Assembly: GCF_023061285.1 (NCBI RefSeq)
Contig: NZ_JAKGAM010000010.1
Coordinates: 62,001 to 126,000 of the forward strand
DNA from: Chromohalobacter nigrandesensis
GTDB taxonomy: Bacteria; Pseudomonadota; Gammaproteobacteria; Pseudomonadales; Halomonadaceae
Direction of reading: 5' to 3'
Length of the DNA stretch: 64,000 nucleotides
The stretch's first letter is position 1; the number at the start of each line of letters is the position of its first letter. Below, one piece after another: positions 1 to 64,000 of the stretch. Position numbers and translations under genes: made by a program. The notes beneath the pieces are model-generated. The model did no database searches. It had not been told where the DNA came from and saw only the letters and a list, made by a program, of their open reading frames with translations.

Positions 1-510
1 ATCACGCGAGGGGAAGTAGTCGGCCAGGTTCAGTTCGTGGGTGGTGCCGGATTGAATGCAGATGGAAGCGCCGTCAAGATCCTCCAGGCTTTCAATGCCC
101 AGGTCTTTGTTCACCATGAACCCTTGGCCGTCATAAAAGGTCGTGACGGTGAAGTTCAAGCCCAGTGTGTTGTCACGGGTCGCCGTCCAGGTCGTGTTGC
201 GCGAGAGGACGTCGATCTCGCCCGATTGAAGTGCGGTAAAGCGCTCCTTCGCGGTCAAAGGGGTAAATTCGACTTTTTCGGGATCGCCAAAGATCGCGGC
301 GGCGATCCCCCGGCAGGTTTCTACATCGAGCCCTTGCCAATTGCCGTCGGAATCCGGTGCCGAGAACCCCGCCAGCCCGACGTTCACCCCACAGTTGAGG
401 GAGCCACGTTCCTTGACATCATCGAGCGTCGCCGCTTGGGAGGATGTCGCGAGCCCTCCTAGCAGCAAGGCGGCGGGAACGACAACAGCTAATTTGTTTT
501 TGTACAGCAT
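1..510 (-). CDS. aapJ: Amino-acid ABC transporter periplasmic binding protein, AapJ-like (3' part outside window)
   Basis: This is the N-terminal 170 residues of a solute-binding protein that would deliver L-amino acids to an ABC importer in the inner membrane. The start ATG (510-508) is preceded by GGAG at good spacing. A signal peptide with a hydrophobic core (residues about 6-20) ends at an SQAA-type cleavage region. The mature start LDDVKERG, then LNCGVN and the ISRNTTWT-like segment (here LSRNTTWT), are typical of the general amino acid binding protein AapJ/YhdW. The gene is cut by the window edge, so its partners AapQMP cannot be seen. The family call is firm; the exact substrate range is inferred. 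Confidence 0.75.
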   Translation of the reverse strand, partial: MLYKNKLAVVVPAALLLGGLATSSQAATLDDVKERGSLNCGVNVGLAGFSAPDSDGNWQGLDVETCRGIAAAIFGDPEKVEFTPLTAKERFTALQSGEIDVLSRNTTWTATRDNTLGLNFTVTTFYDGQGFMVNKDLGIESLEDLDGASICIQSGTTHELNLADYFPSRD

Positions 511-786
511 GCAAAAAGCTCCTTGCGTTATTGTGATGGCTTATTCGCGAGCCACGTACAACATTAGCAAAGAGCTTGCCATCCCAGCCAATATACCTAA
601 GTCACGTACCTTTAACGTCATTTACACGCTGGGGATCACGTCGATAATGCACGACGCATGAACGGCGGCAGCGCCAATGCACCACGATGGGTCTCGACAC
701 GCTAGGTCATGCTGCCCCGTAATCGCTATCGTCAAAGCCCCTTCGAGAGGCCGGAATCGCATTCATGAAAAGCCGCGCAACATAGC

Positions 787-1155
787 CTATCCGCGCGCGA
801 CAAGAAAGCGCCGGGGCAACAGCCAATGGCAAGCTCCAACGGCGGCCAGCGCCCCCAGTGTATTGGCCAGCGCATCGGCCCAATCGGCGCCGCTACGTCC
901 GGGTACGCCTAACTGCAAGCCCTCGATGAGAATGCCGTAGCCGATGGCCAGACCCAGCGCCGTCAGCGCACGCAGACCGCCCAGTCGCATGAGTGCCGCC
1001 AGCCCCGCATAGGCGATGAAATGGTTGAACTTGTCCCAGGGCAGATCCTGGGGCATCTCCGCGCCGGGCGTCAGGCTGCCCCAGGCGATCACGGCGGCAC
1101 TGATGCCGGCTAGTGCCAGGCACAACCAGCGCAGATGGCGAAGAGAAACAGGCAT
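787..1155 (-). CDS. VanZ-like small membrane protein
   Basis: A 122-aa integral membrane protein with about four hydrophobic segments. The DKxNHFIAYAGLAAL block (around residues 41-55) and the later GxxIEGLQLGVPGRSGxxxDALANTLG block are hallmarks of the VanZ/YoaI-type family. Family members have no settled enzymatic role; the original VanZ gives low-level teicoplanin tolerance, and that should not be assumed here. It lies 3 bp downstream of the DCC-family gene on the same strand, so it is probably the last gene of the hemE transcript. Residues 1-20 form the first membrane segment. Confidence 0.7.
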   Translation of the reverse strand: MPVSLRHLRWLCLALAGISAAVIAWGSLTPGAEMPQDLPWDKFNHFIAYAGLAALMRLGGLRALTALGLAIGYGILIEGLQLGVPGRSGADWADALANTLGALAAVGACHWLLPRRFLVARG

Positions 1156-1158
1156 GGC

Positions 1159-1665
1159 TCACGCTCCTTGTGGCGGGTCATCATGTTGTGGGGGAATGTC
1201 ATGGACGGCAGTGTCAGCGTCGTCGTTCACCAAGGCGAAGGGCAAGTCCAACCGCCGACAGGTCGCTTCGTCCAGGTGCGATATCCAGCTCGCACGTGCT
1301 TGTGGCGACCAATCGGTCGCCGGTGCCAGCCGATGGCGCCAGCGTCCGACGAGATGGTAGACACCATCGCGCCAAGCACGTGGCAACCAGCGCAACGCTG
1401 CCAAGCCACGCCAGGGCCATTGCAGCCCCTGCGCCAGACGCCACAATGCCGAGCTGTCGCGATGCAGCTCGCCCCCGCGCACCAACCAGACGCTGTCGAG
1501 CTGCTGCGGATCAGCCCCAAAGTACTCGCCCAGGCGCTGCGCCAGCGCATCATGCAGGCTGGCCAGGTACACCGGCGCCCGTGCGTGGTGCAGCACGAAA
1601 TGCGCCGCGCGCCGACACAACGGGCACTCGGCGTCGAGCACCAGCAGCATGGCACGTTCAGCCAT
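1159..1665 (-). CDS. DCC-family (DUF393) thiol-disulfide oxidoreductase-like protein
   Basis: A 168-aa protein beginning MAERAML. The N-terminal DAECPLC motif (residues about 11-17) is the DxxCxxC signature of the DCC/DUF393 family, whose members are predicted thiol-disulfide oxidoreductases with a thioredoxin-like fold. A second family feature, the [13 protein letters not shown] region, lies mid-protein. The chosen ATG overlaps the last 8 bases of hemE, so translation is probably coupled to it. A longer frame reaching to 1806 is open but lies entirely inside hemE and was not used. No physiological substrate can be deduced. Confidence 0.7.
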
Positions 1666-2719
1666 GATAACGCGGACTGAACTCATGCAACGCCTCGATG
1701 AACGCAGCGACATGATCGGGGTCAGTGAATTGGCTAACGCCGTGGCCCAGGTTGAAGATATGCCCCGGCCCACTGCCGTAGCTGGCGAGGATCCGCGCCA
1801 CTTCATCGCGAATCGCCTGGGGCGAGGCGAACAGCACGTTGGGGTCGAGATTGCCCTGCAGCGCCACGCGATCGCCCACGCGAGTCCGCGCGTCGCTCAG
1901 TTCGGTGGTCCAATCCAGGCCCACAGCATCGGCGCCGCTGTCGGCGATGGTTTCCAGCCACTGGCCGCCCTGCTTGGTGAACAGAATCACCGGCACGTGA
2001 CGTCCATCATGCTCGCGGATCAGACCTTCGACGATGCGCGCCATGTAAGCCAGCGAGAATTCGCGATACGCCGGCGTCGACAGCACGCCGCCCCAGGTAT
2101 CGAAGATCTGCACGACCTGGGCGCCGGCGCGAATCTGGGCGTTGAGATAGTCGGTCACCGCACGCGCCAGCTTGTCGAGCAGCGCATGCATCGCCGCCGG
2201 GTCGCCGTACATCAGCGCCTTGGCATGGCGGAAATCCTTGCTCGAGCCCCCCTCGATCATATAGGTCGCCAGCGTCCAAGGGCTGCCCGTGAAGCCGATC
2301 AGCGGCACGCTGCCTGCCAGCTCGTGGCGGATGGTGCGCACCGCGTTCATCACGTAGTCGAGATCGCGTTCGGCATCCGGCACGCGCAGCGCGGCGACGT
2401 CCTCGGCGCTGCGCACCGTCTTGCGAAACTTGGGGCCTTCTCCCGTCTCGAAATAAAGCCCCAGATCCATGGCATCCGGGATCGTCAGGATATCGGAAAA
2501 CAGGATCGCCGCATCGAGCGAGTAGCGCTCCAGCGGTTGCATGGTCACCTCGCACGCCAACTCGGCGTTGCGACACAGGTCCATGAAGCTACCGGCCTGG
2601 CCACGCGTTTCGCGATACTCAGGGAGATAACGGCCCGCCTGGCGCATCATCCACACCGGCGTGCGGTCTACCGGCTGGCGTGCCAGGGCACGCAGTAGAC
2701 GGTCGTTTTGCAAAGGCAT
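1658..2719 (-). CDS. hemE: Uroporphyrinogen decarboxylase
   Basis: Cytosolic enzyme of haem biosynthesis that decarboxylates the four acetate side chains of uroporphyrinogen III to give coproporphyrinogen III. The 353-aa product has the usual family length. The N-terminal signature [16 protein letters not shown] (about residues 21-36) contains the conserved substrate-binding arginines, and the [16 protein letters not shown] block is also diagnostic. The ATG at 2719 has a GGAG Shine-Dalgarno; an upstream in-frame ATG at 2749-2735 would only add an unconserved tail. The gene overlaps the downstream DCC gene by 8 bases and diverges from ribA across 225 bp. Confidence 0.95.
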
Positions 2720-2944
2720 GACAGCTCCATACATCGATTTTGCCCTCATTGTAACGAATGCCGAGCGCCACGACTTGATTCACGCTGACGCATCCCCATT
2801 TAGTAGCAGCTTGTTTGCAACGTATTCCGCCGCCTTGACCACATGTGCGGCACTCCCGGGATGAGCCCTGCGTCACGGGCTGCTAGAATACTTGCCCCGA
2901 CGCTTCCCCTTTGCGCACCGTAATGTGCACCACCGAGGTCTATC

Positions 2945-3574
2945 GTGACGATTCGCTTCATCGCCGCCTCTCAACTGCCGACCCCTTGGGCCACCTTCAC
3001 CATGCATGGTTTCGAGGACGAGGCCACCGGCAAAGAACATATTGCCTTGACCCTGGGCGATGTCTCGACGTCCGAACCCGTGCTGGGACGCGTGCATTCG
3101 GAGTGCCTGACCGGAGACGCCCTGTTCTCGATGCGCTGCGACTGCGGCTACCAATTGCAGGAAGCGCTCAAACGCATCGCCGACGAAGGGCGCGGTGTGC
3201 TGCTCTATATGCGTCAGGAAGGTCGTGGCATCGGCCTGCTCAACAAGATCCGCGCCTATCACCTGCAGGATCAGGGCTTCGATACCGTGGAGGCCAACGA
3301 GCATCTAGGCTTCGGTGCGGATATGCGCCGCTATGACCTCTGCGTCCCCATGCTCGACCACCTGGGCGTGCAAGCGCTCAAGCTGATGACCAACAATCCG
3401 CGCAAGGTCGACGCTTTGACGCGCGATGGCGTGCGTGTCGCCGCACGCCTGGCGATCACCGCAGGGCGCAACCCCCACAACGAGCAGTACCTGGCCACCA
3501 AGGTCGGCAAGCTCGGGCACATGATGGCACTGGGCGACTTCTCGTCCCCCCGCAAGGGCGACCGGGAGCGCTGA
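2945..3574 (+). CDS. ribA: GTP cyclohydrolase II
   Basis: First committed enzyme of riboflavin synthesis, converting GTP to 2,5-diamino-6-ribosylamino-pyrimidinone phosphate. The 209-aa protein carries the zinc ligands in the [18 protein letters not shown] segment (about residues 51-68), the RQEGRGIGL loop and the TNNPRKV segment. It starts with GTG at 2945 preceded by GAGG, which fits the conserved N-terminus. No FMN riboswitch is visible upstream, so a stand-alone, housekeeping RibA is likely. The gene is monocistronic by layout: hemE diverges on the left and the HlyIII gene has its own spacing on the right. Confidence 0.95.
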
Positions 3575-3598
3575 CGCCGCTATTCGACGAACTATACT
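3571..3598 (+). promoter_or_regulatory. Candidate sigma70 promoter for the HlyIII-family gene
   Basis: CTGACG (3571-3576, overlapping the ribA stop) and TATACT (3593-3598) are spaced by 16 bases, about 55 bases ahead of the next start codon. The -10 matches consensus in five of six positions; the -35 is weaker. Assigned by eye only. Confidence 0.35.
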
Positions 3599-3651
3599 GA
3601 TGCCCATGTTGTCTCGATGTCAGCGCGTCGTATCACGTTCAGGAGTTCGCC

Positions 3652-4335
3652 ATGCCGCATAAGTCCCCATCCGTCTCGTCGCAGCAAGACGCTTCCTTTT
3701 CCAGGCTCGAAGAAGCACTGCATAGCATTAGCCATGGAATCGGCGCCGTACTGAGTCTCGTCGGCGTGGTGGTACTTATCGTCGCAGCTAGCCTAGCTTC
3801 CAAGGTCGACCCTTGGAAGATCGCCAGTATCAGCCTCTACGGCGTCTGTCTGCTGCTGCTGTATACGGCCTCGACGTTCTATCACGGCCTGCGCAGCGCG
3901 CGCCTCAAGCGTCTCTTCCAGGTATTCGATCATTGCGCGATCTACCTGCTGATCGCCGGCACCTATACGCCATTCTTGCTGGTCAACCTGCGCGGCCCCT
4001 TGGGGTGGGCTCTGTTCGCGGCGATCTGGAGCCTGGCACTGGGCGGCATTGCACTGAAGATCATCTGGCCACATCGCTTCGGCATGCTGCGCGTGGGCGT
4101 CTATTTATTGATGGGCTGGATGATCGTGCTCGCCGCCGGCGAACTCGACGCCCGCCTCAATACCCCGGGTCTCGCGCTGCTGGTCGCCGGCGGTATCATC
4201 TACACACTAGGCGTGGTGTTCTACGCGATTCCCGCGATTCCATACCATCACGCCATCTGGCACCTGTTCGTCCTGGGTGGCAGCGTGTGCCACTACTTCG
4301 CCGTCTACACCGCCGTGCTGCCGTTTCAGGCATAA
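3652..4335 (+). CDS. Hemolysin III family (PAQR-like) membrane protein
   Basis: A 227-aa protein of the HlyIII/YqfA family with seven predicted membrane spans. Diagnostic motifs are the SFSRLEEALHSISHGIGA N-terminus, the TASTFYH segment (S/H residues of the putative metal site) and the C-terminal PYHHAIWHLFVLGGS helix with its histidines. The family is related to eukaryotic PAQR receptors and is thought to be a metal-dependent membrane hydrolase; haemolytic activity is rarely shown. The start at 3652 follows GTTCAGGAG. It stands alone between ribA and nupC. Confidence 0.85.
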   Translation: MPHKSPSVSSQQDASFSRLEEALHSISHGIGAVLSLVGVVVLIVAASLASKVDPWKIASISLYGVCLLLLYTASTFYHGLRSARLKRLFQVFDHCAIYLLIAGTYTPFLLVNLRGPLGWALFAAIWSLALGGIALKIIWPHRFGMLRVGVYLLMGWMIVLAAGELDARLNTPGLALLVAGGIIYTLGVVFYAIPAIPYHHAIWHLFVLGGSVCHYFAVYTAVLPFQA

Positions 4336-4386
4336 AGCGCGGCGGCCCCTTCTGGCTTCTGGGCTGTCTTTCCGCTTTTGAGTACG

Positions 4387-4403
4387 TTTACACAGCATGT
4401 AAA
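4387..4403. promoter_or_regulatory. Palindrome upstream of nupC (TTTACA-N5-TGTAAA)
   Basis: A perfect 6+6 inverted repeat with a 5-base centre lies about 60 bases upstream of the candidate nupC promoter. The size and symmetry suit a dimeric repressor or activator of nucleoside uptake genes; no regulator is encoded next to it, so the partner is unknown. Confidence 0.4.
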
Positions 4404-4460
4404 GCGTAAAACAAATCGCCGAAAATCTTGTTTATCAGACCCCAAAATCTCCCCAGGAAG

Positions 4461-4490
4461 TTGACACCATCCAGCGCATGTTATTCTAAT
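4461..4490 (+). promoter_or_regulatory. Candidate sigma70 promoter of nupC-tsx
   Basis: A perfect TTGACA (4461-4466) is followed after 18 bases by TCTAAT (4485-4490), about 100 bases ahead of the nupC start. An alternative -10 is TATTCT at 4482-4487, with a 15-base spacer. Assigned by eye. Confidence 0.5.
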
Positions 4491-4591
4491 AGCACATCAA
4501 TGTGACTCTAATAACAAAACGACGCGCCACATGCTGGCATATGCCGTTCCCTGTATAACAATCCACAAACGAATGTCATCAGGATGCTGTT

Positions 4592-5854
4592 ATGACCGCT
4601 ATCATGAGCCTGGTAGGGATGGCGACACTGATCCTTATCGCTGTGCTGTTTTCCTCCAATCGCAAGTCGATTCGCTTCCGTACGGTCGGCGGCGCCTTCG
4701 CCATTCAAGCTGCCATCGGCGCCTTCGTCCTCTACACTCCCTTCGGGCAGGCCGTTCTCGAGACGATATCCGAGGGCGTCAGCCAGGTCATCGTCTATGC
4801 CGACGATGGCATCGACTTCCTGTTCGGCGATCTGGCCAACCCTGAAAGCGTGGGCTTTGTCTTCGCTTTCAAGGTCTTGCCGATCATCATCTTCTTCTCG
4901 TCATTGATCGCCGTGCTCTACCACCTGAAGATCATGCAGTGGGTCATCCGCCTGTTAGGTGGCGCACTCCAGCGCGTGTTGGGCACGTCACGCAGCGAGT
5001 CGATGTCGGCCACGGCGAATATCTTCGTGGGGCAAACCGAGGCACCGCTGGTGGTGCGCCCCTTCATCGCCTCGATGACACGCTCGGAACTGTTCGCGGT
5101 GATGTGTGGGGGCTTGGCCTCGGTGGCGGGTTCGGTGCTCGCCGGTTACGCGAGTCTGGGCATTCCCATGGAATACCTGATCGCGGCCTCCTTCATGGCC
5201 GCGCCCGGCGGGCTGCTCTTCGCCAAACTGTTGATGCCAGAAACCGAAACGCCCAATGACAGCATCTCGCAGGCCGAAGAGAAGATCGAAGAAGACGACA
5301 AACCTGCCAACGTACTCGATGCCGCCGCCACCGGGGCCACCTCGGGCATGATGCTGGCAGCCAACGTCGGCGCCATGCTGCTGGCATTCATCGGCTTGAT
5401 CGCGCTGCTCAACGGTATTCTCGGCGGCGTGGGTGGCTGGTTCGGCATGGAGTCGTTGAGCCTGGAGATGATCCTCGGCTGGCTCTTTGCGCCGCTCGCC
5501 TTTCTACTGGGCATTCCCTGGGGCGAGGCCACACTGGCCGGCTCGTTCATCGGCCAGAAGATCGTCGTCAACGAATTCGTCGCCTTCATCAACCTGGCAC
5601 CGTATATCTCCGGCGATACCGTCGTGGCCGCCACCGGCGAGGCCATGTCCAAGCACACCGCTGCCGTGCTGTCCTTCGCGCTATGCGGTTTCGCTAACCT
5701 CTCCTCGATCGCCATTCTGCTCGGCGGGCTCGGACTCATGGCGCCCAACCGGCGCCAGGAAATCGCCCGCTACGGCCTCAAGGCCGTGCTTGCCGGCACA
5801 CTCTCCAACCTGATGTCGGCCACCATCGCAGGCTTCTTCATCAGCTTGGCATAA
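4592..5854 (+). CDS. nupC: Concentrative nucleoside transporter, NupC family
   Basis: A 420-aa inner-membrane symporter that imports nucleosides with H+ or Na+. It has the CNT-family arrangement: N-terminal spans, then [16 protein letters not shown], the [11 protein letters not shown] motif (nucleoside-contacting Q/T/E), [17 protein letters not shown], and the C-terminal FVAFINL and [11 protein letters not shown] blocks. The hydrophilic loop at about residues 215-240 (rich in E and D) is normal for the family. An outer-membrane Tsx-like channel gene follows after 112 bp, so the two genes probably form one uptake unit spanning both membranes. Confidence 0.93.
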
Positions 5855-5966
5855 CCGCCAGCGGAGACCTCGCGACAAGACGAGGCAAACGTGGACCGCG
5901 ATACATCAGCGGGCCTGGAAGGTACTTCGACTGCAACGTGACAACATAAAGATGGGAATAGTCACC

Positions 5967-6821
5967 ATGACAATGAAGACAATAAGCAAGTGGGTTGGGG
6001 CTTCGTGCTTTGCCACGACGGTCTGCGCTACTCCGGCCATGGCGGCGGATTATTCGGAGGGGATTCACGAAGATGACAACCTTTGGTTGACCTTCAATCT
6101 GATGCATAGCGAGGACAACCGCCTGCCGTTTCGTAACGCCCAGGATACCTACGTAGAAATGGAGTTCGGCGGGCGCTCCGGCATCGTCGATCTTTACGGG
6201 TATGTCGACATGTTCGATGCTCTCGACGACAGCAGCGACGATCAGAACGGCGGCGATAACATGTTCATCAAGCTCGCGCCGCGCTTCTCGCTGGACGCCA
6301 TGAGCGGTCGCGACCTCTCCGTGGGCCCGGTCAAGGAATGGTACATCGCCACCGTGACCAACATCGGTGACAACGGCCCCAGCGGTGGCTTATGGGAGCA
6401 TTACGTGGGCCTCGGTTCGGACGTCGAAGTGCCCTGGTTCGGCGAGATCGGCCTCAACCTCACCGCACGCTACGTGCGCGAGAACTATGGCGGGCCGGAC
6501 GAGAGTTCCTGGGATGGCTTCATGGCTTCCACCGACTGGTTCAAGCCATTCTACACCTTCGGCAATGGCAACTTTCTCGCCTACCAAGGGTATCTGGACT
6601 ACAAGTTCGGCGCGGACACCGTCGCCGAACGGCCGGGGAGCAGCAGCAACAGCCTGGAGTGGTTCAACGGCCTTTACTATCATACCGACCGCTTCGCCAT
6701 CGGCTATGGCCTGAAGATCTACAACAACATGGCCTTCTACCGCGACGATACCGATGCCTCCGGCGTCCGCCAGGACACCTCCGGCCCGGGCCATTACTTC
6801 AGCATCAACTACAAGTTCTGA
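5967..6821 (+). CDS. tsx: Nucleoside-specific outer-membrane channel, Tsx family
   Basis: Outer-membrane beta-barrel that lets nucleosides enter the periplasm, supplying NupC. The signal peptide ends at ATPAMAADYS, and the last residue is the phenylalanine typical of BAM-assembled barrels (SINYKF). Aromatic/glycine alternation and the WEHYVGLGSD and LEWFNGLYYH segments fit the Tsx/OmpK family. Three near in-frame ATGs exist (5952, 5967, 5973). The one at 5967 is chosen because GGGAA lies 8 bases before it; 5952 would add five residues before the signal peptide. Mature length is about 260 aa, as in the family. Confidence 0.88.
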   Translation: MTMKTISKWVGASCFATTVCATPAMAADYSEGIHEDDNLWLTFNLMHSEDNRLPFRNAQDTYVEMEFGGRSGIVDLYGYVDMFDALDDSSDDQNGGDNMFIKLAPRFSLDAMSGRDLSVGPVKEWYIATVTNIGDNGPSGGLWEHYVGLGSDVEVPWFGEIGLNLTARYVRENYGGPDESSWDGFMASTDWFKPFYTFGNGNFLAYQGYLDYKFGADTVAERPGSSSNSLEWFNGLYYHTDRFAIGYGLKIYNNMAFYRDDTDASGVRQDTSGPGHYFSINYKF

Positions 6822-6828
6822 CCCGCTT

Positions 6829-6854
6829 GCGTGTCCGCCGCCCAGCGGGCACGC
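6829..6854 (+). terminator. Hairpin after tsx
   Basis: GCGTGTCCGC and GCGGGCACGC pair over ten positions (one G-U) around a six-base loop, starting 8 bases after the tsx stop. No U-tract follows, so it may be a transcript-end stabiliser rather than a classic terminator. Confidence 0.4.
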
Positions 6855-6935
6855 TCCTCCTACCGACACTGCCCCGGCACGCGCCGAGCGTGTGACCATT
6901 CCTGCAACGACCAGTCGGCATCACAGGGTTCACGC

Positions 6936-7265
6936 TTACCAGCCAGCGGGCGCGCCCAGATAGCGATTATTGTCGGACAGTGTCTCCAACCAGCTCTTGT
7001 CATCCTGCGTTGACGCAGAGGACGGTGTGGCAGTCTGCTCGTCGTCATTGATGGCACGCTGACTGTCGGCCATGGCGACGCTCATGCCGGAATAGCGGAA
7101 AGCATCGTTATCGAAGGTTCGTGACGCCGAAGCATCCGCCGCTTGCGAGCTCACTTGAAGCGACTCATGATTGACGGCGGCAGCTTGCTGCGAGGCAGTG
7201 CTTGCTTGGGCAACCAGCGGTGTGGCGGCAATAAGAAATGCGGTAACGGCTAATGCGCGTTTCAT
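6936..7265 (-). CDS. Hypothetical exported small protein
   Basis: A 109-aa protein with a clear signal peptide: MKRALAVTAFLIAATPLVAQA with cleavage near residues 21-22. The mature part is Ala/Ser/Gln/Asp-rich and low in hydrophobic residues, with a SDNNRYLGAP stretch near the C-terminus. The ATG at 7265 is preceded by AGAGGTT-type purines (reverse complement of aacctctt). It faces tsx tail to tail. I recognise no family and assign no function; the likely location is the periplasm. Confidence 0.55.
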   Translation of the reverse strand: MKRALAVTAFLIAATPLVAQASTASQQAAAVNHESLQVSSQAADASASRTFDNDAFRYSGMSVAMADSQRAINDDEQTATPSSASTQDDKSWLETLSDNNRYLGAPAGW

Positions 7266-7414
7266 ATGAGAACCTCTTGTATGTGGTGTACAAGACGCAT
7301 TTTATTAGCACGCTAAGTATTTACAAACTAAAGTCATCCTATCACTTTGATAGCCCCTCACTATCGGCTAGATAGTGGCAGGGTTAATACGCCGACTTCG
7401 CCTGCCTAAGCGTT

Positions 7415-7735
7415 TCAATTCAAAAACTTGAGCCCCAGCACACCGATCACGATCAACGCAGTGAAGGCGATCCGCAACGGATGACGCGACTCGCCCCAGC
7501 ACAGCATGCCCAGCAGAGTGGCACATACAGTGCCGATACCCGTGAACACGGCATAGGCAACGCCCAGGTCGATGCCGCGCATGGCCAGTGCCAGAAAGCC
7601 GAGCGCCGTGCCGAATCCCAGCGTCATTAGCACACCGCCGGCCAGCGCTCGCCCCTGGCTGACGCGGGCAAACCCCACCACGCCGAGCACCTCAAAAACC
7701 CCCGCTCCGAGTAACGCCAACCAATGCCACGTCAT
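7415..7735 (-). CDS. SMR-family exporter subunit (second of a pair)
   Basis: A 106-aa, four-span small multidrug resistance-type protein. The first span carries the essential glutamate in GAGVFEVLGVVGFA (E about residue 14). The YAVFTGIGT block and the C-terminal GVLGLKF are typical. Its ATG overlaps the stop of the upstream SMR gene by four bases (ATGA), and two non-identical adjacent SMR subunits usually form an obligate heterodimer, as in YkkCD or EbrAB. Substrates would be lipophilic cations or guanidinium-like ions; which of these cannot be told from sequence. Confidence 0.85.
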   Translation of the reverse strand: MTWHWLALLGAGVFEVLGVVGFARVSQGRALAGGVLMTLGFGTALGFLALAMRGIDLGVAYAVFTGIGTVCATLLGMLCWGESRHPLRIAFTALIVIGVLGLKFLN

Positions 7736-8106
7736 GAGGACACTCCTTCGCGCTGGCGATCAGCGTCGTGAGACACCCGACCGGCCGTGGGCTCGCCGGC
7801 AAACTGCTGCAAGCCGATGACACCGATCAGGATCAACCCGATACACGCCAGCGATGGCCACGAGAAATGCGTGCCGAACAGCCAGGCATCGGCCGCTACC
7901 GTGCCCGCAGCGCCGAGCCCCACGAAGACCGTGTACACGGTACTCGCCGGCAAGAAACGCACAGCTTGCACCGCCAGCAGCAAGCTCAACGTCGCCATGA
8001 CCAATGTCGCCACCCAGCCGCCGGGGCCATCGGCGAGTTTCAAGCCGGTCGCCCAACCGACCTCAGCCACCGCCGCCAGCGGTAGAATCAGCCAACGCAT
8101 TGCCAT
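7732..8106 (-). CDS. SMR-family exporter subunit (first of a pair)
   Basis: A 124-aa SMR protein with four membrane spans and a hydrophilic C-terminal tail (about residues 105-124). The conserved glutamate sits in LAAVAEVGWATGLK (about residue 13), followed by STVYTVFVGLGAAGT. The start at 8106 is chosen because GAGGAGG lies directly upstream; an alternative start at 8124 lies upstream of that ribosome-binding site. It is the promoter-proximal gene of a two-gene operon facing a TetR-type regulator, with an operator-like palindrome between them, so expression is probably derepressed by a ligand. Confidence 0.87.
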   Translation of the reverse strand: MAMRWLILPLAAVAEVGWATGLKLADGPGGWVATLVMATLSLLLAVQAVRFLPASTVYTVFVGLGAAGTVAADAWLFGTHFSWPSLACIGLILIGVIGLQQFAGEPTAGRVSHDADRQREGVSS

Positions 8107-8178
8107 CACGGCCTCCTCGATCACTTGCGTGTCGCACTTTTCACAACAGTGCTTATCACGCCAGAAGCGTTTAAACTA

Positions 8179-8194
8179 ACTAACGGTCGTTAGT
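8179..8194. promoter_or_regulatory. Operator-like palindrome between SMR pair and TetR gene
   Basis: ACTAACG-GT-CGTTAGT is a perfect 7+7 inverted repeat with a 2-base centre. It lies 73 bases from the SMR start and 48 from the regulator start, the position expected for a TetR-family operator controlling both divergent units. Confidence 0.65.
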
Positions 8195-8241
8195 ATAAAG
8201 TTGACGACACGACTTGGCAATCGTGCGCACGAGCCGCGATC

Positions 8242-8853
8242 ATGAGCAGATTCACGCAGGCCCAGGGACGTTCAGTGCATACCCGCGACAAACTCAAACA
8301 CACCGGTCTCGCCCTATTCGCCCAGCATGGCTACGAAGGCACCTCGCTTGCGCATATCGCCACCGAGATCGGTATCAAGAAGCCGTCGATCTACAATCAT
8401 TTTCCCAATAAGGCGGCACTGTTCCTGGCGATCTTCGAAGAAGTCGAAAGCGGCATCGTCACGCTCGTCGACGACAGCCTGACACGTTCCCACGACTTGC
8501 CCACGCGTGAACGCCTCGAGCGACTCATTCGCGCGTGCGCTACCTTCATCCGCCGCGAGCACCAGGGCGTGTTCTACAAGCGCTACCTGCTCTTTCCGCC
8601 GACGGACGTAGCCACCCAGGTCGCCGCCATTTCGAATGACAACGAGCGGCGCATCAACGCCCATCTGCACGCACTCTTCGAGGACGGCCGCCAAGCTGGT
8701 GAGCTGCGCGCACTGCCCGAGGCGCAGTTCATCGCCGCCTTCTACTGTCTGATGGATGGTCTGTTCGCCGAGAATTTCTACTACGACGCCGATACCTTCG
8801 AACGACGTCTGGAGGGGGCCTGGGCCGTCTTTTGGGCAGGAGTGGAAGCCTGA
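8242..8853 (+). CDS. TetR/AcrR-family regulator
   Basis: A 203-aa repressor-type protein. The helix-turn-helix spans about residues 20-60 (ALFAQHGYEGTSLAHIATEIGI, with the KKPSIYNHFPNKAAL recognition segment). The C-terminal ligand domain contains the FYCLMDGLFAENFYYD helix. It is divergent from the paired SMR exporter genes across 135 bp that hold a perfect palindrome, so it most likely represses them and itself until an exporter substrate binds. The start ATG at 8242 gives the usual short arm ahead of the HTH. Confidence 0.88.
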   Translation: MSRFTQAQGRSVHTRDKLKHTGLALFAQHGYEGTSLAHIATEIGIKKPSIYNHFPNKAALFLAIFEEVESGIVTLVDDSLTRSHDLPTRERLERLIRACATFIRREHQGVFYKRYLLFPPTDVATQVAAISNDNERRINAHLHALFEDGRQAGELRALPEAQFIAAFYCLMDGLFAENFYYDADTFERRLEGAWAVFWAGVEA

Positions 8854-8880
8854 GCGGCCTCCTCTCGGGGCGTCAGGCTT
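8846..8880. terminator. Shared hairpin between convergent TetR and methyltransferase genes
   Basis: AAGCCTGA and TCAGGCTT form a perfect 8-bp stem with a 19-base loop; each arm contains one of the two stop codons. It probably acts in both directions. The loop is long and there is no U-run, so confidence is limited. Confidence 0.35.
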
Positions 8881-9475
8881 TCGCCTCCGCCTTCTGAAAA
8901 GCCTGGTAGCAGTGCTGATTGCGCTCCAGCGCGATCAGGCTGTGCTGACCGAGCCCGGGAATCGCGCGCGGGCACAAGTCCTCGAGTGCCGTCACGGCAT
9001 CGGGCGGTACGGCGTTATAGGGCGGGATATCGTTCCAGCCCAGCAAGAGTTGTCCGCCGGGCCGCAGGCAGGCCACCGTCGAGGCAAAGGCCGTCTCGAT
9101 ATCGCCGGGAGCATCCAACCCCCAGCCCAGCACGCCGTTGCAGACCACGGCGTCCAGACTTTGGGGTGGTAAATGCGCCGCCAAAGCGGCCATGTCAGCG
9201 ACGATATGGCGCTCGGCGCCGAAGGGCGACTTGGCCGGGTCGATATCCAGGGTGGTCACGCGACTCCTGGGGAAGAGATCGGGATAATCGCGCGTGTACC
9301 AGGCGCAGCCGACGAGCAGCACATGGCCGGCGCCGACTTCCGTGGCCAGCGCCGGGAGGATCACCTTCTCCAGTAACTGGCGATCACCATAGCGGTAGCC
9401 CACACGCCATCCCAAGGCGTCGAATGCCCCTAGCACGCGTGCCATGGCGCGATACGTTTGCAATCTCGCGGGCAT
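8873..9475 (-). CDS. Class I SAM-dependent methyltransferase
   Basis: A 200-aa protein with a Rossmann-type methyltransferase core: VLLVGCAW (motif I, about residues 52-59), VTTLDIDPAK (acidic residue for the SAM ribose), LDAVVCNGVLGW (motif IV region) and LRPGGQLLLGW (motif VI). The substrate cannot be inferred. It lies alone between the TetR gene (convergent) and djlA. The start gives MPARLQ; purine-rich AGGAGAAGTG precedes the ATG. It could modify a small molecule or a lipid. Confidence 0.72.
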   Translation of the reverse strand: MPARLQTYRAMARVLGAFDALGWRVGYRYGDRQLLEKVILPALATEVGAGHVLLVGCAWYTRDYPDLFPRSRVTTLDIDPAKSPFGAERHIVADMAALAAHLPPQSLDAVVCNGVLGWGLDAPGDIETAFASTVACLRPGGQLLLGWNDIPPYNAVPPDAVTALEDLCPRAIPGLGQHSLIALERNQHCYQAFQKAEAKA

Positions 9476-9573
9476 TCACTTCTCCTAGTGTCGCACCACA
9501 CGGGGGCGCTGCCACCTTTAGCGTTGCCAACGATCGGTACATCCGTCAACGCATCGCCAAGCCGACACGCTGA

Positions 9574-10350
9574 TCAGGCGTTCGCTTCGCGGGACTTCTT
9601 GATCAGGTCGTAGGCGTTGGAGATTTCCTGAGTACGCGCCTCGGCCATTTCGCGCATGCTCTCGGGCAGCCCCTTGCCGGCGAGCTTGTCCGGGTGATTC
9701 TGGCTCATCAGGCGGCGATAGGCGCGCTTGAGTTCGGCATCGCTGGCATCAGATTCGACGCCCAGCACTCGATAGGCATCGGTCAGCGCCTGCTGCGATG
9801 TCGCGCCGCCACTCGCCTGCTGTTGACCGCCACGCAGCATGGCCTCGATCTGTTCGATCTCGGCCTCGCTGCATCCCAGCCCGCGCGCCACGCGCAGCAG
9901 CATGTCATGCTCGGCAGGATGCAATTCGCCATCGGCGGCGATGGCCGAGAGTTGGACTTGCAGGAACACCTGCAACAGCGCACGTTGCCCACCGGTCACT
10001 CGCCGCACCGTGGCCAATTCGGCGTCGAGGTCGAAGTCATCGGCCTTGCCGCGTTCGAAGGCCGCTTTTGCACTTTCGCGCTGCGCCTCGCTCAGGCGTA
10101 GGCGCTCGAAAAGCGCCTCGACGACACGCAGCTCGTCACCGCTGACATGGCCGTCCGCCTTGCAGACACACCCCATAACCGCGAACGTCGAGTCGAGGAA
10201 CTGCCCCTGCATTTGCGACAGCTTGGAGACGACCACACGGCGTATCAGGCGCCGCGCGACCCAATACCCCAAAAAGGCACCGATAATCAGTCCCGGCAAT
10301 TTACCGAACATGAAGCCGAGCCCGGCCCCAATCAAGATGGCGATCAGCAT
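9574..10350 (-). CDS. djlA: DjlA-like membrane-anchored co-chaperone (TerB + J domain)
   Basis: A 258-aa protein with one N-terminal membrane span (about residues 3-30, with GxxxG spacing), a TerB-like acidic helical domain (about 50-165, [12 protein letters not shown] and [13 protein letters not shown]) and a C-terminal J domain (about 190-258) that has the HPD triad in [12 protein letters not shown]. It would stimulate the ATPase of DnaK at the inner membrane; DjlA is linked to capsule and envelope stress signalling in enterics. It overlaps the end of dxs by 7 bases, so it is co-translated with the isoprenoid operon, an unusual neighbour. Confidence 0.9.
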
Positions 10351-12296
10351 GAGTTTTCCGTCTTGTTGCTAAGTGTTAGGCGCTGGCGTACCGAGGCTTC
10401 GATGCCTTCGGCGTCGAGACCGCACACCGTCAGTAATTCGGCGGGCTTGCCATGCTCGACGAAGGCATCCGGCAGGCCAAGATTCAATACCTCGACCTGG
10501 ACACCCTCGGCGGCCAGGAGTTCATTGACGCCACTTCCCGCACCACCGGCGACGACATTCTCCTCAAGCGTCACCAGCAGCCGATGCCGGCGCGCCGCCA
10601 CGAGTATGGCGTCACGATCCAGCGGTTTCACGCTGCGCATGTTGAGGTGCGTGGCGTCGAGATTTTCGGCAACCTCGGCGGCGGGGCCGTTCATGCTGCC
10701 GAATGCCAGCAGCGCCACGCCATCCTGCGCGCCGGTACGCCGTGTCTCGGCTTCGCCGATGGGAAGCGCTTCGAGACCGGGCGCGAGCGTCGTCCCCGGC
10801 CCGGTACCGCGTGGGTACCGCACCGCCGCCGGGCCTTGGTGGTGATAGGCGGCACTCAACATGGCGCGACACTCGGCTTCATCGGCGGGCGCCAGCACCA
10901 CCATGCCCGGAATGCAGCGCAGGTACGCGAGATCAAGCGCCCCATGGTGCGTGGGGCCATCTTCGCCGACCACGCCCGCACGATCGATGGCGAAGGTGAC
11001 ATCGAGCGCCTGCACCGACACGTCGTGGATCAACTGGTCATAGCCGCGCTGCAGAAAGGTCGAGTAGATCGCCACCACGGGCTTCATGCCCTCGCACGCC
11101 ATGCCCGCCGCCAGCGTCACCGCATGCTGCTCGGCGATTGCCACATCGTAGTAACGCTCGGGATACTCGCGCGAGAAGCGAATCAGGTCGGAACCTTCGC
11201 GCATCGCCGGCGTGATGCCGATCAAGCGCGTATCCGCCGCCGCCATGTCGCAGAGCCACTCGCCGAAGACGTTGCAATACTTGCGCGGTTTGGCCTTGGG
11301 CTCGGCCATAGCCTCGTTGGGCGAACGCGGCTCCACCTTGGGCGGCGGCTCGCTGGCGGTTTTCTCGAGCTTGGTGATGGCATGATAGCCGATGGGATCG
11401 GCCTCGGCGGGGCGAAAGCCGCGTCCCTTGCAGGTCTTGATATGCAGAAACTGCGGCCCCTCGAGGTTCGCCATGCTGCCGAGCGCCTGAACCAGGCTCG
11501 GCACGTCATGGCCGTCGATGGGGCCGATGTAATTGAAGCCCATTTCCTCGAACAGCGTCGCCGGACTGACCATGCCTTTGACGTGCTCCTCGGTACGGCG
11601 CGCCAGTTCCAGCGCGCCCGGTAGATGCGAAAGTACGCGTTTGCTGTTCTCGCGCATTACCGTGTAGGGCTTGCTGACCAGGATGCGTGCCAGGTAACTG
11701 GCCATGCCGCCGACGTTCTCGGAGATCGACATCTCATTGTCGTTGAGAATCACCAGCATATTGGCATCGACATGCCCGGCATGCGCCAACGCTTCGAACG
11801 ACATGCCAGCGCTCAAGGCACCGTCGCCGATGACCGCGCAGACGCGGCGCTTCTCACCTTTGGTTCGCGCCGCCAGGGCCATGCCCAGCGCCGCCGAGAT
11901 CGAGGTGCTCGAATGGCCGACACCGAAGGTGTCGTAGGGCGACTCGTCGCGCTTGGGAAACGCCGCCAGCCCGCCTAGCTGGCGAATGGTCGACATCTGC
12001 TCGCGGCGCCCGGTGAGGATCTTGTGGGGATAGGCCTGATGGCCGACGTCCCAGACCAGGCGATCATGCGGTGTGTCGAAAATATGGTGCAAGGCGACGG
12101 TCAACTCGACCACGCCCAGCCCCGCGCCGAAGTGGCCGCCGGTACAGCCGACACTATAGAGCAGGTAAGCACGCAGCTCGTCGGCCAGTTCGCGCAACTG
12201 TGACGCATTGAAATCGTGTAACGCCGCAGGAGACTCGAGAGTATCGAGCAATGGCGTGGCCGGACGTTCGGCAGGAATCTCGTCGAACAGCTTCAT
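10344..12296 (-). CDS. dxs: 1-deoxy-D-xylulose-5-phosphate synthase
   Basis: A 650-aa thiamine-diphosphate enzyme that condenses pyruvate with glyceraldehyde 3-phosphate, the entry step of the MEP isoprenoid pathway. The motifs are [17 protein letters not shown], the [14 protein letters not shown]...NDNEMSIS thiamine-binding region (about residues 155-195), and [15 protein letters not shown] in the pyrimidine domain. A Pro/Lys-rich insert at about 315-340 is longer than in E. coli. It is third in xseB-ispA-dxs, the order seen in many gammaproteobacteria, and starts 19 bases after ispA. Confidence 0.95.
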
Positions 12297-12315
12297 AAGC
12301 GTTGTCTACAACCGA

Positions 12316-13209
12316 TCAGTGATCGCGGTCGATCATATGGCGGGCCAAGTCGGCCAGAGGAAAGGCTCGCTCGCCCAAGGGCGCCAAGGCGTCCAGCGCC
12401 TCGTCGAGCAGGCCGTGCGCCTTGGCACGGGCGCCTTCCAGGCCGAGCAAAGCCGGATAAGTAGGTTTGGCACGCGCCGCGTCGGCGCCGGTGGCCTTGC
12501 CCAGGGTCGCGGCGTCGCCGGTGACATCGAGGATGTCATCCTGAATCTGGAACGCCAAGCCAATAGCAGCGGCGTAGACATCCAGCGCCGCCACACGCGG
12601 GTCGTCTTCATCGACGGCTGCCAGGGCGCCGAGCCGCACGGCAGCGCGAATCAGGGCGCCGGTCTTGTAACGATGCATGGTCGCCAGGGCATCGACATCC
12701 AGTTGACCGCCCACCGCGCACAGGTCCAGCGCCTGCCCGGCGGCCATGCCGTCACGTCCCGAGGCCTGGGCCAGCACCCCCACCATCGCGCCCAGATGCG
12801 GTGGGCGCGCCTCGGCGAGCACCTCGAAGGCCAGCGTTTGCAGCGCGTCGCCGGTCAGGATGGCCATCGCCTCGTTATAGACACGATGCACGGTGGGGCG
12901 CCCACGACGCATGTCGTCGTCGTCCATGGCAGGCAAGTCATCGTGGATCAGTGAGTAAGCGTGGATCAGCTCGATGGCGGCTGCGGGGGCATCCAGTGCG
13001 GTGTCCTCGGCACCCAACGCACGTCCAGCGGCGTACACCAGCACCGGGCGCAGGCGCTTGCCACCGCCCAATACGCCATAGCGCATGGCGGCATCGAGCT
13101 CGCCAGCGACCGGCGTGGTGCGCTCGAAGACCTGCGCCAGCACTTGCTCGGTACGCGCCCGCGCCGTCGTGATGATGTCGCGCTCGGCCAGGGGTTCAAC
13201 GCTCACCAT
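12316..13209 (-). CDS. ispA: Farnesyl diphosphate synthase
   Basis: A 297-aa trans-prenyltransferase making geranyl and farnesyl diphosphate from IPP and DMAPP. The two aspartate-rich motifs are visible: first DDLPAMDDDDMRRGRPT (about residues 86-102), second QIQDDILDVTGD (about 225-236), with FQIQDD and GGGKRLRP also present. The ATG at 13209 overlaps the xseB stop by 14 bases, which decides the start over the upstream frame at 13224. Products feed quinones and undecaprenyl carriers. The gene is coupled to xseB and dxs. Confidence 0.94.
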   Translation of the reverse strand: MVSVEPLAERDIITTARARTEQVLAQVFERTTPVAGELDAAMRYGVLGGGKRLRPVLVYAAGRALGAEDTALDAPAAAIELIHAYSLIHDDLPAMDDDDMRRGRPTVHRVYNEAMAILTGDALQTLAFEVLAEARPPHLGAMVGVLAQASGRDGMAAGQALDLCAVGGQLDVDALATMHRYKTGALIRAAVRLGALAAVDEDDPRVAALDVYAAAIGLAFQIQDDILDVTGDAATLGKATGADAARAKPTYPALLGLEGARAKAHGLLDEALDALAPLGERAFPLADLARHMIDRDH

Positions 13210-13501
13210 CGGCCTCCCCGGCATCGAAAGGCGTCGCGTGGAAGCTGCCGTCGGGCTGTTCCAGCAACGCCTTGACGCGCAACTCGGCGTTTTCCAGGCG
13301 TTGCTGGGCGTCGCGGGTCAGATGCACACCGCGCTCGAACGCCACCAACGACGCTTCCAGAGACAGCTCGCCTGACTCCAGTTGGGCCACCAGCGATTCC
13401 AGACGCGCCAGCGTCGCCGCAAAATCCTCCGGGGCGGCGTTCTGAACATCCGTTCCGTCGAGCTGGTCGACATCGCCAACCGATGCATCCTTTTCCACCA
13501 T
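13196..13501 (-). CDS. xseB: Exodeoxyribonuclease VII small subunit
   Basis: A 101-aa protein whose coiled-coil helical hairpin (about residues 25-80: FAATLARLESLVAQLESGELSLE, then FERGVHLTRDAQQRLENAE) is the XseB signature. Several copies bind XseA to form exonuclease VII, which degrades single-stranded DNA. It carries an extra acidic N-terminal tail of about 24 residues. It is the first gene of xseB-ispA-dxs-djlA and overlaps ispA by 14 bases. Confidence 0.92.
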   Translation of the reverse strand: MVEKDASVGDVDQLDGTDVQNAAPEDFAATLARLESLVAQLESGELSLEASLVAFERGVHLTRDAQQRLENAELRVKALLEQPDGSFHATPFDAGEADGER

Positions 13502-13817
13502 GGCGCTTCTCGCTCATCCGTGCGGACCGATGCCACGGCCCGGCTTGCCAAGATTTGGCCCCACAGTATACACCCAAGCCCCGGGGACGCGTCTGCCCCG
13601 GCGTGGTCAGCAAGCGCTGCGAACCAAGCGCGTTCATGCACAAGGTGCAGCGAATTCATCCTCAAACAGGCCGTCTGTGCTACGATATGGGCCCTGTCGC
13701 TGGGCGGCTTCCTCCCCTTTTTTTCTTGCCTCGGGGCCTCGGATCGCCCGTCTGGACAGGCCACCATCATACCGATAGATAAACGTCGCATCAGTCGACG
13801 AAAGGGTTGAACCGACA
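13502..13817. other. Divergent intergenic region xseB / serA
   Basis: This 316-base gap has no convincing gene. On the minus strand a TATACT (13571-13566) is a plausible -10 for the xseB operon. On the plus strand TACGAT (about 13680-13685) is a weak -10 for serA. A T-run at about 13718-13726 follows the GGGCGG-rich stretch. Short frames here have no coding character. Confidence 0.4.
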
Positions 13818-15068
13818 ATGGCCAAGACGTCTCTGGACAAGAGCAAGATCAAGATTCTGCTGCTCGAGGGCATTCATCAGTCCGCCGTGGACAACCTCCT
13901 GAATGCCGGTTACACCAACATCGAAACGCTCTCTACCTCCTTGTCCGAGGACGAGCTGGTCGAGAAGATCCGTGACGTTCACTTCATCGGCCTGCGCTCG
14001 CGCACGCAGCTCACCGAGCGCGTGTTCGCCGCCGCCGAGCGGCTCACCGCCGTGGGTTGCTTCTGCATCGGCACCAACCAGGTCGATCTCAATGCAGCCC
14101 TCGAACGTGGTATTCCGGTCTTCAACGCACCGTATTCCAATACCCGCTCGGTGGCCGAGCTGGTCCTCGCCGAAGCCATCATGCTGCTGCGCGGCATTCC
14201 CGAGAAATCCACCCGTGCCCACCAGGGCGGCTGGTTGAAGTCGGCCAAGAATTCCCATGAAGCGCGCGGCAAGACGCTGGGGATCGTCGGCTACGGCAGC
14301 ATCGGCGCCCAGCTCTCGGTGCTTGCCGAATCGCTGGGCTTCGATGTCCTTTATTACGACGTGATCACCAAACTGGCCATGGGCAATGCCCGCCAGGTGG
14401 GCTCGCTCGAGGAACTGCTGGCACGCGCCGACGTCATCAGCCTGCACGTGCCGGACGAACCCTCCACGCGCTGGATGATCGGTCGCGACCAGTTGGCGTT
14501 GATGAAACAGAACGCCATCTTCATCAACGCCTCGCGCGGCACCGTGGTGGATATCGAGGCGCTGGCTGAAGTGCTCGAGAGCGGCAAGCTGCTCGGCGCA
14601 GCCATCGATGTCTTCCCCGTCGAGCCCAAGGGTACCAACGAGGAATTCGTCTCCCCGTTGCGCGGCAAGGACAACGTCATCCTCACCCCGCACATCGGCG
14701 GCTCGACCCTGGAAGCTCAGGAGAACATCGGCATCGAGGTCTCCGAGAAGCTGATCACTTACTCCGACAACGGCACCACCATCACCTCGGTCAACTTCCC
14801 CGAGGTCGCGCTGCCCGCCCATCCGGACAAGCACCGCCTGTTGCACATCCACGAGAACGTGCCGGGCGTGATGTCCGAGATCAACAAGGTGCTCGGCGAC
14901 GAAGGCATCAACATCTCGGCGCAGTACCTGCAGACCAACAGCGGCGTCGGCTACGTGGTCATCGATGTCGACAAGGCCTACGGCCCCAAGGCACTGGAAG
15001 CGCTCAAGCGCGTCAACCACACGTTGCGCCTGCGCGTGCTCTACTCCGAGAGCAACTTCGAAGCGTAA
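13818..15068 (+). CDS. serA: D-3-phosphoglycerate dehydrogenase
   Basis: A 416-aa enzyme that oxidises 3-phosphoglycerate with NAD+, the first step of serine synthesis. It shows the NAD-binding GIVGYGSIGAQLS loop (about residues 156-168), the catalytic Arg region NASRGTVVDIEAL, Glu in DVFPVEPKG and His in LTPHIGGSTLEAQ. The C-terminal ACT domain (about 340-416, IHENVPGVMSEINKVLG) is the serine feedback site. Length and layout match the E. coli type. It is transcribed alone and followed by a strong hairpin. Confidence 0.95.
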   Translation: MAKTSLDKSKIKILLLEGIHQSAVDNLLNAGYTNIETLSTSLSEDELVEKIRDVHFIGLRSRTQLTERVFAAAERLTAVGCFCIGTNQVDLNAALERGIPVFNAPYSNTRSVAELVLAEAIMLLRGIPEKSTRAHQGGWLKSAKNSHEARGKTLGIVGYGSIGAQLSVLAESLGFDVLYYDVITKLAMGNARQVGSLEELLARADVISLHVPDEPSTRWMIGRDQLALMKQNAIFINASRGTVVDIEALAEVLESGKLLGAAIDVFPVEPKGTNEEFVSPLRGKDNVILTPHIGGSTLEAQENIGIEVSEKLITYSDNGTTITSVNFPEVALPAHPDKHRLLHIHENVPGVMSEINKVLGDEGINISAQYLQTNSGVGYVVIDVDKAYGPKALEALKRVNHTLRLRVLYSESNFEA

Positions 15069-15100
15069 CACTACGGCGCACTGACCGGCCCAACGCAATA

Positions 15101-15122
15101 CGGCCCCTCCATGGAGGGGCCG
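15101..15122 (+). terminator. Hairpin after serA
   Basis: CGGCCCCTCC and GGAGGGGCCG form a perfect 10-bp stem with a 2-base loop, 33 bases after serA. A T-run is absent (GTGGCGTTTG follows), but stem strength and position support transcript termination, possibly in both directions since the lipoprotein gene faces it. Confidence 0.6.
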
Positions 15123-15167
15123 TGGCGTTTGTGGCCTGCTAGATTCGGCGGGGTTCCTATCACGGCG

Positions 15168-15335
15168 TCAAGGCGTCCCGTCGGAACGCGATACATCCGC
15201 CGGGTTGCTGGTCGGTCCGCTATTGGGCACGCCTGTATTGACTTCTCGCTCGCCGTCATCATAGGTATTGACCGTGCAGCCAGCGAGCCCCGCCAGCAGC
15301 AACGCGGTTCCCATCACCGCAAATAGATAGCGCAT
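15168..15335 (-). CDS. Small lipoprotein, 55 aa
   Basis: A short reading frame starting MRYLFAVMGTALLLAGLAGC, a textbook lipoprotein signal with lipobox LAGC and the lipidated cysteine at residue 20. The 35-residue mature part is hydrophilic (Asn/Thr/Asp/Pro-rich), with no residue pattern I recognise. The start has GAGGGA at 4-5 bases upstream. It faces serA and lies 35 bases after the TonB receptor start-distal end on the same strand, so it may share that transcript. Location: inner or outer membrane; aspartate does not follow the cysteine, so outer-membrane sorting is likely. Confidence 0.65.
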   Translation of the reverse strand: MRYLFAVMGTALLLAGLAGCTVNTYDDGEREVNTGVPNSGPTSNPADVSRSDGTP

Positions 15336-15370
15336 TAGGTTCCCTCTTCTCTGGTTATTGATCGATACGC

Positions 15371-17419
15371 CTAGAACGCGACTTCCATACCAGCGTAGAC
15401 GGTCCGTCCCGGCGCCGGCTCATAATAGCGCCCATAACTACCATTGAGGCGCACATTGGCGAAATGCTCGCGATCGAAGAGATTGCGCATGCCCACGTAG
15501 CCCTTGAGCAAGGTGTCGCCGCCCAGGTGCCAGCCATCACCGACGCGTAGATTGACCAACCAGTAGTCATCGACGTCCACGTCATTGGCATCATCCGCCA
15601 CCATGTCGCCGATGTATTGCGTCTCGAGCGTCGCAAAGCGCTCGTCGAGGCCTTGCCAGGAGAGTTGAGTGTTCCAGGTCTGCTCCGGCAAGCCGGGGAT
15701 ACGATTGCCGCCGTAGCTATTACTCTCGTTATTACTCTTGACCTTATATTCATCGAACTCGTACTTGGCCAACGTCAAGGCACTATCAAGACGCCAGCTC
15801 GGCGTCATCTGCCAGCCCAGCGCCAGCTCGACGCCATCGCGCGAGGAGTCTCCGGCGTTGCGGTAGAAGTCCCGACCGTTCTCGTTGTAGGGCACTAGCT
15901 CGTCACGCACGCGTACCGAGAACAGCGCCAGATCGTAATCCACGCCATTGGCGAAGTTGCCGCGTAGCCCGATTTCGCGATTCCACGCCTTCTGTGGCTC
16001 GATGGCCGGATTGAAACCGCCCACGCCACTGGGGTTGGCGAATTCAGAGAACGTCGGTGTTTCAAAAGAAGTACCGGTATTGGCGTAGACCTGATGTGTC
16101 GGCAGATATCGGTAGCTCAAGCCCGCCGAACCGCTCCACTCCCGGAAAGCACGATCACCGCTCTGGTCGCCGTCACTATCAAAATCATCGTCGATATCGA
16201 AATCGACGCGATCGTAGCGCGCCCCTAGCGACAGCGTCAGCTTGTCGGTGAGATCCAGATCACCCTGGGCAAACACACCCAACGAAGTCGCCGTTTGCAT
16301 TTCATCGCCCGCCCGATCAGTGACTCCATTGACGGCATCTACATTATGGCGGTCCCGATCGTCCTCCTGACGCGCGGCATCGACGCCAATCACATAACGC
16401 AACGGCAACTCGCCGAGAAGCAGATCCTGATGATATTCGGCGCTGGCACCGTAATAGTCACGCTGATAGTTGATGCGGCTGTCACCCTTGTAAGGCAGTT
16501 GCTGTTCGAAGTCACGCTGCAAATAGAAGCCTTTGACGTACAGCTCGCCCGGCCCCGCGGATAGATCCTCGTACTGTAACCCCAGCACCTGCTGATCGAC
16601 TTCCTGCCCTGCATCCAAGGCGAGCGAGTTTGGAGCAGCCCCTTGGCGATCTTCATCCACTTCCGATTCTTTCAGCGCCCCTGGATCCTCGGAGCGCGGA
16701 TTGTCCAGCAAGTTGACGATGGCCGTCAGCGCGCGGTCGTTGCCTAGCTCACGACGCACCTTGGCGTTGAGGTGATACTTTTCGACCTGACTCTGATCGC
16801 GATAACCGTCGAAATTAAGCGCCGACACACTCACATGATGCGACCAGGGGCCATTCACGCCACCGTCGCTGAAGCGATACTTCTGGTAACCGTCGCTACC
16901 GATCTCGGCGCCCAGGCGCGTTTTCTGATCGTCGCGACCATCCGCCGTGGTCACGCTGAGAACGCCCCCTGCCGCGTTGCCGTAAAGCACCGACGACGGA
17001 CCGCGAATCACCTCGATGCGCTCGGCGCTGTCGAGGTCGATGGCATCGAGCTGTGCCTGTCCATCGGGCAGTGTATAGGGAATGCCATCGGTCATCACCG
17101 TGATCCCGCGCACCCCGAACGGCGCCCGCGCGCCGAAGCCACGAATCGCCAGGCGCTCGCCCTGGGCGAAGTTGTCACGATTTTGCAAAAACACGCCCGG
17201 CACACGTACCAGCGACTCATCGAGACGCACGCGCTGTTGCCCTGCGGCGATGTCATCGTGTTCGATCACGGACACTGCGGCAGGGGTGGTGTACAGCTCG
17301 CGGTCGAGGCGCGGTGCCGTGACTTCCATCACCTCCGGCGCGGAGGGTTGGGCGAAGGCAACGCCGGAAACGCCCAGGGCGCCCAGCAACAAGGAGGTAT
17401 TGAGGTAACGATGCGTCAT
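15371..17419 (-). CDS. TonB-dependent outer-membrane receptor
   Basis: A 682-aa receptor with a signal peptide ending VAFAQ. The plug domain (about residues 35-160) has RIEVIRGPSSVLYGNAAGGVLSV, followed by a 22-strand barrel ending YAGMEVAF with a terminal Phe. The TonB-box region (PEVMEVTAPRL) lies after the signal. Family resemblance is to siderophore receptors of the FecA/PQQ-receptor-like group (GIPYTLPDGQ in the plug). There is no adjacent siderophore or ABC gene, so the ligand is unknown. I did not find a convincing Fur box in the 221 bp upstream. Confidence 0.88.
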   Translation of the reverse strand: MTHRYLNTSLLLGALGVSGVAFAQPSAPEVMEVTAPRLDRELYTTPAAVSVIEHDDIAAGQQRVRLDESLVRVPGVFLQNRDNFAQGERLAIRGFGARAPFGVRGITVMTDGIPYTLPDGQAQLDAIDLDSAERIEVIRGPSSVLYGNAAGGVLSVTTADGRDDQKTRLGAEIGSDGYQKYRFSDGGVNGPWSHHVSVSALNFDGYRDQSQVEKYHLNAKVRRELGNDRALTAIVNLLDNPRSEDPGALKESEVDEDRQGAAPNSLALDAGQEVDQQVLGLQYEDLSAGPGELYVKGFYLQRDFEQQLPYKGDSRINYQRDYYGASAEYHQDLLLGELPLRYVIGVDAARQEDDRDRHNVDAVNGVTDRAGDEMQTATSLGVFAQGDLDLTDKLTLSLGARYDRVDFDIDDDFDSDGDQSGDRAFREWSGSAGLSYRYLPTHQVYANTGTSFETPTFSEFANPSGVGGFNPAIEPQKAWNREIGLRGNFANGVDYDLALFSVRVRDELVPYNENGRDFYRNAGDSSRDGVELALGWQMTPSWRLDSALTLAKYEFDEYKVKSNNESNSYGGNRIPGLPEQTWNTQLSWQGLDERFATLETQYIGDMVADDANDVDVDDYWLVNLRVGDGWHLGGDTLLKGYVGMRNLFDREHFANVRLNGSYGRYYEPAPGRTVYAGMEVAF

Positions 17420-17640
17420 GGCGATATCGACAGGTCGGGTCTGCCGGATGACGAGGCGCCGCCGGCGGACGGATTCATTAAGCGGGGCAACATATTAGCA
17501 TATCGCACGCATATCCGCCTTAAGTCTAATCGCCATTTTATAAGCCGCATGCTTGGCGCCATTCAAAAGTGCGTCGTCATCACCTCTGTCACTTCCAGCG
17601 CCTCATCGACAATCAGCATGCGACGCCACTTGTCGAAGTG

Positions 17641-18279
17641 TCATGCAGTTGACGAAATCATATGACTGCCGAAGCCATGTTCGGCCAAATATCGGTACGA
17701 CGTCTGAACATCATCCGGCACGTCACTTATTACCTGGAACCCAGCATCGGGATATTTGATGAGCCTGTCGATGTCCCCAACCATTTCTGCGATCAGCCCA
17801 AAAACTCCGACGACGTTCGACACTTCGTCAGGGAAGCGGATTGGGGGTCCATCGGTCCGCACATTGGCGCAGGGCCACTGGATCGGCGCGGTCACCATGA
17901 TACGTCGGATAGAATTCAGCTTCGTTATAAAGGTCACTTTCCTGGCCGAGGGGACGAGAAGACGCGCATTTCGAATATTCTCGGCGAAGTTCGTCGCCTC
18001 CGTCTCCAAGATCATCGACCTGTCTGAAAGGCCATGTTGGCGAGCCCGCTCTGCAAAAACCTGTGCTTCGGTCTCGCTCCACAGGTGATGGGTCCAGTTT
18101 CCAGTTCGTCCGGTAATCAAAAGCCGATTGAACTGACCACGCTTGAAAAGATCGCAGGCATAATCACATACACGCAGATCGTAAGATCCACATACGACCA
18201 GTAGCCCTTCCTGATGATGGTCAGGAGACGCGGTAAGATAATGCCACAAGACCAGCGCATGGTTCATTGTTGGTGTCAC
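17641..18279 (-). CDS. YdcF/SanA-like DUF218 protein
   Basis: A 212-aa protein with the DUF218 pattern: VVCGSYDLRVCDYACDLFKRG at the N-terminal strand-helix (about residues 28-48), LLITGRTG, then SETEAQVFAERARQHG and ETEATNFAENIRNA with the conserved E/N, typical of the YdcF subgroup that binds SAM in E. coli. No signal or anchor is seen, so it is cytosolic. The GTG at 18279 (AAGGGG seven bases upstream) overlaps the preceding stop by GTGA and is preferred over TTG 18285 and ATG 18267. Function is unknown. Confidence 0.7.
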   Translation of the reverse strand: MTPTMNHALVLWHYLTASPDHHQEGLLVVCGSYDLRVCDYACDLFKRGQFNRLLITGRTGNWTHHLWSETEAQVFAERARQHGLSDRSMILETEATNFAENIRNARLLVPSARKVTFITKLNSIRRIMVTAPIQWPCANVRTDGPPIRFPDEVSNVVGVFGLIAEMVGDIDRLIKYPDAGFQVISDVPDDVQTSYRYLAEHGFGSHMISSTA

Positions 18280-18530
18280 TGCCAAGCCCCTTGCAGCAAG
18301 AAGGTTGTCTTATCGTGTTCGAAGCGGAGAGTTCGCCCCTCGACGAGGGTCAGATGCTCAGCCACACGATCGAAGTCGGCGAAACGTGCTGAAACTCCCG
18401 TGTCTCTGAGAGATCGTTGCATCCCCCAATCCCGAGACAGGTGGCACCAGCTGTTACGCCACTTACTGAATACGCGCAGATGATACACCATAACTTTGAA
18501 GGTTCGTTTTACCCTTTGTCGCAACGTCAT
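18276..18530 (-). CDS. Hypothetical protein coupled to the YdcF-like gene
   Basis: An 84-aa basic reading frame (MTLRQRVKRTFKV...) whose TGA overlaps the GTG of the next gene by four bases, the usual mark of coupled translation. The C-terminal half (FADFDRVAEHLTLVEGRTLRFEHDK) looks like a normal folded protein, but I recognise no family. The Shine-Dalgarno is poor and the frame is open further upstream to 18758, so the start is uncertain. It could be the tail of a degraded larger gene. Confidence 0.4.
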   Translation of the reverse strand: MTLRQRVKRTFKVMVYHLRVFSKWRNSWCHLSRDWGMQRSLRDTGVSARFADFDRVAEHLTLVEGRTLRFEHDKTTFLLQGAWQ

Positions 18531-18743
18531 CGCGACCCACGATAACGCAGAAAACTCATATAGACGCTGTATCTCGATCACGTTAGCTATGCACTGACGC
18601 CAATGACGCCGCCCCGCCCAAACGGGGCGGCATCCTGCCGCAGATGCATCACCGCATGGCATTGCGTAAAATGCGTCTCCCTTGGCACTCGCCAACGATT
18701 CACCCGGTCCGTCCTTTACGGGGACGATTACCAGGAGACAGAC

Positions 18744-19706
18744 ATGACCCAACCGCACGACGCGCCGGCCATCGTGGTCGCGGCGCTCTATCAGTTCGTC
18801 ACGTTAGATGACTACGAAGCCCTGCGCGAACCGTTGCTCGAGACAATGCGCGCTCACGATGTGAAGGGCACGCTGCTGCTCGCCCAGGAAGGCATCAACG
18901 GCACCGTCTCCGGCACCCGCGAGGGCATCGACGCCTTGCTGGCGTGGCTGCGAGCCGACCCGCGCCTGGCCGCGGTCGCCCACAAGGAATCCTACTGCGA
19001 CGCGCATCCGTTCTATCGCACCAAGGTCAAGCTCAAGCGCGAGATCGTGACCCTCGGCGTCGACGGGGTGGATCCCAATCAGACGGTCGGCACCTATGTC
19101 GAGCCCGAGGACTGGAACGATGTCATCGCCGACCCGGAAGTGCTGGTCATCGACACGCGCAACGATTACGAAGTGGAAATCGGCTCGTTCGAGGGCGCCA
19201 TCGACCCGCAGACCAAGACGTTCCGCGAGTTTCCGGATTACGTCAAAGCGCATTACGACCCCGCCAAGCACAAGAAGGTGGCGATGTTCTGCACCGGCGG
19301 CATCCGCTGCGAGAAGGCCTCGAGCTTCATGCTCAATGAAGGCTTCGAGGAGGTATATCACCTCAAGGGGGGGATTCTGAGCTACCTGGAAAAAGTGCCT
19401 GAAGAGCAGTCACGCTGGCAGGGCGAATGCTTCGTGTTCGACAACCGCGTGACCGTGCGCCACGACCTCGCCGAGGGCGATTTCGAACAGTGCCACGCCT
19501 GTCGCCGGCCGATCTCCGAAGACGACATGGCCTCCGCGAAATACGAACCCGGCGTAAGCTGCCCGCACTGCTGGGACAACCTGCCGGAGAAAACCCGGAC
19601 CAGCGCCCGCGAGCGTCAACGCCAGATCGAGCTTGCCAAGCAACGCGGCGAACCGCACCCGCTGGGACGCGATCCGCGTCGTGACAAGACTGTCGAACAG
19701 ACCTGA
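18744..19706 (+). CDS. trhO: tRNA uridine(34) hydroxylase, rhodanese-domain (TrhO/YceA)
   Basis: A 320-aa enzyme that hydroxylates U34 of tRNAs on the way to 5-carboxymethoxyuridine. It has an N-terminal acylphosphatase-like domain ([16 protein letters not shown], about residues 36-51), a rhodanese domain with the active cysteine in [13 protein letters not shown] (about 178-190) and a C-terminal cysteine cluster (CHACRR ... CPHC) that probably binds zinc. The start at 18744 follows CAGGAGA by seven bases; an in-frame ATG at 18603 adds a non-conserved extension. A strong terminator follows 6 bases after the stop. Confidence 0.93.
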
Positions 19707-19711
19707 ACCAG

Positions 19712-19746
19712 AACGACAAGGCCCCTCAAAATGGGGCCTTGTCGTT
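19712..19746 (+). terminator. Rho-independent-like terminator of trhO
   Basis: AACGACAAGGCCCC and GGGGCCTTGTCGTT form a perfect 14-bp stem with a 7-base loop, 6 bases after the trhO stop. The T-run is minimal, but the stem is among the strongest in the window. Confidence 0.75.
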
Positions 19747-19768
19747 CATGGCGGGTCATGTGACCTTG

Positions 19769-20926
19769 ATGCACACTGGAACCCTCAAAAACGCGCTCTC
19801 GCGCCTGATTAATCGTGCCGCAGCAGCGGTCATGGATGACTTGCCCACCGCCTTTCATCTCCCGCAAGGCAGCCAGCAGCGCAGCGATACGCCGCTGATT
19901 CCGACCAAGGTAATCCGCGAGGCCATTGTCAATGCGTTGATGCACCGCAACTATCGCCGCCACGAGCCAGTGCAGATTATCCGTTACAGCAACCGTATCG
20001 AGATCCATAACCCAGGCTATTCACTCAAGCCCGAGGAACAGTTGGGCCAGCCGGGTAGTGCTTGGCGCAACCCGACACTAGCCGCCGTACTGCACGAGAC
20101 ACGCTATGCTGAAACCAAAGGCAGCGGCATTCGCGTCATGCGTCGCCATATGGAGCAGGCCGGGCTGACACCGCCGTTCTTTGAGTCTCAGCGCCATGAA
20201 GATCGCTTCATGACTACTCTGCTATTTGTGCACTTCCTGGACGAAGAAGCCCTCGAGTGGTTAACGCATTTCCGCCACCTACAGCTTACAGAAGAAGAGT
20301 GCCATGCTCTTCTGCTGGTACGTGAAACCGGCCGTATCACCAACGCCGACTACCGTGCCCAGAGTCGTGTCGACACCCTGACAGCCAGTCAGCATTTGGT
20401 GCGGTTGCGTGATTTTGGTCTGTTGACTCAGATTCCCAGAGGCTCGGCAACCTACTACGTTCCAGGCGAGCGCTTTCCGAATGAGACGAGCCTTACCGAC
20501 GATCTTTTCAGCTTATCTCCGGAGTCCGGCGGCTTATCTCCGGAGTCCAGCGGCTTATCTCCGGAGTCCGGCGACTTATATCCGGAGTCCGGCGGCGGTT
20601 CTATCACGCTGCGGACAGAGCTTCTAGCAGAGCTCCCGGGGCCGCTGGCCCAGCAGCTGAGCGAGTTGGGACAAAGAACTCGCGACACCTCACGTATTAG
20701 GAACATGCTTGTCTCGCTTTGTGCTCTTCGGCCCTATCGGGTCAGTGAACTCGCCCTCTTGTTACAGCGCAACCCGGAGTATCTTCAGAAACAGTATCTT
20801 AACTCGCTGCGTCGAGAAGGCTTACTGACTTATCTCTACCTGGACGACCCTAACCATCCCGATCAGGCCTATATCTCGACGCATGCTCAAGGAAGGCAGG
20901 ATGATTACACAAGCCCTGACCCATAA
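19769..20926 (+). CDS. N-terminally truncated AlbA_2/AAA_4-type ATP-binding protein (putative regulator)
   Basis: The 385-aa remainder resembles the C-terminal two thirds of AlbA_2 (Schlafen-like) / AAA_4 proteins annotated as RecG-like helicases or transcriptional regulators: LIPTKVIREAIVNALMHRNYRR, NRIEIHNPGYSL and GSGIRVMRRHMEQAGL are a GHKL-type ATP-binding core. Winged-helix segments follow (about residues 175-250 and 310-370). The AlbA_2 domain expected in front is missing, and the frame begins just beyond the trhO terminator, without a good ribosome-binding site. It is probably a decayed or translocated gene. Four copies of a seven-residue unit (LSPESGG type) lie at about residues 249-276. 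Confidence 0.6.
   Translation: MHTGTLKNALSRLINRAAAAVMDDLPTAFHLPQGSQQRSDTPLIPTKVIREAIVNALMHRNYRRHEPVQIIRYSNRIEIHNPGYSLKPEEQLGQPGSAWRNPTLAAVLHETRYAETKGSGIRVMRRHMEQAGLTPPFFESQRHEDRFMTTLLFVHFLDEEALEWLTHFRHLQLTEEECHALLLVRETGRITNADYRAQSRVDTLTASQHLVRLRDFGLLTQIPRGSATYYVPGERFPNETSLTDDLFSLSPESGGLSPESSGLSPESGDLYPESGGGSITLRTELLAELPGPLAQQLSELGQRTRDTSRIRNMLVSLCALRPYRVSELALLLQRNPEYLQKQYLNSLRREGLLTYLYLDDPNHPDQAYISTHAQGRQDDYTSPDP
20513..20596 (+). repeat. 21-bp tandem repeat, four copies, inside a coding region
   Basis: Four consecutive 21-base units (core TTATCTCCGGAGTCC) encode LSPESGG, LSPESSG, LSPESGD and LYPESGG. The units differ at one to three bases. Being a multiple of three, gain or loss of a unit keeps the frame, so copy number may vary between strains. 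Confidence 0.95.
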
Positions 20927-20946
20927 GGACTACACACGCACACCCC

Positions 20947-22161
20947 CTACAGCGTAATGACGATGCCCCCGGCCGCCAGGATCACTACCACCGCCCAGGC
21001 CGGTAGCTTCCAGACGCTCAACAGCAGAAAGCCCGTCAATGCCAGGGCAAACTCGGCAGAGCCGACCACCACGCTGGTCCAGACCGGCTGATAGAGCGCA
21101 GCCCCCAGGATCCCCACCACTGCGGCATTCGCGCCACGCATCAGTGATTGCGCGCGCTCCAGACGCCGGAAGCGGTTCCAGTAAGGCAGCACGGCCACCA
21201 GCAGCAAGAGTCCCGGTAAGAAGATCATGATGAGCGCCAACGCCGCGCCGACAAGCGGCACGGACAACGTCCCCATCTCGGCACCAAGATACGCCGCAAA
21301 GGTGAATAGCGGTCCGGGAATCGCCTGGGCAGCGCCATAGCCCGCGAGAAAGCTATCGGGTGTCACCCAGCCTGACTGGACGACTTCGCTTTCCAGCAGC
21401 GGGAGCACCACATGCCCGCCCCCGAACACCAAGGCGCCGGCGCGGTAGAAGGCGTCGATCATTGCCAGGACCGTAGACGACGACACCCAGGCCAGCCAGG
21501 GCAGCCCGATCAGCAACGCGACGAAAAATGCGGCAGCGACCTGGCCGACACGCCGCGACACCGGAAAGTGCAACTCACGCGACACGGGGCCGCCCTGATC
21601 TCGATACACTGAGTCTCCACAAAACAGCATACCGGCCACCGCACCGATCACGATGGCCGTTACCATCCCCACCGGCCCGCCGATCAGCACCACTAATAGC
21701 ACGGCCGCCAAGGCGATGCCGGCGCGCCGCTGGTCGGGGCAAAGCTTGCGCGCCATGCCCCAGACAGCGTGAGCGACGATCGCCACGGCTGCCACCTTGA
21801 GCCCATGCAGGATGCCCTCGCTGATCGGGCCATCGAGGACCGCGGCACCCGACGCGAAAAGCACCAGCACGATGGCCGAGGGCAACGTAAAGGCCGTCCA
21901 GGCAGCAGCGGCTCCCCAGCCCCCGCCTCGCAATAGCCCCAAGGCGAAGCCGACCTGGCTGCTGGCCGGGCCCGGAAGAAACTGACACAGCGCCACCAGG
22001 TCCGCGTAGTCCTCCTCCGACAACCAGCGGCGCCGCGTGACGAATTCGGCACGGAAATAGCCCAGGTGGGCAATCGGCCCACCGAAGGACGTCAGGCCCA
22101 GTATCAGAAAGGCGGAAAAGACTTCCTTGAGACGCTCAACGGAATGGCGCGCGTCCGGCAT
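20947..22161 (-). CDS. chrA: Chromate transporter-type (CHR) ion permease
   Basis: A 404-aa long-form CHR protein with two homologous halves. The first half carries TSFGGPIAHLGYFR and FLPGPASSQVGFALG (about residues 21-34 and 57-71); the second has the matching GALVFGGGHVVLPLLE and GYGAAQAIPGPLFTFAAYLG. Family members export chromate against sulfate-like anions or move other oxyanions. The start at 22161 has GGGA 8 bases ahead; a GTG at 22206 would add 15 unconserved residues. It follows allA on the same strand by 91 bp, so it is probably not functionally linked to the ureide genes. Confidence 0.85.
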   Translation of the reverse strand: MPDARHSVERLKEVFSAFLILGLTSFGGPIAHLGYFRAEFVTRRRWLSEEDYADLVALCQFLPGPASSQVGFALGLLRGGGWGAAAAWTAFTLPSAIVLVLFASGAAVLDGPISEGILHGLKVAAVAIVAHAVWGMARKLCPDQRRAGIALAAVLLVVLIGGPVGMVTAIVIGAVAGMLFCGDSVYRDQGGPVSRELHFPVSRRVGQVAAAFFVALLIGLPWLAWVSSSTVLAMIDAFYRAGALVFGGGHVVLPLLESEVVQSGWVTPDSFLAGYGAAQAIPGPLFTFAAYLGAEMGTLSVPLVGAALALIMIFLPGLLLLVAVLPYWNRFRRLERAQSLMRGANAAVVGILGAALYQPVWTSVVVGSAEFALALTGFLLLSVWKLPAWAVVVILAAGGIVITL

Positions 22162-22252
22162 CAGCGAGTCCCCTGGTCGGGCTTTATGAACACAATAAGC
22201 GATCACCGTGCATGGCCGTACCGTTGAACACCACCACAGTGTGGATACCTGC

Positions 22253-22738
22253 TTATAAACTCACCCGCGCGTCCAGCGGGTATTCCTCGCAGTTGTTGCC
22301 CTCGCCGGCACGATCCACCACCAGGAACTCGCCTTCCACATCGAGCACCGAGTGAATGGCGTGCCAGGTCCCGGCGCGATAGTTGACGCCCTGGCGACCG
22401 TCGGTGACGAACGCGTGCACATCTCCAAGCTCGATGCGCTCCCCTGGCGGCGCGACGACGACGATGAAGCGCTCGCCGTGCAACGGCATGAACGCCTGGC
22501 TGCCGAGCGGGTGACGCTCCAGCAACGTGAGGGTCAGCGGCAGTGCCACGGGTTGGCTGACGAAAACGCTGATGATCGGCCGTGCGCCCTCGCCGAGCGT
22601 CTCGATCCGCGCCAGATCGTGATAACGCTGCGTGCGGCCATTATTGATGGGAAAGCTATCGGCATTATGACGCTCGATGACATCGCCGAACGGCGCGAAC
22701 GCCTCGTCGGTCAGCGGTTGGGCGGTAAGTTCGAGCAT
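22253..22738 (-). CDS. allA: Ureidoglycolate lyase
   Basis: A 161-aa cupin-fold enzyme that splits (S)-ureidoglycolate into glyoxylate and urea, the last step of the ureide pathway. Family blocks are PLTDEAFAPFGDVIE (N-terminus), HPLGSQAFMPLHGERFIVVVAP (about residues 77-98) and NYRAGTWHAIHSVLD (about 120-134). It starts 21 bases downstream of allE, forming an operon in which the product of AllE's step, ureidoglycolate, is the substrate of AllA. Confidence 0.93.
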   Translation of the reverse strand: MLELTAQPLTDEAFAPFGDVIERHNADSFPINNGRTQRYHDLARIETLGEGARPIISVFVSQPVALPLTLTLLERHPLGSQAFMPLHGERFIVVVAPPGERIELGDVHAFVTDGRQGVNYRAGTWHAIHSVLDVEGEFLVVDRAGEGNNCEEYPLDARVSL

Positions 22739-22759
22739 GCGTTCTCCTCAGAGGATGTC

Positions 22760-23605
22760 TCAGCTCAAGCGCAGCTTCATGTGCCGATTCACGTCCTTGT
22801 AGAGCAGATAGCGAAACGGCCCCGGCCCGGCGGCGTAGCAGGATTGCGGACAGAACGCGCGCAGCCACATGTAGTCGCCGGCCTCGACCTCGACCCAATC
22901 CTGATTGAGATGGTAGATCGCGCGGCCCTCCAATACGTAGAGGCCATGCTCCATGACGTGAGTCTCGTCAAAGGGGATCACCCCACCCGGCTGGAAGGTG
23001 ACGATATTGACGTGCATATCGTAGCGCACATCCTGCGGATCGACAAAACGCGTCGTGGCCCATTTGCCATCGGTGTCCGGCATGGCGATCGGCGCTATAT
23101 CGTTCTCGTTGGTGACGAACGCCTCGGGCATGTCCAATCCCTCGACATGCTCGTAAGCCTTGCGAATCCAGTGGAAGCGCACCGGCGCATCGCTGTCGTT
23201 GCGCAATTGCCAATCGGCGCCCGGCGGCAGAAAGGCGTAACCGCCCGGCGCCATCGCATGCGCCTGACCATCTAGGATCAACATCATCTCGCCCTCGACC
23301 ACGAACAGCACGCCCTCGGCGCCTTCATCCGGCTCCGGTCGCTCGCTGCCGCCCCCGGGCAAGACCTCCATGATGTACTGCGAAAACGTCTCCGCGAAGC
23401 CGGAAAGCGGTCGCGAAAGTATCCACAACCGCGTCTTTTCCCAATGCGGTAGAAAACTGGTGACGATATCGCTCATCACGCCTTTCGGGATCACCGCATA
23501 CGCCTCGGTGAACACCGCTCGACCATGAATCAACTGGCTCTGCGGCGGCAAGCCGCCATGGGGAGCGTAGTAGGTGTTCTGAGATGTGTCGGTACGCTGT
23601 GGCAT
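22760..23605 (-). CDS. allE: (S)-ureidoglycine aminohydrolase
   Basis: A 281-aa bicupin, Mn2+-dependent enzyme that releases ammonia from (S)-ureidoglycine to give (S)-ureidoglycolate. The C-terminal cupin has the metal-binding pattern PFDETHVMEHGLYVLEG (about residues 195-211) and VEAGDYMWLRAFCPQ. The N-terminus TYYAPHGGLPPQ is also conserved. Residue order and length match E. coli YlbA/AllE. AllE implies that allantoate is degraded by an amidohydrolase-type (AllC) enzyme rather than only allantoicase; that gene is not in the window. Confidence 0.93.
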   Translation of the reverse strand: MPQRTDTSQNTYYAPHGGLPPQSQLIHGRAVFTEAYAVIPKGVMSDIVTSFLPHWEKTRLWILSRPLSGFAETFSQYIMEVLPGGGSERPEPDEGAEGVLFVVEGEMMLILDGQAHAMAPGGYAFLPPGADWQLRNDSDAPVRFHWIRKAYEHVEGLDMPEAFVTNENDIAPIAMPDTDGKWATTRFVDPQDVRYDMHVNIVTFQPGGVIPFDETHVMEHGLYVLEGRAIYHLNQDWVEVEAGDYMWLRAFCPQSCYAAGPGPFRYLLYKDVNRHMKLRLS

Positions 23606-23692
23606 GCTTTCTCCTCAATCAAACCTCGCGACCCGGCAGAGCACCGGCGTCACACGTTCTTTTTTTGCTTATCATTTTGGCACCGGGATATC

Positions 23693-24535
23693 TCAGGGGG
23701 CTAACTCCTCCAACTCCTGATAAAGCTCCGTGACATCGCCGATTCGCGCCCGCCCCTGCGCGAGCCGACGATGCAGCATGGCATTGGCCAGCAAACTCAC
23801 CAGGCTCATGGCACTGGCATAGCTGTCGAAGGCCGAGATCGTTTCCAGCGCACACTCCAGCCGCCAGGTGACCCGATCATCATACTTTGCCGTCGTCGGA
23901 TCACCGATCAGCAACAAGCGCTCTTCGCGCTGGGCGAGTGCATCGATCAGCGTCTCGAACAATCGCGGACGGCGGCGAAAACCGATCAGCACGATCAGCG
24001 TACCCGGCTCGAGTTCAACCAGCTCCTCGGCAAGCGACTGATTGGGCGCCGGCAATAACCGCACGTTCGCTCGTGCTTGAATCAACTGCTGGCGAAAATG
24101 CAGGGCGACGGGATAACTGTTGCGGTAACCCACTACGGCCACTTCTGGTGCTTCATCCAGCGCACTGACCACCGCATCGAAAAGCGCCGGGGTAAGGCCT
24201 TCCAGACACTGGCGTAGATTATTCTGCTCGCGATCGGCATGACGCCGAAAACGTTCGATGCCGTTTTCCAGCGTTTCAGTGTTGGAGGCCAACGGCACAC
24301 CATAATGGCGCAGTTGCCGGGCATGCGCCTTGACCGCCTTGAAGTCATCAAATCCCAGGCGCTTGAACAATCGCGTCACGGTCGCCTTGGAGACACCACT
24401 GAGACGCGACAGATCGGTAGCGCTGTAGACCGCCAAGTCCTCCAGGTGCGCCAGGATGAAGTCCGCCACCCGGCGTTCCTGAGGGCCCAATTCCGAAAAT
24501 TGCTGTTGTAGTCGACGACCGATATGCGCCTGCAT
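23693..24535 (-). CDS. RpiR/MurR-family regulator
   Basis: A 280-aa regulator with an N-terminal HTH of the RpiR type (ERRVADFILAHLEDLAVYSATDLSRLSGVSKATVTRLFKRLGF, seen in short blocks at about residues 20-65) and a C-terminal SIS domain (about 110-260), which normally binds a phosphosugar or related small ligand. The start at 24535 has AAGGAA upstream. It lies between the ABC transporter genes and allE-allA on one strand, suggesting control of ureide uptake and use. RpiR-type regulators are known neighbours of purine/hydantoin genes in proteobacteria. Confidence 0.85.
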   Translation of the reverse strand: MQAHIGRRLQQQFSELGPQERRVADFILAHLEDLAVYSATDLSRLSGVSKATVTRLFKRLGFDDFKAVKAHARQLRHYGVPLASNTETLENGIERFRRHADREQNNLRQCLEGLTPALFDAVVSALDEAPEVAVVGYRNSYPVALHFRQQLIQARANVRLLPAPNQSLAEELVELEPGTLIVLIGFRRRPRLFETLIDALAQREERLLLIGDPTTAKYDDRVTWRLECALETISAFDSYASAMSLVSLLANAMLHRRLAQGRARIGDVTELYQELEELAP

Positions 24536-24578
24536 ACTGACGTTCCTTATCGTAAACACTGAAATGGAATAGTCGCCG

Positions 24579-25307
24579 CTACAGGATCGACGCGATAAAC
24601 TGGCTGAGTTCCGATGTCTTGGGCTGGGTGAACAGCGTCTGCGGGTCACCCGCCTCATGGATGTGCCCATGATGCATGAAGACCACGCGATGACTGACAT
24701 CGCGGGCGAACTTCATTTCATGCGTCACCAAAATCAACGTCATGCCCTCCGCTGCCAGGCTTTCCAGCACGTGCAGCACCTCACCCACCAGCTCAGGATC
24801 GAGCGCTGAGGTTACCTCATCGCACAGTAGTACCTTGGGCTGCATCGCCAAGGCGCGGGCAATGGCAACGCGTTGTTGTTGACCACCGGAAAGCTGCCCC
24901 GGATAGGCATCGATCTTTTCCAGCATGCCGACCTTGTCGAGCATCTGCTCGGCGACCTGACGCGCCTCGGCGCGGGGCGTCTGCTTGACCACCACCGGTG
25001 CCAGCATGACGTTCTCGATCACCGTCTTGTGCGGGAACAGGTTGAAGCTCTGAAACACCATACCGACATTCTGGCTCAGCTCTCCCGGCGACATCGCGCC
25101 ACCATCGAGACGTTGATCGGCTAGATGAATGGTACCCCAATCGTGATGCTCGAGCTGGTTGAGGCAACGCAGGAAAGTACTCTTGCCCGAGCCACTGCGT
25201 CCGATGATCGAGACCACCTCACCGGCTTCGATCTCCAGGTCGATGCCCTTGAGCACTTCCAGGTCACCGAAGGATTTATGCAGGTCGTTAACGACTACCA
25301 GCGCCAT
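24579..25307 (-). CDS. Polar amino acid-type ABC transporter ATPase
   Basis: A 242-aa ATP-binding subunit with Walker A GRSGSGKS (about residues 38-45), Q-loop VFQSFNLFPH, signature LSGGQQQRVAIARAL, Walker B VLLCDEVTSALDP and H-loop VTHE, closest in layout to GlnQ/HisP. The start at 25307 (GGAGAGAAAG upstream) overlaps the end of the adjacent permease gene by 20 bases. It is the energy-coupling subunit of the four-gene importer between 24.6 and 27.4 kb. Confidence 0.92.
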   Translation of the reverse strand: MALVVVNDLHKSFGDLEVLKGIDLEIEAGEVVSIIGRSGSGKSTFLRCLNQLEHHDWGTIHLADQRLDGGAMSPGELSQNVGMVFQSFNLFPHKTVIENVMLAPVVVKQTPRAEARQVAEQMLDKVGMLEKIDAYPGQLSGGQQQRVAIARALAMQPKVLLCDEVTSALDPELVGEVLHVLESLAAEGMTLILVTHEMKFARDVSHRVVFMHHGHIHEAGDPQTLFTQPKTSELSQFIASIL

Positions 25308-25944
25308 AGAGCTTTCTCTCCAGGTAACGGGCATAGCGGGACAGCGGATAGCAAAGGATAAAGTATCCGAGCGCCACCAGTGCGAAAATGGTGAAGGGGG
25401 CGAAGGCCGCGTTGTTGAGCATGGTGCCGGCCTTGGTCAGTTCGACGAAGCCGATCACCGATGCCAGCGCGGTGCCCTTGATGACCTGTACGGAAAAGCC
25501 GACGGTCGGCGGCACGGCCAGGCGCAGCGCCTGCGGCAGGATGACGTGGCGCATCGACTGCAGATAATTGAGGCCGAGCACGCGCGCAGCCTGCCACTGC
25601 CCGCTGGGAACCGCCTCGACACAACCGCGCCAAATGTCGCAAAGGAAGGCACTAGTGAAGAGCGTTAGCGCCACGCTGGCCGCAGTCCAGGCAGAGATGT
25701 CGAAGCCCAGCACGGCAGCGCCGAAGTAGGCCAGGAATAACTGCATCAGCAGCGGCGTGCCCTGAAACAGGTCGACGTAGAGTCGAACCAACCAGCGGAT
25801 CGGCCATAAGCCGCCCATGCGTAGCAGCGTCAACATCAAACCGACGAAGGCGCCACCAGCGAAGGCAATCAGCGACAGCACCACGGTCCAGCGCCCTGCC
25901 AGCAGCAGGTTGCGGACGATGTCCCACAGCGTGAAGTCGGTCAT
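25288..25944 (-). CDS. Amino acid-type ABC transporter permease (second)
   Basis: A 218-aa inner-membrane subunit of the HisM/GlnP type. It has the LYVDLFQGTPLLMQLFLAYFG N-terminal pattern (split here: residues about 55-75) and the EAA-loop EAVPSGQWQAARVLGLNYLQSMRHVILPQALR contacting the ATPase. Five membrane spans are predicted. It overlaps the first permease by 4 bases and the ATPase gene by 20. The two permeases are non-identical and would form a heterodimeric channel. Confidence 0.9.
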   Translation of the reverse strand: MTDFTLWDIVRNLLLAGRWTVVLSLIAFAGGAFVGLMLTLLRMGGLWPIRWLVRLYVDLFQGTPLLMQLFLAYFGAAVLGFDISAWTAASVALTLFTSAFLCDIWRGCVEAVPSGQWQAARVLGLNYLQSMRHVILPQALRLAVPPTVGFSVQVIKGTALASVIGFVELTKAGTMLNNAAFAPFTIFALVALGYFILCYPLSRYARYLERKLYGAGSR

Positions 25945-26612
25945 GATGATCCTCCCTGACGGAATGCGAACAGCCGCCGCCCGACGAACTCGAACCCCAG
26001 CCGCAGACCCACCGCCAGCAGCAGGTAAATCAGCGTGACCACCAGATACACTTCAAAGCCGCGGAAGTTGCGCGACTGGATGAAGTTGGCGGCGTAGGTC
26101 AGATCGAACACCGAAATCTGGGACACCACCGCGGAGCCCAGCATCACGATGATGCACTGGCTGATCAGTGATGGATAAACCCGTGAAAATGCCGGCACCA
26201 GCACCACATGACGAAAACTCTGCAGCCGCGACAGCCCCAGTGCACGGGCTGCTTCGTGCTGGCCGCGGGCCGTCGAATCGATGCCCGCGCGCAAAATTTC
26301 GGCTGTGTATGCGCCGAGATTCAGCACCATCGCCAACAGAGCCGCTACCGTGGCACTGATTGGCACACCCAGTGCCGGCAGCCCGAAAAACAGGAAGAAC
26401 AGCTGAACGATGAACGGTGTGTTGCGAGTCACCTCGACATAAGCACCCAGCAAGCTGCTGGCGATACCCGGCGCACCATCACGAACGTAGGCAACGACAA
26501 TCGCCAGCGCGATCCCGACGAAGGTGGTGGCGACGGTGAGCCATACCGTCGTCACCAACCCCTCGAGGATCTCGTCCAGGTACGGCAACAACGTGGAGAA
26601 ATCCAGAGTCAT
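25941..26612 (-). CDS. Amino acid-type ABC transporter permease (first)
   Basis: A 223-aa inner-membrane subunit of the HisQ/GlnP family with five predicted spans. The segment VEVTRNTPFIVQLFFLFFGLP (about residues 56-76, read in short blocks) and the EAA loop region DSTARGQHEAARALGL are diagnostic. It starts 14 bases after the binding-protein gene and overlaps the second permease by the ATGA-type junction. Confidence 0.9.
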   Translation of the reverse strand: MTLDFSTLLPYLDEILEGLVTTVWLTVATTFVGIALAIVVAYVRDGAPGIASSLLGAYVEVTRNTPFIVQLFFLFFGLPALGVPISATVAALLAMVLNLGAYTAEILRAGIDSTARGQHEAARALGLSRLQSFRHVVLVPAFSRVYPSLISQCIIVMLGSAVVSQISVFDLTYAANFIQSRNFRGFEVYLVVTLIYLLLAVGLRLGFEFVGRRLFAFRQGGSS

Positions 26613-26626
26613 GGCGAATCATCCAC

Positions 26627-27442
26627 TCAGGAGGAAAGATCATCAGGCAGTGCAGTGTGGAACCACTTCTGCGACATCGCTTCCAGCATGCCATCTTGTT
26701 TGGCTCGTTCGATCAGTTCGTTGACCCGGGTCTTGAGCGCCGTGTTGTCTTGGTTCAGGCCGATGTAACAGGGCGAGTTCTTGATCCGGAAGACCATGGT
26801 CGGCGCGCGCTCGGCGTTGCGCTCGGCGATCTGTGCCGCCACCACGTTGCCGGTGGCGATGTAGTCGACCTGGCCGGAAAGGAAGGCGGATATGGTGGTG
26901 GCGTTGTCCTCGAAGCGCTGAATGGTGGTATCGCCAGGTGCCAGATCGGAAAGCTCCATGTCCTCGACCGAACCGCGGGTCACGCCGATGGTCTTGCCGG
27001 CAAGGCCCGCCGCCAACTCTATCGGTTCAGCCTCGGGCGTGCCGAAAATGCCTAGGAAGAACGGCGCGTAGGCATCGGTGAAGTCGATCACTGCGGCGCG
27101 CTCGGGATTTTTGCCCAGGCTGGAAATCACCAGGTCGACCTTGTCCGTCTGCAGAAACGGTATGCGGTTGGCACTGGTGACCGTCACGAGCTTCAGATCG
27201 ACATCCATTTGATCGGCCAGGTACTGGGCCATATCGATGTCATAGCCCTGCGGTTGCAGATCGGTACCCACTGAGCCGAACGGCGGAAAATCCTGTGGCA
27301 CGGCCACGCGCAGGGTGCCGCGCTGTTCGATGGTGTCCAGGTCGCTGGCCTGTACCGCGACGGCGGCCAGACTCGTCACGACGACGCAACTGAGTGCCAG
27401 TACGAGCTGGCGGCAGAAACGGTTCTTGGCGAAGGCGAACAT
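26627..27442 (-). CDS. Amino acid-type ABC transporter binding protein near ureide genes
   Basis: A 271-aa family 3 periplasmic binding protein. The signal peptide (residues about 1-30, ending VAVQA) precedes LDTIEQRGTLRVAVPQDFPPFG and the DFTDAYAPFF segment; the FEDNATTISAFLSGQVDY block is the second lobe. The start at 27442 has AGGAG upstream; GTG/ATG sites up to 27478 would put extra residues ahead of the signal peptide. First gene of the importer that precedes rpiR-allE-allA, so the ligand may be a ureide (allantoate, ureidoglycolate) or an amino acid; this is inference from position. Confidence 0.88.
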   Translation of the reverse strand: MFAFAKNRFCRQLVLALSCVVVTSLAAVAVQASDLDTIEQRGTLRVAVPQDFPPFGSVGTDLQPQGYDIDMAQYLADQMDVDLKLVTVTSANRIPFLQTDKVDLVISSLGKNPERAAVIDFTDAYAPFFLGIFGTPEAEPIELAAGLAGKTIGVTRGSVEDMELSDLAPGDTTIQRFEDNATTISAFLSGQVDYIATGNVVAAQIAERNAERAPTMVFRIKNSPCYIGLNQDNTALKTRVNELIERAKQDGMLEAMSQKWFHTALPDDLSS

Positions 27443-27732
27443 GCTGAATCTCCTGAAGGGAGCATGCGTTGTGGTCATGGCAGAGAAACGATTGGCGACT
27501 TCTCTACCGGATAGGAAACGTTTGTTTCACATCCCGACATAGCAAGCTTGGCGCCAACCCAGCTCCGATTGTTGTCGATTCAGGGAGTTAGCCGACAGCA
27601 CCGGCCGAAGTTCGTCTTATCAGGAATTCAGACAACGGAGCAAATGACCGGATCAGGGACACGAAACCACTCGCACGCACCATAAAAGAGCGTGATTGAC
27701 GCTAGATTCGGGGGTGCGGAACACTCGGTTGG

Positions 27733-28671
27733 CTACTCGGCCAAATGCTCTGCCGCCCAGTGCCGGGCGATATCCACACGCCGAGTTATCCACACCCGGT
27801 CGTGGGCTTCGATATGATCGAGGAAGCGCTGTAGCGCGCGGAAGCGTCCGGGGCGCCCGATCAGTCGGCAGTGCAGCCCGATCGACAGCATCTTCGGCGT
27901 CTCGGCACCTTCTTCATAGAGCACGTCGAAGGCGTCGCGCAGATACTGGAAGAACGGTTCGCCGTGATCGAACCCGGTGGGCGAGGCGAAGCGCATGTCG
28001 TTGGTGTCCAGCGTATACGGCACGATCAGGTGGCGGTGCGTCTGGCCCTCGCTGTCCGATGCATCGGTCCAGAACGGCAGGTCGTCGCCGTAGTAGTCAC
28101 TGTCGTAGAGAAAGCCGCCCTGATCGAGCAGCAGGCGCCGGGTGTTGGGGCTGTCGCGGCCGGTATACCACCCCAGCGGGGCTTCGCCGTAGAGCGTGCG
28201 GAATATCTCGACGGCGCGCTGCATATGCTCGCGCTCGACGGCTTCCGGCACATTCTGATAGTGAATCCAGCGATAGCCGTGGCAGGCGACCTCGTGGCCG
28301 AGTTCCTTGAAGGCATGCGCCGCCTCGGGATGACGTTCCAGCGCCATGGCGACACCGAACACGGTCAGCGGCAGCCCGCGTCGTTCGAACTCGCGCAGCA
28401 CGCGCCACACCCCCGCCCGCGAGCCGTACTCATAGATCGACTCCATGCTCAGGTGGCGATCCGGATAGGCCTCGGCGCCGGCGATCTCGGAGAGGAACTG
28501 TTCGGAGTGGCTGTCGCCGTGCAGCACGCTGTTTTCGCTGCCTTCTTCGTAATTGAGGACGAACTGCACGGCGATGCGCGCCCCACCCGGCCAGTTCGCT
28601 TGCGGTGGCGTGCGGCCATAGCCGATGAGATCGCGCGGATAAACGGCGGACGAATCGGATGTCATGCCCAT
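27733..28671 (-). CDS. puuE: Allantoinase, polysaccharide-deacetylase type (PuuE)
   Basis: A 312-aa metal-independent allantoinase of the polysaccharide deacetylase superfamily, opening allantoin to allantoate. Recognisable blocks are RDLIGYGRTPPQANWPGGARIAVQF (in short parts at residues about 13-37), NYEEGSE, HGYRWIHYQ and the GWYTGRDSPNTRRLL loop. The start at 28671 (MGMTSDSS) has GGGAG five bases upstream and is chosen over GTG 28677 and ATG 28665. It is divergent from the allantoin racemase gene across 278 bp with three operator-like dyads. Confidence 0.93.
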   Translation of the reverse strand: MGMTSDSSAVYPRDLIGYGRTPPQANWPGGARIAVQFVLNYEEGSENSVLHGDSHSEQFLSEIAGAEAYPDRHLSMESIYEYGSRAGVWRVLREFERRGLPLTVFGVAMALERHPEAAHAFKELGHEVACHGYRWIHYQNVPEAVEREHMQRAVEIFRTLYGEAPLGWYTGRDSPNTRRLLLDQGGFLYDSDYYGDDLPFWTDASDSEGQTHRHLIVPYTLDTNDMRFASPTGFDHGEPFFQYLRDAFDVLYEEGAETPKMLSIGLHCRLIGRPGRFRALQRFLDHIEAHDRVWITRRVDIARHWAAEHLAE

Positions 28672-28715
28672 AAACACTCCCAGTTTATTGTTGTGTCACA
28701 CGATTAGCGTGCGTT

Positions 28716-28727
28716 GATGTATACAAA
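28716..28727. promoter_or_regulatory. TGTATACA dyad, puuE/racemase intergenic region
   Basis: TGTATACA (28718-28725) is a perfect palindrome within GATGTATACAAA, 45 bases upstream of puuE. It matches the general GT-N-AC pattern of FCD-subfamily GntR operators. Confidence 0.5.
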
Positions 28728-28875
28728 AAATCAATCCATTGGCGGATCGCCGGAAATCCCTATCGCGGCGTTTGCTCGCCTACAAGATAACCGTGAACCC
28801 AACGTCAACCGGTGATCTAAGGCGCCGGTGGCTTGGTGCCTGCTTGGCGCGACAACGTTCAGGCATTGACTTATT

Positions 28876-28885
28876 TTGTATTCAA
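28876..28885. promoter_or_regulatory. TTGTATTCAA dyad upstream of allantoin racemase
   Basis: Second copy of the TTGT-AT-ACAA type (one mismatch in the right arm), 65 bases before the racemase start, positioned to overlap its promoter. Confidence 0.5.
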
Positions 28886-28894
28886 TACTAGAAA

Positions 28895-28908
28895 TTTTGT
28901 AGACAAAA
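28895..28908. promoter_or_regulatory. TTTTGT-AG-ACAAAA dyad upstream of allantoin racemase
   Basis: Third copy, a perfect 6+6 inverted repeat with 2-base centre, 19 bases downstream (centre to centre about 21) of the previous site. Two sites about two helical turns apart suggest cooperative binding of a dimer pair. Confidence 0.55.
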
Positions 28909-28949
28909 AATACCGCGTCCGAGGTTCGACCTCGCGCTCAAGGACTTTC

Positions 28950-29681
28950 ATGCGCCTGCATCTCATCAATCCCAACACCAGTACCGGCATGACCACACGC
29001 ATCGGTGAATCCGCCAGCCGCATCGCGGCGCCGGGCACACGGATCGTCGCCACGCAGCCGGAAAGCGGCCCGGTGTCCATCGAAGGACATTTCGACGAGG
29101 CGATCAGCGCCGTGGGCGTGACCGAGGAAATCGCCAAGGGCGAGCGCGAGGGCAGCGACGCCTACATCATCGCCTGCTTCGGCGATCCCGGCCTGATGGC
29201 GGCCCGCGAGCTGACTCGCGCCCCGGTGCTGGGCATCGCCGAGGCCGGTTTCCATATGGCCAGCCTGATCAGCACACGCTTCTCGGTGGTCACGACATTG
29301 GGGCGCACCGGCATCATTGCCGAACATCTACTGCAAGCCTACGGCTTCACGCATCACTGCCGCCGCGTGCGCGCGGCGGAGATCCCCGTGCTCGACCTGG
29401 AAGACGATGGCGATGCGGCACTCACGCGGGTAATCGAGACTTGTCGCCGCGCTCGCGATGAAGACGGCATCGGCGCCATCGTGCTCGGCTGCGGCGGCAT
29501 GGCCGATTTGCGCGCCACCATCGAAGAGGCAGTGGGCATTCCCATCGTCGAAGGCGTCACCGCCGCCGTGAAGCTGGCCGAGGCGCTGGTCGGCCTGGGC
29601 CTCGGCACCAGCAAGCATGGCGATCTGGATTTTCCACGCCCCAAGGCGTTTACCGGCCAGTTCGCGCATCTATCACGCTAA
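28950..29681 (+). CDS. hpxA: Asp/Glu/hydantoin racemase family, probable allantoin racemase
   Basis: A 243-aa cofactor-independent racemase with the two catalytic cysteines in ACFGDPG (Cys76) and LGCGGMA (Cys181) and the N-terminal INPNTSTGMT motif typical of hydantoin/allantoin racemases. It would interconvert (R)- and (S)-allantoin so that the stereospecific allantoinase can use both. The start at 28950 has AAGGA at 5 bases; the frame is open upstream to 28833 without support. Divergent from puuE and followed by two NCS1 permeases, which strongly supports allantoin as substrate. Confidence 0.85.
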   Translation: MRLHLINPNTSTGMTTRIGESASRIAAPGTRIVATQPESGPVSIEGHFDEAISAVGVTEEIAKGEREGSDAYIIACFGDPGLMAARELTRAPVLGIAEAGFHMASLISTRFSVVTTLGRTGIIAEHLLQAYGFTHHCRRVRAAEIPVLDLEDDGDAALTRVIETCRRARDEDGIGAIVLGCGGMADLRATIEEAVGIPIVEGVTAAVKLAEALVGLGLGTSKHGDLDFPRPKAFTGQFAHLSR

Positions 29682-29845
29682 TGTTAACGCCCGCCTATGG
29701 AGGGAATCGCTTTACCGCACCGCACCGATAACCACAACACCCGACAGATAAATCAAAAGACAGCACGCTACGCCACTCGGACGTTCCCATCATCGGGAGC
29801 GCACAACAACAAATCGCGGGGGCTGCCCCGCCCGAGGAAAGCGGC

Positions 29846-31216
29846 ATGACAAGCGAACCCACCTCGCCGGGCGCGAAAGCGGAAGCGCCTGGTAACGCCC
29901 AATCTCCCGGCAAGGCGCCGGGGGAGGAATCCCTGGCGCCCCAGCAAACACGCATCATGGGGCGCACGTCCTATCTGCTGGCCTGGTTCGGCGGCTGCGT
30001 ATCCATCGGTACCTTCGCCATGGGCTCGAGCATCGTCGGCACGCTCAATCTACTGCAGGCGTCACTGGCCATCGCCATCGGCTGCTTCGTGATCGGCGTG
30101 GCGCTAGCGATCAACGGCGCGGCCGGCTACAAGTACGGCATTCCCTTCATGGTGCAAGCACGCAGCGCCTTCGGCTTCACCGGCACGCGACTACCCGGCC
30201 TGATACGCGCGGTGCCGGCCATCGTCTGGTACGGCTTTCAGAGCTGGATCGGCGCCGGCGCCCTCAATGCCGTGTCGGCGACCCTGCTGGGCTTCGACAA
30301 TCTGGTGTTCTACTTCATCGCCTTCCAGTTGTTGCAGATCGCCCTGTCGGTGTTCGGCTTCCAGGGCATCAAGTGGCTGGAGAACATCGGCAGCGGCTTC
30401 ATTCTGGCCTCGCTGGTGTACATGTTCTTCAGCGTGCTGAACAAGTACGGCGACGTGATCGGCGAACAACTGGTCGACATCGACGGTACCTGGGGGCTGC
30501 CCTTCTGGGGGGCGACGATGCTGTTTCTGGGCATCTACAGCACCATGATCCTCAACGCCAGCGACTACTCCCGTGAACTCAAGCACGGCAGCGGGCCGGG
30601 GCTTCTGACCACGCTTTATGCCATGTCGATCCTGCCCTGCACGCTGTTCATGGGCTTGATCGGGCTGATGGTCTCCGGCGCCACTGGCGTCGCCGATCCC
30701 ATCGATGTCTTCGCCAACGCCGTCGACAACCCGCCGCTTTTGATCACCACCCTGTTGTTCATCGCCTTCGCCCAGGTCACCACCAACGTGCTCAACAACG
30801 TGGTGCCGCCGACCTATGTGCTGATGGATGTGTTCAAGCTGAAGTTCCGTAGCGCCACAGTGATCGTCGGCTTGCTGGCCTTCGCCACCTTCCCCTGGGA
30901 GCTGGTCAAGGACGACTCCGCTGCCGGGCTGCAACTGTTCGTGCAGACTTATTCGGCGTTTCTGGGGCCGATCTTCGCGATCATGGCGGTGGACTATTAC
31001 CTCATCCGTCGGCGCACGCTGGATATCGACAAACTCTATGACACGCAGGGCCCCTATCGCGGCATCAATTACGCCGCCTTTATCGCCACGCTGATCGGGG
31101 CGCTGGTGGCGCTCAATGTCTCGGCGATTTCGTGGTACGCGAGCCTCGTGCCCGCCGGTCTGGCGTATTACCTGATGATGCGCTACTGGCCGGCCTGCCA
31201 GCGCTTTTGCCAATGA
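29846..31216 (+). CDS. NCS1-family permease (cytosine/purine/allantoin type), copy 1
   Basis: A 456-aa symporter with 12 predicted spans after a long hydrophilic, Pro/Ala-rich N-terminal tail of about 40 residues. It has NCS1 landmarks: YGIPFMVQARSAFGFTG (about residues 96-112), IVWYGFQSWIGAGALN and the late NVVPPTYVLMDVFK. It would import allantoin, hydantoin or a purine base with a cation. GAGGAAAG precedes the ATG. It sits 43 bp before a second NCS1 gene and downstream of the allantoin racemase gene, so a ureide or urate substrate is likely. Confidence 0.88.
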   Translation: MTSEPTSPGAKAEAPGNAQSPGKAPGEESLAPQQTRIMGRTSYLLAWFGGCVSIGTFAMGSSIVGTLNLLQASLAIAIGCFVIGVALAINGAAGYKYGIPFMVQARSAFGFTGTRLPGLIRAVPAIVWYGFQSWIGAGALNAVSATLLGFDNLVFYFIAFQLLQIALSVFGFQGIKWLENIGSGFILASLVYMFFSVLNKYGDVIGEQLVDIDGTWGLPFWGATMLFLGIYSTMILNASDYSRELKHGSGPGLLTTLYAMSILPCTLFMGLIGLMVSGATGVADPIDVFANAVDNPPLLITTLLFIAFAQVTTNVLNNVVPPTYVLMDVFKLKFRSATVIVGLLAFATFPWELVKDDSAAGLQLFVQTYSAFLGPIFAIMAVDYYLIRRRTLDIDKLYDTQGPYRGINYAAFIATLIGALVALNVSAISWYASLVPAGLAYYLMMRYWPACQRFCQ

Positions 31217-31258
31217 CACCGTCATCCACGAATCTGCATCCCGACACAGAGCGCCGCC

Positions 31259-32713
31259 ATGAACGATAACGACCTGCGCCTTACGGCGCCCGACGCAAGC
31301 CTCTACAACGCCGACCTGGCGCCATTGCCCTATCACCAGCGACGCTGGGGCGCCTTCGAAATCTTCAATGTCTGGGCCAACGACATCCAGAGCCTGTTCG
31401 GCTACACCCTGGCCGCCTCGCTATTCCTGAGTTACGGCCTCAACGGCTGGGCGGTGATGGCCGCCATCATCCTCGCCGGCCTGGTGGTCATGGCGCTGGT
31501 CAACCTGACTGGGCGACCCAGCGTCAAATACGGCATTCCATTTCCGGTGGTGGTACGCGCCAGCCTCGGCGTGCACGGGGCCAACCTGCCAGCTATGCTG
31601 CGCGCGGTGATCGGCATCTTCTGGTACGGCGTACAGACCTACTTCGCCTCCACCGCCGTCACGCTGCTGTTGACCGCGCTGGGCGTACCGGAGAGCGGCC
31701 AGTTCCTGGGGCTATCGAGCGTAGCCTGGCTGGCCTTCGTCATCGTCTGGGTCTTTCAACTGGCCATGTTCTGGGCGGGCATCGAGCGCATCAAGCGCTT
31801 CCTCAACTGGGCGGGACCGCTGGTCTACGCGGTGATGATCGTGCTGATGGGCGTGGTCTGGTGGCAGGCCGGGGCCTCGCTACTGCCTGCGGTGGATGAC
31901 ATCTTCAGCGGCAGCAGCGAGGCAACGAGCAGCGCCGTCGGCGCCTTCTTCACCGTGCTCGGCACCATGATCGCGTACTTCGCCGCCGTGGTGATCAACT
32001 TCGGCGACTTCGCGCGCTTCGTGAAGAACGAACGCGCCATGCGGCTTGGCAACTGGCTCGGGTTACCGCTCAACGTGGCGGTGTTCTCGTTCATCGCGTT
32101 GATCATCACCGCTGGCACGCTGGCGCTGTTCGGCGAGGCACTGACCAACCCCTCGGACATCGTCGAACGCGTCGATAGCCTGCCACTGACGATCGTCGCC
32201 GCGCTGACCTTCTTCGCCGCGACGGTGGGCATCAACCTGGTGGCCAACTTCATTCCACCCGCTTATGACCTCGCCAACCTGTTTCCGCGTCGTATCAGCT
32301 TCCGCCTCGGCGGGCTGATCACGGCGATCATCGCCTTCTTCATCGGCGCGTTATGGGTCAGCGTGATCAGCCAGATCGGCATTCCCGGCTTCGTCAACGC
32401 CATCGGCGCCATCATCGCCCCGTTCTACGGCATTATCGTGATCGACTACTATGTCGTTCGCCGTGGCCAACTGGACGTGCAGGCGCTTTTCTCGGCTGCA
32501 CCCGGCAGTCCCTATTACTACACCAACGGCTGGAACCGTCGCGGCCTGGCAGCCTTCGCCATCGGCGCGCTGTTCTCGCTGGCCTCGGTATGGGTGCCGG
32601 CCCTCGCCGCGCTGGAAGGCTTCGCATGGCTACTCGGCGCCGGCCTGGGCGGAGCGTGCTACTACGTGCTGATGCGCGGGCAGGTCTCGACGCCCGCCGA
32701 GGTAGCGCACTGA
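31259..32713 (+). CDS. NCS1-family permease (allantoin/hydantoin type), copy 2
   Basis: A 484-aa symporter with about 12 spans. The NVWANDIQSLFGYTLAAS segment (residues about 37-54), SVKYGIPFPVVVRASLGVHGANLPA and FWYGVQTYFAS are shared with Mhp1/PucI/Fur-type allantoin and hydantoin carriers. It is only distantly similar to the first NCS1 protein, so the pair probably carries different substrates (for example allantoin and urate or uracil). The start codon ATG at 31259 follows AGAGCGCC. It ends the hpxA-NCS1-NCS1 operon. Confidence 0.88.
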   Translation: MNDNDLRLTAPDASLYNADLAPLPYHQRRWGAFEIFNVWANDIQSLFGYTLAASLFLSYGLNGWAVMAAIILAGLVVMALVNLTGRPSVKYGIPFPVVVRASLGVHGANLPAMLRAVIGIFWYGVQTYFASTAVTLLLTALGVPESGQFLGLSSVAWLAFVIVWVFQLAMFWAGIERIKRFLNWAGPLVYAVMIVLMGVVWWQAGASLLPAVDDIFSGSSEATSSAVGAFFTVLGTMIAYFAAVVINFGDFARFVKNERAMRLGNWLGLPLNVAVFSFIALIITAGTLALFGEALTNPSDIVERVDSLPLTIVAALTFFAATVGINLVANFIPPAYDLANLFPRRISFRLGGLITAIIAFFIGALWVSVISQIGIPGFVNAIGAIIAPFYGIIVIDYYVVRRGQLDVQALFSAAPGSPYYYTNGWNRRGLAAFAIGALFSLASVWVPALAALEGFAWLLGAGLGGACYYVLMRGQVSTPAEVAH

Positions 32714-32810
32714 GCACATACCCCTGACGCGACGGCGCCAGTTCCTCGGCAAACCACTGCCGGTGCTACACTATCGCTGGCATCCACCGCCGCTTTACAA
32801 GAGAGCCGAA

Positions 32811-33212
32811 ATGCCCGACCAGACAGCCATTCTGCCGCGCCTCGCCGAGCTGGCAGCCCATGACGATGACATCGCCGTGCTGTGGCTCTATGGCTCACGC
32901 GCCAAGGGCACGGCAACCGAGGAGAGCGATTACGATCTTGCCGTGGCCTTTCGCAACTTCGAAGAAGACGCCCTGGAGCGGCGCCTGCGCCCCGAGCTAT
33001 TGGCACAAGCCTGGCAGGAGGCAGTGGCGCTGACCAATGATCAGCTCTCCATCGTCGATATCAACCTGGCGCCGCTGCCCCTCGCCCACGCCGTGATCCG
33101 CACTGGCCAGGTCTTGCAAGCCAACGATCGCTTGCGACTGATCCGCGAGGAGAATCGCATCACTTCGATGTGGGAGATCGATCATCAGTATCATCAGCAG
33201 CACTACGCTTGA
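32811..33212 (+). CDS. mntA: MntA-type nucleotidyltransferase antitoxin
   Basis: A 133-aa minimal nucleotidyltransferase. The LYGSRAKGTATEESDYDLAV segment (Gly28-Ser29 and Asp40/Asp42) is the GSxxxG...DxD catalytic signature. In MntA-HepT modules this enzyme AMPylates a tyrosine of the HEPN toxin and so inactivates it. The start at 32811 gives the usual short N-terminus (GAGAG upstream); the frame extends to 32763 without support. A HEPN-domain gene follows after 49 bp. The pair is unrelated to the purine genes around it. Confidence 0.85.
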   Translation: MPDQTAILPRLAELAAHDDDIAVLWLYGSRAKGTATEESDYDLAVAFRNFEEDALERRLRPELLAQAWQEAVALTNDQLSIVDINLAPLPLAHAVIRTGQVLQANDRLRLIREENRITSMWEIDHQYHQQHYA

Positions 33213-33224
33213 ACCGATGACTTG

Positions 33225-33250
33225 GCTTGAATCGACGGCTTGAATCGACG
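33225..33250 (+). repeat. Two tandem 13-bp direct repeats in the mntA-hepT gap
   Basis: GCTTGAATCGACG occurs twice head to tail (33225-33237 and 33238-33250), with a degenerate third copy (GCTTGAACCGATG) at the mntA stop (33208-33220). Copies move the hepT GTG away from mntA and may affect the toxin to antitoxin ratio. Confidence 0.8.
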
Positions 33251-33261
33251 GGAATCATTAC

Positions 33262-33669
33262 GTGGAAATCGAATACATCGACGCCATGCGCGAGCATCTC
33301 GCCACTCTCGCCGAGGAGTTGGAGCAGCTGCATCAGGCCGCAACAACGCCCGAAGGCTTGAGCGCGCTTCTCTATCGCGCTACTGAGCGCAACCTCCAGT
33401 TGCTTACCGAAGCCTGCATCGGCATCGCCAAGCAACGTTTGAAGTCACTCGGTATCGTGGTGCCCAGCGATGCGCGACAGACCTTCACCAAGCTACACAG
33501 CCTGGGACATGACGATAGCGGCACGCCCTGGAGAAAGGTGATTGGCCTGCGTAACGCGCTGGTGCACAACTATCTGAACCTGGACGCCGGAATCGTCGAG
33601 CACATCATTCGTCAGCGTGACTACCGGAACCTGCTCGACTTCGCCGAGACACAGCTCTCGGCACCGTAA
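33262..33669 (+). CDS. hepT: HepT-type HEPN toxin ribonuclease
   Basis: A 135-aa all-helical HEPN protein. RNALVHNY (residues 97-104) contains the R-x4-H catalytic motif and the downstream Tyr104 that the antitoxin modifies in studied systems. It would cleave RNA and arrest growth when free of MntA. It starts with GTG at 33262, without a strong Shine-Dalgarno, which fits lower toxin than antitoxin synthesis. The module probably stabilises this chromosomal segment or acts against phage. Confidence 0.85.
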   Translation: MEIEYIDAMREHLATLAEELEQLHQAATTPEGLSALLYRATERNLQLLTEACIGIAKQRLKSLGIVVPSDARQTFTKLHSLGHDDSGTPWRKVIGLRNALVHNYLNLDAGIVEHIIRQRDYRNLLDFAETQLSAP

Positions 33670-33716
33670 AGGTGCCGGCGCACGATGGGAGCTGCAAGAT
33701 TAAACCCTGCGAGGGC

Positions 33717-34460
33717 TTACGCTGGAGTGGCGCCAAAGATAGCGTACAAATCCGGCGTTTCTTCGGGGGCTTCGGCGATGGAGAGCGAGGCTTCGATGGC
33801 CTTGAGGTGGCGCTGCATGAAGGCGCGGGCGCGCTCGGCGTTGCCGCTTTCCAGATGCCGGATCAGTTCGTCGTGATCGTGGGATTCGCAGCCGAGATGG
33901 CCGGTGTTGCCGTAGACGGCGAGGATCAGCGACGAGCGCGAACACAGGCGGCCGACGAATTCGCTGAGCGTGGCGTTGCCCGCCAGCGCGGCCAGTTGGT
34001 TGTGAAAAGCCGCCGAAAGCTTGATCGCCTCGCTCTGCTTGCCAGCCTTGAGCGCCTGACGCTCGCGGTTGGCGCAGTCCCGCAGTGCCTTGAGGTCGCT
34101 CTCGGTGACGCGTGAAGCGATTTGCGCCATCAGTTCGCATTCCACCAATTGGCGGGCCGCGAAGACATCGCGTGCCTCCTCGGCGGTGGGCCGGGAGACA
34201 CTCGCGCCACGCCGTGGCGTCAAAGTGACGAGGTGCTCCAGCGCCAGGCGCTGCAGGATCTTGCGGATGCCGGTGCGGCTCACGCCAAACACCTCCGACA
34301 AGGCATCCTCGCGCAGCCGCGCACCGGGCTGCAGGCGGTGCTCGATGATGGCATCGCTGATCGCGCGGTAGATGGCGTCATGACGCTGCGCCCCATCGCC
34401 GGCCTTGCCCTCGTTGCGACGCGTTTGCTTGGCAGGATGCGCCCGAGGTAACTCGCTCAT
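33717..34460 (-). CDS. GntR-family regulator, FCD subfamily
   Basis: A 247-aa regulator with a winged HTH (YRAISDAIIEHRLQPGARLRED, then LSEVFGVSRTGIRKILQRL, about residues 31-75) and an all-helical FCD ligand domain (about 95-235) with the metal-ligand pattern D/H...H (FHNQLAALAGN and the late HDELIRHLESG). It is 50 bp upstream of hiuH on... the same strand order is hiuH then gntR. Located centrally among purine/ureide genes, it is the best candidate to bind the TTGT-AT-ACAA dyads at 28.7-28.9 and 34.95 kb. Confidence 0.85.
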   Translation of the reverse strand: MSELPRAHPAKQTRRNEGKAGDGAQRHDAIYRAISDAIIEHRLQPGARLREDALSEVFGVSRTGIRKILQRLALEHLVTLTPRRGASVSRPTAEEARDVFAARQLVECELMAQIASRVTESDLKALRDCANRERQALKAGKQSEAIKLSAAFHNQLAALAGNATLSEFVGRLCSRSSLILAVYGNTGHLGCESHDHDELIRHLESGNAERARAFMQRHLKAIEASLSIAEAPEETPDLYAIFGATPA

Positions 34461-34510
34461 TCACGGCTCCCGAATACGTTTGCGCCGATCATCGCATTGC
34501 CGGCCACGGC

Positions 34511-34867
34511 TCAGCTACCACGGTAGGTGGAATAGCCAAACGGTGATAACAACAGCGGCACATGGTAGTGAGCATCCGCATCGTCGATGCCGAAACGTAT
34601 CGGGATACTATCCAGGAAACGCGGACCGGAGGCGGCAGCGCCCTCCTGGCGATCGAGATACGCACCAGCCTCGAAGACCAGCTCGTACTCGCCGACACGA
34701 AATGCCTCGCCTTCGAGAAGCGGACCCTCGCAGCGGCCATCGTCATTGGTCACGAACTCGCCTAGCGTCTGGCGGGCATCGGCATCGAGCCGGTACAGCG
34801 TCAGGCGCAGGCCATTGGCGGGACAGCCCCGCGCGGTATCCAGTACGTGCGTGGTGAGATAGCCCAT
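34511..34867 (-). CDS. hiuH: 5-hydroxyisourate hydrolase (transthyretin-like)
   Basis: A 118-aa enzyme hydrolysing 5-hydroxyisourate, the product of urate oxidation, to OHCU. Family signatures are the N-terminal THVLDTARGCPA (His7), RFGIDDADAHYHVPLLLSPFGYSTYRGS in short blocks, ending in the obligatory YRGS tetrapeptide. The start at 34867 has AAGGAG; the frame open to 34927 is unsupported. It is divergent from uraD, which takes the next step, with an operator-like dyad between them. Confidence 0.94.
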   Translation of the reverse strand: MGYLTTHVLDTARGCPANGLRLTLYRLDADARQTLGEFVTNDDGRCEGPLLEGEAFRVGEYELVFEAGAYLDRQEGAAASGPRFLDSIPIRFGIDDADAHYHVPLLLSPFGYSTYRGS

Positions 34868-34950
34868 GATGTCTCCTTGCGGTCGACATGACTCCAAGGG
34901 GCGGGCAACGCGGCAAGATGGACGCATGCGCCGTTACCCCTTACCCTGAT

Positions 34951-34962
34951 TTTGTATACAAC
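34951..34962. promoter_or_regulatory. TTGTATACAA dyad between hiuH and uraD
   Basis: A perfect 10-bp palindrome (34952-34961) within TTTGTATACAAC, 33 bases before uraD and about 85 before hiuH. It is the best match to the dyads found 6 kb away in the puuE/racemase gap. Confidence 0.6.
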
Positions 34963-34994
34963 AACTGCGAACAACATAGCATCAGGAGACGCGC

Positions 34995-35519
34995 ATGCGC
35001 CAACCCTTGCTCTCGCCGCGCCCCACGACGCTCGACCGCGCGGCTTTCGTGGAAGCATACGGCGGTATTTACGAACATTCACCGTGGATCGCCGAGGCGG
35101 TATGGGATAGCGGCCTCGCGACCCATCACGACACTCCCGAGGGCCTTGCCGAGGCCATGGCGGCGATGCTCGACGCGGCAGCGCCCGAGGACCAACTCGG
35201 GGTTATTCGCGCGCATCCCGACCTGGCCGGCAAGGTCGCGTTGGATGGCGGTCTGACCGATGCTTCGACTAACGAGCAGGCCGGCGCGGGGCTCGATCAG
35301 TGCTCACCGGAAGAACTCACCCGCTTCGAGCGTTTGAACGCCGCCTACAAGGCACGTTTCGGTTTTCCCTTCGTCATGGCCGTCAAAGGCTATCATCGCC
35401 GCGAGATTCTCGATGCCTTCGAGGCCCGGCTCGCGCATACGCCCGACGAGGAACGCCGCATCGCCATCGCGCAGATCCACCGTATCGCCCTGCTACGTCT
35501 GGACGCCCATACCGCCTGA
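34995..35519 (+). CDS. uraD: OHCU decarboxylase
   Basis: A 174-aa enzyme decarboxylating 2-oxo-4-hydroxy-4-carboxy-5-ureidoimidazoline to (S)-allantoin. The active-site RAHPDLAGK motif has His74; GAGLDQCSPEEL and FPFVMAVKGYHRREIL are the other conserved blocks. The ATG at 34995 has AGGAG upstream. Together with HiuH it completes conversion of oxidised urate to allantoin, so the cell must also have a urate oxidase, not found in this window. Confidence 0.93.
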   Translation: MRQPLLSPRPTTLDRAAFVEAYGGIYEHSPWIAEAVWDSGLATHHDTPEGLAEAMAAMLDAAAPEDQLGVIRAHPDLAGKVALDGGLTDASTNEQAGAGLDQCSPEELTRFERLNAAYKARFGFPFVMAVKGYHRREILDAFEARLAHTPDEERRIAIAQIHRIALLRLDAHTA

Positions 35520-35583
35520 GTTCAGGCATACGTCTGTGGTGAGTCTAGGCGTGCGCCTTTGGTGGGCTAGCGAGGCCTTGGAA

Positions 35584-35606
35584 TTCATGGAAGAATTTTC
35601 CATGAA
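35584..35606. promoter_or_regulatory. Palindrome upstream of the IclR gene
   Basis: TTCATGGAA-GAATT-TTCCATGAA is a perfect 9+9 inverted repeat, 24 bases ahead of the GTG start, with a further half-site (ATTCCATGA) at 35608-35616. This is the geometry of IclR-family operators and suggests autoregulation. Confidence 0.65.
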
Positions 35607-35629
35607 TATTCCATGAGAGAGAGCCTGGC

Positions 35630-36460
35630 GTGACGGAAAGCAAACGCAAGTCGGTCGGACGCCCCGCCGGTAATGGCAAAGCCACCAGCGGCCACAGTCA
35701 ATCGTTGGTGCGGGGTTTGAGTATTCTCGAAGGCCTCGCCGCCGCGCCCGGCGGGCTCGCCCTTTCCGATATCGCCCAAGTCGTGGGCCTGGCGCCGTCA
35801 ACCACGCACCGCCTGCTGCAGGCGCTGCATCAACAGGGCTTCATCGCTCAGGATGCAGAGATGGGCGTGTGGCACATCGACGCCAAGACGTTCCGCGTGG
35901 GTAACGCCTTCCTCGAGGCGCGCGATTTTGTCGCCACCGCCCGGCCTTTCCTGCATCAATTGACGGCAGAGACCGAGGAAACCGCCAACCTGGGCATTCG
36001 CGATCACGGCATGGCGGTATTCCTCGCGCAGAGCGAGTCACCGCAGATGATGCGCATGATCACGCGGCTGGGATCACGCGCCCCGCTGCATGCCTCGGGC
36101 GTCGGCAAGGCGCTACTCGCCTGGCTGCCGCGTAACGAGGTCGAGCGCATTCTCCACACGCGCGGGCTCGACAAGGTCACGCCCAACACCCTCGACACCC
36201 CGGCCCGCCTGCGCGACGCCCTGGGCGAGATCCGCCGTCAGGGCTACGCCTGCGACCGCGAGGAACACGCCATCGGCCTCAACTGCGTGGCAGCGACGCT
36301 GCACGACGAAAACGGCCTGCCGCTCGCCGCCATCTCGGTCTCCGGCCCCGCCGCGCGGATTCCCGAGGCACGCCTCGCCGAACTCGGCGGCCTGGTCAGC
36401 CGCGCCGCCCGCAAGATCACGGCGCAACTGGGCGGGCGGCTACCGCAGGAGCTCGCCTGA
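35630..36460 (+). CDS. IclR-family regulator
   Basis: A 276-aa regulator with an N-terminal winged HTH (LVRGLSILEGLAAAPGGLALSDIAQVVGLAPSTTHRLLQAL in short blocks, about residues 25-65) and a C-terminal IclR effector domain with GVGKALLAWLP and REEHAIGLNCVAATLHDENG. AllR, the glyoxylate/allantoin-responsive repressor of E. coli, is of this family, so a role in ureide control is plausible. GTG start with GAGAGAG upstream. It follows uraD by 110 bp and is preceded by its own palindrome. Confidence 0.87.
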   Translation: MTESKRKSVGRPAGNGKATSGHSQSLVRGLSILEGLAAAPGGLALSDIAQVVGLAPSTTHRLLQALHQQGFIAQDAEMGVWHIDAKTFRVGNAFLEARDFVATARPFLHQLTAETEETANLGIRDHGMAVFLAQSESPQMMRMITRLGSRAPLHASGVGKALLAWLPRNEVERILHTRGLDKVTPNTLDTPARLRDALGEIRRQGYACDREEHAIGLNCVAATLHDENGLPLAAISVSGPAARIPEARLAELGGLVSRAARKITAQLGGRLPQELA

Positions 36461-36463
36461 AAC

Positions 36464-37318
36464 TCAGGTATTGAGGATCACGCCACCGTTGAGATGCAGC
36501 GTCTGACCGTTCATGTAGGAGGATTCTTCGCTGGCTAGGTAGACGTAGGCGGGGCCCATTTCGCTGGGCTGCCCGGCGCGGTTCATGGGCACCTGGCCGC
36601 CGAAGCCGGAGACTTTGTCCGCGTCGAAACTGGCGGGAATCAGCGGCGTCCACACCGGGCCGGGAGCCACGGCGTTAACACGAATGCCACGCTCCACCAG
36701 TGACATCGCCAGCGAGCGCACCAGGCCCTGAATGGCGCCCTTGGTCGCCGTGTAATCGATCAGCGTGTCGTTGCCCTTGAAGGCATTGATCGACGAGGTG
36801 GCGATAATGGTATCGCCTTCGTGCATGTGCGGCAGCGCGTGCTTGGCCATGTAGAAATGGCTGAACACGTTGGTCTGGAAGGTCCGCTGCAACTGGTCGT
36901 CGGGAATCTGCGTGACGTCTTCCCAGTCATGCTGCTCGGCTGCGTTATTGATCAGGATATTGAGCTTGCCGAAGGTCGCCAGCGTCGTATCGACCACGTG
37001 ACGACACAGCATCGGATCACCGACATCGCCTTGTATCAGGACGCACTCTCGTCCCTCGGCTTCGACCAGTGCGCGGGTGTCTTCGGCATCACGCGTTTCA
37101 TTGAGATAGACGACGACGCAATCGGCGCCCTCGCGGGCGTAATGCACCGCTACGGCGCGGCCGATACCGCTGTCGCCCCCGGTGATGATGGCTACCTTGC
37201 CGTCGAGCTTGCCGGTGCCGCGATAGCTATCACGGATATACTCGGGCTCGGGACGCATGGCGTGCTCGTCGCCGGGTTGGTCGGACTGTTCCTGTGCGGG
37301 GAAATGTTGCTCGCCCAT
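36464..37318 (-). CDS. Short-chain dehydrogenase, YghA-like
   Basis: A 284-aa NAD(P)-dependent oxidoreductase of the long N-terminal-tail SDR group (YghA/general stress type). It shows the GGDSGIGRAVAVHYAREGAD cofactor loop (about residues 48-67), NNAAEQ, catalytic Ser in ATSSINAF, YTATKGA (YxxxK) and the C-terminal NGGVIL. The start at 37318 follows AAGGAG. Substrates are unknown; relatives reduce aldehydes and glyoxal-type compounds. It is convergent with the IclR gene with only 3 bases between stops. Confidence 0.87.
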   Translation of the reverse strand: MGEQHFPAQEQSDQPGDEHAMRPEPEYIRDSYRGTGKLDGKVAIITGGDSGIGRAVAVHYAREGADCVVVYLNETRDAEDTRALVEAEGRECVLIQGDVGDPMLCRHVVDTTLATFGKLNILINNAAEQHDWEDVTQIPDDQLQRTFQTNVFSHFYMAKHALPHMHEGDTIIATSSINAFKGNDTLIDYTATKGAIQGLVRSLAMSLVERGIRVNAVAPGPVWTPLIPASFDADKVSGFGGQVPMNRAGQPSEMGPAYVYLASEESSYMNGQTLHLNGGVILNT

Positions 37319-37483
37319 GACATTCGCTCCTTGAATGGTGGGATATGGCATTCATTACCATAGAAGTCGTTCCCACCCAGGCCAAGCGAAGCGCACCGAT
37401 CGACGCAAGCAGCGGATGAAGCCAGCGACGCGTATGCGTACACTACGCACAGCGACCCCCTGCGCCACTTGCGAGGCTTACCG

Positions 37484-38515
37484 ATGAGTTCCCACCTGCT
37501 TTCCGTCGATTCCCTGTCCCGCGATTACGTCGAGCACCTGATGCAGCTCGCCGGCCGCATGGAGCCCTTCGCCCAGCGGCGCAAGGTGACCCGCGTGCTC
37601 GAAGGCGCGGTACTCGGCAATCTATTCTTCGAAGCCAGTACGCGTACCCGCATCAGCTTTCACGCGGCGTTCTCGCGTCTCGGCGGCAGCGTCTGCGACA
37701 CCACCGGCTTCACCTTCTCCTCGATGGCCAAGGGTGAATCCCTCTACGACACCAGCCGCGTGATGGGCGGCTATGTCGATGCCATCGTGCTGCGCCATCC
37801 CGACCAGGGCGCGGTGGCAGAATTCGCCGAAGCCACCCGCGTGCCGGTGATCAACGGCGGCGACGGTCCCGGCGAGCATCCCAGTCAGGCGCTGCTCGAT
37901 CTGTACACCATCGAGAAGGAATTCGCGCGTCTGGGCAAACGCCTGGAAGGCGCGCACTTCCTGCTCACCGGCGATCTCAAGCACGGCCGCACCGTGCACT
38001 CGTTGATCAAGCTGCTATCGCTTTTCAGGCCGCTGCGCATCACGCTGGTCTCGCCGCCGGGCCTTGAGATGCCGCGTCATTTGATCGACCTGGTCACCTC
38101 GCGCGGACATCGCGTCGAGCAACGCGAAAGCCTGGCCAACGACTTCAGCGATCTCGACGTGATTTACACCACGCGCATCCAGAAGGAACGCTTCACCGAG
38201 GAGATGTCGGAAGCCTTCGCGGGGATGTCCCAGGACTTCATCGTCGACCGCGCCTTCCTCGATCAGCGCTGCTCGCCGACCACCATCGTCATGCATCCTC
38301 TGCCGCGTGACAGCCGCCCCGGCGCCAACGACCTCAATGTCGATCTCAACGGCGACCCGCGCCTGGCCATCTTCCGCCAGGCCGACAATGGCATTCCGGT
38401 GCGCATGGCGATCTTCGCCAACCTGCTGCAAGTCGAGGACTATATCGATCGTGATGCTCAAGACGTGCGCTGGTTCGTGCCGCCGACCTATGGGGTGGAC
38501 GACCGCACGCTATAA
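37484..38515 (+). CDS. pyrB: Aspartate carbamoyltransferase
   Basis: A 343-aa transcarbamoylase with the carbamoyl-phosphate motif STRTR (residues 52-56), GDGPGEHPSQALLDLYT, and HPLPRDSRPG in the aspartate lobe, so aspartate carbamoyltransferase of pyrimidine synthesis is the best call. It is longer than E. coli PyrB (about 310), with no pyrI or pyrC next to it. The start at 37484 follows GAGG; a TTG at 37469 is open but weaker. If another pyrB exists elsewhere in the genome, this could be a specialised paralogue. Confidence 0.85.
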   Translation: MSSHLLSVDSLSRDYVEHLMQLAGRMEPFAQRRKVTRVLEGAVLGNLFFEASTRTRISFHAAFSRLGGSVCDTTGFTFSSMAKGESLYDTSRVMGGYVDAIVLRHPDQGAVAEFAEATRVPVINGGDGPGEHPSQALLDLYTIEKEFARLGKRLEGAHFLLTGDLKHGRTVHSLIKLLSLFRPLRITLVSPPGLEMPRHLIDLVTSRGHRVEQRESLANDFSDLDVIYTTRIQKERFTEEMSEAFAGMSQDFIVDRAFLDQRCSPTTIVMHPLPRDSRPGANDLNVDLNGDPRLAIFRQADNGIPVRMAIFANLLQVEDYIDRDAQDVRWFVPPTYGVDDRTL

Positions 38516-38547
38516 GACTGGGAGCGTCTGCCCGTAGCGTGCGCAGC

Positions 38548-39375
38548 TCAGCGGCGCGCCTGCCAGAACAACGCAAATAGCTCCGACTGCGAGTTGATGC
38601 CCAGCTTGGCGTAAAGATGCTTCTTGTGGGCGCGCACGGTTTCCACCGAGATCGCCATGCGCCGGGCGATCTCCTTGGTCGAGCTGCCGCCAAGCATGAG
38701 CTGGCTGACTTCGCGCTCGCGTTCGGTCAGCGTCTGGTGGGATTCCAGCTCACGCGGCGCCTGGGGAGAGGGATGCCATGGATGCGGCCCCGGCGGCGTG
38801 CCATCTTCGTGCTCGAATTCGAAATGCATGCGCTGGCGCATCAGCGCCAGCATCCATGGCTGCACCAGGCTCAGCAGGCCGAGCGCCTCGGGCGAGTATG
38901 CACGGGTCGAGCCCAGCGACAGGCATAGCGTGCGCTCGGCATCGAGCGGGCAGTTGAATTGGATCTCATCGGCGACGATGTTGCGCTGGAAGTAACGCTG
39001 ATAGTACTCGGTATGCTGGAAGCACTGCGGCGCCACGTCAGCCAACGTGTACAACCCGGCACGCGCGCGGTCTCGGGCATCGATATAGAACGGGTCGAGC
39101 AGATACAGACCGCGCTGATAATCCTGGAACAACGCCTCATCGGCACCATCGTCCTCGTCGCTTTCCGCGAGGATGTGCGGCGGCTGGCGATGATGGAAGA
39201 TCAGCACCACCCAGGTATCGAAGCCGACGTGACGCCCCAGGGTACGCACCGTAGCCAGCCAGAAATTGGCGCCATCCAGCTTGTCCGCCAGGGTCCCGAA
39301 GGCACGATGCCAGGCCACGCTTTCCAGGGCGCTGGGTGCCGGCGCCTGCCCGCTATCGTCTGCATCGCTCGTCAT
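38548..39375 (-). CDS. LuxR-type regulator with autoinducer-domain-like N-terminus
   Basis: A 275-aa protein. The C-terminal HTH (LTEREREVSQLMLGGSSTKEIARRMAISVETVRAHKKHLYAKLG in short blocks, about residues 213-260) is of the LuxR/GerE family. The N-terminal 180 residues form a sensory domain with FDTWVVLIFHHRQPPHIL and the DEIQFN region, which resembles LuxR-solo type domains more than receiver or GAF domains. The start at 39375 has GAGGAGA. It is divergent from the nitrilase-APC permease pair and probably controls it. Confidence 0.8.
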   Translation of the reverse strand: MTSDADDSGQAPAPSALESVAWHRAFGTLADKLDGANFWLATVRTLGRHVGFDTWVVLIFHHRQPPHILAESDEDDGADEALFQDYQRGLYLLDPFYIDARDRARAGLYTLADVAPQCFQHTEYYQRYFQRNIVADEIQFNCPLDAERTLCLSLGSTRAYSPEALGLLSLVQPWMLALMRQRMHFEFEHEDGTPPGPHPWHPSPQAPRELESHQTLTEREREVSQLMLGGSSTKEIARRMAISVETVRAHKKHLYAKLGINSQSELFALFWQARR

Positions 39376-39497
39376 CTCGCTCTCCTCGCTCACCCTGATG
39401 GGGTAACCCCACCGGGGAATGGTCATGCCCGTGTGATCGCGGATACTGAAGGGCATCCGAATGACCGCACAGCCACAATGACGCTTCGGAGTCTTTC

Positions 39498-40307
39498 ATG
39501 CAGATAGCTTTGGCACAACTGGCCGGCCGCGAGGGCGACATCGCCTACAATCTCTCGCGCACCCTGGCCTGTCTACGCGACGCCGCCCCCGAGACGTCGC
39601 TGATCGTCTTTCCCGAAACTCACCTCACCGGCTTTGCCGAACCCGGCCACGTCGACGACCGCACGCTGACCCTCGACGGCGACGAACTCGCCACGCTTAT
39701 TGCCACCAGCCGCGAGCACGACACCGCGCTCGCCCTGGGCCTTCTCGAGCGCGATGGCGAGCGCGTTTTCAACACCACCGTCTTGATCACGCCGGAGGAT
39801 GGCATCGCGCTGCGCTACCGCAAGGCGCATCTATGGCCCGATGAGCGCGACCTCGTCGCCCCCGGCGATCGCGTGGGTTGCGTCGAATGGCGCGGCCTGC
39901 AGGTTGGCTTGTTGATCTGCTACGACCTGGAATTCCCTGAGCCCGCACGCGCGTTGGGGCAACTCGGCTGCGATCTGCTGCTGGTCACCAACGGCAACAT
40001 GGACCCCTATGGCCCCATGCATGCCCGCGCCGCCCAAACGCGTGCCCAGGACAATCATTACTTCGTCGCCATGACCAATCGCGCGGGTGAAGGTGCGGGA
40101 CTGACCTTCGCCGGCGAGAGCTCACTGGTCGCCCCGGACGGCGAGGCGCTGTTCCGCGCCGGCCGCGAGGAAAGCGTCACCACGCTGCAACTCGATCCCC
40201 AGCGCTTGCCGGACGCGCGGCGCGATTACGACTACCTCAAAGACTGCCGTATCGGCCTGCAAGGCCAGCGCGAGGACACCGAGGGAGGCCGCTACTGGCA
40301 CTTCTGA
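39498..40307 (+). CDS. Carbon-nitrogen hydrolase (nitrilase superfamily)
   Basis: A 269-aa amidase with the Glu-Lys-Cys triad: Glu in VFPETHLTGFA (about residue 40), Lys in RYRKAHLWPDE (about 110), Cys in GLLICYDLEFPE (about 145). The group hydrolyses amides such as N-carbamoylputrescine, deaminated glutathione or amino acid amides. It is followed after 57 bp by an APC permease and faces a LuxR-type regulator, so an imported amide or amine is the likely substrate; the exact one cannot be given. Confidence 0.85.
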   Translation: MQIALAQLAGREGDIAYNLSRTLACLRDAAPETSLIVFPETHLTGFAEPGHVDDRTLTLDGDELATLIATSREHDTALALGLLERDGERVFNTTVLITPEDGIALRYRKAHLWPDERDLVAPGDRVGCVEWRGLQVGLLICYDLEFPEPARALGQLGCDLLLVTNGNMDPYGPMHARAAQTRAQDNHYFVAMTNRAGEGAGLTFAGESSLVAPDGEALFRAGREESVTTLQLDPQRLPDARRDYDYLKDCRIGLQGQREDTEGGRYWHF

Positions 40308-40364
40308 TTTCAAGCACTCGCAACAACCACTAAACAGTCGCAACAACCACAACAGGAGGCGACG

Positions 40365-41687
40365 ATGAACCAAATGAAGAAGACCCTCTCACTGAGCCAG
40401 GTCGTGCTGTTCGGCTTGGCCTACATGACGCCCATCATCGTGCTGGGCACCTTCGGCGTGCTCGCCGTTACCACGCAGGGCGCCGTCTCGGGTGCTTACC
40501 TGGCGGCGCTGATCGCCATGCTGTTCACGGCGCACAGCTACGGGCGCATGGCCAGCGCTTACCCGGTGGCCGGCTCGGCCTATGCCTATGTGCGCCACGC
40601 CATCGACGACCGCCTGGGTTTCATCGCTGGCTGGGCGATCCTGCTCGATTATCTGTTCCTGCCCATGGTGATCTGGCTGATCGGTGCCGCCTATCTGAAC
40701 TCGGCCTTCCCGGCGATTCCCACGCCGTTATGGCTTCTGGCCTTCATTGCCGTCACTACCACGATCAACATCCTCGGCCTCAAACTGGCGAGCGCGATCA
40801 ATAGCGTGATGATGCTGGTGCAGCTCCTGGTGTTGATCGCCTTCGTCGGCCTGAGCATGCATTACGTACTAGGCGATCCCACCCAACCCTTCTGGAGTCT
40901 GACACCGTTCCTGGGAGCCGACTCCGCCGCGATCCTGCCGGTACTGATGGCGGGTGCCGCCGTGGCGTGCTACTCCTTCTTGGGGTTCGATGCCGTCACC
41001 ACGCTGACCGAAGAAACCAAGGACCCACAACGCACTCTGCCGCGTGCCATCCTCTTGATCACCCTGATCGGCGGGCTGATCTTCGTTGTGGTGTCGTATT
41101 TCGTACAACTCGCCGCACCGGGGCATGACTTCGCCAATCCCGATGCCGCGGCTTATGAGATCGCGCGCAACATTGGCGGCGATATCTTCGTCTCGATATT
41201 CCTGATCGGGTTGGTAGTTGGCCAGTTCGCCTCGGGCATCGCCGCGCAGGCCAGCGGCGCGCGCCTGCTCTACGCCATGGGCCGCGACGATGTGCTGCCA
41301 AAGCGCTGGCTGGGCAAATTGAGCCGCTTCGGCACGCCGCTGGGCGGGCTAGTATTCAGCGGTTTGGTCGCCTTGCTGGCGCTGACCATGGACGTGCTCT
41401 CGGCGGCGTCCTTCATCAACTTCGGCGCCTTCCTGGCCTTCGCCCTGGTCAATCTCTCAGTGATCTTCCACTACTACCTGAAGGAGCGCCGCCGCAGCGG
41501 GCTGGATACGCTGTGGTTCCTGATCTGCCCGTTGATCGGCCTGGGCGCGATCCTGTGGCTGATGATGAGCCTGGACCACCTGGCGATCATGCTGGGCAGT
41601 GCGTGGCTGTTGTGCGGCCTGGCGTGGTTGACCTGGCTGACGCGTGGCTTCAGCCGGCCGACACCGGAGCTGAACCTGGAGAGTTGA
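40365..41687 (+). CDS. APC-family amino acid/amine permease
   Basis: A 440-aa transporter with 12 predicted spans. The start LSLSQVVLFGLAYMTPIIVLGTFGVL, YPVAGSAYAYVRHAID and the GFDAVTTLTEETKDPQRTLPRAIL block (about residues 205-228) place it near the PuuP/Ykf-type putrescine and amino acid importers. It lies downstream of the nitrilase gene in one operon. Its last 42 coding bases lie in the 235-bp repeat that recurs at 53.55 kb, the left boundary of the island. Confidence 0.85.
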   Translation: MNQMKKTLSLSQVVLFGLAYMTPIIVLGTFGVLAVTTQGAVSGAYLAALIAMLFTAHSYGRMASAYPVAGSAYAYVRHAIDDRLGFIAGWAILLDYLFLPMVIWLIGAAYLNSAFPAIPTPLWLLAFIAVTTTINILGLKLASAINSVMMLVQLLVLIAFVGLSMHYVLGDPTQPFWSLTPFLGADSAAILPVLMAGAAVACYSFLGFDAVTTLTEETKDPQRTLPRAILLITLIGGLIFVVVSYFVQLAAPGHDFANPDAAAYEIARNIGGDIFVSIFLIGLVVGQFASGIAAQASGARLLYAMGRDDVLPKRWLGKLSRFGTPLGGLVFSGLVALLALTMDVLSAASFINFGAFLAFALVNLSVIFHYYLKERRRSGLDTLWFLICPLIGLGAILWLMMSLDHLAIMLGSAWLLCGLAWLTWLTRGFSRPTPELNLES

Positions 41688-41714
41688 TCATTCAGGGTTA
41701 ATAGCTAAGCGCAC

Positions 41715-41742
41715 CCCGCGACCCGCCCAGGCCGGTCGCGGG
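41715..41742. terminator. Hairpin after APC permease (left repeat copy)
   Basis: CCCGCGACC and GGTCGCGGG form a perfect 9-bp stem with a 10-base loop, 28 bases after the permease stop. In the ancestral locus it would serve both the permease and the convergent ruvX. Confidence 0.55.
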
Positions 41743-41745
41743 CGT

Positions 41746-41880
41746 TTACGGCATGCGTTGCAGGAAGGTGTCGTCGGCGAAGAAGCTTTACAAGATCAAC
41801 TGCGCGGCGATGCCATCCACGCCATCGTCACGGTAGTTGCCACGGTGACCGGCATCGCGGGCGATGCGCTTGGCGGCGCG
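41746..41880 (-). pseudogene. ruvX 3'-end remnant with a nonsense codon
   Basis: The minus strand encodes the last 44 codons of RuvX (RAAKRIARDAGH ... HRGNYRDDG...) as found intact at 53653. Relative to that gene most base changes are synonymous, but a CAA codon (Gln) has become TAA at 41790-41788, and the tail reads FLQRMP instead of FLHRMP. No upstream part exists; the frame ends at the island junction. It is a dead duplicate created when the island entered. Confidence 0.9.
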
Positions 41881-42015
41881 CCTGACAAGGCAGCACCATG
41901 TTGTGATGACGGCTACCTACTGGTATTTAGCACTGGTCACAGATCTCATAAAGACTGAGACATATAATAACCGGCTAGCTTGCTAGCACTGATGCTGGGC
42001 AATAACAAATTAACC

Positions 42016-42786
42016 TCAGGAAATATAGTGATTTAAGCAAACTAAACGCCAGCTTTCTACGGAGTGCCCAAGTGTAATGTAGTAATATGATTGGGAGCTT
42101 GAGTGGGAGAAAGGTTTGAAGAACTCGCCCACTAGGTAACGTGATGAGTTCGAAGCGATGACGCGTAAGTCGTCGTTGACAAGAATGAGTGGCTGGTTCT
42201 GCTCGACCAAGTGAGGTGTTACGACAGCTTCGAGGTTATTAAGGGGTACATCCGCACCGGCAATTCCGAGAAATTGACCATCATATACGATTGGTAACGA
42301 GAAGGTACAGATATACATATCGACCCCCATCATGTCGACGTAGGGGCCGATAACATGCCCTACTCCTTCACACCTCGGCTTATAGAACCAAGGCATATTA
42401 GGGTAATCGTAGAAGGTATCGCCACCTTCATCAAGATTGACTCTCAATGGTATAACGTGACCAGGCTTGACTCCATCCCGCCACCATTCGAGATGCAAAC
42501 GAGTATCCGCTAGAACATTCGGCGCAACGACGAAACCGGCGCCATTAATCTGCACGTTCGTCTCAGAAAGCAACCGTTTGACGGTACCTTGCAATTCGGC
42601 GAGGTCTTTCTTCAGTACCTGTTGACGTTGCCGTTCAGCCAACCCCCATAGGCGGATGATATCATCCCGAACCTTCTCGGCCGTATTGACAATAACGTAT
42701 ACTGACTCTTCGATATTCTTAGCACAAGCACGAACTTTATCGTTACGATCTTCCACCCCGCTATAAAAAAAATCGTTCCGAGTCAT
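42016..42786 (-). CDS. Cytoplasmic Cache (PDC)-domain sensor-like protein
   Basis: A 256-aa protein without signal peptide or membrane segment. Residues about 60-240 resemble a double-Cache/PDC fold: FYDYPNMPWFYKP, GPYVDMMGVDMYICTFSLPIVYDGQFLGIAGADVPLNNLE in short blocks, typical of ligand pockets for amino acids and amines in chemoreceptors. An N-terminal helix (about 15-55) could dimerise. It overlaps the FadR-type gene by four bases (ATGA), so the two proteins are made together; a ligand-sensing partner for the regulator is likely. Cache domains are normally extracytoplasmic, which makes this one unusual. Confidence 0.7.
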   Translation of the reverse strand: MTRNDFFYSGVEDRNDKVRACAKNIEESVYVIVNTAEKVRDDIIRLWGLAERQRQQVLKKDLAELQGTVKRLLSETNVQINGAGFVVAPNVLADTRLHLEWWRDGVKPGHVIPLRVNLDEGGDTFYDYPNMPWFYKPRCEGVGHVIGPYVDMMGVDMYICTFSLPIVYDGQFLGIAGADVPLNNLEAVVTPHLVEQNQPLILVNDDLRVIASNSSRYLVGEFFKPFSHSSSQSYYYITLGHSVESWRLVCLNHYIS

Positions 42787-43553
42787 GAGCTGTCTCCCGT
42801 CCCCATCGCATCGTCGGATGTTTCCAGCCTCAGACGAGCATCAATCACGCGTTCCATATTCTTTTTACACAAATCAGTCGATAATGCACTGGACAATATT
42901 CCGTCGCCTCTAGCGATGGCATCCTCAATTGCCTTAAGCCTATCCACGTAAGCATTGAGAGCCTTGGCATCCAGTGGGTCGATCCACAGGAACATACCGA
43001 GTTCCGACTGGAGCTGCATCTCGGCCTGCGTTAACCGTACAGACTGGGAGACCATGGCAACATTGACATGAAAACGCATATCGGCACGACGCTGGTCGGA
43101 GCGATCCATGGCTTTTTCCATAATGCGGATTTGCTTAGCGATTTGATCGAGATCATCGGCAGTGGCTCGTTCTGCTGCCAATCGAGCGGCATGTCCACTG
43201 ATGGCTGCACGCTCATCGCCATAGTCTCGCAGATCGAAGACACTGTAGCGGCGAAATTCTTGCAGCAACCTGGCATGAGCGATATTGAAGTTCGCTGTGA
43301 CGAAACTGCCGCCTTTGCGGCCCCGACGGGTTTCGACGAAGCCTTGTGCCCGTAGCAGTGACAATGCTTCTCTGACCGTGACCGTCGCAACACCGAACTG
43401 GGAGGCCAGACCGGCTTCACTGGGTAGCTGGCCCCCCTCGCTGAAAATACCCAGGTCAATGGCTTCAATCAACCGACGCACCACCTCTTCGGCCTTACCC
43501 GTGGAGGGAATGCGGAGAAAAGAGACATCTTGTTGGGAAGATAGGTGATTCAT
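42783..43553 (-). CDS. FadR-type GntR-family regulator (FCD)
   Basis: A 256-aa regulator with a winged HTH (IDLGIFSEGGQLPSEAGLASQFGVATVTVREALSLLRAQGF in short blocks, about residues 30-75) and an FCD domain (about 95-235, RMRFHVNVAMVSQS-like: here ADMRFHVNVAMVSQS). It probably controls the island's catabolic genes and itself; a TGTACGTACA palindrome lies 100 bases upstream. The start codon at 43553 gives a natural N-terminus. Coupled to the Cache-domain gene. Confidence 0.85.
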   Translation of the reverse strand: MNHLSSQQDVSFLRIPSTGKAEEVVRRLIEAIDLGIFSEGGQLPSEAGLASQFGVATVTVREALSLLRAQGFVETRRGRKGGSFVTANFNIAHARLLQEFRRYSVFDLRDYGDERAAISGHAARLAAERATADDLDQIAKQIRIMEKAMDRSDQRRADMRFHVNVAMVSQSVRLTQAEMQLQSELGMFLWIDPLDAKALNAYVDRLKAIEDAIARGDGILSSALSTDLCKKNMERVIDARLRLETSDDAMGTGDSS

Positions 43554-43653
43554 CTAGACAGTCCGATGGTAAATTCCATTTTACTACGTGAGAGAATACA
43601 CCATGCTATGACCATCATCACCACTATAAAAAATGTCCAGCAACATACAGTGG

Positions 43654-43663
43654 TGTACGTACA
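43654..43663. promoter_or_regulatory. TGTACGTACA palindrome upstream of the FadR-type gene
   Basis: A perfect 10-bp palindrome with the GT/AC spacing common to FadR/FCD operators, in the 131-bp gap ahead of the regulator and just after the binding-protein-like gene. Candidate autoregulatory site. Confidence 0.5.
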
Positions 43664-43684
43664 TTGCCGGAGCCCCTAAAAGTA

Positions 43685-44410
43685 TCAGTGACGATCAAGC
43701 AATTGGCACTGATCATCAAACGGATAAGCTAGTGTCGGCATCCATCGCTCCCAGGCAGATTCCAGTGAGCCATTTGCAATAATTTCGTCGAGCGCCCAGT
43801 TTACCCTGACCAGCCAGTCGGACTGATTTTTCGCTACCACCGCGCCCCAGACATTGCGCGTCGGCACGGTGAAGGCAATCGTCAAGTCATCGGCTTCCAG
43901 CGGTACGAGCGCGACATCATCATCTACCAAGGCATCGATATCACCTGAACGCAAGGCGGCGACCATGTCGCCGAAGACATCGTCACTGGCCCCGTCAAAG
44001 GGCACCGGTACCGCGCCGCTGAAGGTCTCGGCCAGCGCCATGTTGAGGCTGTTGGCGATCGCCCCGACACGACGACCTTCCAGATGCTGAGACGAAGTGA
44101 TCCCGCTACCCGACCTGACCATCACCGACTCGTCGAAGATGGCATAGGGCTGGGTGAAATCACCCAGCGTCTTGCGATAGTCGGAAATCCCTTGCCCACA
44201 CAGGAGGAGGTCGCCCTCCCCAGCGTCGAGTGCCGGATAGAAATCGCTCCATTGCCGGTAGACCCATTCGACTTGCCGATCCAGTCGTTCGGCGATCAGG
44301 CGGGCGACATCGGCTTCGTAGCCATGCCGCTCGCCCCGTTCATCGCGTTCGAACAGCGGCGGTGCCGGCAGATCGGCACAGATAACCTTAAGCGTGTGAG
44401 ACGCCGTCAT
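43685..44410 (-). CDS. Leaderless family 3 binding-protein-like protein
   Basis: A 241-aa protein with the periplasmic binding protein (SBP_bac_3) fold: LPAPPLFERDERGERHGYEADVARLIAERL (in short blocks, about residues 11-40), DLLLCGQGISDYRKTLGDFTQPY, and the LEGRRVGAIANS hinge region. It starts MTASHTLKVI with AAGGAG upstream and no signal peptide, so it should stay in the cytosol. It overlaps the glutamine-synthetase-like gene by 4 bases and no ABC permease or ATPase is nearby. It may act as an intracellular ligand or product binder or as an enzyme of the pathway; function unknown. Confidence 0.75.
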   Translation of the reverse strand: MTASHTLKVICADLPAPPLFERDERGERHGYEADVARLIAERLDRQVEWVYRQWSDFYPALDAGEGDLLLCGQGISDYRKTLGDFTQPYAIFDESVMVRSGSGITSSQHLEGRRVGAIANSLNMALAETFSGAVPVPFDGASDDVFGDMVAALRSGDIDALVDDDVALVPLEADDLTIAFTVPTRNVWGAVVAKNQSDWLVRVNWALDEIIANGSLESAWERWMPTLAYPFDDQCQLLDRH

Positions 44411-45783
44411 GGTAGATACTCCTTGTACATATCGAGCTCCCACTCGGTGACGGCGGCGCAGTAGCGTGCCCACTCGTCGTGTTTCAGTTCAGCGTAGAGT
44501 GTGGCCAGGGTCTCCGGGAACGCGCCCTTGATGACCGGGTCCTTGTCGAACGCCTCGACCGCTTCACCCAAGGTGAGCGGGATACGGACGCTGGCATCGA
44601 TATCGCGCCCATAACTGCTGGCGTCGCTGCTCTGGCCGGGATCGAGCTGGTTTTCCAACCCGTGCTCGATCGCTGCCAACAGCGCGGTATGCGACAAGTA
44701 AGGGTTCACGCTAGCATCCGGCATCTTGTATTCCAGACGGCCGACCGCCGAGAGCCTGACGCTGCAGGTCTTGTTGTCCATGCCCCAGTTCACCTGAGCG
44801 GGGGCGAACTGGCCGACATCCCAAAAGCGCTTGTAGGAGTTGACGGTCGAGGCCATGATCAGCATGGACGCCGGAGTATGTTTCAGCATGCCGCCCAGCG
44901 AGTAGCGAGCGACATCGCTCAGATGCAGTTCAGTACGCCCCTCTTCCTGGAAGGCGTTGGTATCGCCCCGCCACAGGCTGAGGTTGTGGTGACAGCCGTT
45001 GCCCATGCCGCCGGTATAGGGTTTGGGCATGAAGCTGGCCGTGACGCCGAACTCCTTGGCGACCTGACGGCAGATCTGGCGATACAGCACCAGGCGATCC
45101 GCCGTCAGTTCACAGGTATCGAACATCCAGTTGAGTTCGAGCTGATACGGGTCCTCGTAGTCCCCTTCGATCATGTCGAAACCCATCTCGGTCGCGTAGT
45201 CGATGACCTTCTGGTAGATGGGACGCATGAGCTCCAGGTTGCTGAGCTGGTAAGCCGGGCTGGCATCCGGTCGCGGATGGATCTTCATGGAATCACCCAA
45301 CCAGGACATTTCCGGTTCGCATCCGGATTTGAGCTGCATGCCCTGGCGCTCCGTGAACCCTTCATGGGCACGGATCAGCAGACCACGCGGATCGGTCGAT
45401 AGGGGCTGCCCGCCAACCTCAAGTCGATGACCAGGCTCGTAGACCCGGCAAAGAAACGCCCCGACGGAGCGATCCCAGGGCAGGACTCGGAACGTATCCA
45501 GATCCGGCATAGCGGTAAATTCAGCCGCCTGCGTACCACCACCCAGCAACTCACCATAGCGGTTACATTGCATATTGCTGATGGCGGTACGATGGAACTG
45601 AATGCCCTTGGCCAGATTCCTCTCCAACTGAGTCGCCGGTACGACCTTGGCCAGCAGTTTCCCTCCCAGGGTGACAACCTGGTAATAGATATACTTGACC
45701 CCAGCTTCCTGGATGCGTGCACGGATCTCCTGGATCTTCACGTCATCCATGTTCTTTTCGATATGCGAATTCAGGGCGGTCAT
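44407..45783 (-). CDS. Glutamine synthetase-like gamma-glutamyl-amine ligase
   Basis: A 458-aa protein of the glutamine synthetase fold, in the PuuA/GlnA3-type branch that joins glutamate to an amine with ATP. Metal and substrate residues are visible in SGCEPEMSWLG (about residues 152-162), MIEGDYEDPYQLELNW, NGCHHNLSLW (catalytic-site His) and MDNKTCSVRLS (Arg). It lacks the adenylylation segment of housekeeping GlnA. AGGAAG precedes the ATG. With an aldehyde dehydrogenase and two amidotransferase-like hydrolases in the same island it mirrors the Puu pathway; the amine is unidentified. Confidence 0.85.
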   Translation of the reverse strand: MTALNSHIEKNMDDVKIQEIRARIQEAGVKYIYYQVVTLGGKLLAKVVPATQLERNLAKGIQFHRTAISNMQCNRYGELLGGGTQAAEFTAMPDLDTFRVLPWDRSVGAFLCRVYEPGHRLEVGGQPLSTDPRGLLIRAHEGFTERQGMQLKSGCEPEMSWLGDSMKIHPRPDASPAYQLSNLELMRPIYQKVIDYATEMGFDMIEGDYEDPYQLELNWMFDTCELTADRLVLYRQICRQVAKEFGVTASFMPKPYTGGMGNGCHHNLSLWRGDTNAFQEEGRTELHLSDVARYSLGGMLKHTPASMLIMASTVNSYKRFWDVGQFAPAQVNWGMDNKTCSVRLSAVGRLEYKMPDASVNPYLSHTALLAAIEHGLENQLDPGQSSDASSYGRDIDASVRIPLTLGEAVEAFDKDPVIKGAFPETLATLYAELKHDEWARYCAAVTEWELDMYKEYLP

Positions 45784-45810
45784 GTGTAACTTCCTATACT
45801 GTTGTTGATG

Positions 45811-47223
45811 TTATGACGCTTCGGACGCGCCGGGATGCTTTTTGCTACCGATCTGCCAAAGTCGTACGATCCAATAGAAAAGTGCAGTCACTAAGAAGGT
45901 GGGCAGGCCTGCACTGATATATAGAAACAGCGGACCTGGTGAATCGGCTACGGGGTTGTAGGACCAAAAGTAAAAAATTCCGCCTAGAATTATGGCAACA
46001 CAAGCCGCATAATTGATGCCACTCTGATACCGATAAATCAGTGACGACTGGTCATACATACCAACCATATCAATCTTGTAACGTCGGATGATAACAAGCT
46101 CGGTAACCAGCACTGCCCCAAAAGCAGCCATGATGAACGAGATATACGAGAGGAAAGTGGTGTAGCCGTCGTAGAATGTAGGTGTCAGCATCAGTAGTAT
46201 GGCAGGCAACGTCGTGGCAATCGCCCTAGCCCATGGCCACTGAGGGAACATCGTCTTAATACTGATTCCCTGCGAGTAGACCAAAATTGTCGCCGAAGTC
46301 AGGTTCGCCAGGATCAGCAGTATCAGACCCAATATACCGAAGATGGGACCACCAGCGGAGATCATCCACTTAGCCGGATCATACACGCCGACCAGTAGTG
46401 CTGTAAGTGCTCCCAGTATAGCCGCGATATTAAGCAGAACACCCCAACCAATGAAGCTACCCCATACAGCTATCTTCTCGGTTTTAGCTAGCCGACACCA
46501 CTGGCCAAAATAGGCTGCCCAAGAGAATCCCAAACCAACGTTCCATTCGATTGCCGACATTAGGCCACGCTGTGGGTCATCATAGGGAGAGGCAGGCACG
46601 GCATTAAAGGCTTTATCCAATCCTTCTACCCACAGAATGTAGAAAATCAGTCCGGCGATAATCGCAAAAATCGTTGGCACACCGACGCGATTGAAAATTT
46701 TAATGGCTATGGGACCTTTGTAAGCGATCATCCAAGCAACCACAAAAGCACTTATCGCAAAGATCGGCGCCCCAATCGAGCGATCAGTCATCCAGGCAGG
46801 CATGTTGAACTCAGCGAACAGCGTTGTGAAGGATTCGCCGAGCATAAATGTTGCCATTGTCATAAACCCTAAGTTTATGACTATAAATATAAACATAAAT
46901 ATATTGCTGCCCAGCCAACCGAGAACAGCACGTGCACCGATAAAGGTATCTACCCCATATCGACAGAAGAATTTGGCCAATCCAAGCAACATCAGAACCG
47001 GCATCGCATTACCGAAGAGAATGACGGGAATCGCCTGACTGGCCGGCAGGACACTGCCAGTATAGCCACCGATCAGGAAACTCCATGCCGCGATACCGAA
47101 CCCCACCATCATCATGACGTAATCCGTCAATCCAAAGGGGCGTTCATTGGACATTGCCGGCAATATCCCGAAATGGGACGCCGCCTCGTCTTGGGAGGGT
47201 TGGGTCTTGGGACTCGTGTTCAT
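45811..47223 (-). CDS. NCS1-like purine-cytosine-type permease of the island
   Basis: A 470-aa transporter with about 12 spans. Landmarks: FGLTDYVMMMVGFGIAAWSFLIGGYTGS (short blocks, about residues 30-57), FFCRYGVDTFIGARAVLG, GLGFSWAAYFGQWCRLAK and the C-terminal YRYQSGINYAA. Codon use is richer in A/T-ending codons than in the core genes. It probably imports the substrate of the pathway. It ends 27 bases before the ligase gene and is preceded by a gene for a 52-aa membrane peptide, all on one strand. Confidence 0.85.
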   Translation of the reverse strand: MNTSPKTQPSQDEAASHFGILPAMSNERPFGLTDYVMMMVGFGIAAWSFLIGGYTGSVLPASQAIPVILFGNAMPVLMLLGLAKFFCRYGVDTFIGARAVLGWLGSNIFMFIFIVINLGFMTMATFMLGESFTTLFAEFNMPAWMTDRSIGAPIFAISAFVVAWMIAYKGPIAIKIFNRVGVPTIFAIIAGLIFYILWVEGLDKAFNAVPASPYDDPQRGLMSAIEWNVGLGFSWAAYFGQWCRLAKTEKIAVWGSFIGWGVLLNIAAILGALTALLVGVYDPAKWMISAGGPIFGILGLILLILANLTSATILVYSQGISIKTMFPQWPWARAIATTLPAILLMLTPTFYDGYTTFLSYISFIMAAFGAVLVTELVIIRRYKIDMVGMYDQSSLIYRYQSGINYAACVAIILGGIFYFWSYNPVADSPGPLFLYISAGLPTFLVTALFYWIVRLWQIGSKKHPGASEAS

Positions 47224-47273
47224 TGTTGACCTCTAAACATTTGTTGTTGTGGAAAAGGTCCGGAGACTAAGAG

Positions 47274-47432
47274 CTACAGACTTAGCAGTAACAGCACGGT
47301 TATCAACGCACAGGCGCCGATCGGCATGAGCCAGTCTCCTGTTGTCATTTCTTCAGGTCGCTCCCCACCTTCAATGCGGGAAATGCGGTTCATCAGGTCT
47401 TGTTGGGTCTTGTCATCTAGGTTGGTATTCAT
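47274..47432 (-). CDS. Small membrane protein (52 aa) linked to the NCS1 permease
   Basis: A reading frame starting MNTNLDDKTQQDLMNRIS: a charged N-terminal half (residues 1-33, probably cytosolic) and one hydrophobic segment at about residues 34-52 (LMPIGACALITVLLLL). AGGTG lies 7-8 bases before the ATG. It sits between the ferredoxin and permease genes with 61 and 50 bp gaps. It could be an accessory subunit of the permease; no family recognised. Confidence 0.6.
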   Translation of the reverse strand: MNTNLDDKTQQDLMNRISRIEGGERPEEMTTGDWLMPIGACALITVLLLLSL

Positions 47433-47493
47433 GTCACACACCTGCGGTTGTTGTTAATCGTTTTTGTTGCGGCAGTACCGTGGTGTCACGGCG

Positions 47494-47682
47494 TTATTCG
47501 ACAATCGTGATCGCCTGCTCGGGACACACGTCGGCCGCTTCTTCCGCGACATCGCGTAAACTGTCGTCGGGAAGTTCCTCATACTGCAGCGTGCCGTTGT
47601 CGTCGAAGCGAAAGATTTCGGGCGCCGCAATGACGCACTGCCCGTGATCCTGGCACTTGCCTCTATCCACGCAGACTTTCAT
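47494..47682 (-). CDS. 3Fe-4S ferredoxin of the P450 system
   Basis: A 62-aa ferredoxin starting MKVCVDRGKC with AAGGAG seven bases upstream (an ATG six bases earlier is too close to it). Cluster ligands are Cys10, Cys16 and Cys53 (GKCQDHGQC ... DVCPEQ); a histidine replaces the second Cys of the 4Fe-4S motif, which gives the 3Fe-4S type used by bacterial P450s. It carries electrons from the reductase at 51459 to the P450 at 50235, though it is encoded on the opposite strand about 2.5 kb away. Confidence 0.9.
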   Translation of the reverse strand: MKVCVDRGKCQDHGQCVIAAPEIFRFDDNGTLQYEELPDDSLRDVAEEAADVCPEQAITIVE

Positions 47683-48041
47683 CGCCATTCTCCTTACGGC
47701 TTGGGGCATGGACCGGAGCCTCGTGTGTCAGAAACATCGGCCCCGGTGTCGCTTGAAACATATGTCACCATATTTTTACTGTCAAACATTCCTGAAAAAA
47801 CCCACCACTAGCCACTACAATCGCGGCCACCATCGACAATGACCGTATGGCTCATCTGAAAACCACCCAAGATTCAAAAATAAAATATATTTAAATCAAT
47901 ATATTTATATTACTTTTTCGAGCTGTTCAATCATACATTTGACATAGAATGTTTTAAATCATATGGTTCATTGACAGATCCGGCCCACCCGGACCGGCCT
48001 TTCCTGAATCACAAGGACAACCACATCCAGGATTTAAAAAC
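47683..48041. other. Divergent AT-rich control region of the island
   Basis: This 359-base gap separates the leftward (ferredoxin, small protein, permease, ligase, binding-protein-like) from the rightward (ALDH, amidotransferase, P450, reductase) operons. It holds a strongly AT-rich stretch (47877-47930) and the promoter listed separately; no coding frame is credible. It is the natural place for the FadR-type regulator to act, but I see no exact copy of TGTACGTACA here. Confidence 0.6.
47939..47967 (+). promoter_or_regulatory. Candidate sigma70 promoter of the ALDH-P450 operon
   Basis: TTGACA (47939-47944) and TATGGT (47962-47967) with an exact 17-base spacer, about 70 bases upstream of the aldehyde dehydrogenase start. 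By eye only. Confidence 0.5.
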
Positions 48042-49493
48042 ATGTTTAATAACAATGCGTTAAGCAATCATCTGTGGATCAACGGCCGCGCCTGCCAAGC
48101 GAGTTCGGGACGACAATTCGAGTGTCTCTCGCCACGTGATGGCACTCTCCTCGCCACGATAGCTGCAGGCGAAAAGGCCGATATCGATCTCGCCGTCACT
48201 GCCGCACGAGCCGCAGCGGACAACTGGTCACGCCGTAGCCCTCAGGAGCGCCGGCAACACTTGTTGCGCCTGGTCGACCTCATGGAGTCCCACCACGAGG
48301 AACTCGCCCAACTGGAGAGTCGCGATACCGGCAAGCCGATCACCCATGCGCGCCGTGATGATATTCCGCTCGCCATTCGCTGCGTGCGCTTTTACGCCGA
48401 GGCCATCGACAAGTGTTATGACCAGATCGCCCCTACGGCGTCCGATGTGCTGGCCACGATTCGTCGCGAACCACTGGGCGTGGTCGGTGCCGTCGTGCCG
48501 TGGAACTTCCCGTTGATGATTGCCTGCTGGAAACTGGCCCCTGCCCTGGCCGTCGGCAATACGGTCGTTCTCAAACCGGCGGAACAATCCCCGTTGACGG
48601 CCATACGGCTGGCGGAACTGGCCACCGAGGCCGGCCTGCCGGATGGCGTCCTGAATGTGGTGCCCGGTTATGGCGAAACCGCCGGCGCGGCGCTGGGTCT
48701 GCATCCCGATGTCGATGCCATCAGTTTCACGGGCTCGGGGGGCGTCGGCCGCCTGTTTCAACGCTATGCCTCCGACTCCAACATGAAGGCTGTCTTTGTG
48801 GAGTGCGGGGGCAAGAGCCCGCAGATCGTGTTCGACGACGCCGAGAATCTCGACGAGGTCGCGGCGGCCGTCGCCCAGGGAATCTGTTACAACCAGGGGC
48901 AGGTCTGCAGCGCCGGCTCCCGCCTGCTGTTACAGCGCTCGATCGCGGATGATTTCATGCAGCGGGTCCTGGCCCATGTCGACCGCTGGCAGCTCGGCGA
49001 CCCGATGGACGATTCGACGACAATGGGAGCCATGATCGAGAAGCCGCATCTGGCCCGCGTCCAGAATCTGATCGATACCGGTCATGAACAGGGCGCGGAA
49101 TTGGTCTACCGGGGACAGTCGTTCGATTCCCTGGATGGTTTCTACATGCCGGCCACCGTGTTCGATCATGTCAGCCGCGGGATGACCATCGCCCAGGAAG
49201 AGATCTTCGGTCCGGTACTGGCCGTGACCCGCTTCGATAGCGACGACGAAGCGCTCGCCGAGGCCAACGGCACCCGCTACGGTCTGGCGGCGGCTGTCTG
49301 GACATCCTCATTGTCACGAGCGCATCGCGTCAGCCAGGGCCTGAAAGCCGGTACCGTCTGGGTCAATAACTATGATGGCAGCGACATCACGGTACCGTTC
49401 GGCGGGTTCGGCGAGTCCGGCAATGGCCGTGACAAGTCCCTGCACGCGCTCGACAAGATGTCGCAACTCAAGACCACGTGGATTCAATTCTGA
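48042..49493 (+). CDS. NAD(P)-dependent aldehyde dehydrogenase
   Basis: A 483-aa class I/II ALDH near the PuuC and betaine-aldehyde dehydrogenase group. Active-site elements: VVPWNFPLMIACWKLAPAL (about residues 147-165), GSGGVGRLF cofactor loop, VECGGKSPQIV (general-base Glu), GQVCSAGSR (nucleophile Cys about 287) and the late EEIFGPVL. It probably oxidises an aldehyde formed from the glutamylated or oxidised amine. First gene of the rightward operon, AGGA upstream of the ATG, 12 bp before the amidotransferase-like gene. Confidence 0.9.
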   Translation: MFNNNALSNHLWINGRACQASSGRQFECLSPRDGTLLATIAAGEKADIDLAVTAARAAADNWSRRSPQERRQHLLRLVDLMESHHEELAQLESRDTGKPITHARRDDIPLAIRCVRFYAEAIDKCYDQIAPTASDVLATIRREPLGVVGAVVPWNFPLMIACWKLAPALAVGNTVVLKPAEQSPLTAIRLAELATEAGLPDGVLNVVPGYGETAGAALGLHPDVDAISFTGSGGVGRLFQRYASDSNMKAVFVECGGKSPQIVFDDAENLDEVAAAVAQGICYNQGQVCSAGSRLLLQRSIADDFMQRVLAHVDRWQLGDPMDDSTTMGAMIEKPHLARVQNLIDTGHEQGAELVYRGQSFDSLDGFYMPATVFDHVSRGMTIAQEEIFGPVLAVTRFDSDDEALAEANGTRYGLAAAVWTSSLSRAHRVSQGLKAGTVWVNNYDGSDITVPFGGFGESGNGRDKSLHALDKMSQLKTTWIQF

Positions 49494-49505
49494 GCCGAGG
49501 TCCTG

Positions 49506-50198
49506 ATGACCCTTTCATCTGCGATAGTCCTGTTACACAGCAAAGAGGATACGACCGGCAGCCTGCCGGCGATTCTCGACGAACACGCTCTCGATATCGA
49601 CATTCGCTATGTCGATGACACGTTGCCCGATCCCGGCGACGATCAACTGGTCATCGTCATGGGCTCGATTGAATCACCCTACGACCATACGCTGCCCTGG
49701 CTGTCCGGCGAACTGGCCTGGCTGAAGTCATTGATCGAGCGCAATCACCCGGTATTCGGGATCTGCTTCGGCAGTCAGGTACTGGCCCGCGCCCTCGGCG
49801 GCGAAACCTATCGCAATCACGCGCCGGAGATCGGCTGGACACCGGTCGAGACCACCGACCCCGCGCTCCTGCCGAGCGGCCCGTGGCTGAATTTCCATTT
49901 CGATGCCTTTACCGCACCGCCTGCCGCGCGGCTTCTCGCCAGCACGTCCATGTCGCACCAGGCGTATATCCACCGGCAGCAGATGGGGATGCAGTTTCAT
50001 CCGGAGATCACTCCGGCGATGTTCGATTCCTGGCTGGCGGCTTGGGAGCAGATGGCATCGGGCCGGCAATTTCTCGCCGACCATCCGGACATTCCCGGAC
50101 GGCTCAGACAGGAGATCGCCGACAACGAAGTGGACAACCGGAACCGCTTCAGGCAGGTATTCAGCGCCTACCTGAATCGGGTAAGCCGCGCGTCATAG
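49506..50198 (+). CDS. Class I glutamine amidotransferase-like hydrolase (1)
   Basis: A 230-aa stand-alone GATase1 with triad Cys87 (FGICFGSQ), His165 and Glu167 (MQFHPEIT). There is no synthase domain, so it would hydrolyse a gamma-glutamyl amide bond by itself, comparable in role (not in sequence family) to PuuD. It is the second gene of the ALDH-P450 operon. A C-terminal extension of about 45 residues after the catalytic domain is polar and helical. Confidence 0.82.
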   Translation: MTLSSAIVLLHSKEDTTGSLPAILDEHALDIDIRYVDDTLPDPGDDQLVIVMGSIESPYDHTLPWLSGELAWLKSLIERNHPVFGICFGSQVLARALGGETYRNHAPEIGWTPVETTDPALLPSGPWLNFHFDAFTAPPAARLLASTSMSHQAYIHRQQMGMQFHPEITPAMFDSWLAAWEQMASGRQFLADHPDIPGRLRQEIADNEVDNRNRFRQVFSAYLNRVSRAS

Positions 50199-50234
50199 AC
50201 CACGGATTTCAATAACAACCACCAGGTGACCGAC

Positions 50235-51443
50235 ATGAACACGGCAACGCAAGACACCCTCGATAGTGCATACTTCAATGTTTCCGATCCGGATTTCGTC
50301 ATTCACTCCCAGGCAGTGCATGACGCCCGGGAACGAAACTGGTTCGCCAGAACGAATTACGGCCTGGCGGTACTGCGCTATGAAGAGATGAAAACGCTGC
50401 TTCGCCACCCCAAGTTGCGGCAAGGCAGTGCTGCCTGGCCCCGCCACAATGGCGTGACGGAAGGCAAGTTCGCCGACTGGTGGAATGAAGTCTTGCTCAA
50501 CAAGGAAGGCCCGGATCACGCCAGGCTGCGTCGACTGGTCAATCCGGCGTTCTCACCCAAGGTGCTGGAGCAGATGAATCCGCGTTTCCAGGCGCTGGCG
50601 CAGGAACTGATCGATGCCATGGTGGCGAAGGGCGAGTGCGAGTTCATGAGCGAGTTCGCCGAGCCGTATGCGGCGCGGGTCATTTGCATCATGCTGGGGC
50701 TACCCGAGAGCGAGTGGAACACGATCGCCAAGTGGTCGGCCACGCTCGGGCTGGCACTGGGTATCACGCTGAAACAGGATCTGCCTCGCATCGAGGAGGC
50801 GCTGGAGGGCCTGTATCACTATGCAGATCAGTTGATCGATGATCGTTTAGCCAACCCTGGCGACGATTTCGTGTCCAAACTGGTTCTGGCGCAGCGGGAT
50901 GACGATGCCTTGAGTCATGATGAGCTGCGGATCATGCTCGTGCTGTTGATCTTCGGCGGCATGGACACGACCCGCAACCAGCTCGGCCTGGGCATGGAAT
51001 CGTTCATGCAGCACCCGGACCAGTGGGAGCGTCTTGCTGAGCGACCGGAATTGGCCAGTAACGCCGTGGGCGAGGTCATGCGAACCAACCCCACCGTGAC
51101 CTGGGTGACTCGGGAAGCTATCGAGACCTTCGAATTTCAAGGTTTGCAGATCGACGCCGGAACGACCGTTCACCTGTTTTCCCAGGCTGCCGGGACGGAC
51201 CCGCGAGCGATGCCGGACCCCAGCTTCAATATCGAGGCCGAACGCCCGCCCCACTTCGGGTTTGGTGGCGGCACCCATCACTGTCTGGGCCACTTCATCG
51301 CCAAGAGCGACATGAGCATTGCCATGCCGTTGCTGGCCCGGCACATGACTCGGATCCGCCTCAACGGCGACCCCCAGTGGCTGCCCCGCAGCGGCAATAC
51401 CGGGCCGGTATCGCTTCCCTTGACCTTCCAGGTTCGCCGGTAA
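50235..51443 (+). CDS. Cytochrome P450 monooxygenase (class I, soluble)
   Basis: A 402-aa bacterial P450. Helix I has GGMDTT (residues 241-246) in place of the usual AGxDTT, the K-helix ExxR is Glu280-Arg283, and the haem loop FGFGGGTHHCLG has the proximal ligand Cys350. The start ATG 50235 follows AGGTGA; a GTG nine bases earlier is also open. Its redox partners, a 3Fe-4S ferredoxin and an FAD reductase, are in the same island. A likely reaction is hydroxylation or N-dealkylation of the amine substrate; unproven. Confidence 0.93.
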   Translation: MNTATQDTLDSAYFNVSDPDFVIHSQAVHDARERNWFARTNYGLAVLRYEEMKTLLRHPKLRQGSAAWPRHNGVTEGKFADWWNEVLLNKEGPDHARLRRLVNPAFSPKVLEQMNPRFQALAQELIDAMVAKGECEFMSEFAEPYAARVICIMLGLPESEWNTIAKWSATLGLALGITLKQDLPRIEEALEGLYHYADQLIDDRLANPGDDFVSKLVLAQRDDDALSHDELRIMLVLLIFGGMDTTRNQLGLGMESFMQHPDQWERLAERPELASNAVGEVMRTNPTVTWVTREAIETFEFQGLQIDAGTTVHLFSQAAGTDPRAMPDPSFNIEAERPPHFGFGGGTHHCLGHFIAKSDMSIAMPLLARHMTRIRLNGDPQWLPRSGNTGPVSLPLTFQVRR

Positions 51444-51458
51444 CGAGGAGAGACGCTC

Positions 51459-52709
51459 ATGGCAGAGGGAATCGTTATCGTCGGCAGTTCTTTGGCGGGT
51501 CTCCGCAGTGCCGAGCAGTTGCGCAGCCAGGGCTGGGAGGGGGCGATCACCCTGGTCGGTGAGGAGCCTTACCTGCCCTACAATCGTCCACCGCTTTCCA
51601 AGCAGGCGCTGAGCGATGCCCGGACGCTTTCACTGGAGAGCCTTCATGAAACAGTCGCGCTCGGGCTGAAACCGCGTCTGGGCGAGGTCACCTGGCAACT
51701 CGGGAGACGCGCTGTCTCGTCGGATCTGGCAAACCAGCGTATCACGCTGGATGACGGTCAGGCGCTCTCTTACACCGGGCTGGTCATTGCGACCGGACTG
51801 CGTTCTCGCTCGCTTCCCGTCCACGGCGGCGAATCGCAACGTTATCGGCTCCGAAACCTGAATGATGCCTGGCAACTGGCGCAGGGCCTGACCGAAGGCT
51901 GTCGTATCACCATTGCCGGCGCCGGCTTCATCGGCTGCGAACTGGCCGCCACAGCCACGCGGCTGGGGTGCACCGTGAACGTCATCGATGCCGCGCCAGC
52001 ACCGCTCGTCAATGTCATGGGATCGCCATTCGCCGACGCTCTGTTGCAATACCATCAACGGCATGGCGTGTCCTTCCATCTCGACACCCTGATCGCCGAG
52101 ATCGCGGAAGACGAGCGGGGCAATCTGCAAACCGTCGCGCTCAGCAACGGCACAACGATCGATACTGACATTCTGGTCGAGGCGATCGGCAGCCAACCGA
52201 ACACGGCGTGGCTGGACGGCAACGGCATCGATATCACCGACGGGGTACAATGCCAGAGCGACATGTCGGTACCGGGCCATGGCAACGTAATTGCCGTTGG
52301 CGACATTGCCCGTTTCAACAACCCGCTCTTCGATGATGTCTGCCGTCGTATCGAGCACTGGAACATCGCGGTCGAAACGGCAAGGACAGGCGCTGTTACC
52401 CTATTAAGCCATTTGGGCGACACACCGCGGACGCGACCGGAGGACACGAAACCAATCGTGCCCTCATTCTGGAGTGATCAATTCGATATCAAGATTCAGG
52501 GTATCGGGCTCCCGTCGATCGCCGATAGCACGGAGCCTCTGGATGGCAGCCTTCATCAGGGCATTAGCGATAGCAGCCTGTTTGCCATGGGATACTACCG
52601 GGACGGCAGACTGACGGGGATCATCTCCATCAACGGGGAAAAGAAACAGCCCGATTACCGCAACATGTTACTGGATGCTTTGCAGACGGCGGACACAGAA
52701 ACCACTTGA
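51459..52709 (+). CDS. FAD-dependent ferredoxin reductase
   Basis: A 416-aa NAD(P)H-ferredoxin reductase of the putidaredoxin-reductase type. FAD-binding GSSLAGLRSAEQLR (about residues 9-22), EEPYLPYNRPPLSK, NAD-binding IAGAGFIGCELAATATRLG (about 152-170), and GDIARFNN of the second FAD motif are seen. A C-terminal reductase domain (about 325-400, FWSDQFDIKIQGIG) completes it. It starts 15 bases after the P450 gene and supplies its electrons. Confidence 0.92.
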   Translation: MAEGIVIVGSSLAGLRSAEQLRSQGWEGAITLVGEEPYLPYNRPPLSKQALSDARTLSLESLHETVALGLKPRLGEVTWQLGRRAVSSDLANQRITLDDGQALSYTGLVIATGLRSRSLPVHGGESQRYRLRNLNDAWQLAQGLTEGCRITIAGAGFIGCELAATATRLGCTVNVIDAAPAPLVNVMGSPFADALLQYHQRHGVSFHLDTLIAEIAEDERGNLQTVALSNGTTIDTDILVEAIGSQPNTAWLDGNGIDITDGVQCQSDMSVPGHGNVIAVGDIARFNNPLFDDVCRRIEHWNIAVETARTGAVTLLSHLGDTPRTRPEDTKPIVPSFWSDQFDIKIQGIGLPSIADSTEPLDGSLHQGISDSSLFAMGYYRDGRLTGIISINGEKKQPDYRNMLLDALQTADTETT

Positions 52710-52748
52710 ACAACTGCATGATGCAAAATAGATGATCTCGGACACGAT

Positions 52749-53465
52749 ATGAAAGCACTTTCTCTCTGCATCATTGAAAATGGCCTGGTGCCGGATGGCC
52801 TAAAGTCACGATTCGGTTCCTACCCGGACATGATCCGGCAGTGGCTGTCACCAAGCCTTCCCGAAGCCAGTTTCGACGAATGCTCGCCCGTCTCCGGCGA
52901 AGCGCTGCCCGCTGCAGATGCTTACGACGGCTATCTGCTGACGGGCTCACGCCACAGCAGTTATGAGGACGGCGACTGGATCCGCGATATCCGGCAGTTC
53001 CTGCGCCAGGCCATCGATCTCGAGCGCCCGGTCTTCGGGATCTGTTTCGGCCACCAGATCATGGCGGATGCCTTCGGTGGCCAGACCATCAAGGCAGACA
53101 ATGGCTGGGGGGTCGGCGCCCAGGAATATACCGCCTCCTTGGGGATGCCCAACGACAAGGCGGGGGTCTTCGTCTTCCACCAGGACCAGGTCACGTCCGT
53201 TCCTCCAGCGGCGAAGGTGATCGGTGGCTCCGCCCACTGCCCCAACGGCGTTCTTGAATACAGCTTTCCCGCACTCTCCGTGCAATTTCATCCGGAATTC
53301 CCCGCTGAATATGTTGAAACGCTCGCCAACAAATACGGGGGAGATGTCATTCCCACGGACACGAGCCAAGCCGCCATCGCCAGCCTGAAGAACATTCCAG
53401 TGGATAACACTAGACTAGCTAGCAACGTTGCAGGATTTTTCAGGAAATGGACGGAAAGTGGGTAA
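52749..53465 (+). CDS. Class I glutamine amidotransferase-like hydrolase (2)
   Basis: A 238-aa GATase1 of the GMP-synthase-like stand-alone group, with triad Cys99 (FGICFGHQ), His181 and Glu183 (VQFHPEFP). It is only distantly similar to the first amidotransferase in the operon; a FHQDQVTSVP segment typical of this subgroup precedes the triad His. Two such enzymes suggest two different gamma-glutamyl intermediates, for example before and after oxidation. It is the last gene of the island, 87 bp before the right repeat. Confidence 0.82.
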   Translation: MKALSLCIIENGLVPDGLKSRFGSYPDMIRQWLSPSLPEASFDECSPVSGEALPAADAYDGYLLTGSRHSSYEDGDWIRDIRQFLRQAIDLERPVFGICFGHQIMADAFGGQTIKADNGWGVGAQEYTASLGMPNDKAGVFVFHQDQVTSVPPAAKVIGGSAHCPNGVLEYSFPALSVQFHPEFPAEYVETLANKYGGDVIPTDTSQAAIASLKNIPVDNTRLASNVAGFFRKWTESG

Positions 53466-53552
53466 AACCAAGCGCGATGCACGTCATACTAATAGCTCTT
53501 GCGTCTGACTGCTTCAAAAAGCTACTAAAAAGGCAACTGTGCTTTGAAAATG

Positions 53553-53787
53553 GGCTTCAGCCGGCCGACACCGGAGCTGAACCTGGAGAGTTGATCATTC
53601 AGGGTTAATAGCTAAGCGCACCCCGCGACCCGCCCAGGCCGGTCGCGGGCGTTTACGGCATGCGGTGAAGGAAGGTGTCGTCGGCGAAGAAGCTTTGCAA
53701 GATCAACTGCGCGGCGATGCCATCCACGCCGTCGTCGCGGTAGTTGCCACGATGACCGGCATCGCGGGCGATGCGCTTGGCGGCGCG
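53553..53787 (+). repeat. 235-bp direct repeat, right copy
   Basis: Right partner of 41646-41880. Here the ruvX part belongs to the intact gene (53653-54099), while the permease part is a 3' fragment of the APC gene (42 coding bases with stop at 53592-53594) left without its gene. Confidence 0.95.
53622..53649. terminator. Hairpin after ruvX (right repeat copy)
   Basis: Same perfect 9-bp stem (CCCGCGACC / GGTCGCGGG) as at 41715, now 3 bases beyond the ruvX stop. Confidence 0.55.
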
Positions 53788-54099
53788 TGTGGAGCCGCGT
53801 TCGTCGAACACCTCTACTGGCTTGCCGAAACGCCCGTGCAGGCGGTTACCGAACTTGCGCGCGCGCTGACTCATGTCCGACTCGGTGCCATCCATGTTGA
53901 GCGGCAGCCCCACGACCAAAAGATCCGGCTGCCATTCCTCGAGCAACGCCTCGATCTGCTGCCAATCGGGAATCCCGTCACGCGCGGGTAGCGGTGCCAG
54001 GGCCGTGGCACTGCCCAGCATTTCGTTGCCGACCGCCACGCCGATGCGCCGCGTGCCGTAATCGAAGGCCAGTACCAGCCGCTGCCCTGCCTCGGCCAT
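53653..54099 (-). CDS. ruvX: RuvX/YqgF-family putative Holliday junction resolvase / pre-16S rRNA nuclease
   Basis: A 148-aa RNase H-fold protein. The catalytic Asp13 lies in LAFDYGTRRIGVAVG, with VVGLPLNMDGTES and FDERGSTRAAKRIARD as the other active-site blocks. In E. coli YqgF processes the 5' end of 16S rRNA; a Holliday junction role is also discussed. It overlaps yqgE by one base (TGATG). Its 3' end is duplicated at 41746 as part of the island boundary. Confidence 0.92.
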   Translation of the reverse strand: MAEAGQRLVLAFDYGTRRIGVAVGNEMLGSATALAPLPARDGIPDWQQIEALLEEWQPDLLVVGLPLNMDGTESDMSQRARKFGNRLHGRFGKPVEVFDERGSTRAAKRIARDAGHRGNYRDDGVDGIAAQLILQSFFADDTFLHRMP

Positions 54100-54656
54100 C
54101 AGGAATGTCCCGCCTCGCGCGTCATCAGATTCAGATCGACACCCAGGATGCCCGCCGCTGCATTCAGGCGTTGCTCCGAGTGAACATCGAAGAGGATCGA
54201 GGCGTCGCCTTCCACCGTCAGCCAGGTGTTCTGCTTGAGCTCGTCCTCGAGCTGACCTGCCTGCCAGGCGGTGCAGCCCAGACAGACGATGAAGTCTTCG
54301 GGCCCCCGACCCTCGGCGATGGCCTTGAGTATGTCCATGGAGGTCGTCAGGGCCAGGTCGTCAGCGACCTGCAGGCTGGAATCCCAGGGCAGGTTCGAGC
54401 CGCGGTGCAGAATGAAGCCACGATCCTTGTGGACCGGGCCGCCATAGTGAACCGGCAAGTCGCGCTGCGGGCACTCCGAGGCATCCAGTTCGAGCTGCTC
54501 GAGCAGGGCGTCGAGCGTCAGCTCCATGGGACGATTGACGACCACGCCCATGGTGCCGTTGTCGTCATGGTCACAAATGTAGGTCAACGTCCCCTTGAAG
54601 TTGGGGTCGTCGAGGTGCGGCATCGCCAGCAGAAAATGATGCTTCAAGCTTTGCAT
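54099..54656 (-). CDS. yqgE: YqgE/AlgH family protein
   Basis: A 185-aa DUF179 protein. MQSLKHHFLLAMPHLDDPNFKGTLTYICDHD at the N-terminus (read as short blocks) and GGPVHKDRGFILH, then CLGCTAWQAGQLEDEL, are family hallmarks. AlgH in Pseudomonas affects alginate regulation, but the biochemical role is not settled. The start at 54656 (GGGAGG upstream) is favoured over the frame open to 54692. It is coupled to ruvX, an order conserved in many gammaproteobacteria. Confidence 0.92.
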   Translation of the reverse strand: MQSLKHHFLLAMPHLDDPNFKGTLTYICDHDDNGTMGVVVNRPMELTLDALLEQLELDASECPQRDLPVHYGGPVHKDRGFILHRGSNLPWDSSLQVADDLALTTSMDILKAIAEGRGPEDFIVCLGCTAWQAGQLEDELKQNTWLTVEGDASILFDVHSEQRLNAAAGILGVDLNLMTREAGHS

Positions 54657-54773
54657 GAGCCTCCCGGGCGTCGAGACGCGTTTCGCTCTCACTTACGCCG
54701 AAATTGGTGCTTTTCGCAACGATTGTATCATTCCACTCGCCGAACCTCGCCATCCTGGGATGGCGAGCGGCGC

Positions 54774-55727
54774 TCAGAAGCGCCGGGCAATGGCGCCCAT
54801 CAAGAGTCCACCGATGTCGGTGCCGCGCTGCGCGTCGATCTCGCGCACGCAGGTGGGGCTGGTGACGTTGATCTCGGTGATGTAATCACCGATCACGTCG
54901 AGCCCGACGAAAATCAGGCCCTTGTCGAGGATCGCCGGTTTGACCTGCTCGATGAGCCAGTAATCGCGGTCGGTGAGCTCGCGGGCCTCGCCGCGCCCAC
55001 CGGCCGCCAGATTGCCGCGTGTCTCGCCGGCGCTGGGAATGCGTGCCAGGCCATAGGGTACGGGTTCACCATCGATCAGCAGGATACGCGTGTCGCCGGC
55101 CTTGATCTCGGGCAGATAACGCTGCGCCATGATTTGGCGCGTGCCGCGCTCGGTGAGCTGCTCGATAACCGAACCCAGATTGCGCCCCTCCGGCGTGATA
55201 TGAAAGATGCCGTTGCCCCCCATGCCGTCCAGCGGCTTGAAGATCACATCGCCGTGCTGGGCATGAAAGTCACGCAAGACGGCATCGTGGCACGAGACCA
55301 CGGAGGGCGGAATGCAGTGCGGGAACTGCTGGGCGAAGAGTTTCTCATTGCTGGTCAAAAGCGCCTGGGTGGGATTGACCACCAGCACGCCCTCGCGCTC
55401 GGCGAACCCCAGCAAGTGCACGGCGTTGAGGAAGTGGTCATCCACCGGCGGGTCCTGACGCATCAGGATCACGTCGAGTTCCGCCAGCGGCGCGGCCTGT
55501 ACCGCCTCGAGCCGATACCATGCCTCAGGGTCGCGATACGCCTCCAGCGCACGCATGCGGCCCATGGCGCGCCCGCCTTCCAAGTACAGGTCTTCCGGCT
55601 CGAGATAATAAAGCGACCAGCCGCGTTGCTGAGCGGCCCACAGCATGGCCAGGGTGGTATCTTTCTTGTAGGCGATATCGGCGATGGGATCCATCACCAC
55701 GCCGAGCTTCAAGGCGCGCTCGCTCAT
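54774..55727 (-). CDS. gshB: Glutathione synthetase
   Basis: A 317-aa ATP-grasp ligase adding glycine to gamma-glutamylcysteine. MDPIADIAYKKDTTLAML (residues about 12-29), RQDPPVDDHFLN, KPLDGMGGNGIF (ATP-grasp loop) and DVIGDYITEINVTSPTC are typical. It is placed upstream of yqgE-ruvX on the same strand, as in E. coli, and 118 bp from yqgE. Confidence 0.95.
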   Translation of the reverse strand: MSERALKLGVVMDPIADIAYKKDTTLAMLWAAQQRGWSLYYLEPEDLYLEGGRAMGRMRALEAYRDPEAWYRLEAVQAAPLAELDVILMRQDPPVDDHFLNAVHLLGFAEREGVLVVNPTQALLTSNEKLFAQQFPHCIPPSVVSCHDAVLRDFHAQHGDVIFKPLDGMGGNGIFHITPEGRNLGSVIEQLTERGTRQIMAQRYLPEIKAGDTRILLIDGEPVPYGLARIPSAGETRGNLAAGGRGEARELTDRDYWLIEQVKPAILDKGLIFVGLDVIGDYITEINVTSPTCVREIDAQRGTDIGGLLMGAIARRF

Positions 55728-55805
55728 GATCGGTCTTCCAGGTCAGGAATGAATGCGCGCAGTATGCCGCAGCGACCAACGGAAGACCAAGGTGGCGAGG
55801 GCGCG

Positions 55806-56540
55806 TCAGTCCGACTGATGCGCGTCTATCGCCTCGCGCGTCAGGCGGATGCCATCTTCCTCGATGGTGATGAGCCGCTTCTTGTAGAGCCGCCCCACCG
55901 CCTGCTTGAAGGCGCTCTTGCTGACGCCCATGCGTGCCTTGATCTCGGCAGCGGGCGTCTTGTCGCCCAACGCCACATACCCGCCGTGGCAGCGCAGCAG
56001 CTCCAGCACCTTGTCGCCGACCACATCGAGCCCCGCCTCGCCGGGCGGCAGCATGGCCAGGTCTAGGCGCCCGTCTTCGCGCACGCGCTTGATGTAACCG
56101 GTCAGCCGCTGGCCGCGCCGAGGCGGATGAACAATGTCATCGGCGTACAGCAAGCCCCAATAGCGGTGATCGACCACCGCCTTGAAGCCGAGATCGGTAC
56201 GCTCGGCGATCACCAGCGCGACGCGGTCGCCGGGCGTCATCCCCGGCGCCTCATCGGCCAGGAAGCGATCCAGACGCATCGACGCCACCGGCCGCCCCTG
56301 GGCGTCCTCATAGAGCATCACCAGCACCCGCTTGCCGACCTCAGGACGAAAGCGCTGCTCGGCGAACGGCAGCAACACATCCTTAGGCTGGCCCCAATCG
56401 AGAAAGGCACCGGTCGTGTTGACCGCCACGACCTTGAGATACGCCACCTCGCCAATACGCCCCAGGGGCGGCCGCGTCGCACTCGACGCACGCTGCCCGG
56501 TGGCGGATGAACGTGGAGACGGAACTTGGGAACGGGACAT
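55806..56540 (-). CDS. cvfB: CvfB-like S1 RNA-binding protein
   Basis: A 244-aa protein with tandem S1-like domains (GRIGEVAYLKVVAVNTTGAFLDWGQPKDVLLPFAEQ, in short blocks at about 28-62; then MTPGDRVALVIAERTDLGFKAVV and a third at about 145-185) and a C-terminal winged helix (GDKTPAAEIKARMGVSKSAFKQAVGRLYK). CvfB/YitL proteins influence virulence factor expression in Gram-positives. Translation start is uncertain: ATG 56540 is used because upstream ATGs (56573, 56657) have no better ribosome site. Confidence 0.8.
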   Translation of the reverse strand: MSRSQVPSPRSSATGQRASSATRPPLGRIGEVAYLKVVAVNTTGAFLDWGQPKDVLLPFAEQRFRPEVGKRVLVMLYEDAQGRPVASMRLDRFLADEAPGMTPGDRVALVIAERTDLGFKAVVDHRYWGLLYADDIVHPPRRGQRLTGYIKRVREDGRLDLAMLPPGEAGLDVVGDKVLELLRCHGGYVALGDKTPAAEIKARMGVSKSAFKQAVGRLYKKRLITIEEDGIRLTREAIDAHQSD

Positions 56541-56709
56541 GGTAGCGGCCACTGACGAGAGATATGTCCTCATTATGACGCCGCCGGGCAACGTGAGCAA
56601 AGGCCATGGCGGGGGTTTGGCGTATAAATCGGCGGTCGGTGGCAGGACTTGTCGCATGACATCGGATGGATCACGACGGGTTGTCTAGTTCGGGCGCCAG
56701 GAACGTCCT

Positions 56710-57585
56710 TTACTTAGCGACGAGCGCGCCGTTGTCATCGAGTTCTCTCGCAAGCTCCTGCATTAGACCGCGCACAGCATGCGAGTGGCTTTTACGGCTC
56801 ATTCGCAGGACATAGATGATTGCCGGAGGCGGCGTCAACTCACGGTTCATGACCATCATCTCCGGTGTGACATGACGCTTGTTTAGCAGAGATATGCCTA
56901 GACCGGCATTCACCGCCGCCACAACGCCAGAGATACTGGCGCATGTCATGACAGTGGAAAAGCCTGGCGGTAACGACTGTCCGACCTCCATCGCCCAACG
57001 TCGATAGAAACAGGCATCATCGAAGGCGACCAAAGGCAGCGGCCGCGTCGTATCGAGTATGAGATCGGGCGACTTCACCCAGTGAAGAGTCTCCTTGGCG
57101 AGTACTGAATCCGACCCACGCTGACGATGTTCGAAGAGTTGCAGCAGTCCTAGATCGAGCTCGCTGCGGTCGATTTGCTCCTCGATCGTCAGGCTCTGAC
57201 CGACGTGCGTATGCACCGTGACCTCCGGGTGGCGTCGCGTAAAACGGCCCAGAACGCGCGCCAGATTGCCGCTCGTCGTGTCCTCGGTCACACCAAGCCG
57301 GATCTTCCCACTCAGTGGCGGCGCCCCTAGACTCATCACGGCTTCGTCGTGCAAGTCGAGAATACGTCGCGCATAACGCAATAATCGCTCACCTTCTGGC
57401 GTGAACGGCGATTGCCCGGCGCTCCTCGTCAACAACTTGCAGCCTAGCCCGTCCTCCAACCGCTGGATCTTGTGTGACACCGCTGACTGAGACAGTGCCA
57501 AATGCTCCGCTGCCCGCGTGATACCCCCGTGATCCGCAACGGCGCGTAGCGCTTGCAGTGCGCCCACCTCAAGTCTTGGGCTCAT
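56710..57585 (-). CDS. LysR-family regulator
   Basis: A 291-aa regulator: N-terminal HTH (LQALRAVADHGGITRAAEHLALSQSAVSHKIQRLEDGLG in short blocks, about residues 10-50) and a periplasmic-binding-type effector domain (about 90-290). GAGGTG precedes the ATG at 57585; a GTG three bases earlier is also possible. It is divergent from an alpha/beta hydrolase gene across 125 bp, so it most likely activates that gene. Confidence 0.88.
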   Translation of the reverse strand: MSPRLEVGALQALRAVADHGGITRAAEHLALSQSAVSHKIQRLEDGLGCKLLTRSAGQSPFTPEGERLLRYARRILDLHDEAVMSLGAPPLSGKIRLGVTEDTTSGNLARVLGRFTRRHPEVTVHTHVGQSLTIEEQIDRSELDLGLLQLFEHRQRGSDSVLAKETLHWVKSPDLILDTTRPLPLVAFDDACFYRRWAMEVGQSLPPGFSTVMTCASISGVVAAVNAGLGISLLNKRHVTPEMMVMNRELTPPPAIIYVLRMSRKSHSHAVRGLMQELARELDDNGALVAK

Positions 57586-57710
57586 CACACCTCACATGAC
57601 AAATATCGATTCATACAGAAAAATAATCAATTTGAGTCATTATAAAGCGTACCGCAGCCTAGAAGGATGACACCACCATTTCTTAAAGGCACTTCAGCCA
57701 GGAGCTGACC

Positions 57711-58559
57711 ATGAAGCATCTCGCGACTCATCACCTCCTGATCGATGGCAAACGCATCGCTCACGGCGTTCACGGGAGCGGCGAGCCCGTCGTCTTGTTG
57801 CACGGTACTCCCTCCTCCTCGCTCATCTGGCGAAACATCGCGCCACGTTTGATCGCAGCGGGTTACCAAGTGCATGTCTTCGATCTATTGGGCTACGGTC
57901 TTTCCGAGCGCCCCCAGGACCCGTCAGTCGACACCTCGATTTCCGCGCAGGTGCCGATCCTCGCAGCATTGATGGATCATTGGGGATTGAGTACGGCTCA
58001 CTTGGTTGCACACGATTTTGGCGGTGGCATTGCCCAACGGTTCGGCATTTTCCACCCCAAGCGACTGCGTTCACTAACACTGCTCGACGTGGTGAGTTAC
58101 GACAGCTACCCCTCGCCACGCACCCGTCAGCAAATGGCCGACGGCCTGGAAAAACTTATCAAGGCGCCCGATGCCGAGCACCGCGCCCATTTCCGTGAAT
58201 GGTTATTGACCGCCGTCCATGACCAGCACGCGCTGGCAGATTCCGTACTCGACACATACCTCGATTTCATCAGCGGGCCCATTGGGCAACCCAGCCTCTT
58301 TCAGCACCAGGTTCGCCACTACGACCCTAAACACACGCTGGAAATCGCAGACCGATTGCCTGAACTCGGTAGCCTGCCGGTTAAGCTCATCTGGGGAGCG
58401 GATGACGCCTGGCAAAGCGTGGATTATGCCCACCGCCTGAATGCGGATATTCCGGGCTCTGAACTCACCGTGCTGGAAAACTGTGGCCACTTCTCGCCCG
58501 AGGATCAACCGGAAGCGATCTCACGGTTATTGATCGATTTCCTCGGCCGACATCAATAG
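57711..58559 (+). CDS. Alpha/beta hydrolase (haloalkane dehalogenase-like)
   Basis: A 282-aa alpha/beta hydrolase. The nucleophile elbow is AHDFGGGIAQR with Asp (about residue 102) instead of Ser, as in haloalkane dehalogenases and epoxide hydrolases; the HGTPSSSLIWR oxyanion loop (about 31-41), acid GADDAWQ and catalytic His in CGHFSPEDQP complete the set. A Trp after the nucleophile, needed in dehalogenases, is replaced by Phe (HDF), so dehalogenation is uncertain. Regulated probably by the divergent LysR protein. Confidence 0.8.
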   Translation: MKHLATHHLLIDGKRIAHGVHGSGEPVVLLHGTPSSSLIWRNIAPRLIAAGYQVHVFDLLGYGLSERPQDPSVDTSISAQVPILAALMDHWGLSTAHLVAHDFGGGIAQRFGIFHPKRLRSLTLLDVVSYDSYPSPRTRQQMADGLEKLIKAPDAEHRAHFREWLLTAVHDQHALADSVLDTYLDFISGPIGQPSLFQHQVRHYDPKHTLEIADRLPELGSLPVKLIWGADDAWQSVDYAHRLNADIPGSELTVLENCGHFSPEDQPEAISRLLIDFLGRHQ

Positions 58560-58617
58560 GCGGGCTTTTCCTTTCCCCTTTTTACCGCCTCCAGAGGCGT
58601 GCCCATGGCGAGATTGA

Positions 58618-58651
58618 ATGCGTCCGGTGACACGATCAGCGCCGGACGCAT
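58618..58651 (+). terminator. Hairpin after the alpha/beta hydrolase gene
   Basis: ATGCGTCCGG and CCGGACGCAT form a perfect 10-bp stem with a 14-base loop, 58 bases after the stop. No U-run. Confidence 0.5.
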
Positions 58652-58868
58652 GCCTTCCCTTGATTCCTCCTAATACTGATCAAGGCTGTTCAATTCATGG
58701 CCCCACAACCTTAATCGATTAAGTCAAATGGCCAATAATTAACACCATCTAATAACTCAAGATGACAGTGACTACATACAGCTACCTATTGAGAACAGAA
58801 AGAAATGAAGGAAAAGGTGAAGATGACAGAGCACCTAGAAGTCAAATGATAACCATCGACAAATATCG

Positions 58869-59066
58869 TTATTCCGTACATTCTTTCGCCAGCGAATCTT
58901 TTTCAGACATGGGAGCGCTTATAATTTTTTCCAAACTCTCTATGGCCTTGAAGGTGCAGGAGCAAGAAATATTCTGGCACTGGTAATAGGCTTCTTTCAT
59001 CGTCCTCGTTATATAGCGACTCGTTCTTGTGTGTGCCGATTTTCCACATACTGGACAGCGCATCAT
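58869..59066 (-). CDS. ogr: Ogr/Delta-type phage late-gene activator
   Basis: A 65-aa zinc-finger protein: MRCPVCGKSAHTRTSRYIT and YYQCQNISCSCTFKAIES contain the CPxC...C-x4-C ligands and the SRYIT/QCQN words diagnostic of P2 Ogr and P4 Delta. These bind upstream of phage late promoters and contact RNA polymerase alpha. The start is ATG 59066 or the next codon; AAGGAAGG lies 8-9 bases upstream. Residues 50-65 form a polar tail. It diverges from the levansucrase gene, which makes that gene its likely target. Confidence 0.85.
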   Translation of the reverse strand: MMRCPVCGKSAHTRTSRYITRTMKEAYYQCQNISCSCTFKAIESLEKIISAPMSEKDSLAKECTE

Positions 59067-59205
59067 AGCGGGTGCCTTCCTTGGTGATAAATACATTCGT
59101 CATAAGCCGCAGCATTTATGTAAAATTTATTAATACATGACTTATGAGCGCATTTATAATCCAACTTAGACCTAAGGCACAACAGGGGCGTGACTTTTCA
59201 TCTCT

Positions 59206-59246
59206 CACACAACAAAATCTTGACATCGCAGAAGTCATGTTGTGTG
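59206..59246. promoter_or_regulatory. Inverted repeat ahead of the levansucrase gene
   Basis: CACACAACA (59206-59214) and TGTTGTGTG (59238-59246) form perfect 9-bp arms around 23 bases that include a nested TGAC/GTCA pair. It lies midway between ogr and the levansucrase gene. Candidate binding site for the Ogr-type protein. Confidence 0.5.
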
Positions 59247-59281
59247 GTAAATGATCAAACACCATCCTCTTTTGGCACGTA

Positions 59282-59325
59282 AATACTCATGTTTTTATAA
59301 AGCCTCACCCATCAATGTGAGTATT
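59282..59325 (+). promoter_or_regulatory. Leader hairpin covering the levansucrase ribosome-binding region
   Basis: AATACTCA and TGAGTATT form a perfect 8-bp stem; the right arm contains GTGAG, the only Shine-Dalgarno-like sequence before the ATG at 59331. A TATAAA (59296-59301) lies in the loop and could be the -10 box, in which case transcripts starting there would lack the left arm; longer transcripts would have the ribosome site masked. Confidence 0.45.
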
Positions 59326-59330
59326 AAAAA

Positions 59331-60581
59331 ATGTCTATCCAAGATAAGATCCAAACCGCCTCTTGGTCTCGTGCAGATGCACTTAAAGTGAAATTCGATG
59401 ATCCGACAACGACTCAACCAGAGGTCGGGTATGATTTCCCGGTACTGGATGACGACCTGTTCATCTGGGATACCATGCCGCTCCGGAAACTGAACGGTGA
59501 TGTTGTATCAGTCGATGGCTGGTCTATCATCTTCACTCTTACGGCTGATCGCAAGCCCGAAGAATTTACCCGTGAAGATGGTAGTTACGATATTGCTTCC
59601 GATTGGGAGAACCGTCATGGGCGGGCACGCATATGCTACTGGTACGCCAAAGATAGTAAAAGCTGGATCTTTGGCGGCCGGGTCATGCAAGAAGGTGTCT
59701 CCCCGACTAAGCGAGAGTGGGCTGGCACGCCTATTTTGCTCAATGACAACGGTGATATGGAACTCTACTACACCGCAGTCAAGCCCGGGGCGACCATGGC
59801 GAAAGTCAAAGGTCGCATCGAAACCACGGAAACTGAAGTCAAGCTTCATGGCTTTGATGATGTAAAAGAGCTATTCACTGCTGATGGTGTCTACTATCAG
59901 ACTTTAGATCAAAATCCGCTCACCAACTTCCGTGATCCCGCCCCCTTCATTGATCCGAATGACGGCAAACTTTACATGCTGTTCGAAGGCAATGTAGCCG
60001 GCAATATTGGTGAGCATGTCATCACTACGGAAGATATGGGTCATATTCCACCTGGCTTTGAGGACGTCGGCGGAGCCCGCTTCCAGAGTGGCTGCGTTGG
60101 CATTGCTGTTGCGACCGACCTTACAGGGGATAACTGGGAGATCCTCCCGCCCTTGGTCACCGCTGTTGGCGTTAATGACCAGTTGGAGCGTCCACACTTC
60201 GTGTTCAAGGATGGCAAATACTACCTCTTCACCATCAGCCACCAGTACACCTATTCCGATGGCCTGGATGGTCCGGATGGCGTCTATGGCTTTGTCAGTG
60301 ACTCCTTGTTTGGTCCGTTTGAGCCGCTGAATGGATCAGGCCTGGTGCTGGGCAACCCGTCTTCTCAGCCGTTCCAGACCTACTCGCACTGCGTGATGCC
60401 GAATGGCCTTGTGACATCCTTCGTCGATAGCGTGGAGAAAGATGGCAAGGCCGAAGACTACCGGATCGGCGGCACTGAGGCGCCGACAGTGGAACTCAAG
60501 ATCGAAGGAAGCAACACCTACGTCGTCAAGGTATACGACTACGGCTTTATTCCTCCGATGGGCAATGTGCTAACCAAATAA
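59331..60581 (+). CDS. Levansucrase (GH68 fructosyltransferase)
   Basis: A 416-aa enzyme that splits sucrose and polymerises the fructosyl part into levan. The catalytic triad of GH68 is visible: nucleophile Asp47 in FIWDTMPL, transition-state Asp202 in FRDPAPF, acid-base Glu286 in QLERPHF. Length and the absence of a signal peptide match enzymes of Gram-negatives such as Zymomonas, Erwinia and Halomonas, which leave the cell by non-classical routes. It is flanked by an Ogr-type activator and a holin gene, so both expression and release may use phage functions. Codon use is more A/T-rich than the core. Confidence 0.92.
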
Positions 60582-60595
60582 GGGAAACGCGCCAC

Positions 60596-60624
60596 ATGGT
60601 GGCGGACTGTTCGTTCGCCACCAT
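60596..60624 (+). terminator. Hairpin between levansucrase and holin genes
   Basis: ATGGTGGCG and CGCCACCAT form a perfect 9-bp stem with an 11-base loop, 14 bases after the levansucrase stop. No U-run follows (ATAAAG), so partial read-through into the holin gene is likely. Confidence 0.45.
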
Positions 60625-60640
60625 ATAAAGGGTATATAAA

Positions 60641-60943
60641 ATGGATATCTCGAGTGCAATCGTAGTCGTAAAGGATTTCTTTAAAGGAGACTCTCTGCTC
60701 GCAGGGATAATGATCTCCGTTGTAATATCAGCATTGAGAGTTATTGCGAAAGGGGGTGGAAAGCTAGAGGCATTGATTGAGGCAACGCTTTGTGGCTGCT
60801 TGACCTTCGTGTCTTACTCCCTGATGAATCATCTCGGTGTTTCTGAGGGGCTCACCGTTACCGTTGGAGGCGTCATAGGGTTCATGGGAGTCAAGAAAAT
60901 CCGCTTCTTCGTAGATAAAGCAATCAATAGCAAGGTATCATAA
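60641..60943 (+). CDS. Phage holin, lambda family-like
   Basis: A 100-aa membrane protein with three hydrophobic stretches (about residues 18-38, 45-65, 70-88). The words SALRVIAKGGGKLEALIEATLCGCLT and VGGVIGFMGVKKIRFFVDK (in short blocks) resemble the lambda-family holins of tailed phages. It would form pores in the inner membrane. AAGGG precedes the ATG. No endolysin follows, so it is a lone remnant, placed directly downstream of levansucrase. Confidence 0.75.
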   Translation: MDISSAIVVVKDFFKGDSLLAGIMISVVISALRVIAKGGGKLEALIEATLCGCLTFVSYSLMNHLGVSEGLTVTVGGVIGFMGVKKIRFFVDKAINSKVS

Positions 60944-61127
60944 CCATGCTGCATATAGAATATGGCATTTTCCTGACTTCTTTTAACCAAAAGGCACTAT
61001 ACTTAGCCATCACCTTCAGTTTCTAACCACCTCTTCCGATCATGTTATACTAAATGATTATATCATACGTAAAACCAGTGTTATTCACTAGGAATATACA
61101 ACCAACAGGGATCAGGGGGGGTTAAAA

Positions 61128-61289
61128 ATGTCAGCAGAGCACCTTGACATAGTTGAAGTTAGGCATTCATCTGTCTTGAAAGAGGTCAATGAACTTTTGA
61201 AAGAAGGGTGGAAGTTGTTGGGAACGTCTCATGGAGTTGATGAGAACAGCTATCCAATTGTCATTTATGCATTGGGTCGGGAGAAATAA
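61128..61289 (+). CDS. Small DUF1737-like protein (53 aa)
   Basis: A short frame starting MSAEHLDIVEV with a strong AGGGGGG Shine-Dalgarno 6-7 bases upstream. The core VNELLKEGWKLLGTSHG (residues about 20-36), followed by YPIVIYALGR, has the pattern of DUF1737-type phage and bacterial proteins: a helix, the GW(K/Q) turn and a beta strand. No function is known. It is the last gene of the AT-richer segment. Confidence 0.6.
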   Translation: MSAEHLDIVEVRHSSVLKEVNELLKEGWKLLGTSHGVDENSYPIVIYALGREK

Positions 61290-61357
61290 TTCAAGACAAC
61301 GGAGCTTGCGACTTATTTTTCCCGTGTACGAAACTGCGTTGCGCACACGTAGCCCGC

Positions 61358-61637
61358 CTACCACGGCGTCGAGACTCGGTCCCAACTTTGCCCATTCATG
61401 TGCGATGCCTCGGCCAGCGCTTTGAGCGCGTTCGAATGTCGCCTCATCCATCCCAGAATGATGGATGAGAGTCAGTTGCACTTCAGCCCCTTCTCCATTG
61501 GCAATCATCCTCAGCGGAACGTAGACCTCCACGCCCCCTTCAAGCTCGATTCAGTGATCCATCACGCCATAAGGGTTATGGCCTGCGAAGCGGATGACTA
61601 CCCAGCCTTCCGGGCCCTGCACCAACCAGCGTTCGCC
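61358..61637 (-). pseudogene. SRPBCC-family (START-like) protein remnant
   Basis: The minus-strand frame reads WLVQGPEGWVVIRFAG, HNPYGVMDH, then an in-frame TGA (61553-61551), and continues IELEGG, YVPLRMIANGEGAEVQLTL and GMDEATFERAQSAGRG. This is the C-terminal half of a polyketide-cyclase/AHSA1-like SRPBCC protein. A second stop (TAA, 61640-61638) closes the upstream side and the C-terminus runs into unrelated sequence. The gene is dead; it marks the boundary between the prophage remnant and rsmE. Confidence 0.6.
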
Positions 61638-61674
61638 TTAGCCACACCCGCATCGAAAATAAGACGCGAACGCT

Positions 61675-62403
61675 CTACCCCAAGTCACCAAAATAATGCT
61701 GCAACAGCGCAAGGGCGACGACGGGGGCGGTTTCGGTGCGCAGGATGCGGGGGCCGAGGGTCAGGGCGGTGAAATCGGCGGTGTAGGCGGCGTCGATTTC
61801 GGTGGGGGATAAACCGCCCTCAGGGCCGACGAGGAGTGCGGCGCGGGTGATGTCGCTGGCGTGTTGCCAGGCGGTGTCGGTGGCGGGATGCAGGACGAGA
61901 CGTAGCGCTTCGTCGCGTGCCGCCAGCCAGGCACTGAGCGTTTGCGGGGGATGCACGGTGGGCACGCGGCTGCGTCCGCATTGCTCGCAGGCGCTGACCG
62001 CGACGGCCTGCCAGTGGGCGAGTTTCTTGGCTTCGCGCTCACCCTTGAGGCGCACGTCGCCGTGCTCGGTATAAAGCGGCGTGATCGCCGCGACGCCGAG
62101 CTCGGTGGCCTTCTGGATGGCGTAATCCATGCGGTCGCCCTTGGAGATCGCCTGGCCGAGATGCACCGCCAGCGGTGACTCGGCGCCGCCCTCGGTCACG
62201 GTGGTGACCCGTACGCGTACCTCGCGGCGCCCCACGCTGACGATCTCGGCCTCGGCTTCGAGACCCTCGCCATCGAACAGGCGCAGCGCCGCGCCTTCAC
62301 GCAGCCTAAGCGCACCCGCCACATGGCGTGAGGCACCTTCGGGCAGGATGATTTCCGCTGCGGCGACCAGCGTGGCCGCCACATGAATGCGCGGTCCGGC
62401 CAT
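61675..62403 (-). CDS. rsmE: 16S rRNA m3U1498 methyltransferase
   Basis: A 242-aa SPOUT methyltransferase methylating N3 of U1498 in 16S rRNA. It has an N-terminal PUA-like domain (ASRHVAGALRLREGAALRLFDGEG, about residues 24-47) and a knotted C-terminal domain with LGQAISKGDRMDYAIQKATELGV, CEQCGRSRVP, LLVGPEGGLSPTEI and LGPRILRTETAPVVAL. Spacing to secB upstream is 3 bases, so they are co-transcribed. Confidence 0.94.
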   Translation of the reverse strand: MAGPRIHVAATLVAAAEIILPEGASRHVAGALRLREGAALRLFDGEGLEAEAEIVSVGRREVRVRVTTVTEGGAESPLAVHLGQAISKGDRMDYAIQKATELGVAAITPLYTEHGDVRLKGEREAKKLAHWQAVAVSACEQCGRSRVPTVHPPQTLSAWLAARDEALRLVLHPATDTAWQHASDITRAALLVGPEGGLSPTEIDAAYTADFTALTLGPRILRTETAPVVALALLQHYFGDLG

Positions 62404-62406
62404 CGC

Positions 62407-62901
62407 TTACTGCACGTTCTCGGCGGCTTCGCTTTCGCGCTTCTTCTTCTGGGCGTACATCGCCTCGAAGTTGACCGGTGACAGCATCAGCGGCGGGAAG
62501 CTGCCGCGATTGACCAGGTTATCGATGCACTCACGCGCATAGGGGAACAGCATGTTGGGGCAGAACGCGCCCAGCGTGTGGTCGAGCTGGTCGTCGCTCA
62601 AGCCGGCGATGCGGAACAAGCCGGCCTGCTCCACCTCGGCGAGAAACGCCGTGGCGCCATCTTCGTTGTTGGTGACCTGCGCCGTTACCTTGACCACGAC
62701 CTCATAGAGGTTTTCACCGACCTGCTCACTGGTGGTGTTGAGGTCGAGCCCCACCTTGGGCTTGAAGGCGTTCTGGAACACGCTCGGCGCGTTGGGCGAC
62801 TCGAAGGAGACATCCTTGACGTAAATACGCTGCATGGAAAATTGCAGCTGGTTCTGCGTGTCGTTGCCACCTTGAGCGGCCTGATTGTTGTCTTCCGCCA
62901 T
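62407..62901 (-). CDS. secB: Protein-export chaperone SecB
   Basis: A 164-aa cytosolic tetrameric chaperone that holds precursors unfolded for SecA. Conserved blocks: QRIYVKDVSFESPNAPSVF (about residues 24-42), the QAGLFRIAGLSDDQLDHTLGAFCPNMLFPYARECI region in short parts, and the C-terminal GSFPPLMLSPVNFEAMYAQKK. It ends with an acidic tail. Neighbours are yibN-like and gpmI as in enterics, but grxC, usually between yibN and secB, is absent. Confidence 0.95.
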   Translation of the reverse strand: MAEDNNQAAQGGNDTQNQLQFSMQRIYVKDVSFESPNAPSVFQNAFKPKVGLDLNTTSEQVGENLYEVVVKVTAQVTNNEDGATAFLAEVEQAGLFRIAGLSDDQLDHTLGAFCPNMLFPYARECIDNLVNRGSFPPLMLSPVNFEAMYAQKKKRESEAAENVQ

Positions 62902-62972
62902 GTTGCACTTCCTTTGACTTATCTATGCATGAGACGCGGGGCCCGGCGTGCGCCGCCCCGCCAGTGTAGCGC

Positions 62973-63392
62973 TTACTTGCGGACCACCGGCAACTCATCG
63001 GACTGCCACTGGGTCATACCGCCCTTGAGCTTGGCCGCGCGGGTGAAACCGCCCTGGGTCAACTGCCCGACAGCGGCGCCGGAGTGCTGACCGTGCTGGC
63101 ATACCACCACCACCGGTTTTTCCTTGTAGTCCTCGAGCTCTTTGAGGCGATCCCCCAAACGGCCCTTGGGAATATTACGCGCGCCGGCGATATGCCCCGC
63201 CTTGAAGTCCTTGACCTCGCGAATATCCAGAAACAGCCCCTCCTCGCGATTGATCAGCGAGGTAGCTTCGGACGGCGAGACGCCGCTGTTCGAGCCTTTC
63301 AGCTCGTAGGCGATCCATGCCACCAGTACCACCAGAAAAGCGCCTGACAGTAGCAGGTGGTTTTGCACGAATTCGAATAACTGATCGATCAT
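62973..63392 (-). CDS. yibN: Membrane-anchored rhodanese-like protein (YibN type)
   Basis: A 139-aa protein with an N-terminal membrane span (about residues 10-30, LLLSGAFLVVLVAWIAYEL) followed by a rhodanese domain: LFLDIREVKDFKAGHIAGARNIP, and the active-site loop with VVCQHGQHSGAA (Cys about 98). YibN is a sulfurtransferase-like membrane protein linked to the YidC insertase in E. coli. Start 63392 is chosen because the frame's longer form (to 63521) would place 43 unconserved residues before the span. Divergent from gpmI. Confidence 0.88.
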   Translation of the reverse strand: MIDQLFEFVQNHLLLSGAFLVVLVAWIAYELKGSNSGVSPSEATSLINREEGLFLDIREVKDFKAGHIAGARNIPKGRLGDRLKELEDYKEKPVVVVCQHGQHSGAAVGQLTQGGFTRAAKLKGGMTQWQSDELPVVRK

Positions 63393-63661
63393 GGGTGCGG
63401 ATAACTCTCGTTGTGTGTCTATCGACGTGTCTGTCGGCGTCGTGTGCGCTCGGCGAACGTCGCATGCCCCGGCGGGCGCCTTAGTATACATGAGCCATGC
63501 GCGAGCGTCCGGCCCCACCAACGCGGCTGACGCTCTCTCGTGACTGCGTTATGATGCCGCAAGGAGACGTGAGTCGCGAACCCCCGGCGGCACTGCCGCT
63601 TCATGGGGTCATCGGCCGGATGCGCCGATGCGACGCCTATCAGATTCCCGCGAGGCATGTT

Positions 63662-64000
63662 ATGGCAGATACCCACACCCAGCGTCCCCGGCCCGTTGCG
63701 CTGCTGATTCTCGATGGCTACGGCCAGAACGATGACACCGAGTACAACGCCGTTTACAGCGCCAAGACGCCGGTCATGGACGCGCTGAAACAACGCTACC
63801 CCTCCGCCTTGCTGCATACCGATGGCAAGTACGTCGGGCTACCCGACGGCCAGATGGGCAATTCCGAAGTCGGCCACATGAACCTCGGCGCCGGGCGTAT
63901 CGTCTACCAAGACTTCACGCGTATCACCAAAGCCATCGAAGACGGCGAGCTGGCCACCAACACCGCGCTGACGGCGCCCATCGACGCCGCCGTGACCGCC
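63662..64000 (+). CDS. gpmI: 2,3-bisphosphoglycerate-independent phosphoglycerate mutase (5' part)
   Basis: The first 113 codons of the Mn2+-dependent mutase interconverting 3- and 2-phosphoglycerate in glycolysis. [11 protein letters not shown] (metal-ligand Asp about 18), and [17 protein letters not shown] with the phosphorylated Ser (about 68), identify it. GAGG lies six bases before the ATG. The rest is beyond the window. Divergent from yibN across 269 bp. Confidence 0.95.

Follow-up and report, generated by a model that had tools for sequence, protein, structure and literature searches.

An 11,672-bp island (positions 41881-53552) in the Chromohalobacter nigrandesensis window, the stretch of 64,000 nucleotides analysed here, carries a pair of divergent operons that on balance seem to let the cell use a cyclic secondary amine such as pyrrolidine or piperidine (possibly morpholine), with a cytochrome P450 acting first and a gamma-glutamyl route following. 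Through this island, the salt-loving host probably gains the use of ring amines such as pyrrolidine or piperidine.

Gene content and acquisition of the island

The island and its borders comprise the following features (strand in brackets).

41646..41880 (unstranded), left direct repeat, 235 nt, made of the last 42 nt of an APC permease gene and the truncated 3' end of ruvX
42016-42786 (-), PDC/cache sensor-like protein lacking a membrane helix, its gene forming a pair with that of GntR (PF22673, 42.3 bits)
42783-43553 (-), GntR/FCD transcriptional regulator in a PipR-like position (PF00392, PF07729)
43685-44410 (-), SBP_bac_3-fold protein without signal peptide (PF00497, 85.9 bits)
44407-45783 (-), glutamine synthetase (GS)-like, putative gamma-glutamyl-amine ligase (PF00120, 254 bits)
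45811-47223 (-), NCS1-family permease (PF02133, 56.2 bits)
47274..47441 (-), membrane protein of 55 aa with one helix, perhaps an accessory of the permease (identity 96% in loci L006/L007, 55% in L097)
47494..47682 (-), from the likely start (ORF 47494-47709), single-cluster ferredoxin, CxxHxxC...CP, 3Fe-4S type by motif (PF13459, 48.1 bits; PF13370, 46.6 bits)
47757..47785 (-), minus-operon promoter TTGACA-17-TATGTT, overlapping CATATGTTTCA
47939..47967 (+), plus-operon promoter TTGACA-17-TATGGT, overlapping CATATGGTTCA
48042-49493 (+), PuuC-like aldehyde dehydrogenase, ALDH (PF00171, 563 bits)
49506-50198 (+), class-I GATase-type hydrolase 1, putative gamma-glutamyl hydrolase, GAT1 (PF00117, 58.3 bits; best PDB match 7d54, E 9e-33)
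50226-51443 (+), cytochrome P450, CYP151-like (PF00067, 83.4 bits)
51459-52709 (+), FAD-dependent ferredoxin reductase (PF07992, 182 bits; PF14759, 34.9 bits)
52749-53465 (+), class-I GATase-type hydrolase 2, putative gamma-glutamyl hydrolase, GAT2 (PF00117, 64 bits; best PDB match gamma-glutamyl peptidase 1, E 1e-16)
53553..53787 (unstranded), right direct repeat, 235 nt, running into the intact ruvX (53653-54099, -)

The two repeats, 97% identical, flank the island exactly, and an empty site with a single repeat copy was found in seven of nine congeners. Two Aidingimonas species share the whole block at about 86% DNA identity, and a further genus of the same family has it in four pieces of 68-72% identity. 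The island is a recent horizontal acquisition, and the module moves between genera in this form. Given that the 3.64-Mb genome has just two P450, five GS-type and 11 PF00117 matches, and that the block recurs in other genera, this grouping of genes is not due to chance.

Profile searches recovered all the parts named in a preliminary description of this DNA (ligase, ALDH, two hydrolases, P450, ferredoxin, FAD reductase, NCS1 permease and regulators), and its pairing of a gamma-glutamylation route with a complete P450 chain is borne out, no PuuB-type FAD oxidase being detected among the ten island proteins scanned, where the DAO match of the reductase was below cut-off. Three further members had not been named there: the SBP_bac_3-fold protein, the PDC/cache protein (perhaps counted among its "regulators") and the 55-aa one-helix protein, which gave no Pfam match.

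Relationship to known systems

The closest described kin are the pip/mor (CYP151-type) clusters of Mycobacterium and Gulosibacter, with which the island shares the linkage of a P450 to a ferredoxin, a reductase, a GS-like gene and a GntR-type regulator. The P450 is 52-65% identical to Mycolicibacterium, Leucobacter and Gulosibacter P450s of similar gene order; compared with the M. austroafricanum cluster L062, identity reaches 64% for the P450 and 56% for the ligase. The order CYP151/pipA-fdx-glnA, which is that of L062, has been described in Mycobacterium (PMC10516948). PMC9477822 gives identities of about 52-53% between Gulosibacter P450s and PipA or MorA and places "glutamine synthetase" genes at the adjacent locus tags. 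We call the island P450 CYP151-like, a class drawn at more than 40% identity to CYP151A members, on the basis of gene order and of these identities quoted for other species. The same paper reports PipA for piperidine/pyrrolidine, and oxidation of morpholine by the MorA-containing system. With such kin at hand, "undescribed" was too strong a term for this gene set, and the same set acting on a known substrate elsewhere, an outcome that the preliminary description had listed as evidence against itself, has in part been found here.

The island differs from the pip/mor clusters in having an NCS1 permease where those have an APC one, hydrolases of GATase rather than C26 type, a divergent two-operon layout with a PuuC-like ALDH inside, and a type of reductase not seen in L062 and most other mycobacterial loci compared. 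Plasmid pGKT2 of Gordonia sp. KTR9 has GntR, cache, P450 (65%) and a ligase-like stretch (53%) in the island's order, but continues with a reductase and a flavodoxin-like/P450 gene, which we take to be XplB/XplA of explosive (RDX) breakdown. The Puu pathway of Escherichia coli (PuuA-PuuB-PuuC-PuuD) resembles the island in its logic of ATP-dependent gamma-glutamylation, PuuC-like ALDH and gamma-glutamyl hydrolase, whereas the island has a P450 chain, no PuuB-type oxidase and hydrolases from another branch. Its ALDH finds its best NCBIfam match in PuuC (NF007352, 636 bits), below the cut-off of 850. Both stand-alone amidotransferase-type hydrolases of the preliminary description are there; their identity as PuuD orthologues was rejected, since they are GATase/gamma-glutamyl-peptidase relatives that score below cut-off with all NCBIfam models listed.

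A "glutamine synthetase" gene has been seen next to piperidine/morpholine P450s since their first descriptions, and our proposal would explain the presence of this companion. Should it encode a gamma-glutamyl ligase, accompanied in nearly every relative by matching hydrolases, a class of industrial and natural degraders of cyclic amines would be using a Puu-like protecting-group strategy. Judging from a partial literature search, novelty may lie in the gamma-glutamyl logic, the coupled cytosolic SBP-fold protein and the cache protein that resembles an amine sensor.

Proposed pathway and order of steps

The amine would be imported by the NCS1 carrier and hydroxylated at the carbon beside the nitrogen by the P450, with electrons passing from NAD(P)H through the FAD reductase and the ferredoxin. 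Ring opening of the resulting hemiaminal would give an omega-amino aldehyde that interconverts with the cyclic imine. At the expense of ATP, the ligase would attach the free amino group of this aldehyde to glutamate through the gamma-carboxyl and so prevent re-cyclisation. The PuuC-like ALDH would then oxidise the aldehyde end of the conjugate, and one of the GATase-type hydrolases would split off glutamate and leave the omega-amino acid, GABA or 5-aminovalerate, to the host transaminases; the genome encodes two GABA transaminases over cut-off. Two published views count against this scheme: for Gulosibacter the hydroxylated ring was proposed to yield a lactam (caprolactam) rather than to open to an amino aldehyde (PMC9477822), and cyp151 has been regarded as a gene of pyrene breakdown (PMC10301208). 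In Gulosibacter, pipA was not clearly induced and bioI was (PMC9477822).

In the reverse order, the ligase would act on the amine itself and the gamma-glutamyl amide so formed would be hydroxylated by the P450, which would stand in for the oxidase of the Puu/Ipu scheme. The ligase, P450, ALDH and hydrolase that this order calls for are all in the island, it preserves the sequence of the Puu and isopropylamine routes, in which gamma-glutamylation precedes oxidation, and conjugate binding by the SBP-fold partner would fit it equally. Nevertheless, we know of no secondary ring amine acting as nucleophile with GS-type ligases, and the cache domain resembles a sensor of amines and not of amino acids (see below). 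Since free morpholine was reportedly oxidised by the MorA system (PMC9477822), we favour the P450 first and the ligase second, and regard the reverse as unlikely. The preliminary description had assigned the oxidative step to a P450, which agrees with the missing PuuB-type enzyme; a P450 working after glutamylation does not sit well with the MorA report.

It is comparably improbable, in our estimate, that the same enzymes handle an acyclic amine (e.g., a dialkylamine or diamine) with the P450 as N-dealkylase. N-dealkylation is a known capability of P450s, and relatives on plasmids of Paracoccus sp. TOH and Ruegeria have an additional GS-like gene and different neighbours, which suggests that the chemistry has varied; genes for GABA or glutarate use are also absent from the island and the window. 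However, the reported kin act on ring amines (PMC9477822), and GABA-pathway or possible glutarate-pathway genes adjoin some relative clusters, the former fitting ring opening to omega-amino acids: L011 has a GABA transaminase (851 bits, cut-off 713) and a succinate-semialdehyde dehydrogenase (1019, cut-off 828), and L012 the latter (993 bits, same cut-off). A GABA-type transaminase, a CoA-transferase and an acyl-CoA dehydrogenase occur jointly in six of the best 80 of 158 GS relatives, a weak pointer to C5 compounds because the CoA-transferase scored 339 bits against a cut-off of 750.

The ligase and its SBP-fold partner

The ligase, for which the P450-first scheme assumes a gamma-glutamylating role, keeps five of the six GlnA metal ligands, the sixth being Asp for Glu. 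Its ammonium site is remodelled: the positions aligned to D113 and E391 of the genome's own GlnA hold His (H64) and Phe (F326) in all 83 rows, and both acids of the ammonia-type signature (Asp50 and Glu327 in enteric GlnA numbering) are missing. We read this site as that of a putative gamma-glutamyl ligase. Sequence comparison places the protein closest, among solved structures, to a glutamate-methylamine ligase (9qur, E 7e-62), although the island enzyme differs from such GS-like amine ligases in being paired with a coupled SBP-fold protein. It does not reach PuuA-type identity, with 213 bits against a cut-off of 650 for NF045547 (GGputSyn).

These substitutions make it very unlikely that the GS-like protein merely assimilates ammonia from the amine while the amidotransferase-type proteins serve another purpose, as the retained GS fold and metal ligands could suggest and as the nitrogen assimilation to which the neighbouring Gulosibacter GS genes were linked (PMC9477822) would have it. 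The true GlnA of the genome, moreover, sits elsewhere (L001), and gamma-glutamyl-hydrolase-type genes of either type lie alongside in 76 of the best 80 of 158 GS relatives.

The ATG of the SBP-fold gene overlaps the stop codon of the ligase (ATGA). In the same best 80 of 158 relatives this gene directly follows the ligase in 79 loci, and in 74 of these 79 the homologous start has the same offset to the ligase stop. The predicted structure is of high confidence (pLDDT 92.8), and R79 and D164 are invariant. This cytosolic protein, translationally coupled to the ligase, might bind an alpha-amino acid, most likely the gamma-glutamyl intermediate or glutamate. We tentatively go one step further, to a possibility that we hold to be rather doubtful: ligase and signal-less partner would form a family-wide coupled unit across two phyla, in which the partner grips the glutamyl head (R79, D164) of gamma-glutamyl intermediates, either to pass the amino aldehyde conjugate from ligase to ALDH/hydrolase or to gauge flux, and the cytosolic cache protein would be the amine-sensing arm of the GntR repressor. 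If true, two classic extracytoplasmic binding folds have been relocated to the cytosol for one pathway. In any case, two unusual ligand-binding proteins are nominated here.

Conservation among relatives

The ligase neighbourhoods, whose comparison had been suggested beforehand, were surveyed in the best 80 of 158 GS relatives, Mycolicibacterium clusters of CYP151/pipA-fdx-glnA order among them, and they largely repeat the island's core. A P450 is present in 74 loci, its absence from the other six being due to contig ends less than 900 bp upstream of the ligase. Ferredoxins were found in 55 and ALDHs of any kind in 49 of these 80 loci, PuuC-like by best match in just 28, while 31 gave no ALDH match within the sequence examined. 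The hydrolases are Peptidase_C26/PuuD-like in 67 loci and GATase-type in 13, four having both, and at least two are encoded in 58, as in the window; that a hydrolase is retained while its family switches, often in more than one copy, argues for a needed deglutamylation step. Four loci lack one, two of them (L035 and L053) on 21-kb loci.

Permeases are of APC type in 58 of these best 80, and NCS1 matches occur in three, one of them weak (26%), so the NCS1 carrier, for which a PDB sequence search gave no match at E 0.001, loses the value that had been placed on it as a clue to a nucleobase-like substrate. A biosynthetic or detoxification role is most improbable. In its favour, a P450 and a ligase are all that L035 (Streptomyces) has of the families searched for, which a biosynthetic use could explain; against it speak the hydrolases, repressor (70) and APC permeases found in most of the 80 loci and the transaminase and dehydrogenases of some.

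Regulators and twin promoters

In the best 80 of 158 relatives GntR is present in 70 loci and the cache protein in 69, with 69 adjacent GntR-cache pairs. The cache protein consists of one PDC module only (model pLDDT 89.6), and in a PDB fold search 10 of the first 12 rows were CqsR (serinol, ethanolamine), PctD, TlpQ, McpU (putrescine) or McpX, receptors known for amines. We compared it with the dCache_1AM amine motif (W155, F188, M215, S217 and D235 of PctD, with R103 and D133 above the pocket, the last two not placed): mapped by eye from spacing, the invariant W101, T161 and D179 and the near-invariant W133 are plausible motif positions, and the amino-acid-type Arg is absent by the same comparison. 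The modelled protein thus looks like an amine rather than an amino-acid sensor.

TTGACA-N17-TATGKT occurs twice in the window against 0.00 expected from shuffling, and CATATGKTTCA followed by N3-8 and A is confined genome-wide to these two promoter sites, counts that are descriptive because the patterns were taken from the same sites. The longer CATATGKTTCA is lost in L097 and from one L007 site. Independent support comes from TTGACA-N17-TATGKT itself, kept at both sites in L006, L007 and L097 too (8/8 sites in four genomes of three genera). The GntR repressor and its cache partner would sense the amine and control both divergent promoters, and the co-regulation of the two operons expected in the preliminary description is probable from these matching, conserved promoters.

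Gene organization and conserved core

All the genes named in the preliminary description of the island (41881-53552) were recovered, and more members could be added to them. On the minus strand, the order of transcription is ferredoxin (motif CxxHxxC...CP), a 55-aa membrane protein, NCS1 permease, GS-like ligase and SBP_bac_3-fold protein, then a GntR regulator and a cache protein. The plus strand carries, in this order, an ALDH, GATase-type 1, the P450 (with the motif FGFGGGTHHCLG in its sequence), the FAD reductase and GATase-type 2; the island hydrolases have GICFGSQ or GICFGHQ, together with FHPE. The 55-aa single-helix protein (47274-47441, minus strand), located between ferredoxin and permease, is also present in two Aidingimonas species (L006 and L007) and in another genus of the same family (L097). 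It has no Pfam match and may serve the permease as a small subunit.

With the ligase as query, 158 relatives were retrieved in a pattern-led scan covering 84,980 species genomes, and the best 80 (54–98% identical) were kept. As these loci were picked by likeness to the window ligase, the counts below are valid for the near family, and they are lower bounds owing to contig ends. The P450 appears in 74 loci, no more than 3 kb from the ligase in 69 of them, while in the six P450-less loci (L015, L023, L032, L037, L041, and L061) the contig extends less than 900 bp upstream of the ligase. The SBP-fold protein was found in 79/80 loci and a hydrolase of any type in 76 (C26/PuuD-like in 67, GATase-type in 13, both in 4), with two or more hydrolases in 58; the four loci without one are L035 and L053 (21 kb each), L052 (9 kb), and L037 (3.4 kb). 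GntR is present in 70 loci and the cache protein in 69, an ALDH of any kind in 49 (PuuC-like by best match in 28), and a class-III transaminase in 14. The NCS1 carrier had been taken as a clue to the substrate, a suggestion that loses its force with an APC permease in 58 of the 80 relatives and NCS1 in three; a PDB sequence search with the window permease (E 0.001) found no match, hence no ligand hint. One relative, from Rhodococcus sp. JS3073, has a record without annotation. In L035 (Streptomyces inusitatus), P450 and ligase are the only members of the searched families, SBP-fold protein, hydrolase and regulator being absent, and a biosynthetic use of this pair is possible.

The constant pair is P450 and ligase, and the redox partners vary: ferredoxin is found in 55/80 loci, the reductase type of the window in 44, and flavodoxin in 12. 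Flavodoxin with a different reductase occurs in Pseudomonas, Ventosimonas, and Bisbaumannia loci, and also in Leucobacter and Gulosibacter, whose P450s branch elsewhere in the tree. This replacement of ferredoxin and its reductase was seen in two separate clades of the P450 tree (L008 and L010-L014; L067, L069, L075, L078, L080, and L083). More remote solutions are a diflavin reductase (Paracoccus sp. TOH relative) and a 2Fe-2S protein (Ruegeria relative). The window P450 clusters with that of an actinobacterial locus, L009 (support 100/98), apart from the Pseudomonas P450s, and the ligase clusters with gammaproteobacterial ligases (99/93, in a tree of 43 rows that are a chosen subset). The two tree positions disagree, which indicates that the module has been reshuffled.

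A putative gamma-glutamyl ligase and the proposed order of steps

Of the six metal-binding positions, five are conserved in the ligase when it is aligned with the organism's own GlnA (E156, E158, E216, H265, and E351), the sixth, Glu in GlnA, being D208; R319 and R343 are retained as well. Three other positions of GlnA have changed, D113 to H64, the flap E391 to F326 and H335 to N267, all of them in 83/83 family rows; D113 and E391 correspond to Asp50 and Glu327 of the enteric enzyme. In the remote rows L086, L088, and L089, outside the 83, both acids are lost as well (W, W, and G at the first place, W, W, and F at the second). The protein is probably not a glutamine synthetase, and the replaced acids, together with the gamma-glutamyl-hydrolase-type neighbor in nearly all loci, argue for an enzyme that gamma-glutamylates an amine. 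A C26-type neighbor from L062 (M. austroafricanum) matches PuuD and related solved proteins, and GATase-type 2 has a PDB match to gamma-glutamyl peptidase 1. An apparent SBP-hydrolase fusion in L032, L034, and L037 contains a stop codon and was discarded as an artefact of ORF extension.

In the pathway that we propose, the P450 would act first, opening the ring of a cyclic amine to an omega-amino aldehyde, which would be glutamylated by the ligase, then oxidized by the ALDH and last hydrolyzed. The steps after the aldehyde would parallel those of the lower Puu pathway. We place the P450 first because MorA, with its redox partners, is reported to have oxidized free morpholine (PMC9477822). Taken as a whole, this pathway seems to us somewhat better than an even bet. 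The reverse order, with the ligase acting before the P450, appears unlikely beside the morpholine result.

The island had been described as a possible undescribed amine catabolism. It is better read as a new form of the pip/mor cyclic-amine system, its "glutamine synthetase" being most likely a gamma-glutamyl ligase. Gamma-glutamylation in cyclic-amine breakdown was reported in none of the literature matches listed (from a library with few subscription journals). Piperidine genes have reportedly been studied in a Pseudomonas strain KU43P, which bears on priority; no paper under that name was among the matches listed.

Leads to the substrate

PMC9477822 describes Gulosibacter P450s that are ~53% identical to PipA (M. 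smegmatis) and 52% to MorA (strain HE5), with glutamine synthetase genes at the neighboring locus tags, tied there to nitrogen assimilation. PipA is induced on piperidine, a title cited in that text adding pyrrolidine, and for a seven-membered ring the next step is proposed to yield a lactam and no amino aldehyde. PMC10516948 gives the gene order CYP151/pipA-fdx-glnA for Mycobacterium; L062 has the same order, and its P450 and ligase are 64 and 56% identical to those of the window. A different reading, in which cyp151 is regarded as a pyrene-breakdown gene, is found in PMC10301208.

Beside the cluster of L011 (Pseudomonas oleovorans) there are a GABA transaminase (851 bits, cut-off 713) and a succinate-semialdehyde dehydrogenase (1019 bits, cut-off 828), the latter likewise in L012 (993). 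Another L011 enzyme is 80% identical to the L010 dehydrogenase that passes the cut-off of an aminobutyraldehyde dehydrogenase subfamily (777, cut-off 615) and falls below the stricter TIGR03374 (723 of 909). The L011 and L012 neighbors would fit a C4 route from pyrrolidine to GABA. Transaminase, family-III CoA-transferase, and acyl-CoA dehydrogenase occur together in 6/80 loci (L046, L055, L062, L070, L074, and L081), and the last two in four more (L022, L025, L027, and L078). The best model for the L074 CoA-transferase is succinate-glutarate CoA-transferase, far below cut-off (339 of 750). A C5 route from piperidine to glutaryl-CoA is suggested in some loci, no more. The window island contains neither the GABA-type nor the glutaryl-type set; outside it, the genome encodes two GABA transaminases above cut-off.

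In L087 (Gordonia sp. KTR9 pGKT2, 10497-17508), GntR, cache, P450, and ligase genes of this family directly precede a reductase and a flavodoxin-like/P450 gene, presumably the RDX genes xplB and xplA; a cyclic-amine cluster may be the source from which this explosive-degrading system evolved. L086 (Paracoccus sp. TOH p2, from a piperazine degrader) and L088 (Ruegeria) have a P450, two adjoining GS-like genes and gamma-glutamyl-hydrolase-type genes. Piperazine, with two nitrogens, might need two ligases.

Divergent promoters

Two predicted promoters that match each other lie between the divergent operons:

47785-47757, minus strand, promoter of the minus-strand operon, TTGACA-N17-TATGTT
47939-47967, plus strand, promoter of the plus-strand operon, TTGACA-N17-TATGGT

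The shared pattern has 2 matches against 0.00 expected, CATATGKTTCA has 2 in the window against 0.01, and CATATGKTTCA followed by N3-8 and A occurs in the 3.64 Mb genome at these two sites alone, counts that describe rather than test, the patterns being derived from the sites themselves. L006, L007, and L097 likewise keep TTGACA-N17-TATGKT at each of the two sites, i.e., at 8/8 sites in four genomes, where the sites form conserved blocks flanking a diverged middle; the longer CATATGKTTCA is lost in L097 and, on the minus side, in L007. This conservation favors co-regulation of the two operons, which the preliminary description had named as a test.

SBP-fold and cache proteins

The ATG of the SBP-fold protein (43685-44410, minus strand) overlaps the ligase stop (ATGA), and a homologous start at equal offset was found in 74/79 loci. 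Its model has an amino-acid-binding fold, with PDB matches (query TM-score 0.76–0.81 in the first twelve rows) that include ancestral Arg/Gln-binding proteins, SocA (deoxyfructosyl-glutamine), and GlnBP. In the profile alignment to 4zv1, the invariant R79 falls on the arginine that binds the carboxylate and D164 on the aspartate that binds the amino group. Since only glutamate and gamma-glutamyl conjugates, among the pathway compounds, bear such a head, we propose that the protein could hold these. A cytosolic location is better argued by the first strand, which starts at residue 6 and leaves no space for a signal peptide, and by the start inside the ligase stop. Hydrophobicity of the first 60 residues (window maximum 0.69; 0/82 family members above 1.6, highest 1.38) was set aside as proof, a weak test in which the one secreted control scored only 1.41.

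Adjacent GntR-cache pairs number 69 in the 80 loci. Ten of the first 12 rows in the fold search with the cache model were CqsR (serinol, ethanolamine), PctD, TlpQ, McpU (putrescine), and McpX, followed lower down by amino-acid receptors and one uracil receptor, all at a moderate query TM-score (0.57–0.70). TlpQ and McpX are amine receptors. The arginine with which PctA binds amino-acid carboxylates (PMC10104139) is absent at the corresponding position of the cache protein. The window protein has no membrane helix. A hydrophobic stretch above 1.6 is found in 21/69 cache-family ORFs (untrimmed to true starts) and makes a cytosolic location doubtful for these relatives; it can be assigned most safely to the protein encoded in the window.

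Borders and acquisition of the island

Direct repeats of 235 nt (41646-41880 and 53553-53787; 229/235 identical) enclose exactly the island. Within the repeat lie the terminal 42 nt of the gene for an APC-type permease and the ruvX/yqgF 3' end. The ends of two convergent genes are thereby duplicated, and both flanking genes are intact. The empty site, with permease adjoining ruvX and a single 235-nt copy, is present in 7/9 congeners (L101-L107, although identity in the permease part is as low as 69% in L107); in the remaining two (L108 and L109) the match is confined to the ruvX side. The island P450 was found in 5/151 genomes of the Halomonadaceae, the family of Aidingimonas (own genome counted), and in none of the nine congeners. 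Given the repeats, the empty site, and the rarity of the P450 in the family, the island is a recent acquisition. The duplication would be better explained by an incoming circle that integrated through a single crossover than by transposition. Named genes fill the island, and since the largest gap between them measures 332 nt (47710-48041), no integrase gene remains in it. Distance does not decide the origin of the left repeat, both copies being about equally far from eight congener copies (left slightly nearer in six, right in one, and a tie in one). The island is in part AT-richer than its flanks, with GC as low as 0.48 vs 0.63–0.66 (1-kb steps, 36–41 kb). The whole block is also present in the two Aidingimonas species, at ~86% DNA identity, and in L097, in four pieces of 68–72%.
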